From NCBI GenBank assembly GCA_949152475.1, contig OX424557.1:28147462-28211461 (forward strand): DNA of 64,000 nt, written 5' to 3'. Made by a program: the position numbers and the translations under genes. This DNA comes from Terebella lapidaria. Lineage: Eukaryota; Annelida; Polychaeta; Terebellida; Terebellidae. The notes below the pieces were generated by a model. That model made no database searches. It saw only the letters and a list, made by a program, of their open reading frames with translations, and was not told the DNA's origin. Of this stretch, positions 1-64,000 are shown piece by piece (positions within the stretch are counted from its first letter, which is position 1; the number at the start of each line of letters is the position of its first letter).

Positions 1-250
1 TGGACGACGACGACGACGACGGACGACGACGGACGACGGACGCAACGCCATGCCAATAGGTTATCGGACCATAGGTCCGGTAACCTAAAAATACCTCCCT
101 CTCGAAATATTTTTAGGCATTTTTGTGCAAAATTTCAGAAAAATTCGATCGTAAACTTTAAAGATAAAATTGTTGACGGACGACGACGACGACGACGCCG
201 GACGCATCGCCATGCCAATAGGTTACGGACCATAGGTCCGGTAACCTAAA
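1..250. repeat. GAC-rich tandem repeat, two units
   Basis: Two copies of a unit made of (GAC)n followed by a segment containing ATGCCAATAGGTTA and a short palindrome around GGACCATAGGTCC, then GGTAACCTAAAAAT. The copies lie at about 1-92 and 178-250 and are separated by about 85 bp of AT-rich sequence. The array probably begins before the window. Repeats of this kind resemble dispersed repeats of marine molluscs, but that is from memory. No coding function is seen. Confidence 0.7.
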
Positions 251-1046
251 AATGATGTTAACTTATTCGGCTACAGCCATGAAATCTCTACTGCACAGAA
301 GCTTTACCTTGTTGAGCCCAATAATAAATGTTTCTTGTCTTAACTATTTTTATTGTGGTAAATAATGGACTTAACTAGTAAAAATAATGTTAACTTATTC
401 GGTTACACCTGTGAAATCTCTACTGGACAAAACCTTTACCTTGTTGAGCTCAATAATAAATGTTTCTCGTCTTAACTATTTTTATTGTGGTCAATAATAG
501 ACTTAACTATTAAAACCAATGTTAACTTATTCAGTAATATTGTTCTTTTTTCACCAAAAACATCAGTTCTGTATTCTGAACAAGAATCCAGTGCAATTTG
601 CTTTCATAGTACAGGTTATTGGAGTGATCACACATGTCAAAGTAGGTATTTTATTTGTCGTAATAAGTTAACCTCTCAAACTTATTAATATTTATTCGAT
701 CATTCTGAAAAAACAATAGGTTTCGTGTGATGGTCTTTCTCATTGAGCCTGTGCGATTTCATCATCATTCATTGAAAACTCCCACCCGTAGAGCGTTCAC
801 AACCCATGTGTGTTAAACAGGCTAAATTGAGCACAAAATGTTACGCCAATCGGCTATTTTGGTTGCTATGGCAACCAAAATCGATAGGTGTCCAGATCTC
901 ACCATAAGACATGTCCATATAAAATATTATCAAAATCGGTTCATATTTGCAAGCTGCAGCGCGTTCACAAGAAAGTGTCTGCGGACGCGGCGGCGGCGCG
1001 ACGATCGTAAATCCATAGTATCCGCCGAACTTTGTTCGGGGGATAC
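251..1046 (-). mobile_element. Truncated non-autonomous DNA element, copy 1
   Basis: This segment matches, in inverted orientation, much of the element at 21911-23340. It has AT-rich tandem units carrying ATGTTAACTTATTC (251-520), then a unique part, then a GC-rich end (about 970-1046) finishing in GGGGGATAC. The other terminus is missing: at about 250 the match stops and the GAC-rich repeat begins. Short open frames in it (e.g. 838-1146) follow the repeat and are not genes. No transposase is visible. Confidence 0.75.
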
Positions 1047-1827
1047 AATTAATCTGCATAACACACACAAATTTGACCAGCCGAGAAAATTTATTTCATG
1101 TCACAAAATGATTGAACAATATATTCAAACATGTGAAAACATTTGACTGAGGCCTGTTTCACAGAATTTAAATCTGAGCTAGATCAAGATTTTTGAGATA
1201 ATTGATAGACATATAATTTCTGAAACCAACTCCAGGCCATGCAAGTCACACAGGATGATTAGTTGGTAACCACAGGACTCTCCCATAACAAATACTGAAT
1301 TGCACTATTTGTGATGTGGCACACATATCCATTCTGCTACAAAGCACTATGAGAAACTTGTACTATTATCTTGTAAATAAAGTATAAAATCAAACAATAA
1401 CCTAGTACATGTATAAACAACTAACAAACAAAGCAAACTATCATTCTACAAATTTAATTCAGTCATTTTGTTAGTGCTTCTTGAAATTCTAAAATTTATA
1501 AATTAATGTGACTCGAGAACTTTTTGACCTATACCTAATGGGGACCAAAGAAATAGATCCATGGAAATGACAAGTTTGCGCTGATACACATAATACCAGA
1601 TACACACATTCATCATTTTGCGAACTTTTACTATTAACTATAGTGTTCAATTGAATGATTGAGTATCACATTCTAACATCACTGTTGCGAAGCTGTGACC
1701 ATATTATAGTGGTGAAGCATAAATGTTATTCACTCATTCAAATTCAGAGAAGCACACACTATGTGAACACATCGTTTTACAAAATATAGCAGTATATTCC
1801 ACCAGACACAGGGAGCCTGGCTTCTCA
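1047..1827. other. Intergenic, downstream of DCAF15
   Basis: AT-rich sequence beyond the DCAF15 stop codon. It should contain the DCAF15 3' UTR, read on the minus strand. I see no further exon, RNA gene or clear repeat, and no polyadenylation signal stands out convincingly. Confidence 0.5.
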
Positions 1828-4800
1828 TCAAAGAAGTAGTGCAACATAGTGGTGTTTGTCCAGTAGCATCTTCAGCGATCGTCCTGCAACAAGGCAGAAT
1901 GTGCAAAGAAATCAGAAACTGGCAACTCGGTGAAACATTGCTTAAACATGTGCCACCAGCGTCGGAAGCTGAGCCCTAAACATTTACATGTACATGTATG
2001 CGAAATGACACAGAAAATGCGACTACCAGCTAAGCTTAAGAATTTTTAAGACATTTTATATATATATATATACATGTATTACAGGCAACACTCACCTTTG
2101 AACACAGATTCATTGGTGAGAATGTGAACACTGTTGCAGTACTGGCTGCGGATGGCATATCGCCAGGTCAACACTTCATACCCCTTGGAACCAGGATGCC
2201 ACTTCTTGACACTGAGTAAATATATATTAAAACACATCAAAAACTCTTCACCAGTGAATTACGCACTAGGTCAGATTTGATATTATCTAACAGTCACCAG
2301 CTACTATAACCAGATGAGCCTTTTCACAAAACAAATTCATGAAAAGGCTTAGCTGCGTATAGTAGCTGACAACTGTGTATCATCTATTGCAATAGTGTGA
2401 TGAAAGTGTAAATTGTACTGAAAGTGTACTAACCCCTGTCTTAGGAGTTCTGATTGGTTGATTTCTGTCAGGTCTTCCACATCCAGTGTATTGTATGAAC
2501 CTGTCAAGTTTGAGCAGATCACATGGCTATATACCAGTAAACATTTTTACAATCATTCCCAAATACAATCATTTTTCATTATTAAAATAACTTTATTCTT
2601 CTGTACTTTTGCCTAAAAATGGTATGATGGTAAATTATGCAACCAATTAGTTAAATTAAACATTTAGTACATGTATGTCGAAGGAGTGTAGATGGTGTAT
2701 CATTGAGAAGTGACTTTGTGTTTCCTACAGAGAAGTGATAATTTGTGATTTTGTAATTAATGTCATATGCCTATTCGGACAGGCATTTATGATGATGTGA
2801 CAATGAAGACTTCAGAACTTACTGGTACGTTCACAACAGCATACCTGTCTGAAGGTTCCAAATCAGCTTACATGCAGTTCTGTACAGCTTTGGCACGGTT
2901 CGACTGAAAATATAGACATGCCATGATTTAGTAAGAGGTCTCTTGTAAGTAAAACCAGGTACGTAATTCGTTTGATTATAGTCTTGTACCTAATCCCATG
3001 GGCATGTTTGATATTGGCATCTTTTGGTGGTCTGGCTCGGATTAAAGCATAGACTATGGCAATCACTTCACTTGTCCCTGGACAAACCTTTGAAAAATCA
3101 TACAAATACATTTCAATCAGAAGGGTACTCTAAAGTTTGAAACTAATTATCAGAAATAACCACTGCTCTCTAAAACGCCTACACCAGTACTTACTTCAAT
3201 TACTTGGACATCGTAATCTGTGAAGGCCAAGTATCTCTTGCCCCAGTCAGCAAACTGTCGTATGGTTTCCCCAAGATAATGCTCTATGTCCAGAGTCAGC
3301 TGTTTGACAACTACATATGGCTGCAAACCGAAACAAATCTGTCAGCAAGACTGTAAAGGTTTAATCTTCCACACTCTATTGCAATGTACATCCATACTTA
3401 CAGTTTGTGATGCCATGGATTGTTTGGTGAGTAATCTCATTGAAGAATAGTTTGCACCATGAACTTCAAGTGGCAGTAAACTGTGATATGCTAGATTCAA
3501 GTCATCTGTGGAGATATTAATCCATAGAAATAAATGTACATTCAGTTATAAATGGCAGTGTCACATGCGTTAATATTTTTAGTATGAAATGGCAAAAATC
3601 CGAATGAGACCTGACAATATGAACAAGATGAAGAGCAGACACTGACCTTCCAAATCAATAGGTGAATCTGGCCTGCTCATACCGTAGGTCTCTACATAGC
3701 GACGCACAGAGTATGTGAAGCACTGTGACTCACTCTGCAGTATGATTGGACTGCTGACACAGGAGCTACATGTACTGCTGCCTGCCTCCCACTTCCCATA
3801 GCCTGGGGACACCGCCAAGCTGCGACCAAATGGCAAGTTCTCTGGAGGCACAAGGGTCAGTGCAGACAGGTTCCGCTGCGTCACCAGTGTCGATGAGGAT
3901 GATTCTCGAGGCTGCCAGCGTGGGAGTCCTGATGGCTTCTCGAAAGGATCAGTTTTCTCTGGTTCCTCCAATTGCTGGGAATCCATGGACTCATTTTGAG
4001 TGAGACTGATCTCCTCCGTGCTACTGGGAATCCGAGCACCTTGCTGAAAGCCTGTGAATGACAGTGTGGTGCGAACCACCTTGGGTGGACAGTGTCCAGA
4101 ACTGTCTGAGTCTGGTCCAGTGTCACAAACATCAGTGCCAGAATCCTCATCCTTCTTTGGTGTTCCAGCCTCAAAATTGTACACGTCGAGGGATCGAGCC
4201 ATTCGGCCTTGATTGGCCCCAGAGTCTGGACTACCGAGCTGTTTGTTGAGATGATTCTCTTTGCCAGAAGACGCATGCCTTTCCTTGAAAGGTGGAGTAC
4301 GCATCTGGATCTCTGTGGGGTTATTTGTTGTGTCTTTCGGGGTGGCAGGACTTCGATGAACAGCAGGGTTTGAACATGGACTACCCCCTATAACACTGCG
4401 CAAAGGATCTGTGGCTAATTCATTCACATCCCTCAGGGGCCTAGAGTCAAACATGCCATGCGAACTGACACTTAGTTGGTCCTCAGAGATGGTACTATTG
4501 GTCGTACTCAGGTTGGACACTGAGCGAGTCACTCGGGGAGAGTACAGACCAAAACCGAAGCCATTGTGGTTGTCTTCGATATTGACACTAAGTGCCACCA
4601 ATGAATCTCCAGTGTTCACTATCACAACACCATCGATTTTCAGAAAGACATATGGCAAAAATGGTGGATATGGTGGGGCTAGTTCATACTTCGTGTGAAC
4701 TGCAAAGGCATGGTTGAGGCACCGTGGTGGGGCGGAAGACATACCAGAGGATTCTTGGAAATCTGCAAAAAAATTCCCGACATTTATGACAATACAATTC

Positions 4801-6793
4801 ATATATTCGCACTTCATTAGTACCCATGTATATTTGATTGTTTCCTGCAATCAGTACCATTTTGAGCTCGTAGAATGGCCAGTTGACTGCAATCTTCACA
4901 AGGTCCCACAGGTGGCACTGCTGTAACGGTCACATAGCATTGACGCTTCTCATTGTCACTCGGGGCACTGGAAAACAACACAAATGACATGATCTTGAAA
5001 ATACACTGACGCTGTGTGAGTTGCTGGAAATCATCAATGCACAAGATAATCACTGAAGAACATAATTGGTATGCTGTTGAGTATTCATTTATTTACCAGC
5101 AACCATGTACAAGGACTCTAGTGTCATCAGTTGGCCATTCGCAAACGATGAGTTGCAGATCTTGTTGAATATCTTCTTCTCCAAATAGCCGCACCTCTGC
5201 CCACTGCAGTGAGAAATATAAGACAAGACAATTACGATAACAATCAAACTCATCCCGAGATTTGCGAAAAAATGTCCTGATTCTCAATACGTACTTTCTT
5301 TAGGCGTTTGTATGGAATGAACCTCCACCACTGCAGCCGAAACACATAGATGGGATAGGCAGTGTGATCATCAGCTTCCACATGCAGGGTATATGAGATA
5401 ACAAACTGGCCACTTTTAGTAAACCCAAGGAATACGTGGCTGGAAAAAAAAAGCTTTCGTTGAATACATGGAGAATACAAATTCCAGACTTCGAGAACTG
5501 TTATTGCCTCCGATATTTCAAATCAAACACATGTTCACAACCAACATCAAACTTCCAGAGTCAGAGTGGAGAACTCTCACAATTTGAGTTATAAAAATAT
5601 TTACCCTTCATCCAGTGTTATTTCATCGACAAGACTCCGAAGCAGGAACCCGAGCCGTCCTGGAAGCTTGCTGTAGACTTGTGAGCTGGCAGTTCCATGA
5701 TAATTGTTGTGTCGATGAATGCCACCAATCTGCAATACAGTATGTCAGTGCATAGTTATTACTGTGAAGCCCATAAATTTTCGCGGATATTGAATTTCGC
5801 TATTTTCGCTATTGAGAAAATTTCACAAAAATCAATGTCTGCAAAAACATTCATTTCGCCAAAACAAATGTCCGCGAATGAGTAAAGATGACAATTCCTA
5901 CTGAAGTTAACCGTCTGTGAAAATTAAGGGCTTTACACAATATTGGTTAGAACTGGGCCTATTACTTTGTCCTGCATACATGGTCAAAAGCATGTAAAAT
6001 GTAGTTTACAAAACCACTATATATAAAAGTGATTCACAATACGCAATTTGCAATATAGTCCGCAATGATACTAATGGCTTTCCATGTTTCATCACTTGTC
6101 ATATATCAAGATTTATTGGAAGATAGACTAGCACGCAAAATGTCACAATGAACCATTGCATTGAATTTGCCTACTTTCCTTTTGGAATTGGAATTTGCCT
6201 TAAAACCTTCCTGAAATATTCAGAGGAGACCCCCTAGTGGCTTCGGCTGTGGGGAATCCTCTTTAAACAAATAAAGTTTACGTTTCAGTTTGCCTATCCC
6301 TCTTCATAATGTTAAAAGATAGCATGTTGTCCAAACACCAGTTTTCAAAGTGTGATGCATATGGCATTGTTTCAAGTGCTAGATTGGTTCATCTACCACT
6401 CTGTCACTGAATCTATGCCAAGCCTAAATAGGCGAGGCTTAGATGGTGATCAGACTCTGATCATCAGAGTGTTAGATAAACCGATCTAGCACGAGAATAC
6501 AATGTCATATGCATTTTCTTGCACGACATGCCAATAAACAGCTGTCAAGGCAAACAAATTATATATTTTACCCGCTGAGTGCCAGATCCAAATATCTTGG
6601 AACTGCTCTCACCATTAGATGGAAATGGTGGAGTGCGAGAAAAAGCTATTTTAAATTTCTCCTCAATGAAAGTGATATTTTTTTTTTTCGTAGATTTATC
6701 AGTAGATCTAACTACAGATGGTTTCTCGGTGCTGTTGAAACGGCCGCGAGACGGCTGTGCACTGTTCAGTGAGAAGGATAGGAAACGTTTCAT
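1828..6793 (-). CDS. DCAF15: DDB1- and CUL4-associated factor 15 (DCAF15), 13 exons
   Basis: DCAF15 is a substrate receptor of the CUL4-DDB1 ubiquitin ligase. Coding exons in transcript order: 6572-6793 (provisional), 5605-5729, 5295-5439, 5097-5203, 4858-4967, 3647-4762, 3402-3505, 3195-3320, 2990-3087, 2845-2903, 2434-2500, 2096-2211, 1828-1883. All have GT-AG borders and compatible phases; total 2451 nt, 816 residues. Diagnostic blocks: HVFLGFTKSGQF and LQWWRFIPYKRLKKV (exon 3), VRLFGEEDI and VCEWPTDDTRVLV (exon 4), VTAVPPVGPCEDC (exon 5), FAVHTKYEL (exon 6), VKQLTLDIEHYLGETIR and FTDYDVQVIE (exon 8), KLIWNLQTG (exon 10), and a C-terminus LTNESVFKGRSLK like vertebrate DCAF15. Exon 6 encodes about 372 residues, mostly Ser/Pro/Thr-rich and probably disordered, making the protein longer than the roughly 600-residue human one. 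The first exon and start (ATG 6791-6793; an in-frame ATG lies at 6830-6832) are weak because the N-terminus is poorly conserved. Confidence 0.9.
5763..5939. mobile_element. MITE-like element in DCAF15 first intron
   Basis: Imperfect terminal inverted repeats: GTGAAGCCCATAAATTTTCG at the left and the complement of AAAATTAAGGGCTTTACA at the right, enclosing about 130 bp with many short TTTCGC / GCGAA motifs. There is no coding capacity. The superfamily is unassigned. Confidence 0.6.
6357..6512. mobile_element. MITE-like foldback element
   Basis: About 47-bp imperfect inverted repeats: the left arm contains GTGCTAGATTGGTTCATCTA and the right arm TAGATAAACCGATCTAGCAC, with a loop of about 60 bp. 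It lies in DCAF15 intron 1 about 60 bp from the proposed first coding exon. It is non-coding. Confidence 0.7.
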
Positions 6794-7497
6794 TGTGGAT
6801 GTGACCAAGTTAGGAATGTAGATCAATGTCATCAGCTGGTCATGTCATGAGCAGATCATACCAGAGGCAGAGGAGTGAGTGCAGACTGCAGAGCCAGTGA
6901 GTAGATCTACATTCACACATTTGCACCTCCATTGTCAATAAAATAAGACTCTTCTACATATTTTGAGTACCTCTCTATATTGTAATCTAGTGATCGGGTG
7001 CAACGGCAATTTTGTGGCAATTCTTCCTCGAAATGTTTCGTTTTTACAGATATTTCTGGAAAAACCGCCTCCACTGTCGGCCATCTTTTTTTACATATGG
7101 ATATGAATGCTGCCATCTGGCGAGTGCAGATGTTTATGGATCGCCATTAAAAACAAAAGCACAGGCGCGCTTCACCTACTTCTCAACGTAAACATTATTC
7201 AACCAAATATTGGGAAATTCCAAAAAGTCGTTGTATAAGTTGGTACCGTACAAAATTTAAACCTTGAACCCAAAACCTTCAACCTGAGCATTCCTGCAAC
7301 AATTTGGAACATTTATGAACTTTCTCAATCAAATGTTAAGATAGCCTATTCCACAAAGTCCAACTCAGTACATGGAATACATCCATTGTTCGGAAATTGG
7401 GGTGTAAATCTACGGACACTGCTAACGTAACAGCGATGTATTGAAATACCACAATAACCATTCTCGTTCACAATGGGAACTTTTAAAAATTGGATGA

Positions 7498-7797
7498 CTT
7501 GCATCTATAGATGCACATAGCAGAGATGAGTTACCAAGTGTTATTGGTGAAACTCGAGGAACTAAAATTCCCTCTATGTGGAGATATCACTATAATTCCA
7601 TATTTAAGTGTGTTGATAATAGTTCTTGCGGTGGAATCCTTGATGTTTACAAATCTAGTTGTATACCTAACGATGGTACATTGACTGTGTCCTCGACTGA
7701 TAAACGTATTTGTGATAAAGACAACTATAGACATATACCTACCAAAAGTCTGGAATCACTTTTATCTGGTTTTGAAGTAATTATGCTCTTGCGATAA
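7498..7797 (+). pseudogene. Unassigned open frame, about 99 codons
   Basis: Open from a stop just before 7498 to the stop at 7795-7797; the first ATG is at 7576. The peptide is mixed in composition, with paired cysteines (CVDNSSCGG, SSCIPND, RICDKDN) and no low-complexity bias. No family is recognised. There is no clear Kozak context or splice partner. It could be an exon of an unrecognised gene, a decayed mobile-element or viral ORF, or chance. Confidence 0.2.
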
Positions 7798-7874
7798 CAC
7801 ACAAAAACTATGGATCAGGTACTTGCTATAGATGTTTGAGGCAAGCATACAGGAGAAATTGATATTTATTATTA

Positions 7875-8087
7875 ATGAAAGTTGTGCAAATGCATTTGTT
7901 AGAAGCTAACAGTAATATTGATAATGCACAAAACGACAAACTCGCAAACGTAATGTTCAACATGTCGGTCCTCCTTCACTATGAAGACAGATTTGGAATC
8001 TGGATGGACATGAATATTACAGTTCGTGAATATCCTTCTAAAGAATCTGAAACCATTCTGCCAAGATTACAACAGCAAGATCCCTAA
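7875..8087 (+). pseudogene. Unassigned short ORF, 70 codons
   Basis: An ATG at 7875 opens a 70-residue frame with acidic/aromatic, protein-like composition (e.g. LLHYEDRFGIWMDMN), ending at 8085-8087. It lies about 80 bp after the preceding open frame, in the same orientation and the same reading frame but separated by stops. The two could be remnants of one gene. No homology is recognised. Confidence 0.2.
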
Positions 8088-9419
8088 CATTGATGACTGG
8101 TGGCCGATGGCTATCAATATGCGCCAGTGAACGCAGTTTTTGCATTAAAACGCACAATTTTTCAGTAGCTAATGAGAACTTATCTGCTCTCCAAAATTAT
8201 GGATTACAAATACATGAATCCTTTCAAAACATCAATAAATTGTTATTCGTTTGTTAGTGTCGTAAAAGTAAGCATATACTTCTCAATTACGCACAAACAT
8301 CTAATATTTGTGCACATATATTTGTGATTCCAGACTTTTGGTAATAGGTGTATATATCCACAATAATTGCTAAACTTATGGAATCACTGATGTTATCCAT
8401 GATTGGCCCATATCTGGTGCCTTGTGCAAATCAGTTTGGCTTTAAAGCAACTGCCTTCGAAACCAGTCAATATTTTTTGAAAACTATATCTCATATTAAA
8501 CATGCTAAATGAACTGAATGAGACATACTCACTGTAGACAAGCAGTGGCGCGGTAAGATAATTTCGAACGGGCCTGGTAATCAATTTCGAACGGTTGGTG
8601 ATCAATTTCGAACGGTCCGCACACTGAGGCAGGGTTAAAAGTTAGTAAATTTTGAAGTAATTTCAAATTTAAAGACATAACATTTCAAATTTGGTACAAA
8701 GGAATGATCATATGCCATTTAAAAGTTGTTGAGGGTTTCACAGTTAGAGATAAACCGACGAGGAAACACAAGTTACTTGCATTTCGTGATTATTCCAGTT
8801 TGCTGACAATCTGCGTAATATATAGATCAATTTAATTACTGTTTATTGATGATTTTCAAAGTACATATGGCTCACAAGCTATCACTAAAAATGAATGTAC
8901 GGAGATCGAAGGGTAAAGATGCCAAAACTGTGATAAGATAAATATTGACCTGCGATCAATTTCGAACGGGCGGTGTTGATTTCGAACGGTTATTTTTCAT
9001 AGGCGATCAATTTCGAACGTTCAAAAAATATTTTATTCATCCTGTATCATGTGTTCTGTAGGTTCCAAACGGACTCACCATGACCAGTTATAGGTGTTAC
9101 CACTGTAAGATCGCTTATGATGACATAGCTGATGTGTTGGGCCACGCGGAAATAAGAACACGGAAGAACACGCGGAAATGAGACTTGGCATATTGTGCAA
9201 AGTTAATGGAGGTTGTAAAGCCTTGCACTACAGCACTACAAAGCTTGTAAAGCCTTGCAATGCAATGTATTGCAAGAATATGCCGAGCAATGTTGCACGG
9301 GTGAAGAGGGTCGGCTGATATTCAGACAAAGGACTTCAGAGACCAGAAATCCCTTGAAGAAAAATACCTAAACCAGTCACACCAAGCCCCGAACTGGTTC
9401 TGAACGTTCCCTGGCTGTA

Positions 9420-10170
9420 ATTTTATATAACTGGGGTCAGGTACGGGAGGGAGTCTTGGTTGATTATTGTGAAGTCGGTAAAGTCCTGGAACATCCTTGG
9501 CGGTCTTTGGCGATCTAGGGTCATCCAGGGTGTCACCCCGACCGTTTGAAATGGTCGGGTTGGGCCAGGAACATTAGATTTTCTGGGGTTATCTTGGTAT
9601 GGTCCGTAGTCGGTCCGTTAATGTCCTGGACGGTCCGTACTAGTTGGTCCTGGCACATCCTTGAACATCCGGCGAAAACCTTGGATTATGTATCACCCAG
9701 GACCCACGAAGGATCACCCAGGATAACCCTGTCTCCCTCCCTCCCCCCAGACACACCAATTCTTCGTGCTGCCCAACAGAACAATGACAATGATCCAGAA
9801 ATGGTCTCTCACTGTCGGTGGTCAGTCCTGGGTGACTCCGGGGCAGTTTGGGGCGTTCCTGGTTGAGTCCGGGGCCATCTTGGGTGGTCCTGGCCATCCG
9901 GTGTGGTCCTGGTTAATCCTGAGCGAGTCTTGGGTGGTGTGGAGGTGTCCGTGGTGAATCCGGGCCGGTCATGGATCAGTCAGTGGCGATCCTGGCTCAA
10001 TCCTTGGTGGTCCGTGGTGGATCCGTGATGATCCTGGATGATCCGGGGTGAATTCTTTTTTTTTTGACCATCGAGTGACCGTCCAGTGACTTTTCTTCAG
10101 TCTCTCTTCATCCCGGTTCATTCGGGGTTGTCCTGGATATAGTCCGGGGCTAGTCTATCGTCGGTGTGAC
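9420..10170. repeat. Degenerate GC-rich minisatellite
   Basis: Many diverged short units built on GGTCCTGG / GGTCCGTGG / ATCCTGG, for instance at 9640-9660, 9885-9930 and 9990-10045. Composition differs sharply from the AT-rich flanks. It is entirely inside the TIR element at 8532-10911. Open frames across it are repeat artefacts. Confidence 0.6.
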
Positions 10171-10605
10171 TGAAACTTAACAAAAGCAAACCCCAGAAAA
10201 GCCAGGTGCGTCTAAGAAACTGGCGTTTGAAACGGTGTCAATGCCAATGGATGAAAATGGGGATGACTACGACTTAATTTATGTGATCATATGTGACATC
10301 ATCGTCTACTCATGGATGAAGGACAACCCCCATCCCACCCCTTCCGTCTATGCCAAGCTGGGTTCAGTCAGGGGTAAGTGTACAAAACCCACGCAGCAAA
10401 AAGCGAGGATATAATGATAGCGTATCACAAGCGCAAACATCTAGTAAGACAATTTTACTTCTTTTCTTTCCACCAGCAGTATCGTTAACAGTTTAATGCT
10501 CATTGGATATAGTGTCACATTCATCGAAAGCACCTTCATCTATATTGATGGTGTTTCATATGACAGACTAAAATGAGCTTGGTCTGCCACGCCGGGATTC
10601 CATAC

Positions 10606-10642
<37 letters not shown>
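10606..10642. repeat. (ATT)n microsatellite
   Basis: About twelve uninterrupted ATT triplets inside the TIR element. Confidence 0.95.
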
Positions 10643-11236
10643 TAATCCTTTTCAACACTTTATTAAACTATGGTTTAACGAGTAAATGCGAGTCGCACTT
10701 ACCCCATGGGGTAAGTAGGCCTACGACCAAAGTCGGACATACCCCTATCGATATTGTTATCGATACATCAGGCAGATATACTTTTCACGTACATTATTGT
10801 GTGGACCGTTCGAAATAGATCGCCAACCGTTCGAAATTGATCACCGACCGTTCGAAATAGTTCACCAAAGCCCGTTCAAAATTATTTTACCGCGCCACCG
10901 CTTGTCTACAGTTGTAGGTCTACGACATAAAAAGCGTTCCATAGTCGTCATGTAAACAAACCTGTGTGACAGATGTTCACGCTGCTTGCATTGCTTGGCT
11001 GATGATGCTGGACGGGGAAGGTGATGACACACGGAGATGTCTGAGTGATCTGCTTCATGAAAGCCTACTTTAATTGTTGCAAACGGATAAATTCATGTTT
11101 TATCAGGCTGAGGTTGGTGTGGGCCATGTGAAGATGTCGACAAAAATGAAATATTCTCACTAAGATGTCCGTTTTCCTCAATACACAAACGGCGTTGTGG
11201 AAGCCTGGGACTGCTCACAGAAACTGGGAGATATTG

Positions 11237-11291
11237 ATGAAATGCCTCGTGCCATGGTTGTTCCTTCTGCCTTGTTTATCGACCGGGCAAG
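11237..11291 (+). other. First coding exon: signal peptide
   Basis: The exon encodes [18 protein letters not shown], a textbook signal peptide (short basic start, hydrophobic core, small residues before cleavage), then a single G and the donor GTGCGT. It joins in phase to the acceptor at 14531/14532, giving GQ-ELPQNC. An in-frame ATG upstream at 11165 would add 24 residues, but the internal ATG gives the better signal. The intervening intron is 3.2 kb and holds several mobile elements. Confidence 0.7.
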
Positions 11292-14200
11292 GTGCGTGTG
11301 CCATCGATTTCAGTCAATTTATATTCAGATCGTACATAGCAGATGATATTATGGTCCTGCTGTATCTGGCTGTTCTCTGATTTTTACGGTGGCTGCTTTC
11401 TGCCAACTAGATGTCTAGATGTTATTTTTAGCAATCAACTGAACATATTATTTAAGGAATAATGTATAGATTTAGAGTAATTGTCGCACAATAAACTTCG
11501 AGGGCAAGGTGATGAGGGCTATATCACCTGTCCCGAGAATTTTATTTTGCAGACAATTACGACAAATCTATACATTATTTCTATTATAACATGGTGAATG
11601 ATTGTTAGGAAATAAACATTACCATGGCAACAAATGTTTGTTGCGGTCATGACGTTTTGTAGGCCGTTGCTCCTGGAAACGTAAATCTGATATAGGCCCT
11701 AGGGCCGTATATCAACTGATATAACTGCTTTTGAAATGACTGAAATGCTAAGAGCGCTGTGACGTCACCATGTTAGAATATTTGTTATTCCTAAATCTAT
11801 CAGACTTTAAACACTGTTAAAGGGGCACTATATGGGATTCAGTTTTCAGGGAATTTCCAAGATTTGTCGACCGACGCTTCAGGACTCTTCTATCAATTAC
11901 CGCAGGCTATCAGTGTCATACAACTTCTTTATTGAATATTCAAGATGTCAAGTTGAATATTCAATTAACAAGTTGAATATTCAAGATTATTATGCCTACG
12001 AAAATGCTACAATGGATTACACAGAGAGCAATCGGTCTGATATTTTGCGGTATTGACCTTCTTCATATTGACCTGCGTCGCGCATAGCAACAGACGCTCT
12101 TTCGACGATTGACGTATTGATGCGCTGGTGAAATGACGTTTTTGGTTTTGTAGTGCATGGAAATGTCCATAAAATTCTTTGCTTTCAGGGCCTGAAATGC
12201 CTGGAAAATGTCAGCATTTGTAATCATAGCTCTCCTGATGGGTGTACTTATCATGGTGCGGCATATAATAATAAGTTAATAGACTGGATACAGTGTTTGA
12301 GGAACTCGGTCGTGTCTCGGGCCTCAAACACTGTATCCAGTCAAATCCTATAAGATACCAAGTTGAATATTCAAGTCAACAAAGTTGATATTCAAGATGA
12401 CAACTTGAATATTCAAGATGACAACTTGTATATTCAAGATGACAAGTTGAAAACTCAAGATGACAACTTAAATATTCAAGATGACAACTTGAATTTTCAA
12501 GTTCTTAAAAAAAGAATACGTTTTTGACCCAGAATTTTTGCCGAGCCGACCTGAGGTTATCTGACCAGCGGCTTGGCAAAGATCCTGGGTCAAAAACGTA
12601 ATCTGACCTTTTGTTCTATAAATAGAACAGTCCTAAAGCATCGGCTGAAAAATCTTGGAAATCCCCATTACACAGAGAGCAAGCGGTCCGATATTTTGCG
12701 GTATTGACCTCCTTCATATTGACCTGCGTCGCGCATAGCAACGGACGATCTTTCGACGATTGACGTATTGATGCGCTGGTGAAATGACGTTTCTGGTTTT
12801 GTAGTGCATGGAAATGTCCATAAAATTCTTTGCTTTCAGGGCCTGAAATGCCTGGAAAATGTCAGCATTTGTAATCATAGCTCTCCCGATGGGTGTACTT
12901 ATCATGGTGCGGCATATAATAATAAGTTAATAGACTGGATACAGTGTTTGAGGAACTCGGTCGTGTCTCGGGCCTCAAACACTGTATCCAGTCAATTACC
13001 TATAAGATAACAAGTTGAATATTCAAGTCAACAAAGTTGATATTCAAGGTGACAACTTGAATATTCAAGATGACGACTTGAATATTCAAGATGACAAGTT
13101 CAAAAGTCAAGATGACAACTTAAATATTCAAGATGACAACTTGAATTTTCAAGTTCTTAAAAAAAGAATACGTTTTTGACCCAGAATCTTTGCCGAGCCG
13201 ACCTGAGGTTATCTGACCAGCGGCTTGGCAAAGATCCTGGGTCAAAAACGTTATCTGACCTTTTGTTCTATATATAGAACAGTCCTGAAGCATCGGCTGA
13301 AAAATCTTGGAAATCCCCATTAAACAGAATCCCATATAGTGCCTCTTTAAATAATAGTGCAATATCTGGAATCTTGTATTATGGCGATGTTTATCCTACA
13401 GTCAGTCATGAGTGATAGTCTGCATTTATCACCTAATAGAACTGAATTTGCCCTGATAACAAAAAATGCCCCCTGATTGATAAACAGAATACTAACCATG
13501 ATACAGATGATCTGCCCTGAAAAACAGGGCAAAATAGGAAATTCTTCGTATCGCTCTACCCCGGCACAAAAATCAGGGCAATACAAAAAATTCCTGTATC
13601 GCCCTGTGGTATAAAACAAATCAAAATGTAGGGATTTCTGCCATTGTCCTGAACAATCAATTGGTGCTATGGTGATCAGTTGTATTAGGTGATGAAATAT
13701 TACAACATGGTTTGTTTTGTATCATGCCCTGTATCATTGCCCTCATGCTGCATCTGCACTCGTCCTTTGGACTCGCGCTGATACTGGCACTCCGGGCAAT
13801 GATACTGGGCATGCATGATACAAAACAAACCATGTAATATACGTATCGTTCAATTGTGAACCCATGTTATGCACAGGTTTCATAATTGCTAATGGTCTAT
13901 TCTAAATTAATTGATTACTAAATTTGTTTAAAAATTAGACAGCAAACAAAAAAGTTAGCCCATTTGGTCTGCATATAAACTACAAAATGTTATTTATATT
14001 ATATGGCCTTGTCCCACGGAACCAAAACAACAAAATTGAAGTCTGTCAACTGCAACTATGGCTATGTTCACTATGTAAATTTTTACTATGGGCAGAAAAA
14101 GCTGGGCTAACTTTTCTCTTTACTGCCTTAACTCAACCTTTTTAAATACCATATTTTTAATATTTTTAATATCATAATTTTTTGTTCTTATTAAACTACC

Positions 14201-17200
14201 AAGGATTTGGTTATCTTGATAAAGCTATTGAGGAAAAATGGAGTCAAACTTAATGACATCTTCCATATGGATCTTAGAACTAGGCCTACTCATTTATGAT
14301 TCAGTTGTGATTGGTCAAGGACTCATCGACTGGTTACATGTTTCTAAAGTATGTGTTTACGAATTATAGCTATCTTAAACAAATAAATGTCCAATTGATC
14401 AAGGTTCAGTTAGAAGCCATGCAATGAGTATTACTTCCCTACTATGGGATGTAGGCCACTATAAGTCGTGTTACTTCATATGGTTTGTGTTCATAATTTG
14501 TAATTTGCCTATGTTTTTATTTTATCGCCAGAACTGCCACAGAACTGCCCAAACTTAGGCTATGTGTACCAGCAGGTGTTTTGTGGGAACCCATGGAGCC
14601 CGAGTGACTGCACACTTGAAGTGTGGCTCTGTGATGGTCGCCAAGATTGCTCCACTGGTCTCGACGAGTCTCCTGCTACATGTTCTGGAGGTTAGCCTTT
14701 CTGACTTGAAATATTGATTTTCCATCATGTTTGGTATTTAAACAGTATGAACATGGTATTTTGTTCTTAACGTGATTACATGTACATCCATGATGTATCT
14801 TGCACTTTGTTGTTTATATTTTTCAGATAACCCCTGCAGAAATATCACCTGCTGGAATGGAGGAACTTGTTATGGTGTTCCCTACCAAGTACATAAGACT
14901 GTAGCTTATCATGTGTGTATTTGTCAGGATGGATATACAGGGCGCTATTGTGAACTGTCACGTAATATAAATGGTTTTACTGCTTCTGATCTCCTGACGC
15001 CAGTGGGTAGCGATGAATTAGCAACATTAGAACCTTCTGACACAAAGCCAACAGAACCACCAACAACTGTCCCCGAGGAAACCACACAATTCAACCAGGT
15101 AATTACCACTGAACCGCCTCCAACACATCAGCCATCAGCAGACACCACAGAAGATGAGATAACATCATTTGATGCCCTGGAGAACAGAGCAAATGACCCA
15201 ACACTGGAGCCTGTGACAGAGCTGCAGCAGGAACCTCGAGCCACTCTTCTGCCTGACGTCTCTCAATGCTTCCCCAGTCCATGCTACCATGGAGTGTGTA
15301 CACCTCTCTGGGAGGGATTCCAGTGTACCTGTCGACCCGGTCAGTGCTACAGCAATGTCAAGAGGCTATTGCCTACAAATAAGTATAGTGAATCTGGACA
15401 TGTGCAATATGGATTAAATTCCGAGTACCATGAGTAGTTCAACTGAGAATTTGGGGGTACTTTTTTTTCTCCAAGCAGTTTCTCAAGTCGAGTAACAAAT
15501 ATTTTTATGATCATTGTCAGAGGGGAATTAAATTGACTGTGTGATTCATATACCTGCAGGCTTCACTGGAACAATATGTCAAATGAGCATCGACCCATGT
15601 GCCTCAGAACCTTGCATCAATGGTGGTGTCTGCTCTGTAAGTATACTAAAATGCCTGTGAACATACCCCAAAAGAACATTCAGCAAAAAGCATTGTACAA
15701 GAGTGTATCTACCATTTATGGGACTTTTCTCTTTAATTCACCCATTGAAATTTTAAACCATTGTCATGCCTACATCAGGTGTCAGGCCAGAGTGAGAACC
15801 CGTTTGTCTGTACGTGTCAACCGGGCTTCACCAGTCGCCAGTGTGAGGTAGCTGTAGACGAATGCAGTAGTAATCCCTGCCAAAACGGTGGAACGTGTGT
15901 GGACCGAGTGGCTGCCTTCACCTGCGAGTGTCGATCTGGATACACAGGTTTGGTTTATGTTTGCTCACGTAATGAACATTTATGTACTTTCTTTCTTTGC
16001 TCGAGCACAATATATACATGTTTTTCTACTCTAATTTATATCCATACAAGTTTTATTTTTCAAAAAATGCAAAATGCTCAGTAACTAGCCTGAAACATGT
16101 GAAAGGTACACATCATTTTGTTAACTTGTGTACATGTACACGTACATGTATGGTGAACGAATATACCCTGATACCTCAAGTATATGTCCCCCCCCCACCC
16201 CTGTATTTGCTACAGGTGCACGCTGTGAGGTTAACATTGACGAGTGTGGCTCCAGTCCCTGCTATCTCGCTGAGGGAGGCTCCTGTGTGGACGGAATCAA
16301 TCAGTTCAGCTGCGAGTGTCCTGCCTCTCGAGCCGGCAGACTGTGTGAGCGCCAGCAGCTTTGTCAGCAAGGTTAGGGGCCACAGAGAACACATTGATAG
16401 TTTGAATGTTCTTATTTCACTTACAACTGTTGAATATTCTGTTTACCTACATAACATGTTACATTTTTCTTGTTATCACTACAGATCCTTGTCTGAATTA
16501 TGGAGTGTGTTTTCCGTCACCCATTCCCGGCCAGCAGCCGACCTGCCAGTGTCTGCCAGGCTTCACCGGGCCATTCTGCGAAGTCAATATCAATGAATGT
16601 ATTGGGAATACTTGTGTCAATGGTAATCAATAAATTGTATAAATGTCTTGTATTATTCAATCAACAACTTTATACAGTACCGGTGTGTACTGTGGAATCT
16701 CTAGATATTCTTTTCTGCAGGTATAACTGAATAAACTTGTGTCTTTTCCTCCAGGTATATGTATGGACAGTATTTTGTCATACACATGCCAGTGTAATGA
16801 AGGTTATACAGGACCAAACTGTGAGACACGAATTGACCCATGCCAGCCGAATCCTTGCCAAAACAATGGCTACTGCTGCAGAAGTGGCAAGTCCTGGTGT
16901 GCCGCACATCTGCCTGTGTGGTACTTCGAGTGCTACTGCACAAACGGCTACACAGGTGAACAGAGACATCCCAAGTCATGTGAAAAATTGTTGGCTGTAT
17001 ATCACATTTAGTAAATGTGAAACATGTTGATGTGAGCATGCTAGAAGTTCAGGCATCTGTATTACCATGTCTATATGCAGGTTCCCGGTGTGAGCGTCCC
17101 CCTGATCCCTGCTCTCCGGACCCTTGCAGAAATGGTGGACTCTGTAACCATGTGGGCACTGGTTATGTCTGCACCTGTCCCGTCAACTATGTCGGTGAGT

Positions 17201-20200
17201 TTCTGTGACAAAAACATAACACTCTCAAAAACAGAAGAAATCGCTGTACCGAAAGAGAGTTATTGGAAGATAATCCTTGAGTTCTAATACTGTACCGGGG
17301 AATGTATTTTTTTTAATACTGATTTTCAGGAACAAACTGTGAAACACCAGCGCCGTGTGCCAGCCAGCCTTGTTTCAATGGTGGCCAGTGTCAAGATATT
17401 GGAGGAGGCCTTTTCCAGTGCACATGTGATGAGGAGCACTTTGGGATGTACTGTGAGAGCATCATCCCCTGTCTGGGGGAGCCCTGCCTAAACGGGGGAC
17501 TCTGTGTCAACCGAGACTCAGGTTATGACTGCCAATGTCCTGCTATATACGGAGGCGTGAATTGCGAGATCTATCTGCCATGTGCTGGGTTACCATGCAG
17601 AAACAACGGACAGTGTTTCCCCGCAGCGAATGGCCAGTTCCAGTGCTCCTGTCCAGCCAACTTCACAGGGACTTTTTGTGAGAGGTTTCTGCAGTGTTCT
17701 AGTCAGCCGTGCCGAAATGGAGGCAACTGCGTAGAGCAGACTTCTGGCTCGTATAGATGTGACTGCCCCCTGCCATACACAGGACTGAACTGTGAAATCA
17801 TCCAATCATGTGCAATGAATCCCTGTGGTGCGGGGGGACAGTGTACCCCAGTAGGGAACAGTTTCATTTGCATTTGCAATCCAGGCTTCACTGGACTGAA
17901 CTGTGAGACATTCATGGCATGCGCCAGCTCACCCTGTGCCAATAATGGCGTTTGTGAAAACACTGGCACAACTTTCAGCTGCACGTGTCAGCCCTCATTC
18001 ACAGGCACTCGGTGCGAGGTTTATATTCCCTGCACCACCACCCCTTGTCTGAACAGTGGAGTCTGTGTGCCAGATGGAACTACATTCCGCTGTGCTTGCA
18101 CGCCTGCCTACACGGGGCCCCGCTGTGAGTTCTTCCGCTCGTGTACAAGCCTACCATGCCAGAACCAGGGCCTGTGTACTGACCTGGACAATGGTCAGTT
18201 CAGGTGCGACTGTCCTCCAATGTTCACAGGGAGGTTGTGTGAGACCTCAATGCTCTGCTTCCCCAATCCCTGCCTGAACAGCGGACAGTGCAGCATACAG
18301 AACGGACAGATCATCTGCTCCTGCGTACCTCCTTTCATGGGTCCGAGGTGTGAGATGCGGGACAACTGCGTCAATCAGCCATGTGAGAATGGAGGCTACT
18401 GCGTCAACCTCGAGACCGGATCCAGATGCCTTTGCACCTCGTCTTACACTGGGATCAACTGTGAGACTTTCCTGCATTGCTCCAGTAACCCCTGTTTGAA
18501 CAATGGAGCCTGCAGTGAAGACGGCAACACCTACCTCTGTACCTGCACGCAGATCTACGGCGGTCGCAACTGTGAGAACTTCCTGCCCTGTGGCAGCTTC
18601 CCGTGCCTCAACGACGCACAGTGCATCAACCGTGGGGGAACGTATGAGTGCCAGTGTCGGCCCTACTACCAGGGCGTCAACTGTGAGGTAGCCACCCAGT
18701 GCGCAAGCTCCCCTTGTCTGGCAGGAATTTGCAACAATGTAGGTGAATCGTACGTGTGCGAGTGTGATGCGCGATTCACCGGCCGCAACTGTGACAGTCC
18801 ACTGATCTGTGACGTGGCGACTTGCATCAACGGGAATTGTCAGGTCATCGGAGGCGTCGGGACCTGTGTCTGTCTTGCAGGGTACACAGGTACGTTGAAT
18901 GAGCATCATGGTCAATACTTCAGTATACATGTAGTAAGACCAGTGTGAGACAATGTGCGAGAATTGTTGCCTCACCTTATATCCATTTATTTCTGATGCA
19001 CTATTATGTACACATATGTATGTGCCGGTACATGTATTGGCACCTATTCTCTCACATTTATGACAAGTTAAAAAGTAGAGCATATTTCAATGTCAGCTTT
19101 ATATACATGTAGAACCCACATAATTGTGTAGTTTAAGTGATGTCATAAGAATACAATCTACATGTAGTACATTTAACTTCAATGCATAAGAGTATTTTAT
19201 GCATAAGTTAAGATGGTTAGCCTGATTACATAGTTCAAAGAATATAGTTATGTTTTACTGTTATTTATGCTGTTTAACAATTTAAGAGCTTTATCTGAAA
19301 AATTTTGACGCATTATGGCTTTCTCCTATTTCAATTTTCACATACCTACTTATATTTCACTGGGAATTATTTTAATATTTCACTTTAGTGTCTCCAATAA
19401 TTCACCACTTAGCATGTTTAGTTTTCAGACATATTCTTTCATTTTTTTCCTTCCCTCTCTCTCTCTCTTGCACTGACCTCGCACTATTTTCCACTTTATG
19501 CCGTAAAGGCGCTGTCTGTGATGTGCCAATCACCCAGTGCTCTGAGCCGTGTATGTCGCCCTGTCAGTGCATAGAGCAGTCTGTGGGCCTGTTTCAGTGT
19601 CAGTGCCCTGTCACCCAGCCTCCCCCCACCCCCCAGACCACCCCCCTCCTAGTGTCCTGCGACTCAGCTCCCTGCTTTAACGGCGGCCAGTGTATCCACT
19701 TGGACAGTGGTACCTTTTGTCAGTGCACACCACCTTACCAAGGTAAGCATTCAACTTAACGAATCACGCATGTGCTGAGGTGAAGTTATTGGGATCCAGT
19801 AAGATTGGGGTACATGTGCATGAAAGTTTTACAGGACATATAAATAAATAACAGCTTCATTGACACTGTTGGGTGACATAATATACATACATGTACTTTT
19901 GCATTCTTAATTACAAATTTTACATTTAGATAATTACATGTATTTGCTTGCACTTTTAATGCAATGATAGCTCATATTAATGAGTTACATTTATTAAAAG
20001 TATACCATACATGTAGATTACCGGCAATTGTTGCAAGCTTGGAGGGTGTAGGTGACAATAACCTGTGGAAACATTTTCTCATAAAATAGTGTGCAAAATT
20101 AATTAATTTATTACCGTTATGCCTTTCACATAATCTCAAAGGATACATAGAAGGTTGGCTTTTACCTCTCTGGCACTTATATGGAATCCTGCTATATGGA

Positions 20201-23200
20201 AACAAGCTTTAACTGTCATGTATTGAAGAGAGAATTCATAAGTATGACTTACTTACATTATAAAAGAGATGAAATCTCTAAAAACTTGCTATCATCTAAA
20301 TCATGTAAATTGATCTTGATAGTACTTTCTTGTACGGTAAGTGAATTGTTTGAAAATATACTCGTAACAGTACTCAAGACTACATGTTTTATAATATTAG
20401 CTGATAATTTAGTAATGATTTTTCTAACACTTTCTGTGCAATTCACATGACATAATTATTAATAGAATCATTTGAAGAAGCCTAGCTTATTTGGACAAGA
20501 TGACTCTGCCATTAGTGAAAGCCATAATTATTTTCCCATCAGTGTATTTTTTATGTCTTATTTATCACATTCTGCAAACTGAATTTTGAGCTTTTCTCTG
20601 CTTTTAAGATTACCCACTGCTTGATACATTTTCTTTCATGCAATTTGTAAGTTAACTTTAAGTTATTTGTACAGCCAATTATAAACACAATTTGTATTGT
20701 AAAATTTGTCATAGATACATGTGCATACACTGTGTACAGGAGCACGGTGTGAGAAGCGAGCTGGGGTGTGCGACAATCGGCCTTGCTTCAACCAGGGACG
20801 ATGTATAGATGACGGATCGTCCTTCAGATGTGTCTGCCAGCCTCCCTGGACTGGTCTGTGTACATTATGCAATGGATTACTTTCTAGACCACCATATGTC
20901 TTGTGTCTTATTATGCTTAAATTGGATGCAATATTGGGGATATCAATCAAATGAAGATAAATGAAGTGTCCATGTATATGCTTTGATTTGCATGCCCTCT
21001 ATCCGATACAGGGGAGGTGTGTGAGGTTGAGATTCGGCTCTGTCGCGAGGGACCCTGCGCTAACGGAGGGACTTGTCATACGGACAGTCTCGGCGTGTTC
21101 TGTATGTGTCTGCCGCAGTATGGAGGCCTCTTCTGTCAGCTCCTGGATGGTGAGTGACTCCAGCCTATTGGCTGTGTGGGTCCGACTGTACTCCATGCCT
21201 AGGATATGAAATAAATGTTATAGCATACATTAAGTATGTAGTAGAGCTACATGCTCATAGGGACACTGTTACATTTATTCACAGGCCTTTGTGACCCTAA
21301 CCCTTGCTTCAATGGAGGAGACTGTTGGCAGGTGGATGGAGCTGCTGTCTGTGACTGCCCCAGGGGAACTGAGGTATGGTTCGATTCGCTTGTACATAAA
21401 ATAAAACTATAACAGGATTGTTTCTTTCCCATTTACTTCAGCTGGAGATTGCAGCACATTCCATGTTCTTTAGCTTTCCAGCCTGAAATTATTTAGCAAA
21501 ATTCACACAATAGTATATCTCTCAGTGCATGAACTCCATGCATACCGTCCTTTTTTGTATCAGGGTCCGCGCTGTGAGAACAGTGTTATTGGCTGTATCC
21601 CCAACCCCTGTAATGAAGGCAACTGTGTGGAGAACTCCCAGGGCAGCTTCCAGTGCACCTGTCCTCCTGACTGGATCGGAGCCCAGTGCCAGATTAGGAA
21701 CCCCTGCTTCTGTAAGGCTCAATCTCACATTAAAGGATTTGATTACCATATTTTCAACGTGATTATTATTATGATCTGATTTGGTGATTAATGGTTTGAA
21801 TAATCGAATGATGAATAATGATGCAAGGTTTACCCAAACCAGAAAGGCTAGAAATGTACAGGTTATTTTTTTACTGAAATGGCCATTTTAATCTATAGTA
21901 AACACTTATTGTATCCCCCGAACAAAGTTCGGCGGATACTATGGATTTACGATCGTCGCGCCGCCGCCGCGTCCGCGTCCGCAGACACTTTCTTGTGAAC
22001 GCACTGCAGCTTGCAAGTATGAACCGATTTTGATAATATTTCATAATACATGTCTTATGGTGAGATCTGGACACCTATCGATTTTGGTTGCCATAGCAAC
22101 CAAAATAGCCGATTGGCGTAACATTTTGTGCTCAAATTAGCCTGTTTAACACACATGAGTTGTGAACGCTCTACGGGTGGGAGTTTTCGATGAATGATGA
22201 TGAAATCGCACAGGCTCAATGAGAAAGACCATCACACGAAACCTATTGTTTTTCAGAATGATCGAATAAATATTAATAAGTTTGAGAGGTTAACTTATTA
22301 CGACAATTAAAATACCTACTTTGACATGTGTGATCACTTCAATAACCTGTACTATGAAAGCAAATTGCACTGGATTCTTGTTCAGAATACAGAACTGATG
22401 TTTTTGGTGAAAAAAGAACAATATTACTGAATAAGTTAATATTGGTTTTACTAGTTAAGTCTATTATCATGATTATTGACCACAATAAAAATAGTTAAGA
22501 CGAGAAACATTTATTATTGAGCTCAACAAGGTAAAGGTTTTGTCCAGTAGAGATTTCACAGGTGTAACCGAATAAGTTAACATTATTTTTACTAGTTAAG
22601 TCTATTATTGACCACAATAAAAATAGTTAAGACAAGAAACATTTATTATTGGGCTCAACAAGGTAAAGCTTCTGTGCAGTAGAGATTTCATGGCTGTAGC
22701 CGAATAAGTTAACATCATTTTTACTAGTTAAGTCTATTATTGACCTCAAGAAAAATAGTTAAGACAAGAAACATTTATTATTGAGCTCAACAATTTAAAA
22801 TTTTTGTCCAGTAGAGATTTCATGGGTGTAACCGGATAAGTTAACATTATTTTTACCAGTAAAGTTAATTTTTACTTCGAATTTCAACTTGGAACCAAGT
22901 TTGGCACATATTATGAATTAAAATATAATTTATGGTGAAAAGATCGATCTGGCTCAAATTTCGTCATTAATGTAGTTTTGGTCAACTTTTACTTTGAATT
23001 TCAACTTGGAACCAAGTTTGGCACATAGTACATGTATGAGTTGAAATATAACTTATAGTGAAAAGTTCGATCTGGCTCCAATTTAGTCATCTCGCAACTT
23101 GGAACCAAGTTTGTCAAATATTCTGAGTTGAAATATAGCTTTAGGTGAAAACTTTTATCTGGCTGTAATTTCGTTATTTTTTTCGAACATGTCGAAATGG

Positions 23201-26200
23201 AAATTCGAATGCAGTGATTTTAGTGGTGATCTTGAATTCGACCTTCAATAAGCTTGAAAGGTTTCACACTCACAATGTACATCAGCGATATATTTGGGGC
23301 AACAGTGATGATAGGGCTATGGGGGATACACCCTAGCGGTCGTAGGCGACCGGAAGCGTCTAGTTATATTGTCCAAACATCTAACATAGTGGTAGAAGTA
23401 TGGCAATAATAAACTGATGTCATTTGACATGTTTTACCACAGCCCAGCCCTGTAACAATGGCGGTACCTGTGTGGCTAACGAGGCTGACTTTACCTGTCA
23501 GTGTCTCAGTGGATTCTCAGGCCCTCTCTGTGGAGGCTCAATGCCTAGGTGTGCAAGTGCACCTTGCTTCAATGGAGGAGCCTGCTCAGAGAATTCCACA
23601 GCTCCATCGGGATTTGTCTGCTCCTGTTTGCCAGGTAATTATGGGTTGTCAGTGTCATGTGTTCAATGCCATAACATGGATAGAGCTAACACAAACAGTG
23701 GCAGATGTATGTGTACCGGGGTAATTGTCTATTTTAGGTTTCACCAGTACACAGTGTGAAGTCAACATCGATGACTGTGCTGGGGATATCAAGTGTTTCA
23801 ATGGAGGAACTTGTCGTGACCTGGTCAATTCCTTCAGGTATTGCCATTTCAATGCCATTGTGAGTTTATGTGTTTTCATTCACATAATACACTATTATTC
23901 ACACATTATGACATTTTGTGCTGTAAAGCTGTAATGTCACATGCAAGACCATACATGTCACATCATCACCATACATGACATCATGCCATGCTCACTGTTA
24001 TGATGGTAACCTGTTGATTCCCCACCCCAGGTGCGACTGTGAGGCAGGCTACTCTGGTACCCAGTGTACCGTGCGTGACACATGTATCAACGAGCCGTGT
24101 GGTCTTCAGGGAACCTGCCAGAGTGTCCCTAACACTGAGTACAACCTGGACTACACATGTGTGTGTCTGCCCGAGTATGAGGGTCCCAACTGTAAACAGT
24201 TCCGTTACTGCTCCTCCTCCCCCTGCAGGAATGCGGGTGTCTGCGCCAACCTACCTACTGGCTTCAGGTGGGGCCCCGGTCAAGTCATAATGAGATCTAA
24301 GTGTATCGTTGACACATTTTTCTATGTACTGTTTTCAAGTACTTTCATATTCTGTCACAGTTGTACCTGCCAACCGGGATTTACAGGACCGACATGTGAG
24401 CAACAGATTCAGGGATGCAATGGTAATTGTCCGTGCATGTTCCAAGTCATGAAATGAGATCACTTTATGATGACTAAGCATGATGAATTGAAGATGATCA
24501 AAATTTGCTGCAGAATAATGATCATGATAGATAAAACCACAATCTTCTCTTGTCTAGGTGTGACCTGTAATGGGCGAGGTACCTGCGTGCCCACCGGTCT
24601 GTTTGGGTATCGCTGTAACTGTACGGAAGGCTTCGTGGGCCAAGACTGTGAGAGCTCTTCCTGTGGCCTCCAGCCCTGCCTCAACAATGGTGTCTGCAAG
24701 GTATCTGAGACTGTTGGCTTCCTCTGTCAGTGTCCTCAAGGCCTTGTCGGTGACAAGTGTGAGACAGGTACGCGTAGATACTTGCTGTGTCTGTGACTGA
24801 GCTTTATATGGTAAACCATAGAGAATGGGGGAAAAAATCTGACCAAAGTTCAAGGTTAAACTATTTTAGCAACAGAAGAGAGGCATTCTTAAATTTGACT
24901 ATCAACTATAATAAAGAGTCATTTGTTTGCGATTCTCCTCTCATCTGCAAAGTTTTGCACTGATCATACATGTATATTGAAGTAGTTGTGGTACAAAAAA
25001 TGTCATGTACTGGATTTACACTTGCCTCACAGCTTCTGAGTCTGTCTGGCCAGAGTTCTCCGGAAACTCCTACTTGAGCCTGCCTCTAGTACCTGGACTG
25101 TCTGACCGGACTGCGATTGAGGTCCGCTTCAAAGCCAGTAACGGAGATGGATTGCTGCTCTATGCCAGCCACTCAGACACAGCGAATGGGGACTTCATGG
25201 CACTTGGCCTGGAGCAACAGGTCCCTGTCTTCAGGATTAATCTTGGTATGTAACCGCTCTGTTACACTGATTAGTAGAATGTGCATATATTTGAATATAT
25301 TTAACTGGATTTGGACAGGGTTGTGAATTATGGAGATATTATAGGTAGTTTCAGCTAGATCAAACCGAACAGTATATCTGTGACAGTCCGATATATGTCC
25401 AAAATATTTTTCAACTTTGAGGAAACCATTAAGTTTCACAACAGCATATGCTTTGGAATCAGGTTCTGGAGTATTGCCATTACGAGGACAGGCTCTGATG
25501 CTTGACATGTGGCACACAATCAAGATCACGCGTGTACAGAGGAGTACGGAGATGAGGGTAGGTGACTTCATTGTCCAGGGCCAGGCGCCTGAGGGCAGTG
25601 TGGGGCTGACACTGGAGTCTCCCATTTCCGTGGGAGGGGTCAGCAACTTCAGCGAAGTCAACCCCAGGATCGGGTTCTCCACCGGCTTCCAGGGCTGTGT
25701 GCATGATGTCAAGGTATATTACATGGCTTCCATTGTACATACATCATGTATCAGATTGTAATGTTTACCATCTTACACATGGTGACCTATGGCTATCAGT
25801 ACATTCCATCCCATTTTCAGGTGGGTCAAAGTCAGGCAGCACTATTGCCATGGGGCGATTCCGTAGAATCTCAGGATGTGAGCTCCTGTACCTCAGATCC
25901 CTGCACTGCCCACAACTGTGCTAATGGAGGTCAATGTATCATGGACTCTGGCTCAGGGTTCTCCTGCCTCTGTCCTGTGGGCTTTGGTGGAACATCTTGC
26001 ACTCAAGGTAGAGATCAAATCTGTCACTATTCACTGATCGATTGCCATTGTCGCAGATTTTGACTGTAATCTGAAAAAAGGAGAATATCGGTGCTTGAAA
26101 TACACATCTGATTTCTTTCAGTTGTAGCCAGACCGACTATCCCCGGTTTCACTGGCGCCAGTTACCTACACCTGATGTCGCTGCCTCTCACCGGCCAAAA

Positions 26201-28186
26201 CCTTGCCATGAGTCTGGATTTCCGCCCCACTACCCCTGACGGCATCCTCCTCTACACTGCCGAGGACAACGACTTCTTCTCGCTGTTCCTCTCCGAGAGT
26301 AACCTGTACTTCGCCTTTGACCTTGGCTCTGGGTCAGTGACCTTGAGGTCCCTATCCACGGTCACTCTGAGCACGTGGTCAACAGTAAATATTGTTCGGT
26401 CTGGGGTCAGGGCTCAGATGGTGCTTGGAGTTGATCGTCCAGTTGTTGGGAATGCTCTTGGATCTAACCTTGGCTTGGATGTCGGCAATCACATGTACGT
26501 CGGTGCTGTGCCTCCTACTGTTGGTGTCCGCACTGAAGTACTCACTGACGTTGGTAAGATACTGTGTGTTGTGTCATGGAGTAGGGAGATATCTTTTATA
26601 AACTACATTTCATGGAAGTGATGTCATGCAGTTATATATAATGTACGTGGCTTTCTCCTGAAGGGTTTTCTGGATGCATAAAGGATATGACAGTGCAGAA
26701 TGCCGCTGTAGACCTGACCCTAGTCAGCGAAGGGTTCGGTATCGGGACTTGTACAGTACCCGCTTGTGATGGGAACCAGTGCACCAGTGGCTCCACCTGC
26801 AGGGCTTCCACTACAACTTCTCGGGGCTATGAGTGTGTCTGTCCTGCTGGCAAAACAGGTCAGCAGCAAATGTTTGAATACTTGAATAATTTAATGACTT
26901 GTTGATATGATACAAAAATTCTGACTACTGATATATGTATCTGCGACGCTTGCTCCTCTCCTGCACAGGTATATTCTGCGAGGCCAACATGTGTACATCT
27001 GGTACGGAGTGCAGGAACAACGGGCAGTGTGTGAGGAACACCCAGGGAGACTCCCAGTGTCTGTGCACATACCTGTGGATGGGACCCACCTGTAGCATCA
27101 GTATGCACTCTATTTTCATTTTGGATCGTTAGTTGCCGTCAACATTGAAAACTGTCAATTTCAAACAGTTTCAAAGTATTTTTCTTTTCATTACAGGTTT
27201 GAGGTTTTCTGTGGCATCTTTTGCTTCCAATGGCTACCTGGCGTATGCAAATGAAGACTTTATAGGGTATGTACTTGTTGATTTCAAAAATTGTATCTCC
27301 ATTGTGCGAAAATTGTGTTGTCTTTGTTATGATAGTTTCATTGCTATGCATGATATTTCATGTGGAGTATTATTGTTGCAGGTTCCAGTTTGCCGCTGTG
27401 GAGATTGTTTTCAGAACAGCCCTCCCCAATGGGCTACTGGTGTGGATGGGAAAGGTGTGTGGTTTATTTATGGATGTCCATTATTACACATTTTCAGGAA
27501 ATAACATTTTGTGAGCTTGTGTCTTTTCATTCTCAGGCTGATGAGGAGTTCCTTGCACTGGTGATCCGCAATGGAATATTGGAAGCTCGGTAGGATTGTG
27601 ACTTGTGAACTTTAGTATCATGTACATCATACATGTACAGCAAATATGCAGATGAATTGTATTGTGTACCAGTAACTTGCAGTATGACCTACTTGAGATT
27701 TTCTTTCCTCAGGATAAATCTAGGAGGTGGTTCTGCTGATGTCATCACGCGAGAAGTTGTGGACAACAATCAGTGGACCTCAGCTAGATTGATACTGTGA
27801 GTTATTGCTTTGTGGTTGGTTATGCATCTAACTCCAAAATATCAGTATGAATGACTATCAGAATACCGGGGTACATACTCTTCATACATATCACCAGATC
27901 CAGTACTGTGATATCCCTGGAAGTCACCAACCAAGTTGGCCACACAAACTCCTACTACGGTCGGGCACCAGGCTCAGACAACCAGCTGACCGTAGGGACT
28001 GAGCCACTTTACATTGGGGGGCTGCCGGGTGGGGTGGCTCTGGGTACAGGAGGCATGTTCCAGGATGGACTGGGGGGCTGTGTCATCCAGCTCAGGGCAG
28101 CTCGTCTGCCTCAGCAATACACGGACATCAGGCTGCAGGACCAGGCCGTCAGCGGAGCTGGCATTGCCACTTGCGAGATATCTTGA
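11237..28186 (+). CDS. Large secreted EGF/laminin-G protein, eyes shut/agrin/perlecan-like, 31 exons
   Basis: Likely an extracellular matrix protein. Exons: 11237-11291, 14532-14690, 14827-15339, 15560-15636, 15779-15947, 16216-16371, 16485-16622, 16755-16955, 17081-17194, 17330-18889, 19509-19742, 20740-20853, 21012-21149, 21285-21373, 21564-21711, 23443-23634, 23738-23837, 24031-24267, 24361-24422, 24558-24767, 25033-25245, 25463-25713, 25821-26007, 26122-26553, 26664-26858, 26969-27100, 27197-27266, 27382-27454, 27537-27589, 27713-27796, 27898-28186. Total 6645 nt, 2214 residues, all phases compatible. Order: signal peptide (1-18), LDL-A-like module with CDGRQDC and DES (~22-70), EGF, Thr/Pro-rich linker (~115-205), about 35 more EGFs to ~1555, LG1, EGF, LG2, two EGFs, LG3 to the end. 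There is no transmembrane segment, which argues against Crumbs or Notch. The EGF array plus LG/EGF alternation favours eyes shut; the LDL-A and the LG pattern recall perlecan/agrin, so orthology is open. Confidence 0.87.
11457..11581. mobile_element. MITE-like inverted repeat in first intron
   Basis: Left arm AATAATGTATAGATTTAGAG followed by TAATTGTC; right arm GACAATTACGACAAATCTAT followed by ACATTATT. The loop is about 65 bp. It is non-coding. Confidence 0.65.
12282..12342. repeat. Perfect 21-bp stem hairpin, copy 1
   Basis: GACTGGATACAGTGTTTGAG plus G at 12282-12302 is exactly complementary to 12322-12342, with a 19-nt loop. This is part of the composite element. Confidence 0.9.
12933..12993. 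repeat. Perfect 21-bp stem hairpin, copy 2
   Basis: Identical stem to the hairpin at 12282-12342, displaced by 651 bp (12933-12953 pairs with 12973-12993). It lies in the second copy of the duplicated unit. Confidence 0.9.
13697..13840. mobile_element. Foldback element in first intron
   Basis: Left arm contains ACATGGTTTGTTTTGTATCA then TGCCC and TATCATTGCCC; the right arm carries the complement, ending GATACAAAACAAACCATGT. The arms are about 45 bp with small mismatches. It is non-coding. Confidence 0.7.
17330..18889 (+). other. Exon 10: about 14 EGF modules in one exon
   Basis: A single 1560-nt open exon encodes residues ~528-1047 of the EGF/LG protein. About 14 consecutive six-cysteine EGF modules begin with motifs such as [65 protein letters not shown] and LPCGSFPC. 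Few show the calcium-binding D-x-D/N-E start, unlike modules in exons 5-7 (VDECSS, IDECGS, INECIG). Flanking EGF exons usually carry one or two modules. Confidence 0.9.
21911..23340. mobile_element. 1.4-kb non-autonomous DNA element, copy 2
   Basis: The element sits in the intron between exons 15 and 16 of the EGF/LG gene. Ends are GTATCCCCC (21911) and GGGGGATAC (ending 23340). After a GC-rich left end come about four ~115-bp AT-rich tandem units with GTTAACATTATTTTTACTAG (22430-22870). Then come about three ~120-bp units with TTCAACTTGGAACCAAGTTT (22880-23170). It is the inverted match of 251-1046. No transposase is seen. Confidence 0.75.
25033..28186 (+). other. C-terminal laminin-G/EGF block of the EGF/LG gene
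   Basis: LG1 (exons 21-22) includes the DGLLLYAS strand and ends [11 protein letters not shown]. An EGF follows in exon 23 (NCANGGQC). LG2 (exons 24-25) has [18 protein letters not shown] and ends [11 protein letters not shown]. EGFs follow in exons 25 and 26. LG3 (exons 27-31) has [17 protein letters not shown] and LYIGGLPGG and ends [11 protein letters not shown]. The stop at 28184-28186 follows about 30 residues after the LG3 cysteine, with no membrane anchor. LG3 is split over five short exons. Confidence 0.88.
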
Positions 28187-30137
28187 AGTAGGCCGAGGCC
28201 TACAGGAACACAAAACGGGTCGCATTCGAATATTGAACAAGCTCACCTGTAGCTCTAGTATGTATGTTATGTTTGAATGAGATTTCAGACCTCTCACTTT
28301 TGTGTGCATTTGCCAAACAAATTGTTATAGATGTTCCATGGCCATGTACTGCCAAGTGCACTGTTGAACTTTAGAAGAATATAGGATTGGTGAAATGCAA
28401 AAATCTGTTGTGACATGTTTTTACTGCATGATAGAGAGCTGGATTATTTGCTTCATCCAATATGAGTTTAAATCAATATTTGGATTGCTCTTCTTGATAT
28501 AAAGGTCCATGTAGCTACAACAGATGCTAGTCACACGCCTAGTCATATGATGAAGGGAGTCGTAACAGTATCAGTATACATTTGTATGCAGAAACCCAGA
28601 ATATATGGGTATGCCAGAATATGCTGGTACATGTACATTGTATATGGGACCAATGCAATAATTTTTATCCTTGTCAAATTGTGTAAATTGTGTATATACA
28701 TTAACATGTAGACAACCTTCTCACAAAGAATCATTCCACATCGGGACACAATTAGTTGTCCAACTGCATTATTTTCATGTGTGATGCAATACCAAATGTT
28801 TTCACGAACAATGGTGCTGTTTTGACTTGAATGTGACGTATGTATGAATATGAATGTGACATGTTCAGCGACTATTCTAGTCTTCCCAGTAAGCATGAAG
28901 GTATACGTTATCTTCGAGTTCTTGCCATTATATTCCAATCATATTTACCAGTGTATTCATGTATTATACATATCATTTTTTAAGCTAGTCAGCAACTTAC
29001 AGTTCATTATTTCCTTTGCTATACTCTGATGAATCATGGATGTGGATATTGGTCATTTTGTCAATCAATTTTTATTATTACCAGTATACAGCTTTTTTGG
29101 CGTGTAACATTCGAGACACATTTTGGTTTATAATTTTTGTTTACATTCAATGTTACCTGTAATCTTGGTGGTTGGCTACATGGTGAATAAATATTTTATA
29201 TCTATGAGACTTGTATTTCCTCACAGAGTGAGCTGGATGTTGAAAATATTTGAAGCTGGGGTAGTCAAGTATCCTCAAAATGATATACTCCACAATCAGT
29301 TATAAACTGTACATTGTTGAGTTGGCTTCTGGTGCAAAATATTAAACCAAATTTAGCAACAAAATGCTGAAAATTTATATTAAATTTGTTCAGAGCACAT
29401 AATTGAACATGCATCAACCTAGCAACTTACTGTATTTTTTCTATATCCCATTCATATTTGTTGCACATATGCCACATGAATAAGCATAATTGCGTATATT
29501 AAATGTTCTAAAGAGTTTAAATGAGCGGTCCCAAACAGATCACTACAAAACGGTACAGCATAAAATATACAAATCCAGTTGACATATTTACAGAATACCA
29601 CTAAAATGCAACATCAATGCAAATAAACTTATTGACACATAAGTTGATACGAAAAACAATTCCTGAGCACTGATTGGTGTCTGCGATGAATCAGCAATAA
29701 TATCTACAATGTATACATGAAGGAATATGCCAGTAAATAGTTATCAGGGGTTGTTCAAGAAAGCGAAACAAAATTTTTCATTTCAAGTCTAAAGTGTTAC
29801 AATTAATGTGATACATTTCTGGAAAGAACATGATCATTCATCCACATTGTACAACTAAACACTGCTCACATCATCATGATCACAACATTATAATGGTAAA
29901 CACCACTATGGTACAAAGTTGATGTATTCATAGGGTATAAAACCATCTAAGATGAAATCTGTATAAACATCCTAAATGCTGCAGAACTGCACCAACTCTT
30001 CTATAGTGATCACCAACATTATTCCTTAAAGTACCAATATGATTACCAGGGTATGAAAACTTAAACAACCATTCATATATACATATTTATCCTTAGAAAA
30101 GACCCCAATACTGCGAGTGATTCCCCAGTCGGAGAGC
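28187..30137. other. Convergent 3' region between EGF/LG gene and PM20D2
   Basis: AT-rich sequence without exons or clear repeats. A candidate plus-strand polyadenylation signal AATAAA is at 29186-29191, about 1 kb after the EGF/LG stop. The part near 30137 should be the PM20D2 3' UTR on the minus strand. Short open frames are not supported. Confidence 0.5.
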
Positions 30138-33100
30138 TCAGTCACCCTGTTCTGAGGTTTGAGACCTCATTCTCTGCAGGAATGCTGCGGAGCTCCTGCG
30201 ACCGTGCTGCTCCTGATGCTCTCTACGGATTGACTCCAGTATCGGCCGCGATGACAAGATCTCGGCAGCTGTCAGCGTCATGGCCTTCGCAGCCCGCATA
30301 GTGTTCTCTGAAAATTTCCAGCACGGAATCATGCAGGTGTATTGCCATTGTAGTGACTATTCTGAATTGACTGAATTTGGCTATTTGCTATGCGTTATCA
30401 TGTTGCTATGATACCTGCTGCTTCTTGGGATCCAGCTGATTCATGGAACTCCACAGAGTGGATGTGACTGCGCTTGCCAATGTCATAGGCTGGCATGATA
30501 CAGGGCACAACTTGCGAGACATTGCCAAAATCAGTTGAACCTGCCAAGAATAAGAAATAAGCATGACATGTTATAATAAGCAAGCATTCTTGGTACCGGG
30601 TAATTAATTTCATACTGAACTTGACCAGTTCAACTTTTCTAACAAACCTATATGTGTTTCCAGGTCATTGTATGCCTCGGAGAACTGAATGCCCAGATTC
30701 TGTGCCTGTTCCTTGTATATTTCTCCAATGGTTACGTTGGGCTCCATTGGGTAGTATGGTGTCTCCTCAAAATGGAAGGTAGCTTCACACCCAGTGGCCT
30801 GTGAGGATTGTCTTGATATTCTCATACCCAATATATATACCGAGTAAATTATTATTTTTGTACCTCTAAATTATTATACATAATCATGAGCGAATGACAA
30901 ACAAATAGAATGATAGAGTTATACTCTGACTCAATACACACCTTTGCAGCAGCTACGAAGCAAGCTGTGCACTTCTGTTGGATCAGGACAAGGTCTTTGT
31001 GGTTTGGTGCCCTCAACCAAAACTTCAGCTCAGTGAATTCAGGAATCACATTGGGCTGCACTCCACCGGATAAAATAATACCTGGCAACAACAAATATGA
31101 ACTTCATGATAGTACATGTACTGGGATATCCGCTCAATCACCTGTGAATATTAAATATAAAATTTATGGAGATTTGACTTTCAGTACTCTGTACTGTTAT
31201 AATATTGTTAATGTTTCCATGAAACAAGCTTCATATGCAATTTATACACAAGAATATAAATACAGACACAAATATTGATTAAAAAGACATGAGTACCATT
31301 GATACTCCAAGTTGGTTTCATCTGTTGTCTCAGCAGGCCGACATTGTTGTAACATGCTACCGCTGCATCAAGCGCATTCCTTCCCTCCCAAGGAAATGCT
31401 GATGCATGAGCTGCTTTTCCACGATACTTGACTGTCACGACTAGTAACGTGTAGAACTTTGGGTAGAGTATGTTCTTGTTGAATGGTGAAAGCATCATGC
31501 AAATATCTAAGTTCTGGAAGATTCCTTGCCGCACCATTCCAATCTTCGTACCACATCCGCAGTCTTCCCCGGGTGTGCCCAATATGGTTATCTGAAAATG
31601 TCAGAAAGTCTGGTTGCAATATGTAATAAACTCAAATCAAAACATAAAACTGGTTCAGGATAAACATGTTATAAGAAACACACATTCATAAAACTGAAGA
31701 GGTTCAACAGGAAAGATTCAATTTGTCTGATAAATGCGCTTGTTTTCACAACGAATTTGATTTTGTTAAATTATGCTGATTTTCTGGGACAGTGTGATGG
31801 ATTTGATGCAGTTCAGCCTCATTCTCACATTCTGCTGTGACAACACAATGATGACACCAGTTCCGGGAAAAATCATTCCCAGTACAGGTGTCATGGAAAC
31901 CACAGATTTCGTTACTTTTGATTATATTTCTTTCGTAATCGTGTGAGAAAATGCATTTGGCATTCTTTCTAGTGTGATCATGATCTTTCTCAGCACTTGT
32001 CACCGAATCTAGGACTCGCCTGAAGGCTCGGCCTGGATTCGGTGGCCTACGCTGAGAAAAATCATGATCACACTCGAAAGAATGCCATATATTAACAGCA
32101 TGCCCAATTTGTATGGAGTTCCACAGGCGACAAACGACATACGACATACCACATACGACATACTACTTACGACATACTACATACGACATATGACTTTAAA
32201 AGTGACCAGGGTGAAAGTAGCCATGAAAACAAGGCAAGAGCAGGGTGTATTTCGAGATTTTTTTTTTCGTGAAGGTGAACGAAAAAAAACAACTTAAAAT
32301 ACAACCTGCTTTTGCCTTGTTTTCAGGGCTATAGGGTGAAAGTGACTTACCACTGTATGACATCATGGTACATACTTCATACGACATACTACATACGACA
32401 TACATATGACATACGACATACGACATACTACATATGACATACGACATACTACATATATATATATGACATACTACATATGACATACGACATATGACATATA
32501 ACATATGACATACGACATACCACGTACATGTGACATACCACATAATACATATGACATACTACATATGACATGGTACATACGATTATTACGACATATGACA
32601 CACTACATGACTACATGAACAACTTTTGTCATCCCTGAGGTGGTTTTCTTTGTTTAAGTAGTGATTGCACATCGTGCCTCAGTCCTTCTGAGGCGGCCAT
32701 GAGAAAGTTTTTTCTTTCAATGTTAAGGATAGGGTGGTATGTCGTATGTCATATGTCGTATGTCATATGTAGTATGTCGTATGTCATATGTAGTATGTCA
32801 TCACTGGTCATATGTAGTATGTCGTATGCATGTAGTATGTCGTATGTCATATGTAGTATGTAGTATGTCGCCTGTGGAACTCCATAGATTTGGTCCATAG
32901 GACACCCAACAGATAACTTAGAGGCCCAAGCTTTAAAGCCTTTCTTCGAATGTCTGGAGGGTATCCGATTATTCATGCATGTCACCTTTGCATCAAGCAG
33001 ATTCTTCTTGACACATTCTTTGATGGCCAGTGCTGCAGCAACACTGGCTTGGCTCTTCAAGTTGTGACCGGCTGCATGACCAACTTCCGCAGTGGCGTCA

Positions 33101-33399
33101 TACTCGCAAATGAAGCAGATGTTGGGTCTGTTCCCACTGGCATCGCCCGCCCCTGTGTTGTCGGCCGCGCCCCCACTGCTGTCGAAAACCGCACGGAAAC
33201 CAGTCGGGGCCACAAAACTTTTCTCCACAACAAAATGTTCCTTTTCTAGAAAGTCTGTCAGGAACTGATGTGCACGAGTTTCACTGAAACTTGACTCTGG
33301 ATTTTGCCATAGGAAACGTGAAATCTCTTGAACGCTGTCTTTCCTCGAACAAAACACTTCTTCGATGACATTTTTCCAAGCTCCTGAATTTGCAGCCAT
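30138..33399 (-). CDS. PM20D2: Peptidase M20 domain-containing protein 2 (PM20D2), 6 exons
   Basis: Family role: cytosolic M20-type dipeptidase thought to remove unwanted beta-alanyl dipeptides. Exons in transcript order: 32986-33399, 31297-31591, 30942-31081, 30648-30798, 30415-30540, 30138-30307. Total 1296 nt, 431 residues, close to the human length; all junctions are GT-AG and in phase. Start is the ATG giving MAANSGAW. Family landmarks: CEYDATAEVGHAAGHN (98-113), LGTPGED (142-148), VKYRGKAAHASAFPWEGRNA, LRQQMKPTW, GGVQPNVIPEFTELKFWLRAP, GSTDFGNVS (334-342), ESAGSQEAA. Against the family motifs as I know them (GHACGHN, GTPAEE, MAHPS, GIHPYF), Cys is Ala110, the second Glu is Asp148, one His is Ser173 and another His is Met349. 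It may be catalytically impaired or a pseudoenzyme. Intron 1 (1.4 kb) holds foldback elements. Confidence 0.93.
31959..32086. mobile_element. Foldback element in PM20D2 intron 1
   Basis: Left arm starts GGCATTCTTTCTAGTGTGAT and right arm ends ATCACACTCGAAAGAATGCC. The arms are about 36 bp with few mismatches, around a loop that has its own short inverted repeat (ACCGAATC / GATTCGGT). It is non-coding. Confidence 0.8.
32112..32886. mobile_element. Foldback element with arms of CATACGACATA arrays
   Basis: The outer ends are inverted copies: TATGGAGTTCCACAGGCGAC at 32112 and GTCGCCTGTGGAACTCCATA ending at 32886. Inward of them the left and central parts carry arrays of ACGACATACTACATATGACA-like units (about 32133-32195 and 32370-32610). 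The right part (about 32735-32865) carries the reverse complement, GTATGTCGTATGTCATATG. Single-strand folding would give a long imperfect hairpin. It starts 26 bp after the foldback at 31959-32086. Frames read through it have no meaning. Confidence 0.85.
32225..32323. repeat. Nested inverted repeat within the foldback element
   Basis: AAAACAAGGCAAGAGCAGGG at 32225 is mirrored by CCTGCTTTTGCCTTGTTTT near 32305-32323, with similarity extending outwards on both sides. The loop contains runs of T and A. It looks like a second, independent insertion into the left array. Confidence 0.75.
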
Positions 33400-34261
33400 G
33401 TTTACACGACCTTGACTTTGAGTTCTGTCAAAAATAAAATAGGCACACCGCATGAAACAGTCCCCGTACCCATTTCTTTGCCTATATAGACCTGAATCCA
33501 TCGTTTGCCTAGATAGACCTACATAATTTAGGTCATGTTCGATCACGGGTTCATCATGTACCGGTAGTACTAGTCTCTGCTAGTAGTATAATTTTCAGCC
33601 ATAAAAACGCCATAACCGTTAAGAAGTTTCCCTACAGTTATGTTTTCATTCATAAAATGACGCTTCGGGGAAAAAGATATAAAAACTAAACTAAATCAGC
33701 AAAGAGTGCATCAGAGGAATATTGTTCAGCCCCATCTTTGCCTGAGCTGGCTATCTTGGTGGGAAAATCTTTGGTGGGGAGGATCTATGGTGGGATGGAG
33801 TTCCAGCCCCACAGCTTGATTCTCCAGCTCGACACCTGGTAGAGTTCAAACCCTGAGGTTGGCTACATACTTTTAGTCATGTTCGATCACGGATTTTTCA
33901 TGTTTTCTAGTATGCAATTCTCAGAGCCATAAAAAACCCAACATCTCAATACCGAAACCCTTGAATATAAAAAGAAAATATTATGGGATTGTAGCGGTCC
34001 TTCCAATTGTTGTAATGGTTCTTTTACACCATTACATGTTTAAGTGGTAACATGGTGTGATGCACTGGCCGTCATGATGTTTCCATAAAAGTATGTTTTC
34101 ATTAATAAATACTAAGCTAGTGATCAAATCAGCAAAGAGCACACCCGGCGAATTGTTCCCCATCCTTTTTCTTATCTCAATTATCTATCTTTGTGGGAAA
34201 ATCTTCGATGTGGTAGAGTTCTAGACTTGAATTCTCAGGCTCGATACCTCATAGAATTCAA
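33400..34261. repeat. PM20D2 upstream region with diverged direct duplication
   Basis: Probable PM20D2 promoter/5' UTR region. A diverged direct repeat is visible: GTCATGTTCGATCACGG occurs at about 33532 and 33878. Each copy is followed by ATGTTTTCATT, AATCAGCAAAGAG and GTGGGAAAATCTT in the same order, with period about 345-440 bp owing to indels. The second copy runs into the minisatellite at 34262. No exon is seen. Confidence 0.5.
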
Positions 34262-36185
34262 AGCCTACAGGTGGAGTCTCCAGTCTGGCGTCTCCATGTG
34301 ACAACTCCTCTTGTTGGGGTGGAGTTCCAGTCCCATGGGTCGAGTCTCCGGCCTGGGATCTGCACCTGATGGCTCCTCTTGTTGGGGTAGAGTTCCAGTC
34401 CCACGGGTCGAGTCTCCGGCCTGGGGTCTCCATCTGATGGCTCCTCTTGTTGGTGTGGAGTTCCAGTCCCACGGGTGCAGTCTCCAGCCTGGAGTCTCCA
34501 TCTGATGGTTCCTCTTGTTGGAGTAGAGTTTCAGTCATACGGGTGGAGTCTGCAGCCTGGGGTCTCTATCTGATGGCTCCTCTTGTTGAGGTAGAGTTCC
34601 AATCCCATGCAGGGAATCTGCAGCCTGGGGTCTCAGTCTGATGGCTCCTTTTGTTGGGGTAGAGTTCCAGTCCCACGGGTGGAGTCTGCAGCCTGGGGTC
34701 TCCATCTGATGGCCCATCTTGTAGGAGTAGAGTTCCAGTCCCACTGGTGGAGTCTCCAGCCTGGGGTCTCCACCTGAAGTCTCCTCTTGTTGAGGTAGAG
34801 TTCCAGTCGCATGTTTGGAGTCTTCAGCCTGGGGTCTCCGTCTGATGGCTCTTGTTGGAATAGAGTTCCAGTACCTCGGTCGGAGTCTCCAGCCTGGGGT
34901 CTCCATCTGATGGCTCTTCTTGTTGGGGTGGAGTTCCAGTCTCACCGGTGGAGTCTCCAGCTTGGGGTTTCCATCTGATGGTTCCTCTTGTAGAGTTCTA
35001 CTCCAATATGTATATTCTGGCTCGAGATTCTGGCCATATGATGGCTCCTCATATTGACGTGAAGTGTCTAATGAAGTGACGTGAAGTGACGTGAAGTGTA
35101 GAATCCAGTCTAATGTCTCCATCTGAATTCATCTGGAGTCTGATTGGTATCATAGACAAAGAAGAGAGATGGACTGCCAACTCCGATATCACTCTCTCTG
35201 TTTCTAGTCATGGAGCTTGAGGTCACAAAAGGTCAGAGGAAGATGGTAGTTACACTTCCGTTGTCAACGTATAACGTCCTATTGCCATTGTTCATTCCTG
35301 ACGACCCTGAGCGTGTTGGCGTCACGTACGGTATTCAACGTATTTTGATAATTAAATTTTCCCATGAAACTTCAAACCGAAAATAAAGTACCCATGTTCC
35401 TCTGGTCACAAGCTCAAGGTCACTGAGGTCGAGTTGGCAGTCCATCTCTCTTCTATGTCTATGATTGGTATCTACATCTGATGGCTCCTCTTGTTGGGGG
35501 TAGATTTCCACTCCCATAGGTAGAGTCCTCGGCCTTGGGTCTCCACCTGATGGCTCCTCTTGTTGAGGTAACTATTCAGTCCCATGGTTGGAGTCCGGCC
35601 TGGGGTCTCCATCTGATGGCTTCTTACGTAGAGTTCCAGTGCCATGGGTGATGTCAGGCCTAAAATCTCCATCTGAACTCTGATGGAATCTCTTGTTGGG
35701 GTAGAATTTCATTCCTATGGCTTTTCTCCAGCCTCGGGTTTCCATCTGATGGTTCCTCTTGTTGATATACAATTCGCATCCCATGAACAGCCTGGGATTT
35801 CCTTTCTTGTCGGGACTGGAGTTCTAGTCCAACAGGCTGAATCTCCGGTCTGTGGCCTCCGTCTGATGGCCTCTCTTGTGGAGGTAGAGTTCCAGTCAAA
35901 TGAGTGGAGTCCGACCAGGAGTATCAATCTGATGGCTACTCTTGTTGGGGTAGAGTGCGAGTCCCATGGATGGAATCTGGCCTGTGGTTTCCATCTGATG
36001 GCTCCTCTGGTTGGAGATAGAGTTCCACTCCCATGGGCGGAGGCTCCGACCTGGGGTTTCCATCTGATGGCTCACCTTGTTGGGGCAGAGTTCCAGTCCA
36101 ATGGGTGGAGTCAGTCCTGAGGTTTCCATCTGATGGCTCCTCTAGTTGGTAAAGCTCCAGTCCCATGAGTGGAATCCGACCTGAT
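34262..36185. repeat. 68-bp minisatellite, two blocks
   Basis: The tandem unit contains GAGTTCCAGTCCCACGGGT, GGAGTCTCCAGCCTGGGGTC and TCCATCTGATGGCTCCTCTT. Early copies are spaced exactly 68 bp (anchors at 34324, 34392, 34460). Block 1 spans 34262 to about 35050 and block 2 about 35465-36185. Block 2 is more diverged and has length variants. Between them is degenerate repeat plus a MITE. Because 68 is not a multiple of 3, frames rotate from unit to unit, so the long open frames on both strands are artefacts. Confidence 0.9.
35151..35463. mobile_element. 313-bp MITE with 8-bp target duplication, hAT-like
   Basis: Terminal inverted repeats of about 33 bp: the left begins CATAGACAAAGAAGAGAGAT and the right, on the other strand, CATAGACATAGAAGAGAGAT. 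Both continue GGACTGCCAACTC. The element is flanked by ATTGGTAT at 35143-35150 and again at 35464-35471, an 8-bp direct duplication. This fits hAT-type (or P-type) transposition. It is inserted in the 68-bp minisatellite and is non-coding. Confidence 0.88.
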
Positions 36186-36749
36186 TGCTCTAAGAATCTT
36201 AAACTTGAACAGTCCTTGAATCAATGTCCAATCATAGGAACCGGTCCCATCAAAGGTACCCAATAGCTATGATTGGTAACGTTAAAAGCTATGTTGAGGG
36301 ACTCGTTCAGAGGGGCAAAATGTTAAATCGTATTAAAAGTGTAAGTAAAGTCAAAACCGATGTTATTTTATATTGAAGAACACATTGAAATAACAGTGAA
36401 ATAACTGAATATTCTAAATTTGCGTGGCTTTGAAAAAGATTTAGGTGTATGCCTATTCAGTTAAGTTGTCTGTGTTTATTATTCTCGTTGCCGAATGGTC
36501 AAATCTACGCATTTAGCATAGTTGGCGGAGCAACATTGAAATGCTTTGCGGTTTGATGGGGTGATTGCCCTGTAAGTGACCTTGACCTTCGTGTCATTAC
36601 TTCTCGTAGATTCTCGTTCACTTTTTGACGTTTTTGTCTTTTGACCAATCAGCAACGCAAATGGAGCACGTGGACGTTGGTGAAATCGCGCTATGTTGTT
36701 CACACAGGTGTCATGGCTGCTGAAAAAGTACCTTCCTCTCTTGGCAGAG
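36186..36749 (+). promoter_or_regulatory. Possible DNAJC14 promoter / 5' UTR region
   Basis: There is no coding exon. A CCAAT-like box (GACCAATCAGCAACGC) lies near 36642. The first DNAJC14 coding exon starts at an acceptor (40441/40442) two bases before its ATG, so at least one upstream non-coding exon must exist. A consensus donor GTGAGT at 36801 (repeated at 37716) is a candidate for its end. The assignment is by position only. Confidence 0.3.
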
Positions 36750-37189
36750 AAACAGCGTTCATTATGACTTTCTGAAATCCTGTTTAGATTTATGATAGTG
36801 GTGAGTATAATGTTATCAGCTATGTCAACCTGCTCATGTCATACGGTTCACTCACAGAAGTCAGTCGCTGCTGACAGTCACACTGACAGTCATTGACAGT
36901 GCTGTGCAGTGCAATGCCAATCATCATGACTGCAGTGTAGATTGTTACTCACCAGCGCACAGGGCCAAGATCAATTCAAACTGGCTAGAATGTACAATAA
37001 CGTGGGTAATTTTATTACCAACTAATTTCTCATACTTAGGATCCGGAATGACAATTGGTTATGATTTAAAAGTGTTCTTTAGTACACACCAGATGTTCTT
37101 TTTATCTGTAGAGCGCACAACACAGTTTTCGTCACCTCTCAGTTTTCGTCAGGTGGTCTTCATAGGTTGATTTCAATGATTTAACAAAA
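36750..37189. repeat. 440-bp direct repeat, copy 1
   Basis: Matches 37665-38104 over its full length with no difference found by eye, displaced by 915 bp. It includes the candidate donor GATAGTG/GTGAGT and an 88-codon frame present identically in both copies. The copies lack LTR-like TG...CA ends. Confidence 0.9.
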
Positions 37190-37664
37190 GTTAAGTTGTT
37201 GTGGTCATTCTTGGAAATTTGGACAATCTCGAGAAGGTCCAGGGCAAACTTGAGCATTCCAAAACGGTCCTGGACCATTTTGGAAAGGTGCTTTACTAAG
37301 ATGATTTTGATTTATTTCTTGACAATATGGCAAGAAATATTAATGTAACCTATATTTTATAACCAAGTTGGATTATACAAAGCTAATTAAATGTCAGAAA
37401 ATTGACAAGCAGGGAAACACCGTGAATTTCACTGATAAATTTAAATAAAACAAACTTCCATATAAATGTATTTAATCATTGAATAAACATGTGGGAAAAT
37501 TTTATTAATTTATATTCCTCGATTTTAATTGGGAGGAAAATTGTATAAATATTATTTTGCTGTTTACATCCACTATTTAATAAGAAACATTTTATATTCC
37601 AAGATTGTCCTGGGCAAACTGGGCATCCACGAGAATGTCCAAATACCCAAGAATGAGCACGACA
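37190..37664. mobile_element. MITE-like element between two 440-bp direct repeats
   Basis: Ends are inverted copies: GTTGTGGTCATTCTTGGAAA near 37196 against the complement of the right end, GTCGTGCTCATTCTTGGGTA. Both continue TTTGGACA and TCTCG. The interior is AT-rich and non-coding. An inner GGTCC / GGACC region adds secondary structure. Confidence 0.7.
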
Positions 37665-38104
37665 AAACAGCGTTCATTATGACTTTCTGAAATCCTGTTT
37701 AGATTTATGATAGTGGTGAGTATAATGTTATCAGCTATGTCAACCTGCTCATGTCATACGGTTCACTCACAGAAGTCAGTCGCTGCTGACAGTCACACTG
37801 ACAGTCATTGACAGTGCTGTGCAGTGCAATGCCAATCATCATGACTGCAGTGTAGATTGTTACTCACCAGCGCACAGGGCCAAGATCAATTCAAACTGGC
37901 TAGAATGTACAATAACGTGGGTAATTTTATTACCAACTAATTTCTCATACTTAGGATCCGGAATGACAATTGGTTATGATTTAAAAGTGTTCTTTAGTAC
38001 ACACCAGATGTTCTTTTTATCTGTAGAGCGCACAACACAGTTTTCGTCACCTCTCAGTTTTCGTCAGGTGGTCTTCATAGGTTGATTTCAATGATTTAAC
38101 AAAA
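37665..38104. repeat. 440-bp direct repeat, copy 2
   Basis: Second copy of 36750-37189. The flanks diverge immediately after the shared ATTTAACAAAA. Confidence 0.9.
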
Positions 38105-38817
38105 CTAAAACATGTTAAAAGTGTCATTTGCATCAAAACAACCATCGTCGTCTGCAATAATGTGAGGAATAATGAATGGGGCAAAGTATGGAGCGGTAAT
38201 AGTGTAATCAGTATTATATTGGCAACTTTGATGAGCGTTTTTCATTACTTTCCATTTATATCCCAACAAACCACCGTTCTTTTCATTATAATTCCTGTAA
38301 TTTATCTTCAACAGTAAGAGGCTCAACCCATGTTTGTACAATTATGTTGATCACCAGCAATAATGTCAATAAAACCACTCCATAATTGAGGCAGTGTATG
38401 CTGTGCTGCCACCTGACGAATACTGCGAGTAGCTTATGTTTGTCCCAGTCCAGTGACATGGATTATTTTGGTTCTAAACCCTCAAGATTATCGACGTCAT
38501 ATTGAATGAAATATAATATTATGTGAAGAATGTTGAATGTTTACCATGCACAAAACATTAAAACTTATTCATTCTTTGAAGTCGATGTTTTACTGATTGC
38601 TTTGCATAACATGACGAAAACTGTGTTGATCGGTCTATTTATCAGTTTGTGCCACTGGTCAACTCATCATTGTCATTGATTATTGTAGAGAAACAGGATT
38701 GCCCACTAAATTGTACATGTGTTCCGTCAAACTTGCCAAGTCGCAGTGCGGAACTGAAGCTAAGAACATCTCGCAGTTCAACATGTTCATGGCAGTTGTC
38801 AGGCATAGCCCTGAATA

Positions 38818-38899
38818 CTAGGCACAATGAATGATCGGTCCCATGATCGGTCCTCACCGGGCTCACCCCCACCTCCACTCTGGACCGATCATTGTGCCT
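38818..38899. repeat. Short inverted repeat
   Basis: GGCACAATGAATGATCGGTC near 38821 pairs with GGACCGATCATTGTGCC ending about 38898. The loop contains a further GATCGGTCC. It is small and non-coding, probably a mobile-element remnant. Confidence 0.6.
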
Positions 38900-38917
38900 T
38901 GTACTCATAGATCTAGC

Positions 38918-39357
38918 TACCGTATTCCCGCGAATACAGGCGCATGCGCCTATAAATGAAACCGCGCCTTTTTGGGCATGTCCAGAATCATAATTCTGCC
39001 TCATATATAGGCGCATGCACTTTTATGTGAGGTATGGCGCATGCGCCTATAAGTGAATCCACTTTCCTTCAAACACAAGTTTTCCAGGTGGGTGTCGTAT
39101 GCATTTTATTACATAGTGAATCACATATATTAGACTATAGGTGGGTTGGACCCTTCCATGTACCAGATAACACTTATTTCAATTCAATAATGTATTGCAA
39201 AAACATGTTCTGAGAGGTGCGCTTATAAACGATACCGTATCCTCCACACAGTGTGCTGGAGAAAAAATATACCTTGTATAAGCGCATGCGCCTATATACA
39301 AGGTATGGCGCACCTTCATTTATAGACGCATGCGCCTCTATGCGCGGGAATACGGTA
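38918..39357. mobile_element. 440-bp TIR element, TACCGTATTCCCGCG ends
   Basis: Left end TACCGTATTCCCGCGAATAC, right end on the opposite strand TACCGTATTCCCGCGCATAG. Several GCGCATGCGCCTATA motifs recur in both orientations (38940, 39010, 39040, 39280, 39325), forming internal palindromes. It is non-coding. Confidence 0.82.
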
Positions 39358-39589
39358 AGCACATACCTTACCACATAGTTTCAACTGACCAAAAATGGGG
39401 TTGGATGCACAATAACGTCGACAATCTGAGACATAGGCTGTCATTGGTTGGTTTAAAACTGTTCATATGGTGCAGATAGCATGGCGCTGATTGGTCACAC
39501 CCACTTTTGCCCAGAGTGGCACATCATCCTACATGCGCTCCCGAAGATATACTCGCGTAGAAATGATTTTCTAGGACAAATTAAGGCCG

Positions 39590-39964
39590 AAAAAAAAAAA
39601 AAAAAGGTGTGTGTTTAGGGTTTCATGGTCCTAAAAACTTAGGTTCGGTAGTTAGGTTTTTTTTTTTTGACACTAGTCTAGAACATTTTTGTGACCACGT
39701 GCACACCTGTAGTCTCGTGTAGCATATTACTTCTCCCTCGTGTACCAAAAACGCATAAGCAATGTGTTTCTGCATGTATTTACTTACTTTCTGTTCAAAT
39801 TTTTCTTTTATGTCAATAAAAAACATGGAACACTGGGTGAAGAATCTGGGGAAAAAATGTCAAGAACCAAAAAAAAAAGTATTTTTTTCAGGTGAAAAAG
39901 CAGGGTAGGGGCCTTTGACCTAGGGTCGGTAGGGAAACCCTAAACACAAACCTTTTTTTTTTTT
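39590..39964. mobile_element. 375-bp inverted-repeat element with poly-A/poly-T ends
   Basis: Left: a run of A then GGTGTGTGTTTAGGGTTTC. Right: GAAACCCTAAACACAAACC then a run of T. The arms continue inward imperfectly (GGTTCGGTAG / GGTCGGTAGG). It is non-coding. Confidence 0.7.
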
Positions 39965-40441
39965 GCCTAATCCTGGTATATATTGTGTGTCGTCACCAGG
40001 AAATGAACAGTGAACACATTAAAATGTAGAGCTAAAATGATTAATTGGATTTATCTATACCGACACAATTACTACATGTGTAATCAATTACATGTACAGA
40101 ATTTGAAAATTGGTAATCGTTCCTTGTTCAGTGTACCTACCCCTTTATAATCATTACAAAAAGGTACAAATGCCTATTTTATTGCAAAAAAAACTTGCAT
40201 TAACATCAAAAACCTGTTACATTTTACTGGAAGTACACATTATGTAAACACCAGTTGACGAGTTCCAAAACAAAGTGTATTTGTGAACTGCAGAGTATTG
40301 TGTGGTTGCCATCGTAAATTTACACCAGAAACACATACATTTAAAATAGGCCTTCTGAGTAATGTATTTTTTGCTATTGCTCCATATTTCACAGTTACAT
40401 TAATTACTGAGTATTACCCTTCCTCATATATTTTCTTTCAG

Positions 40442-43400
40442 AAATGGAAAGAAGGCCAATAAACAACCAGTTTGGACATGATGGAGGAGGGGTAGATCCA
40501 AGGAGAGAACACCTGTCCTCAGGCCTACAACATTCCACAGGTCTTTCCTTGCCTCAGACAGGCTCCAGTGTGCAGTATGATGGTGTCAATGACTTGCCCA
40601 ACTTATCTCCCATCAATGCAGCTGGTCCAAATCCTTCACCCTACGTAGCACCCTGGGTCCCAGCTGATCCATCTCTCGCAAGCTTCTTGCCGAATTATGG
40701 TGGATGGACTTCATATCCTACTGATGATGACCCTGAAGAAGATACCAGCCAGTTTGTCCAAGAGAATGTCAACCCAGCTCCAGTAAACCCTGTATTCATG
40801 TCCAGTAATGACTACTTCCAATCCTTGAGTCAGCCAGACTCAGCCAGCACAGAAGATGGTCTGTACACATCCAGGGCACGGAGTCACTCAGAACATTTTG
40901 ATGTACTTGGGGGAATGGCTGGTGTGGACTTCACCAATTTGGCACAAGGTGGCTTCGAACTTTATACAGAATCTCTCCAACAGTGGACCAATACACCTTC
41001 TCCCGACACAAAAACTTATGATCCGTTTGGAACCCCGCATGTCTTACAGGAACAAACTATAGATGCTAGTATTCCAACATCAATTCAGAATACAGTCTCT
41101 TTCCATAAAGACACACAGAGTGAAGCTCCAGTTCAGCTTGTGAACATACCTAGTGCACCTGTACCTCCTGTCAAAGTATGTGATGCCAAAGCCAAGAGCA
41201 AATTGAGCTATTCTGAAGTTGCCAAGAACAGGCCTCCAGACTACAGAGCAACAGCTGTCAAAAAAGATTTGCCTCCAGTGCACAATCCTCCAGAGACCAA
41301 ACCCCCACAAAACCTGCCAGACGCATTTCCAGACTTCACTGGAGTCCGAACCAACAAATACCATAGCAAACCTCGGTCTTCAAGGCATTCAAAACCAAAG
41401 AAGCGACCACTCCTAGAACCAACCACAATAAAGCCTGACTCCCGTTATGGACTTGACACGTTTGAAGATCCTGTTCAGACATCGAAGTCAGGTTTCAGTG
41501 ACCATTTCTCAGCAAGCTCTGGGAGCACCCCACAGAGTAGAAAGGGCAGCACCAGTAGTGGCACCGGGAGCTGTGAGCCAGAGGACCTAGATCGGCCTGA
41601 GACCTTGAAACGCTCAGTCAGCACTGAGGAGGCTGATGAAGCCACAAGTGAGAGCAGCAAGAACCGTCTACCATTGTCCGACATGAAATCGGACTCAAAG
41701 AAAGGAAATCCGTGCAAGAGTGGGCCCGATAATGAGTCTGTGATGGCTGGACACATATTGAGTGGTGAAAGCAGAGGTTTCCAAAGACAGGAAAGTAAGC
41801 CACATAACTCTGACAGGCATGATGACGCAAAGAGAAAAAATCAGCCACAGAAAACAGATGGTGGTGAAGCTAAGCGACCACGGAGCTCATCTTGTAACAC
41901 AGGTGAGGCAACTGGCATTCTGCATGCTAAGGCACCCACTGGTGGGAAGCAGCCAGTTTTCTTCGATCCAAGAAGGATATTCGAATCAAAGGCTACACCT
42001 TCATCAAACTCAACATCCAACATCTCCTCTTTCACAAACAACCAAGATTCCTCTGTTCATGCTGAGGGGCAGCATCAGACCAAGTCAAAGCTATCAGAAG
42101 CAGAGAATATCTTGAATAATGACAAGCCAAAAACCAAACAGAACAGCAACATCAGCCGTTCCTGCTACATAAACAATGATCTACGCGAATCCCCTACATC
42201 AAGTAAAAAGCAAACCAACTCTGATATCCAGCGGGATGCAGGAGCAGCATTAGGGAATTCAGATGCTGAAAACATCCAGTCGCAGAGAGGTTCTAGTCAT
42301 AGTCAGGCCAGTCATAGCACCTCACACTCCAAGACTAAGTCTGTGCCTTCCAGGGACAACTCCAGTGGAGCTGCAAAATCTGAGCCTCATGTCGGACATT
42401 CACATCCTGAAAATCATAAACCTGAACACCCGAAAGTTGAATCGCACGGTTCTTCTCGAAGGTATGATCATGGCAAGGGAGGGGCTTCGTCAAAGGACGG
42501 CCGAGGATCTGGTCACTCGAGGGCAGAGCCGAAAGGTGCAGGATCTCGATCTGAGTCACGCGGATCTTGTCACGGCAAGTCCGACGGGCGAGGACACAAC
42601 AAACCTGAATCCAGAAACCCAGGTAGCTCTCGACAGGATGCTCGAGGGACTGCAAGGCCGGAATCTCGCAGTTCTGGTTCTAACCGCCAAGGTCCGGGGT
42701 CAAGATACGATGGTAGGACCCACAACAGGAACGACCTGCCTCCGAGACCCAAACCTGGCACCAGGAAAAACCAGTCGGACTGGGACCAACAAAATGCCAT
42801 GGGTAATGAAACTGGTCTCTGTCTATCTGTATGTTTCAGTGTGTATGTTGTGGCTACTGAGATATGGGCATTCATTGCATGCTGAATCATGTGTATTCCT
42901 CTGTGGCAGGAGAGCTGATGACGCAGATGTGGCAGTGGATGATGTGGGCTGGTCAGGAGCTAGGATATGTAATGTGGAATATCACCAAACTCACCATCAG
43001 CATAGGCCTTGCACTGTACGCTCATAACGCTATAGATGTACACGTAAACAATTTGCTCACTTCTACTTATATGTTGATTTACATGTAGTTGAATTTAATG
43101 CTTTTCCATTTATTTCAGCCTCTTGATGATGGGACAGTACAGTTTATCCACTGCCAAAAGTCTCTGGATTGTGATAGAAGCCAAAGTATTCCGTACTCCA
43201 AGTCCCGAGTCGCCGGACCAACCGGAGTTCAAAGCCAGGGCAAATTTTGGTCTCAAGGAGAACATTGTTCTTCCTTCCACTGGTCAGTGTTTACTCTGTG
43301 GTCAAACTTATATCTTAGCGTTGTTATATCGTGACAATAAACTTAGATTGTATCACAAATCATAATGTATACCCTCGCAGGTGATGATGCAATGAAGCGA

Positions 43401-45426
43401 CTGCTGGCAGAGAAAGGGAGTGATCCATACAGGTTTGTACTTCAAAATATTAATGATAATGTTAAGATTATTGTTGTTCCTGCATGTTATTCAGTGGGTA
43501 TACAACAAAGTATGCTGTTGTGTGACAAGAAAATGTCCGAGAAATCCTTTGATTGGTGCATGTACATGTATTGTGAATGCTTTGTATTTGTTATGCTAAG
43601 CAATACTTGCCTCTGATTTTTCCCTGCAGTATTCTAGGTGTCCGGGCTGATGTCAATGATGAGGTTTTGAAAAAGTACTACAGAAGACAAGCTGTACTGG
43701 TTCATCCAGACAAGGTATTACTCATCAGAAATGCTGATTCACCTGATTCTCATGCAATCTATAGTTTTTGCAAAGAAAAGTTTGTGTTTCATATAAAGTA
43801 AAGAAAAGATCTTGCTTCAGATATCTGCTAAAAGCAAATATAACAGTTTACATACAAGAATTATCTGCAATAATATCATACAAATGTGCCCCACTCATTT
43901 TCAGAATCAAACCCCTGGTGCTGAAGAAGCCTTCAAGATACTTGGACATGCATTTGACTTAGTTGGAGAACCGGTGGGTTACAGCACAAACTTGAGTGTT
44001 GAAAGAACCCGACATGAATTGCTACTGTCCATGTATTCGTAAATATCTCCTTGAGTACTGTGTAAGCATTGGTTTTGTGATCTGTTTCAGGAGAAGCGAC
44101 GACACTTTGATACACAACGAATGGAAGCTCAGGAAGAGGAAGAGGCTCTGGTATGTAGCTCTTTGCGTAGAGATGTGTTCTAAATGTTTTTACATATGCT
44201 GGAATCCAGCAGCTGGATGGAGTTACAAAGAAATACTGCATTTTCTGCTTTCAGCACAAATTTGCTGATCTACTGACAAAGCTTCACGACAAGATGCAGG
44301 AGGTAATGAATTGAACTACATCTACACTACAAATGTGTTGCCAATTGCACGTTCGAAAAGGATCAATGAAAGGAAACCAATAGCATGGCATTATGACCAT
44401 TATTGTCTTCTATACCAAAAATATTCATGATGTAATATCATTCAGGCCACCAATCTAATGCGGTGTGAGAACTGTGGAGGCAAACACCGTCGTGTGCCAA
44501 CTGACCGGCCGATGTACGCTGCCCGATACTGCCAGAAGTGTGACTACAATCATCCCGTGAGAGAGGTCAGGCATCTCGTCCATTAGTCACATGATCATCA
44601 GTGCAGGCCATTGGATGCATTTGTAAATATTTTATTATGATGTTTAATACAGTTTTGATGTCTTTATTTAGGGCGATGTATGGGCTGAGAGTCATATGCT
44701 GGGCTTCCTCTGGAACTACTATGCTTGTATGGACAACCGAGTACATGACATCACGGAATGGGCTTCCTGCCAGGTAGTGTAATCATCACAAATCTACCAT
44801 CATCTAATCAGCTTTAGCAGTTCCTCAGACATGCTTCAGAATGCGTGTTCGATGCCTTTCATCACATAATTGTTGTCTTAGGTGTGCTGAATGTTTGGTT
44901 AGGTTGGCTCATGTTTTTCATTTCAGTGTGATCGCTTCAAACATATCCAAGCCAATGCTCACAATGTGGTCTATCGTATAGCAACAAACACTAATACAGG
45001 GGGCAGACATCGCCAACAGGCCAACCACCGGGGGACGAAGTGAGTAATGTATTGGAGAACTGCCACAGAGTATGGAATAACCTGCTTCATAACCTCCATA
45101 TTGTTCTTGGGACATAGAATATACTAGGTGTTTGTTGTGACACACAGCATATCCTTCAAAATAAATGGATATTATGACGTACAATACAATATATTCTGTA
45201 TTACAGTGAGGCGGACTTGGAGGATTTCCTGAGTCACTTGTTTCACCAGACAGCTGGAGCTAACCAGCAGGGTACTGGAGCAGCTGGCCCAGGTGGTGGT
45301 ACCTTCACGGGGGAGGGTTTCCCCGGCTATGGACAGGCGAGGTCTGGCACGTCCAGCTGGAGTCAGTCGACATCCAGCTCCAGCAGCAACAAGAAAAGCC
45401 GCAGCCGCAGGAAGAAGCGCCACTAA
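40442..45426 (+). CDS. DNAJC14: DnaJ homolog subfamily C member 14 (DNAJC14), 12 coding exons
   Basis: An ER-membrane J-domain co-chaperone of Hsp70. CDS starts at ATG 40444, two bases after an acceptor. Exons: 40442-42802, 42910-43015, 43119-43282, 43381-43432, 43630-43714, 43905-43973, 44091-44150, 44255-44302, 44446-44565, 44672-44773, 44927-45039, 45207-45426. Coding total 3498 nt, 1165 residues, in phase throughout. Residues 1-786 (one exon) are polar and disordered, ending in an Arg/Ser/Gly-rich part. About 787-840 is hydrophobic ([29 protein letters not shown]), the membrane region. The J domain is about 877-945 ([20 protein letters not shown]) with intact HPD at 919-921. A zinc-ribbon-like part follows (RCENCGG, YCQKC, ~985-1020), then a conserved C-terminal domain ([21 protein letters not shown]) and a basic Ser-rich tail. 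The N-terminal part is longer than in the roughly 700-residue human protein. Confidence 0.95.
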
Positions 45427-47440
45427 AAGCTGATCGATCTAGCTTCTTACCATGGGATTACAACAATGTCTGGCCTTTGTTAATGCTAATCTGTCTTGAA
45501 TGGTGCCTTCATGGTTTGACTGTGTACCTTCCCATGTGCTTCACTGTCAGAAGTTATACATATGTTATCCTGCAATTAAAATTGGAGTTTTGCTGGTACA
45601 TGTACTTGAAACATGGAATATTTCATCCCTGGTGCATATGTTGAGTTAAGATTGATCCAATATTCGAGAAGATAATACCATTAGAGCACATTATATACAT
45701 TAGTAAATTGAACGCTTAACACTAACTGGTTCTATGCTTCGAAAAGTTCTCGGTGTCAACAGTTACTTCCAGGTAATCTTCACTAGTAGCTTTCGCATTC
45801 CTGCACAAGCTATTGGCAGGTGACCGTTCAGTGTAACCCCAAATAGTCGCCTGCAACCAAACAATGTAGTTATCAACTTGTTGGGTTTTTTGTCACATGT
45901 ATCATTTGTCTCCCAGCTGAACCAAAACAATCCTGTTATGTGGAGAGGAGAATATTGTAAGCTGATGATGCTTTATTAGTTTGAAAAAAAGTTGAATCAT
46001 GGAAAACTACCACACAAAGAAAATGTGATAGTATATTTCTAAGAGCAAAAAAAAAGGTAATGGAGGATACGTAATTTATAATCTTGTGTACATGTACATG
46101 GAATCATGAGGGCCAGACTCTATGTTTCACATGTGTTGCCAATATTCAACTTTGAAGTAAGCAGTTAAGTTGAGTATAATCTGTACTGATGCATAACTTG
46201 TCGAAGTTTCACATTATGCTATGAGCACATTGATTGTTATTCTAACATGTCCACTGTCCATATGATGTCTGTATTGTTACCAGATCACAACATAGAATTA
46301 TGAGCATCCAGTTCAAGACGCAGATGTCCATTGCTGTTCCACTGAATGAAACTTTGTATTTAAATATTACCTATTGCCCATTAATCTCGTCTGACATCAG
46401 ATCTTTCAGGTGGAAATTTAACCTTCCAGTCATCCACTGCTCGTATTCATGTTGCTTAAATTTTGGTTAATATCATAATAGATAGTCACAAAGTAAATAT
46501 TACATGTGTGTTTCAGAAAAGCAAGATCATATTGTAAGTTCACCAATATTCCAGTCCTGCGTGGCAAACATGTGCGTGATTCTTCATTAAGGCAGCCCAC
46601 TGTGTGTTGTTCAGTGGGAAACCTTGCTGGAGAAAGGGAGAATTTGAATTTGTGTCACAAAGATAACACGGATCAAAAAGTTTTATTTTGTTGATTGTTT
46701 AAGGTGCTAATGTTGTTTGTTTCATGTGCTGTTGACAAGTCTTATCTGATATGTTCTTTTTGTTTGCTCACTGGTGATGATCAACTTATCATGTGTGAGA
46801 TGTGCAATGATTACAAATGACTTTATATATCTGTATTATATGGTGCAAATTAATGTGATATTGGAATTATATTTTGAGGTAATAGAATAGCCTATTCTTG
46901 CATTGGGTGTGAGAGATATATATCAACTATTAAAGTCTGGCATTATAACACTATTGCAGGGTGACCATGGTGTGTATAGAGGACAGCTTATGATTCTTGA
47001 TAGTCGCCATTTATCATGTTCATTTCGAAATCAGTGTCTATGCTTGAAGGAATAACCTGTCATCTGTGAGTAATTTAACAATTTTGTTCCAATTAATGAT
47101 TTGATGGAAGTTCATGATGCAGTGCAGTATCCTGGTAAACCCACTTCATTGCTGGTACTGAGAAGTATTTTAATATCCAAACTCCTGCCAAAAAGAATCC
47201 AGTTGAAAGATGTACTTTTGTGTAGTTAAGATATTAAATTTTGCTTTGGCTGTACATATGAAGAGGTCATCAACTGACATGGTGTTTTGTCAGCTTTGAA
47301 CTGATGTTGATTGTTCCCAGTCTCGGCATCCAATCGAGCATTGGGGTGAGCTCTTGTGAGTTAACAGTGCAAGCTATACATATATTTTTCTAGCACGACA
47401 TGCTAATAAATTTATGTTGCATTCTGTGTTACACTTTAGT
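45427..47440. other. DNAJC14 3' region and intergenic sequence
   Basis: AT-rich sequence without recognised exons. ATTAAA near 45577 is a possible polyadenylation signal, and AATAAA near 47405 a distant one. No RNA gene or well-formed repeat is seen. Confidence 0.45.
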
Positions 47441-47759
47441 TTGTTTTCTTTTGATATCCAGTTAAATTATGATGATGAGGTCCGATCCTGAACAAGTAGG
47501 GCTGTTCAGTTATTGATAAAATTTGATATTAGGGACCAACACACTAAGCTAATTCTGGTCCAACCATAATTATCTTGCTTCAATCAATTGAATTCCAGGA
47601 AAACTGATAACGCAAATTTCGGTGGTTTGTGTTCTTTGATATTCAGTTATGTTTAAGGTAAATAATGATGATGAGGTCCGATCCTGAACAAGCAGGATTG
47701 TTCAGTTATTGATAAAATTTGACATCAAGGACCAACACACTTAAGCTAATTCTGGTCAC
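47441..47759. repeat. Diverged direct duplication, ~130-bp unit
   Basis: Two copies (about 47441-47567 and 47623-47759) share GATGATGAGGTCCGATCCTG, TTCAGTTATTGATAAAATTT, ACCAACACACT and AAGCTAATTCTGGTC, with scattered differences. Confidence 0.85.
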
Positions 47760-47767
47760 ACTGAATA

Positions 47768-48016
47768 ATAATACGGTCGTTTCGAGATGCAATTTGTGGA
47801 CCCTAGAACTCTCCACCGTGAGGTATTGAGAGTTAAGTTTCTGTATGCTGACTTCATGAAAATACGTCATTTTCTCTGACCAAATGAAACCAAAACATGA
47901 TAAAACCAGCTTGGCTGTCCCATAATAAACAAAAAGATCTGCGAATTCTAAGACCGCAGGGAATAATAAAAACCACGAGACATTGGGCAGATTCTATCTC
48001 GAAACGACCGTATTAT
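47768..48016. mobile_element. 249-bp MITE, ATACGGTCGTTTCGAGAT ends
   Basis: Left end ATAATACGGTCGTTTCGAGA, right end its complement TCTCGAAACGACCGTATTAT. It follows directly after the direct duplication. The interior is unrelated to any gene, and the open frame crossing its right end is not supported. Confidence 0.85.
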
Positions 48017-48441
48017 CTTTACTCGATCCAATCGATTGAATGGTACATGAAACTCAAATTTCGCGAAAACAATATGATGGGTTGTGTTTGTGTTTGGAGC
48101 AGTTGGGGAAAGGGACAAACTTCAGGTACTGTACCCAAACTTGTCAACAGTCTACAAATTTGGTCACCAGACATTGCTCAATTTGAATACATGTATTATG
48201 AGTGATTTCTCAAAAATAGTACTGCAGCATTCTAATGAATGAGTACACAATTTTCATTGGTCTTTTGTGCATTTATGGTTTTACAGAATCAGTGTTTCAT
48301 GCAGTATGGAACTCTTATACACCAACAATACCAAGACAATAATGCACCAACAGTCCTACACCAACTTCCCCGGCAAACAAAGTATATCTTGTTCTCGTTC
48401 AATTGAGTACCCAAATTGAATATTGTCTGGTGTGGTGTATA

Positions 48442-48564
48442 GGGTTATTGCACAATATGGGGTTTTATGCCCGAGGGCCAAGTCTTTGAGAAGCCCGACG
48501 CGAAGCGGAGGGCTTCTTGAAGACTTGGCCCGAGGGCATGAAACCTGATATTGTGCAATAACCC
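48442..48564. mobile_element. Near-perfect foldback element, 123 bp
   Basis: GGGTTATTGCACAATAT at the left and ATATTGTGCAATAACCC at the right. Pairing continues through ATGCCCGAGGGCCAAGTCTT / AAGACTTGGCCCGAGGGCAT and GAAGCCC / GGGCTTC, leaving only a short GACGCGAAGCGGA loop. It would form a long stable hairpin. Confidence 0.85.
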
Positions 48565-50231
48565 GTTTATCATATGCCAGTGATTGTCGGGGACATTTTA
48601 GTATGTTTCAAATGACCGAATCATATCCGATTAGAAAGAAATAAGCAAGAAATACAGCTTTTATTCACACATTTTTCCGATTCACAGGCCATTTCAGAGT
48701 TCCAAGAGCATCAGCGTAAAACGTAAATTGGTGGCAAAAACGTCAAACATAACGGAATCGGTCCAGGAGAGCGACCATGTGCTTTTGTTTACCCTTCAAA
48801 ATAATGACGTTTTCTTGAACTGGGAGCTGCCCGGGCAAGTGTGGAATTTACAGCCCGCCGGGCAGAAGTTTGTTATTGGAAGAATAGGCACAGCTATTGA
48901 AAAACAAAATACATAGAAATGATGTATTTTCAGGTCTAAGTTTGTTGACAGTAATTTAAATTACTGTATAATAGCATTAACTACGCTATTCGCATCGACT
49001 GTCATTCTGGCATATGATAAATCTAATTATGGACTGTTGACCAGTTTGCCCTTTGCACAAGTTTGCCCTTTTTCCCAACTGTGTAGTCAGAACAACGTAA
49101 CAATCATAATGTATGTGACCTATGGCAATAGAAGTCTATATCCAGAATCCATGCATGAATGTCTAATTATTTTGTTGAAAACCCCTTAAATGGGCTACTA
49201 CTAGTGGGACTCATCATGGACACATTCATTGTTCTCTATAAATTTCTGCATTATTAGGCATCCTGATTGAAAATCGGGAGGCCAAAAATTTCATGGTTTG
49301 TTACCATGATAGGGGATTTTTTTTAGAAACGTTTTATTTTACATTTGGCAATACCGTATTTATTCAATTAGTTCGAACAGCTAAAAATAACTAAATTTTG
49401 AAATGTTCGAATTATTAGATTCACGATAAAATCGTCCGTCAAAACGAAAAAAAATCCCAAACCCAGATCGATCATGCCATGGCAGATAGGCCTGAAAAAA
49501 TTATCGGTAGTTAATAAATGAGATAATTTTTAAAAAATAGTACCTGAAGAATATTATGGAAGCAAGAAACACACTGAATAAGTATACTCTGATGGCAAAT
49601 ATCTGGTGGCCATTTGTCCAGTGAGCAACTGTTCATTGCACAATATCTTATGTATTGTTTTATCAGTCTAGTTTCACAATTAAAAAAGAAAGAAAAATGG
49701 GGAGAGGCCACACACACTAGCACTATCAACGGGCTGAACTACACAGAGCATCTAGGCTTTGTATCTAGTCGTCTAGTTTTTTTTTTCTTTTTTTGAGATA
49801 CGAAGATGAGGATACTGGAAAATTTGGCTGCCTATTCAACATGTGGTTTCCAACATGTTGATACCCGATAATGAAAATAATGACTCCAAAGGCCATAGAC
49901 AACTCAAGTACTTTGAACTAACGTTACTTTTACAAATACTAATCTTGTTAAACCCACCTTACACAAAAGGTGGCGCCACAGTACATCATGTGACGTCAGA
50001 TACATTGACTGAACTTTGGAAGAATTTGGTAAGTTAGTGGGCTTGAATTTGGTAAATTCACGCGAATATACACCTTCTGTAGACTTTTAATTATCAGTAC
50101 ACGAATGAGACGATGATATTGATAACAAATTTGACACTGAAGCCACATGACATCATAAAGATCATATAGAGATTGTGACATAATAATATGGCCATGATCA
50201 TTCATGGCATGATATGGTGATACTGATAGGT
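48565..50231. other. Intergenic, no gene seen
   Basis: AT-rich, with poly-T/poly-A runs near 49320 and 49780. Open frames are short and unsupported. A TACCGTATTTATTC motif near 49352 resembles the ends of TACCGT-type elements, but no matching right end was found. Confidence 0.4.
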
Positions 50232-50301
50232 AAACCCAGGTGTCCCACTCTCGAGCGCCGAAGGCGCCTTCGGCGCTCAAGAGAGAGGGACGCCTGGGTT
50301 T
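50232..50301. repeat. 70-bp near-perfect palindrome
   Basis: AAACCCAGGTGTCCCACTCT pairs with AGAGGGACGCCTGGGTTT around a perfect core GAGCGCCGAAGGC / GCCTTCGGCGCTC with essentially no loop. It may be a mobile-element remnant or an unstable cruciform site. Confidence 0.85.
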
Positions 50302-51369
50302 AGGTGATAGGCCTCTAGGTTATAGACTAGCTGATTTTTCTAACTCGTTTACATCGTTTTTTTGCCTATGTTTTAGTCAAATTATTTCAAGCGAACTATT
50401 TAACTGAATATTACATGTCTATGATGCGAACAGCAATAGATTTTCACAAACCTGGCTTCCGAAACACTACATGTACATGTTTCTTTCAAAACCCAAAATT
50501 TCGATTTAAGCGAGGATTTTCACCGCTGTAGGGCGCTGCTATGTAATTGCCTTGTTCAATATGTAATTCAAGTGGACAAGTTAAAGTTAGGTCCTATGGG
50601 GGCATGCGCTGCACCACCCTGGTATATATTGTACCAATTACATGCTGGGTCGGTCCCATTCCTACCTCGCGCTCCCTGCGTGAATCATCCGAATAGACTC
50701 TTCTGTCACGCGCTCAAAATAAACAATGTCTGTTGACATGCAGACGAAAAGTTTTCAGGAGGAATTTATCATTGCAGTAGAAACTTTATCAGTTACATGG
50801 GTAGAAGTCTGAAAGTTTGCAGAAAATTGCCGTTTGGTTTCAAGGTGAGCTATGCCAAGTTGCAACACGATACGATTTAGCATCGCAAAAATATCAGCAA
50901 AAAACAATGTAACCGAGTTAGAAAAATCAGGGTATCCACCATGGTGAGGTGATGTTACCAGTACTAGACTCTATTTTTACGATATCATCACCTATGAGTG
51001 TATATACATCTGTAGTACAGTATCCAGTTTCTGAATTTAACCCAATCCAACACTAGGCCTACTCCTACTCAATCGCTGTAGTGTTCTGGACATTGTGAGA
51101 CCACAGGTGCCTGCTGTCAACAGGTGGTCAAGCATGTAAATTGGATGTTTTCAACTGATAGTGTTACCTCATTCATAAATATCACATTGTATCTCTTTAT
51201 CGAAGGTAATTCTGAAAAATCAGTATTTTCATAATGCACCCTTATTTTGGTGAATATGTGGCATAATTGTGAAACTCCATTGCAACAGCAACTCGATCTG
51301 ATTTGTACAGTGTGATGGAAGAATTGATTATCAAGGTTATCAAGTTCAAACCAATATGAAAAATAGTTT
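50302..51369. other. Intergenic, no gene seen
   Basis: A short, more GC-balanced stretch at about 50640-50720 (GCGCTCCCTGCGTGAATCAT) could be a promoter or 5' UTR of a downstream plus-strand gene, but nothing decisive is visible. Confidence 0.3.
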
Positions 51370-51606
51370 TTAAAGGGGCACTATATCGGATTCCTTTTTT
51401 TCAAGATTTGTTGCCCGACGCTTCTATCTAACAAAACGTCAGAGTACGTTTTTGACCCAGGATCTCTCCCGCGCCAATGGTCAGATCAGCCAGGTCCGAC
51501 TCGGCAGAGATTCTGGGTCGAAAATGTAACCTGACGGTTTGTTCTATAAATAGAAGTGTCGGGCAACAAATCTTGAAAAACCAAATCCCAAATAGTGCCC
51601 TTTTAG
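51370..51606. mobile_element. 237-bp MITE, same family as 11817-13350
   Basis: Left TTAAAGGGGCACTATATCGG. The right end on the other strand reads AAAGGGCACTATTTGGGATT. It shares the internal nested inverted repeat GTACGTTTTTGACCCAGGAT with the large composite element and the TTCTATAAATAGAA palindrome. This looks like the basic unit of that family. Confidence 0.82.
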
Positions 51607-53533
51607 TTTATACATGATCCAGAAACATTACTGTGTTTTTCCTCTTGACTGAAGTCTAGCCGGTGCTATATGAATTTGAATATGATTGTGCCAGGTGTAT
51701 CAGGTGGTTGGGGCATGACAACTATTTTTTTCTACACAACAGCAAGCTACTGAATTGGCCATGATGTATGGGAAAATAATTAGAAGCTCTTGAGTGTGGG
51801 TAATTGTTAATTCTGAGGTCATCAGTAAATAGATTTAGGAAGTTTTTATACTTGAATATAATGGGGAAAAAACAACTGTGCTGCAAACATATTTTGACGG
51901 ATTCACATAATTTGGGTGACAGGTAAGATGGGGCTACAGCTTACAAGTATGTATATTATACGTAACAATACTCATTCTCGATAAAAAAGGGTAAACAAAG
52001 ATCAGGCTTAGTTTAGAGTGAAAAATTAGAAACATGAGGAAGGAAGTGATATGTGCATGTACAGTTTTATACTGCACCATTCTTATAACTCTAGTCCATG
52101 CTTTGAGAGTTACGTGATTTTGGTATAACTTTTCCTACAGTGTATCCTGGATGTTCATGATTTACTACTGTTTATGTGAGGTAATATTGGATTACCGTCA
52201 GCTGAAGACAGGTACCAAGCTGCCTATAGCTACTCTATCTCTATGCACCAGGAATATAAACTCCTTGAGTAAACATTTGCATATCCAGTTGGATACCACA
52301 TTCCGTAAATAACCTTGAATATTCACCAGCTGACCAGAGATTATGAAAAATGATGCAAGTTTTATCTACTGCTCACGTAGAAGAGCTTAGAACTAGCGAG
52401 ATTGCGGAGGCAAGGAGTACGACCCAGAGCCATGATTGCTATTTGGGTTTCATCTTTTGATTACCGGTAGTTGCCATGACAACATTTTGATCCAGACGTC
52501 CATGATCCAGGTTTTCCTGCTGGACTTGTGGAGTTGTGGCAATGGTCAGGATCTGATGCCTCTTGGCTGCACCCTGCATTTAAGTCATACCTGTAGATGT
52601 TTGTTCAATGAACATACTGCATGTGGCGTATCAGCAGTTTTATCTCTGCAATACTGGATGGAGAGTTTTACTCATCAGAATCCTAGGGCGCAAAGGTAAC
52701 AAATGTTTTTATTTCTATTCCGAAGATCAAAGGATGTTTTAAGTATATGTTTTATGTAGGTTTTATGTACATGTACATGTAGGTGTACTTGTAAATTCGA
52801 GTACAGGTACAAATCAGCTGCTGACAATATGTCCAGTGGTATTGGCTCACTGAATACACATACCGGTAACTGTAGTATTTCACCTTCGTTTTTGTTTTTT
52901 TATGCAAAATACATAGCTAAATTATCTGGTAGTCTATTGATATGATAGACATTGAACACTGATTGCTGACGAGAATATAGTGGAATGTTACTTGAAAAAA
53001 ATTCCAAAAGTAACAAAACATGAACAGATCCTTCTTTTTTCCCGTCATGTTTCAAACATCAAGTAAATTGTGTTTTTCACCACTCAGCAGAAAAAAAATC
53101 ACATAAAGTAAAAAAACCCAGCATATTATATATGATCAAAATGTACTGTACACCTTCGGAAATGTGTTGTTGAAAACCATATAGTGTCACATAAAATGCT
53201 GATGGTCCCATCAAAATATATATGTTCCTGGATAACGACATCAAAGGACATGGAAATAGACTGTGAGATCTGGTAGGACATTCTGTAGTGCGGATATTGC
53301 GGTATTGTGGGTCGGTTAGGGGGTGGTGTGGCTGCTGATTAATGTTTGGTGTCGCTCTGGAGGCCGCCAGTGTGGTGGGCGGTGTGCCAGTCTACCTTCT
53401 GTCAGTCGGAAATGTCAGGGATTTTTGGCTCACTCGTGGGCTTTGGAGGCCTTTCGACGCTCCGTCAAAGCACAAAGTTTTGTATGGTGATTCATGCAAA
53501 TAACTTCTGAGTGTTGTCTGCTTTACATGTACA
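51607..53533. other. Intergenic, no gene seen
   Basis: AT-rich. A donor-like GCGCAAAG/GTAACA at about 52696 could end a non-coding exon, but no matching acceptor or coding signal supports it. Several tacatgta-type short repeats occur near 52770-52790. Confidence 0.3.
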
Positions 53534-53628
53534 GTATTGAGGGAAGACCTCACTTATGACAGTCATTGAAGCAGTAAATGAACAATACGATAGGACAAAA
53601 CTGACACAGCCCAGCAGACGGTCACCTC
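53534..53628 (+). CDS. Candidate 5' exon of an unseen downstream gene
   Basis: An acceptor-like CATGTACAG ends at 53533 and a donor GTAACA begins at 53629. Between them an ATG at 53556 opens a frame of about 24 codons reading through to the donor, starting MTVIEAVNEQYDRTKL and ending in a basic Ser/Pro/Gln-rich stretch. The composition looks coding. No partner exon is found in the remaining 10 kb, so the rest would lie beyond the window. The start context is poor and no family is recognised. Confidence 0.2.
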
Positions 53629-56600
53629 AGGTAACACTGCTCTATGTATACTTCATGATTGTGAATTGTGTGAGGTGTCTATGGTACATGTTCAAGCTTA
53701 TGATCACAATGTGATAGGCATGGCAGAGAACATGCTGTGGTTTGATTGATCTTTGTGTGTAGCATATGGGTACATGTACATTGATATTTATAAATGTATA
53801 AATCAACAAGGGGTATTTATCTACAGTTTACATGTGATACCGTTTTTGTCCAAATCGGAGAACAGTGCTGCAATGCAAGATTCACGTTAGCACATGTAAG
53901 AAAAGGAGGTGAATGTATAATTTTATGTATTTGGATACCTCCATTTACTGTATATCAATGACAAACTACACATGCTGATTTTATCACTGATGAATGAATT
54001 ACTAAAAGATTTATTTTGTTTCTGTAAAACATGTACATGTCATTTTATCTATATATACATGAGCAATCATCTATTCGGACCATTCGGATGACATCTAACA
54101 TGACCCTCAGGTCCAATCTTAGGTCGTGAGGTGGTCGGATGACAAACAGGTGAAGAAAGATGATTTGGCTTTCCATAAAAGTTGAGCGTTTTAGAACAAA
54201 ATTACAGTGACAAAGAAGAAGTGACAAAGAAGTAGAGGTATTTTGACATGACTATTTCCACCGGGCTCCCCTGTGGGCTGAGCACAGTGTCACCATAGTG
54301 TAGCCTACTACATGTACATTGTAGTACAGAACTGTCACCAGGGAAACTATTTCGGCTTTCGTTGACAAAGCCGAGAGACGTGCTCTGACTTCGACTTAGA
54401 CGGGCTTCACCAAGTTTCTAGTCAAACAACGAAGGAATCCTTCATCTCACCATCTGTGATAGAGGATGATTGTGCGGTCGACTCGAGAGTGCATGCGAGA
54501 TGGTAGGGGACTTCACCGTTTGGGTTTGAAGTGAGGTATTCAAGAGTATTTTTAAGAAGATATACTGTCGGAAGCAGTAAAACAGACGCGGCATGGAGAC
54601 ACGTAGAAAAAGAGGCCCAGTTTTCGGCTGGGAAAAGTGGGAAATACTGGTAAAGGTTAAGTGAGCCCCATGATTGTTCTGTCGTCAAGTTTAGCAAGAT
54701 GGTGCTGAGTGTCTGCTCACAGACTGTACACCTTTCCGTACCCATGTGACCTGTAAACAGACCATTCGTTTGTGTACTTGACCACTTCCGCTCTGCATTA
54801 TATTGCACAGGTACATGTATGGCGCATGTGTATTGCATGTGTGTCTCAGTTGTGTTTTTTGTGTGAATTTTATTACGAGACGATATGACAAGGATACTGT
54901 AAGTTCTATTACCTTGATACAAGATGGTGTACATTGTACCTGGGACGGGAAGGGAGGGCCATCATGAGTCTTCGCTTTTACTCTCATTGGTGACTGTCAG
55001 CGTACCAGCATCTTTCAACAATAAGCATGCCAAATTAATTGTATATTTTGTACCGACTTCTACAAATATTGTGAAAATATCCTGTTTTCTGAATTTCACG
55101 ATTGTGCTGTGAAATATGAATATGAATTTAATTCCTTCAATTTGGATTTCACAAAAAAATTGCAAACAGTCATAACTACATGTAATACATCTATGTGTAA
55201 TACTAATTACGCAGAGTTATCTGTGACCTTTATGTCAGATTGAGTGTCAGCACTTGGTCCCAGGAAACTTGTGATTGTTTTTTGTTTGCTGTAGAGATCA
55301 TTGTTGCATGGGAGGCCGCCTCCAAACCCTCTTGGATAGGTCTCTTTACGTAAACAAGATTTGTATCTTGTTGACAGTAGGATGTATTATGTAGCCTGAC
55401 AGTAGCCACCCATGTCAGGGACAAAGACTGCTGTGTCCCCCTGTCTTAGACCAGCCTGTATTTTGTTCTCGTACAAAACACAACATAATTACATCAAGAA
55501 GATGAGAGGACACACTCGGAAGGAGAGTCGGAAATGACGAGGTCTTGCCAAATACCATCAACTTGCACATACTCTGTATGGGACATACTAAGCATACAAT
55601 AACAGTGGGATGGTCAAGTATGTAAAGTTTATATCACCATGTACCTACATGTATATTATGAATGTTGATGCTGATTACAATGTATTTTGAATTTTACATA
55701 TATATATATAAATGTAAAAAATATACTCTTTGTGTACACTACATGGAATATGTTCACTTGAATTTATGATGTATAATACCTGTATACATGTACATGTAAA
55801 TGTGAATTTGATTCTTCTACTAGAAAGTGCACTAGCCCATCTGGAATCTGTAATGTTGGTATCAGAGAATCATGAGCATTCATGGGTATATGGTGGTATA
55901 CTTCACATTTATATAGTCGAACTATGTTTCATGTAATGGTACCACATGCAAGTGTACACTTGCAGTAGATGATAGGCCATTCCTGGACCAGGTGTGGTAT
56001 CTCAGGCGCTGGGGTATTGGTACATGGGGGTCATCCTTCCAACCACACCTTGTACAATCTGGCAGGATTACCAACTGTTGATGGCTGGTAATCTCCAGTC
56101 AATCCATCACAGTAACAAGGGACACCTGGCCGCCTGGTACTGTACAGTAACAGCGTACAGGGCTTGTTTGTTTGGTCTAGGTTTTCTGGCCATACACTAA
56201 TTCAGATAAACAAGATACTGAGCCACAGGTGTGACCTGTACACATACATGTACACTTGGAGCCAGGCTGGAGCAAGGGGTACCGTAGGTATTTGCAGGTA
56301 TGGCTAGGTGTGGACATGTATAGTATTTAAATATTTACGGCAATTCATGATTCATCTGAGGCACGTTTGATATACATGTACCGTTACGTATTTCTGATAC
56401 TAAGCGCGCGCAAAAAGGAAGTCAAACTGGAGGTCAAATTTAAGAAAACCTTCAGCCTTCAATCCCCTTTATTATGATTCAAATAACATGAATATGTGGA
56501 TTGAAATACTCCCAAGCTTTTTTCAGAGAATATGAAGTGAATTACAAGGTTATAAAAATCAAACATTTTTGGGGAAAAGAGGGGGGGGGGGGGCGCTTAC

Positions 56601-56946
56601 TATTAGGGTGCATGCCACTATTAGGACCAATACTGTAATATGGTATAATAGCATGCTCGATTGTTCGCGTACATTTAATGGAATGGTTATGAGGAACGCT
56701 GTACTGTCTGATGTGAAACTCAAGTTCAAATCTGAAGTGATTTAACCGGTACCTGTTGTACTCTGACAGATCAACATTGTAATAGTTTTGATTGATGGTG
56801 CATCTTATAATACAGTGTTCTTTGGATACTGACATGTATGGAACATGTACAGTAGCATTGCATCTTTACATGATGTCAAAATGCATATTGTATGTACACC
56901 TACATGTACATGATTAGGTCAGCCTCAGTCATCAACAGAACAGAAG
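53629..56946. other. Intergenic, no gene seen
   Basis: AT-rich with many tacatgta-type short repeats. A small hairpin TCGGCTTTCGTTGACAAAGC-CGA lies at about 54353-54375, and there is a poly-G run at about 56580-56593. A 170-codon minus-strand frame (54422-54934) lacks recognisable domains. Confidence 0.4.
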
Positions 56947-57955
56947 TACCGTCTTTCACCAAAGATAATCCGCTACCATAGATAATCCGCACCCCTATTT
57001 TGAGGCTCAATTTCTCGGGAAAAACCTATTACTCAGTGTATTATCCGCATCCCCCATTCTCCGGTGGAGGTGTGAAATTTCCGCGTCGAGTCGCGAGCCC
57101 GATCGGTCAATCAACAGTGATCAGTCGCGATCATTCAAGTGTGACAAACTTTGACCGACAATAGGCCGGCAGGAAGTTTCATGCTTCAGTGACTAGCTGA
57201 CATCGAAACGCATGATTTCTATTGTTGTTTTTGTCAATAAAAAACAATCTTTTTTATTTCAGAAGGCGATTACGAGTTTTTTGAGTTGCTGACAAAAATG
57301 GATTCGCAAGCAATGTCAAGGCCGTTTCCATCTTCCTGTCCAAGTTAACAGTTAAGGGGTCGTCTCAATGTTCAACAGAAAAATTTCCATGTCGGTTCAT
57401 TCATCGTTCATGTGCCAATAAATAATATTCCAAATACTTGTTCGACTTCCTGCATCAGTAAATAAATCGAGGAACAGGATTGTTTCACACACTTTTAATA
57501 GCAATCATCAGTTTTAATTGGCAATCATGACATTCAACCCCACATGGAGACGATCCCTAACAGTGGTGCCATCTGCGGGTCAAATCCGGCACAGCAAGAT
57601 TCTGATGATGTTTTCACCATAAATTTCGATCTGAAAAGAGTCAAAAGACACGACATGACACTATTAATGGAAATAAATACGAATGCCAGTGCATTAACGT
57701 ATGACTCAATAAATAATTCGAGTTATATTTCTTGCCAAATCGTATTCAGCTATGCAACATTCCTGCTTGATCACGAGATTCCTCCATTATCGTCCACGCA
57801 CGATCGACTTGCGCCAGTGTCACTGCCTGTCAAACGATTTTTTGGCCACCGAAAAAGCATACAGATTTTATGTTTCAATGTATAATCCGCACCCTGTAAG
57901 TTTTCCCTCGTTTTGGCGGCCTAAAAGTGCGGATTATCTATGGTGAAAGACGGTA
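56947..57955. mobile_element. 1.0-kb TIR element, TACCGTCTTTCACC ends
   Basis: Left end TACCGTCTTTCACCAAAGAT then AATCCGC. The right end on the other strand is TACCGTCTTTCACCATAGAT then AATCCGC. Internal ATAATCCGCA motifs recur near both ends (56983, 57049, 57881). A 113-codon frame inside (57544-57885) is unrecognised, and no transposase motif is seen. The gene-like stretch is probably a captured or degenerate segment. Confidence 0.85.
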
Positions 57956-57995
57956 ATGGTTGAGCTCTTTTAGAGCAGAAATGTATCCCCAGAAA

Positions 57996-58195
57996 NNNNN
58001 NNNNNNNNNNNNNNNNNNNNNNNNNNNNNNNNNNNNNNNNNNNNNNNNNNNNNNNNNNNNNNNNNNNNNNNNNNNNNNNNNNNNNNNNNNNNNNNNNNNN
58101 NNNNNNNNNNNNNNNNNNNNNNNNNNNNNNNNNNNNNNNNNNNNNNNNNNNNNNNNNNNNNNNNNNNNNNNNNNNNNNNNNNNNNNNNNNNNNNN
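57996..58195. other. Assembly gap (200 N)
   Basis: Exactly 200 N, so probably a placeholder length. It sits at the left edge of the ~73-bp minisatellite, where assembly would be expected to fail. The true array may be longer. Confidence 0.99.
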
Positions 58196-61100
58196 ACTGC
58201 CACTGCCAGCAAGATCTGAACTATCAGCCAAGATTCTAGGCGGCAGTGATTTCCTGTAACCCACTGCCACTGCCACTGCCAGCAAGATCTGAACTATCAT
58301 CCAAGATTCTAGGCGGCAGCGTTTTCCCGTAACCTACTGCCACTGCCACTGCCAGCAAGATCTGAGCTATCCTCCAAGATTTTAGGCGGCAGCGTTTTCC
58401 CGTAACCTACTGCCACTGCCACTGCCAGCAAGATCTGAAATATCAGCCATGATTCTAGGCGGCAGCGTTTTCGCGTGACCTACTGCCACTGCTACTGCCA
58501 ACAAGATCTGAGCCATCCTCCAAGATTCTAGGCGGCAGCGTTTTCCCATGACCTACTGCCACTGCCACTGCCAGCAAGATCTGAAATATGAGCCATGATT
58601 CTAGGCGGCAGTGATTTCCCGTAACCTACTGCCACTGCCAGCAAGATCTGAGCTATCCTCCAAGATTCTAGGCGGCAGCGTTTGCCCGTAACCTACTGTG
58701 CCAGCAAGATCTGAACTATCATCCAAGATTCTAGGCGGCAGCGTTTTCTCGTAACTTACTGCCACTGCCACTGCCAGCAAGATCTGAACTATCATCCAAG
58801 ATTCTAGGCGGCAGCGTTTTTTCGAAACCTACTGCCACTGCCAGCAACACTTGACCATCCTCCAAAATTCTAGGTGGCAGCATTTTCGGGTAACCTACTG
58901 CCACTGCCACTGCCAGCAAGACTGGACTATCATCCAAGATTCTAGGCGGCAGCGTTTTCCCGTGACCTACTGCCACTGCCACTGCCAGCAAGATCTGAAA
59001 TATCAGCCAAGATTCTAGGTGGCAGTGATTTCCCCTAACCTACTGCCACTGCCACTGCCAGCAAGATCTGAACTATCATCCAAGATTCTAGGCTGCAGCG
59101 TTTTCCCATAACCTACTGCCACTGCCACTGCCAGCAAGATCTGAGCTATCCTCCAAGATTCTAGGCGGCAGCGTTTACCCGTAACCTACTGCCACTGCCA
59201 GCAAGATCTGAAATATCAGCCATGATTCTAGGCGGCAGTGATTTCCCGTAACCTACTGCCACTGCCACTGCCAGCAAATTCTGAGCTATCCTCCAAGTTT
59301 CTAGGCGGCAGCGTTTTTCCGTGACCTACTGCCACTGCCACTGCCAGCAAGATCTGAACTATCTTCCAAGATTCTAGGCGGCAGCGTTTTCCCGTAACCT
59401 ACTGCCACTGCCACTGCCAGCAAGATCTGAACTATCATCCAAGATTCTAGGCGGCAGCGTTTTCCCGAAACCTACTGCCACTGCCACTGCCAGCAACACT
59501 GGACCATCCTCCAAAATTCTAGGTGGCAGCGTTTTCGGGTAACCTACTGCCACTGCCACTGCCAGCAAGACTGGACTATCCAAGATTCTAGGCGGCAGTG
59601 ATTTCCCGTAACCCACTTCAACTGCCACTGCCAGCAAGATCTGAACTATCATCCAAGATTCTAAGTGGCAGCGATTTTCCCTAACCTACTGCCACTGCCA
59701 CTGCCAGCAAGATCTGAACTATCAGCCAAGGTTCTAGGCGGCAGCGTTTTCCCGTAACCTACTGTCACTGCCACTGCCAGCAAGATCTGAACTATCAGCC
59801 AAGATTCTAGGCGGCAGTGATTTCCTGTAACCCACTGCCACTGCCACTGCCAGAAAGATCTGAACTATCATCCAAGATTCTAGGCGGCAGCGTTTTCCCG
59901 TAACCTACTGCCACTGCCAGCAAGACAGGACTATCATCCAAGATTCTAGGCGGCAGCGTTTTCCCGTAACCTACTGCCACTGCCACTGCCAGCAAGATCT
60001 GAACTATCAGCCAAGATTCTAGGCGGCAGTGATTTCCCGTAACCCACTGCCACTGCCACTGCCAGCAAGATCTGAACTATCATCCAAGATTCTAGGCGGC
60101 AGCGTTTTCTCGTAACCTACTGCCACTGCCACTGCCAGCAAGATCTGAGCTATCCTCCAAGATTTTAGGCGGCAGCGTTTTCCCGTGATCTACTGCCACT
60201 GCCACTGCCAGCAAGATCAGAAATATCAGCCATGATTCTAGGCGGCAGCGTTTTCCCGTGACCTACTGCCACTGCCACTGCCAGCAAGATCTGAGCTATC
60301 CTCCAAGATTTTAGGCGGCAGCGTTTTCCCGTAACCTACTGCCACTGCCAGCAAGATCAGAAATATCAGCCATGATTCTAGGCGGCAGCGTTTTCCCGTG
60401 ATCTACTGCCACTGCCACTGCCAACAAGATCTGAGCTATCCTCCAAGATTCTAGGCGGCAGCGTTTTCCCGTAACCTACTGCCACTGCCACTGCCAGCAA
60501 GATCTGAAATATCAGCCATGATTCTAGGCGGCAGTGATTTCCCGTAACCTACTGCCACTGCCAGCAAGATCTGAGCTATCCTCCAAGATTCTAGGCGGCA
60601 GCGTTTTCCCGTAACCTACTGCCACTGCCACTGCCAGCAAGATCTGAAATATCAGCCATGATTCTAGGCGGCAGTGATTTCCCGTAACCTACTGCCACTG
60701 CCACTGCCAGCTAGATCTGAGCTATCTTCCAAGATTCTAGGCGGCAGCGTTTTCCCGTAACCTACTGCCACTGCCACTGCCAGCGAGATCTGAGCTATCC
60801 TCCAAGATTCTAGGCGGCAGCGTTTTCCCGTAACCTACTGCCACTGCCACTGCCAGCAAGATCTGAAATATCAGCCATGATTCTAGGCGGCAGTGATTTC
60901 CCGTAACCTACTGCCACTGCCACTGCCAGCAAGAACTGAGCTATCCTCCAAGATTCTAGGCGGCAGCGTTTTCCCGTAACCTACTGCCACTGCCATCAAG
61001 ATCAGAAATATCAGCCATGATTCTAGGCGGCAGCGTTTTCCCGTGACCTACTGCCACTGCCACTGCCAACAAGATCTGAGCTATCTTCCAAGATTCTAGG

Positions 61101-61857
61101 TGGCAGCGTTTTCCCGTAACCTACTGCCACTGCCACTGCCAGCAAGATCTGAAATATCAGCCATGATTCTAGGCGGCAGTGATTTCCCGTAACCTACTGC
61201 CACTGCCAGCAAGATCTGAGCTATCCTCCAAGATTCTAGGCGGCAGCGTTTTCCCGTAACCTACTGCCACTGCCACTGCCACTGCCAGCAAGATCTGAAA
61301 TATCAGCCATGATTCTAGGCGGCAGTGATTTCCCGTAACCTACTGCCACTGCCAGCTAGATCTGAGCTATCTTCCAAGATTCTAGGCGGCAGCGTTTTCC
61401 CGTAACCTACTGCCACTGCCACTGCCAGCAAGATCTGAGCTATCCTCCAAGATTCTAGGCGGCAGCGTTTTCCCGTAACCTACTGCCACTGCCACTGCCA
61501 GCAAGATCTGAAATATCAGCCATGATTCTAGGCGGCAGTGATTTCCCGTAACCTACTGCCACTGCCACTGCCAGCAAGATCTGAGCTATCCTCCAAGATT
61601 CTAGGCGGCAGCGTTTTCCCGTAACCTACTGCCACTGCCACTGCCAGCAAGATCTGAACTATCATCCAAGATTCTAGGCGGCAGCGTTTTCTCGTAACCT
61701 ACTGCCACTGCCACTGCCAGCAAGATCTGAACTAGCAGCCAAGATTCTAGGCGGCAGCGTTTTCCCGTAACCAACTGCCACTGCCACTGCCAGCAAGATC
61801 TGAACTATCATCCAAGATTCTAGGCGGCGGTGATTTCCCGTAACCTACTGCCACTGC
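58196..61857 (-). repeat. ~73-bp minisatellite with dimeric higher-order structure
   Basis: The unit reads CCAGCAAGATCTGAACTATC, ATCCAAGATTCTAGGCGGCA, GCGTTTTCCCGTAACCTACT followed by (GCCACT)n. Hexamer number makes units about 67, 73 or 79 bp; about 50 copies from length over period. From about 60480 two variants alternate: GAAATATCAGCCATG...CAGTGATTT and GAGCTATCCTCCAAG...CAGCGTTTT, a dimeric higher-order repeat. Period modulo 3 is 1, so every frame stays open on the minus strand (LPPRILDDS, LLAVAVAVGYGK, DLAGSGSG). That coding appearance is an artefact. Confidence 0.95.
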
Positions 61858-61860
61858 CAT

Positions 61861-62200
61861 ATTATTCCAGTTAGAGCAAACCTACGTACTGGACTACTGG
61901 TAGTATATATAATTCACTTGTACAAGTAAATAAAATAACACACTGAACTAATAAAACTAATATTAACTTAATCAGCAATATTCTTCCAGTTAGAGCAAAC
62001 CTACGTAGTATATAGAATTTATTTGTACATGTAAATAAAATATCACACTGAACAAATAAAACTAATGGCATTATTCTTCCAATTAGAGCAAATTACATAG
62101 TATATATAATTTATTTGTACAAGTAAATAAAATAACACACTGACCTAATAAAACCAATGTTAACTTAATCAGCAATATTCTTCTAATTAGAGCAAACCTA
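61861..62200. repeat. AT-rich tandem repeat, ~105-bp unit
   Basis: Units start at about 61861, 61980, 62073 and 62176 with TTCCAGTTAGAGCAAACCTA and end AATAAAACTAATGTTAACTT. The segment AAAACCAATGTTAACTTAAT-CAGCAATATTCTTCT resembles 513-545 in the element at 251-1046, so this is probably another divergent copy of that family. Confidence 0.8.
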
Positions 62201-63320
62201 TATTTCTACACATATCCATTATCCAGTACCATTTGTATTCCAAATACTGGCACAAATTTTCTAAACTGTTTGAATTTTAAATACACACTTTTACTAGTAA
62301 AACTAATGTTCACACCCCCCCCCCCCCCCCACCTCTCCAATTTTTTACCCAAATCATATTAAGTTAACTTTTCTTGGATGTTTTATTTTCTGTCACTGCG
62401 TTTTATTCTGCGCACCATTCCAGCACATAGATTGATTTCAAAATAGTGGAACAAATGTCGATTTGTTGTTAAAAAATTAATATATAAATAAAATATTAGA
62501 CTATTATTAAGAGAAACCAATGTTTATTCATTGAATTCAATTTTTATTTATTAAGCAATGTTCTTTCATTTCCAACATCCTTGTAATTTGAGAGCCTGCT
62601 CTCCCCCCTCCCCCCCCCCCCCACCCTCTTGTGCCATGTCTGATGTGACTGTTTGTATAAACCCCAGTTGTTGTTTTTTTGTCCCAGGTTTATCAGCCAA
62701 TTCACCTGTAACAGCAGTATCCACTAATTGCATATGACTTGTGACTAACATTTTCTGTGATGTTTATATCTAAAGCACAATCATTGCCAATTTTAGGATC
62801 ATTATCATTTGGTCGGATATTGGTTTGAAATGCATGCCATTGTTTGATGTTCCTGATATCAAAGGCCACAAGGAGAGCAATACTTGCTTCTCACCCAATC
62901 CCATGCATTTGAAACATGTACGCAGAGATAACATTTATTTCACACAAAATATCCATTTGATTTCAGACAATATGTCCCAATGCATCAGGGATTGTCCAGT
63001 TTTCACCGTTGTAATAAAGTGTTTTTTATGTGGCACTATGACGTCTATCTGATGAATGGTCACTTGCTAGTCATTTGTGAAAGGGAAATCTTGCTATGGG
63101 GCGCTAAAACGTCACCGTCGCTTGCCAGTCACACGAGGAAGGTAAATATTGCTACATGTATGTGGCGCTATAACGTCCATGTCTCGGATCGTCACTGGGC
63201 GTCACTTAGAGATACTAGTGTACATGTACTGTGAAGCGACGCTAATAGGTCTATCTCACGGACCGTCGCATGGGCGTCACTCAGAGATACTAGTATGTGA
63301 AGCGTCACTCAGAGATGCTA
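62201..63320. other. Spacer between inverted minisatellite arrays
   Basis: No gene is recognised. Poly-C runs lie at about 62314-62330 and 62606-62620. From about 63090 to 63310 short repeated motifs (GGCGCTATAACGTC, GGCGTCACTCAGAGATACTAG) occur two or three times and run into the minisatellite. Confidence 0.5.
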
Positions 63321-64000
63321 GTAGGTTACGGCAAAACGCTGCCAGCTAGGATCTTGGATAATAGTCCTGTCTTGCTGGCAGTGGCAGTGGGGTACGGGAA
63401 AACGCTGCCGCCTAGAATCTTGGATGATAGTTCAGATCTTGCTGGCAGTGGCAGTAGGTTACGGGATAACGCTGCCACCTAGAATCTTGGATGATAGTCC
63501 TGTCTTGCTGGCAGTGGCAGTGGGGTACGGGAAATCACTGCTGCCTAGAATCTTGGATGACAGTTCAGATCTTGCTGGCAGTGGCAGTAGGTTACGGGAC
63601 AATGCTGCCACCTAGAATCTTGGATGATAGTCCTGTCTTGCTGGCAGTGGCAGTGGCAGTGGGGTACGGGAAATCACTGCCGCCTAGAATCTTGGATAAT
63701 AGTTCAGATCTTGCTGGCAGTGGCAGTAGGTTACGGGAAAACGCTGCCGCCTAGAATCTTGGCTGCTAGTTCAGACCTTGCTGGCAGTGGCAGTGGCAGT
63801 AGGTTACGGGAAAACGCTGCCGCCTAGAATCTTGGCTGCTAGTTCAGACCTTGCTGGCAGTGGCAGTGGCAGTAGGTTACCCGAAAACGCTGCCAGCTAG
63901 AATCTTGGAGGATGGTCCAGTGTTGCTGGCAGTGGCAGTGGCAGTAGGTTTCGGGAAAACGCTGCCGCCTAGAATCTTGGATGATAATTCAGATCTTGCT
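63321..64000 (+). repeat. ~73-bp minisatellite, opposite orientation
   Basis: Same unit as 58196-61857 but reversed: TAGGTTACGGGAAAACGCTG, CCGCCTAGAATCTTGGATGA, TAGTTCAGATCTTGCTGGCA, then (GTGGCA)n. Alternation of CAGATCTTGC and CCTGTCTTGC variants, and of AAAACGCTG and AAATCACTG, again suggests a dimer. It continues beyond the window. Confidence 0.95.

Follow-up and report, generated by a model that had tools for sequence, protein, structure and literature searches.

A minus-strand gene in the window, which is the whole 64,000-nucleotide stretch of Terebella lapidaria DNA analysed here (C3:28147462-28211461 of the 761.6 Mb assembly), encodes a PM20D2-like protein in which four of the five metal ligands are replaced, one conservatively and three being lost. 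We concluded that the gene is probably a divergent PM20D2 paralog that has turned into a pseudoenzyme with its fold kept. This is the best reading because the ligand changes are real, the gene is intact and four canonical sister genes are present in the genome, and it supports what the sequence-only reading had proposed from the loss of metal ligands with conservation of the fold.

The gene model was rebuilt by script and extends from an ATG at 33399 to 30138, with 431 codons plus stop in six exons separated by five GT-AG introns (Table 1). No stops, frameshifts or broken splice sites were found in the coding exons, and the rebuilt model bore out the earlier description of an intact gene of this length and exon number. 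A search of the window with the proteins of the sister genes and with the solved PM20D2 chain gave 49 matches. The 18 that fell outside the six exons all had E values of at least 0.93, and no convincing extra PM20D2-like exon was detected in the window. When the window protein itself was searched against the window, matches beyond its own exons appeared only at E of 3 or above. Neither AATAAA nor ATTAAA was present in the 837 bases scanned downstream of the stop (29301-30137). Two fold-back structures were observed in intron 1. The larger element (32112-32886) has inverted ends (TATGGAGTTCCACAGGCGAC..., 55 nt, 91% complementary) and encloses ACATACGACAT-type tandem repeats, and the second is a hairpin (31955-32090) with 67 nt arms that are 82% complementary and 2 nt apart.

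Table 1. Positions of the PM20D2-like gene and its discussed codons in the window, and places of the sister genes in the assembly
Feature	Position	Strand	Remarks
Exon 1	32986..33399	-	residues 1-138; GHAAGHN (A110, H112) and EYDATAE
Exon 2	31297..31591	-	residues 139-237; GTPGED, MLSPF; lid-domain KAAHAS, WEGRNA, QQMKPTW
Exon 3	30942..31081	-	lid/dimerisation domain; Asn247 and Arg260 kept
Exon 4	30648..30798	-	
Exon 5	30415..30540	-	GSTDFGN and CIMPAYDI
Exon 6	30138..30307	-	includes stop codon; C-terminal tail exceeds all four sister models
Intron 1	31592..32985	-	fold-back repeats at 32112-32886 and 31955-32090
Codon 110	33070..33072	-	Ala replaces metal-bridging Cys; Cys in 79/79 prokaryotic relatives, 7yh4 and 4/4 sister genes
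Codon 112	33064..33066	-	His; sole ligand left unchanged
Codon 148	31562..31564	-	Asp replaces ligand Glu (conservative)
Codon 173	31487..31489	-	Ser replaces ligand His
Codon 200	31406..31408	-	lid/dimerisation-domain His, kept; His in 79/79 relatives
Codon 349	30494..30496	-	Met replaces ligand His; His in 4/4 sister genes
Sister PM20D2 pair	C1:74.29 and 74.32 Mb		protein search
Sister PM20D2 gene	C1:60.14 Mb		protein search
Sister PM20D2 gene	C12:30.11 Mb		protein search

Other features of the window were recorded alongside the gene. On the plus strand, 14751-28183 holds open frames that encode numerous EGF repeats along with laminin-G domains and are convergent with the PM20D2-like gene; they may belong to a single gene of the eyes shut or crumbs type. 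An open frame on the minus strand at 3582-4850 matches DCAF15_WD40. An exact direct duplication of 440 bases (36750-37189 and 37665-38104, 915 bases apart) is either a very recent event or an assembly effect. Large arrays of a 73-base satellite occupy 58196-61859 and 63320-64000, with consensus units in opposite orientation, and the former adjoins a 200-base N gap at 57996-58195.

Judged from its sequence, the gene is a member of PM20D2 / M20D (peptidase family M20) by descent. A phmmer search of the window protein against solved chains matched PM20D2 7yh4 (E 3.2e-92) and 8xzc (E 1.1e-91) as well as HmrA 3ram (E 1.9e-55). The similarity to PM20D2 was full-length, with 43% identity to 7yh4 and 34% to 3ram; another alignment, made with the sister proteins, gave 42% identity to the solved PM20D2. 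The Xaa-Arg dipeptidase chain in 7yh4 and 8xzc is taken by us to be human PM20D2. Both Pfam domains passed their cut-offs, Peptidase_M20 with 26 bits against 24.6 and M20_dimer with 35.4 bits against 21, and the amidohydrolase model TIGR01891 of NCBIfam scored 149.8 bits, just below its cut-off of 153.75. No relatives were found in viral contigs.

We took the ligand-to-metal assignment, in the order Cys (bridge), His, Glu, His and His, from M20D structures and assumed it to hold for the window protein. The substituted residues listed by the sequence-only reading were recovered exactly, in GHAAGHN at 107 (A110), GTPGED at 143 (D148), MLSPF at 171 (S173) and CIMPAYDI at 347 (M349). For comparison with prokaryotic M20D relatives, we took the best 80 out of 528 candidates that had been confirmed and used 79, locus L032 with its frame of 12 aa being left out of the counts. 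Invariant in 79/79 were C110, H112, E147, E148, H173, H200, R260, D337 and H361, where the invariance at 110 and 112 was partly built in by scan patterns that required [CA] and His at these positions; positions 148, 173 and 349 were absent from the patterns. E148 and H173 were also invariant in the solved PM20D2 and all four sister genes, and C110, H112, E148 and H173 in all five canonical animal sequences. Changes at positions of such invariance go beyond chance. The earlier statement that metal-binding residues had been substituted stood in full for positions 110, 148 and 173 and less strictly for 349, at which 70 of the 79 prokaryotic relatives carry His and the other nine Gln. These nine Gln-carrying loci (L002, L003, L004, L007, L009, L017, L022, L038 and L074) are spread over several separate groups of the tree.

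On the assigned ligands, the window protein would be without the bridge and both His of the second metal, and the first-metal ligands left would be His112 and the shortened acid Asp148. In the M20D aminoacylase 6slf a Cys bridges two zinc ions (PMC11511702), and position 110 of the window protein falls in the alignment column of this Cys. According to PMC4000134, none of the five M20 zinc ligands is missing from HmrA.

Apart from the ligands, the conserved positions were partly kept. The window protein retains H112, E147, H200, N247, R260, D337 and H361, among them the general base Glu147, and N247 is found in 78 of the 79 prokaryotic relatives. It is altered at C110, E148, H173, H349, L103, P104 and H236, and also at I115, A146 and R234; these majority residues occur in 75, 76 and 75 of the 79. 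Substrate-binding and dimerisation motifs had been described as kept, and this was true in part. The Leu103-Pro104 of EYDALPG, present in 79/79 relatives, is Thr-Ala in the window protein, and His236, present in 78/79, is Asn.

A canonical PM20D2 paralog elsewhere in the genome had been proposed as a check on the sequence-only reading. In a protein search of the species' own 761.6 Mb assembly we found at least four further PM20D2 genes at three places (Table 1), and all five ligands (Cys, His, Glu, His, His) are canonical in 4/4. The models of these sister genes (L107, L108, L109 and L110) have seven exons each, with open frames and GT-AG introns. Compared by residue number, the introns of the window gene at 138/0, 236/1, 283/0 and 375/1 (residue/phase) appear to be common to the sister genes, where their counterparts lie at 133-135/0, 231-232/1, 283-284/0 and 362-365/1, with the numbering of L108 displaced because its N terminus is longer. 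The sister genes have introns near residues 45 and 183 that are missing from the window gene, whereas an intron at 333 is present only in the window gene. The preferred splice choice of L108 has phase 1 at the second junction, in contrast to phase 0 in the other sister genes. L108 contains two alternative GTPAEE-MAHP exons (3364-3508 and 5374-5525), which are both ligand-canonical and possibly mutually exclusive, and a lid-domain exon of L107 (GVITNGGVKPNIIPE...) is duplicated at 6203-6357 and 6841-6995 with few residue differences. A search of the same genome with Pfam profiles gave one match only, an M20 gene at C1:28530561 (L081) that by eye looks like an M20A/PM20D1-type gene. Even the window gene was missed by this search, probably owing to the shortness of exons.

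Phylogenetic analysis placed the window protein with its animal homologues. In a tree of 30 rows, consisting of the window protein and 29 others hand-picked from a total of 86, all six animal sequences (window protein, solved PM20D2 and four sister proteins) grouped at 100/98. When the sister genes were left out, in a tree of 82 rows, the window protein stood beside the solved PM20D2 at 100/99. The order within the animal group was weakly supported, and a clade uniting the window gene and its four sister genes was not rejected (p-AU 0.263). The branch of the window gene in the 30-row tree was the longest at 1.57, compared with 0.06-0.77 for the other animal sequences. Its protein is 36-40% identical to the sister proteins, whereas identities among the canonical animal sequences lie at 46-56%, except for the tandem pair at 87%. 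At sites with a bacterial majority residue, 39 changes were found only in the window protein, compared with 18 unique to the solved PM20D2. We read the window gene as an old or fast-evolving divergent paralog and not as a recent copy.

A long branch and many private changes are also what a young pseudogene would offer, that is, a redundant PM20D2 copy that has lost selection and is decaying with its frame open by luck. The four or more canonical copies could have made the window gene dispensable, its first intron is full of repeats and the polyadenylation-type hexamers are missing downstream. The distribution of the changes points the other way. Among positions conserved in at least 85% of the prokaryotic relatives, 4/5 ligands are changed compared with 11/74 others (Fisher p 0.004). 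In a stricter set, for which we required no variation among the five canonical animal sequences and conservation in at least 95% of the prokaryotic relatives, 3/4 ligands and 4/41 others are changed (p 0.009). Two further counts were less favourable to a pseudoenzyme. A looser set of 125 positions, those without variation among the five canonical animal sequences, contains 44 that are changed in the window gene, comprising 4/5 ligands and 40/120 others (p 0.05). No clustering of changes within 12 residues of the ligands along the sequence was detected over residues 24-405 (18/47 compared with 25/77, p 0.56). We then compared the gene with neutral runs, a proxy in which substitutions started from its present coding sequence, ended when 4/5 ligand codons were changed and ignored indels. 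The frame was kept in 2/4000 of these runs, and 11 or fewer of the 74 other conserved positions were changed in 19/4000, the mean being 61% changed. Simple neutral decay fits poorly, since so few simulated runs kept the frame. The real gene, in addition, has all 431 codons and every splice site intact, and the identity of its lid domain to the canonical sequences still stands at about 48%. A young pseudogene was therefore considered unlikely.

The identities to the canonical sequences were 48% for the lid domain and 38% and 35% for the two catalytic segments of the window protein, compared with 57, 52 and 49% for the same segments between canonical pairs. By position counts the lower divergence of the lid domain was not significant (11/44 changed compared with 32/80, p 0.12), and it would fit, less firmly, with dimerisation and ligand binding having been kept.

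The changed metal use that the sequence-only reading had named beside a pseudoenzyme survived as a minor alternative. The protein would in that case be a neo-functionalised metalloprotein whose site binds a single, perhaps softer, metal and serves a different reaction or a sensing function. Candidates for such a site are His112, Asp148 and Met349 together with the gained Cys149, Cys151 or Cys347. These three Cys adjoin two of the altered ligands and are found in 0/5 canonical animal sequences at the same positions, and Cys at position 347 occurs in 0/79 prokaryotic relatives. A single-zinc relative, CA_C2195, whose metallopeptidase-like domain belongs to the same structural clan, is described in PMC4000134. 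The overall Cys content is nevertheless not raised (12, compared with 9-12 in the sister genes), and one sequence cannot show any conserved new motif. We regard a new metalloprotein function as improbable. An artefact, with the canonical residues hidden in an alternative exon that was overlooked or removed by mis-assembly, is very improbable indeed. The two alternative exons of L108 show that the PM20D2 family does alternate exons, but the window yielded no additional PM20D2-like exon, and the four changes lie across three exons, each as an in-frame codon change in otherwise clean coding sequence.

Returning to the pseudoenzyme, the absence of the bridging and second-site ligands would mean that the two co-catalytic zinc ions cannot be held. 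The window protein very probably holds no pair of zinc ions and hydrolyses no dipeptides by the M20 mechanism, as far as can be predicted from its residues. Two features count against a pseudoenzyme: the protein has not lost its general base, and Asp148 may be able to bind a metal. With less certainty, the protein may still fold, dimerise through its lid domain and bind an amino-acid- or dipeptide-like ligand. Its role would be that of a binding protein, or of an inactive partner that alters the activity or stability of canonical PM20D2 subunits. Each active site of an M20 dimer receives the lid His of the opposite subunit, and a metal-less subunit that bears His200 could thus in principle complete the site of its partner. 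A partner role with canonical PM20D2 is suggested here tentatively. The wider proposal, of a conserved animal PM20D2 pseudoenzyme that forms mixed dimers with canonical subunits and tunes dipeptide turnover, is more doubtful; in such a dimer His200, Asn247 and Arg260 of the pseudoenzyme would be lent to the active site of the partner and no metal site would be contributed.

An intact gene without the metal site, beside four canonical sister genes, offers a natural test of the M20 fold without metal and also of the capacity of M20 subunits to form mixed dimers. If true, mixed dimers would mean a regulatory subunit in the PM20D2 family. The gene is also a warning, as homology-based annotation would call it a dipeptidase. 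Loss of catalysis within an enzyme family is of a common kind, since PMC12869072 counts about 8% of the enzyme-like genes of Drosophila as pseudoenzymes. Among the matches listed in our literature searches, which covered titles, the starts of abstracts and passages, no M20D or PM20D2 protein without metal ligands was described, and among the same kind of matches no regulatory subunit of the PM20D2 family. A review of inactive metallopeptidase homologues (PMC11266112) gave no M20 example in the parts covered, where 'M20' occurred only within journal numbers of the reference list. No M20D member was called inactive in the parts covered of an Anisakis paper (PMC10050594) and a degradome paper (PMC7804941), nor was an M20D/PM20D2 member without metal ligands named in those of PMC8879239 and PMC11511702. 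The loss of the metal site in an M20D/PM20D2 gene appears, within these sources, to be a new example.

Similar losses are known from other metallopeptidases. In the alpha subunit of MPP (M16B) the fold is kept and the zinc-binding residues are lost (PMC11266112), as we propose for the window protein, and Ecm14 (M14) is another metallopeptidase pseudoenzyme (PMC7706225); both belong to peptidase families other than M20, unlike the window protein. Within M20, MEROPS lists 'non-peptidase homologues', exemplified by an Anisakis simplex protein in M20F (PMC8879239), and this class includes active hydrolases with a function other than that of a peptidase, for example ArgE and DapE (M20A; PMC11511702). 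The HmrA-type prokaryotic M20D relatives (3ram and the 79 loci) are of the same subfamily as the window protein and differ from it in having a complete metal site, apart from the replacement of His by Gln at the fifth ligand in nine of them. The nearest system is PM20D2, the Xaa-Arg dipeptidase of 7yh4 and 8xzc, which has in common with the window protein the lid/dimerisation domain, the motifs QQMKPTW, GSTDFGN and AGSQEA, the general base Glu and the lid His, Asn and Arg. Compared with 7yh4, the window protein is without four of the five metal ligands, the LP of EYDALPG and His236.
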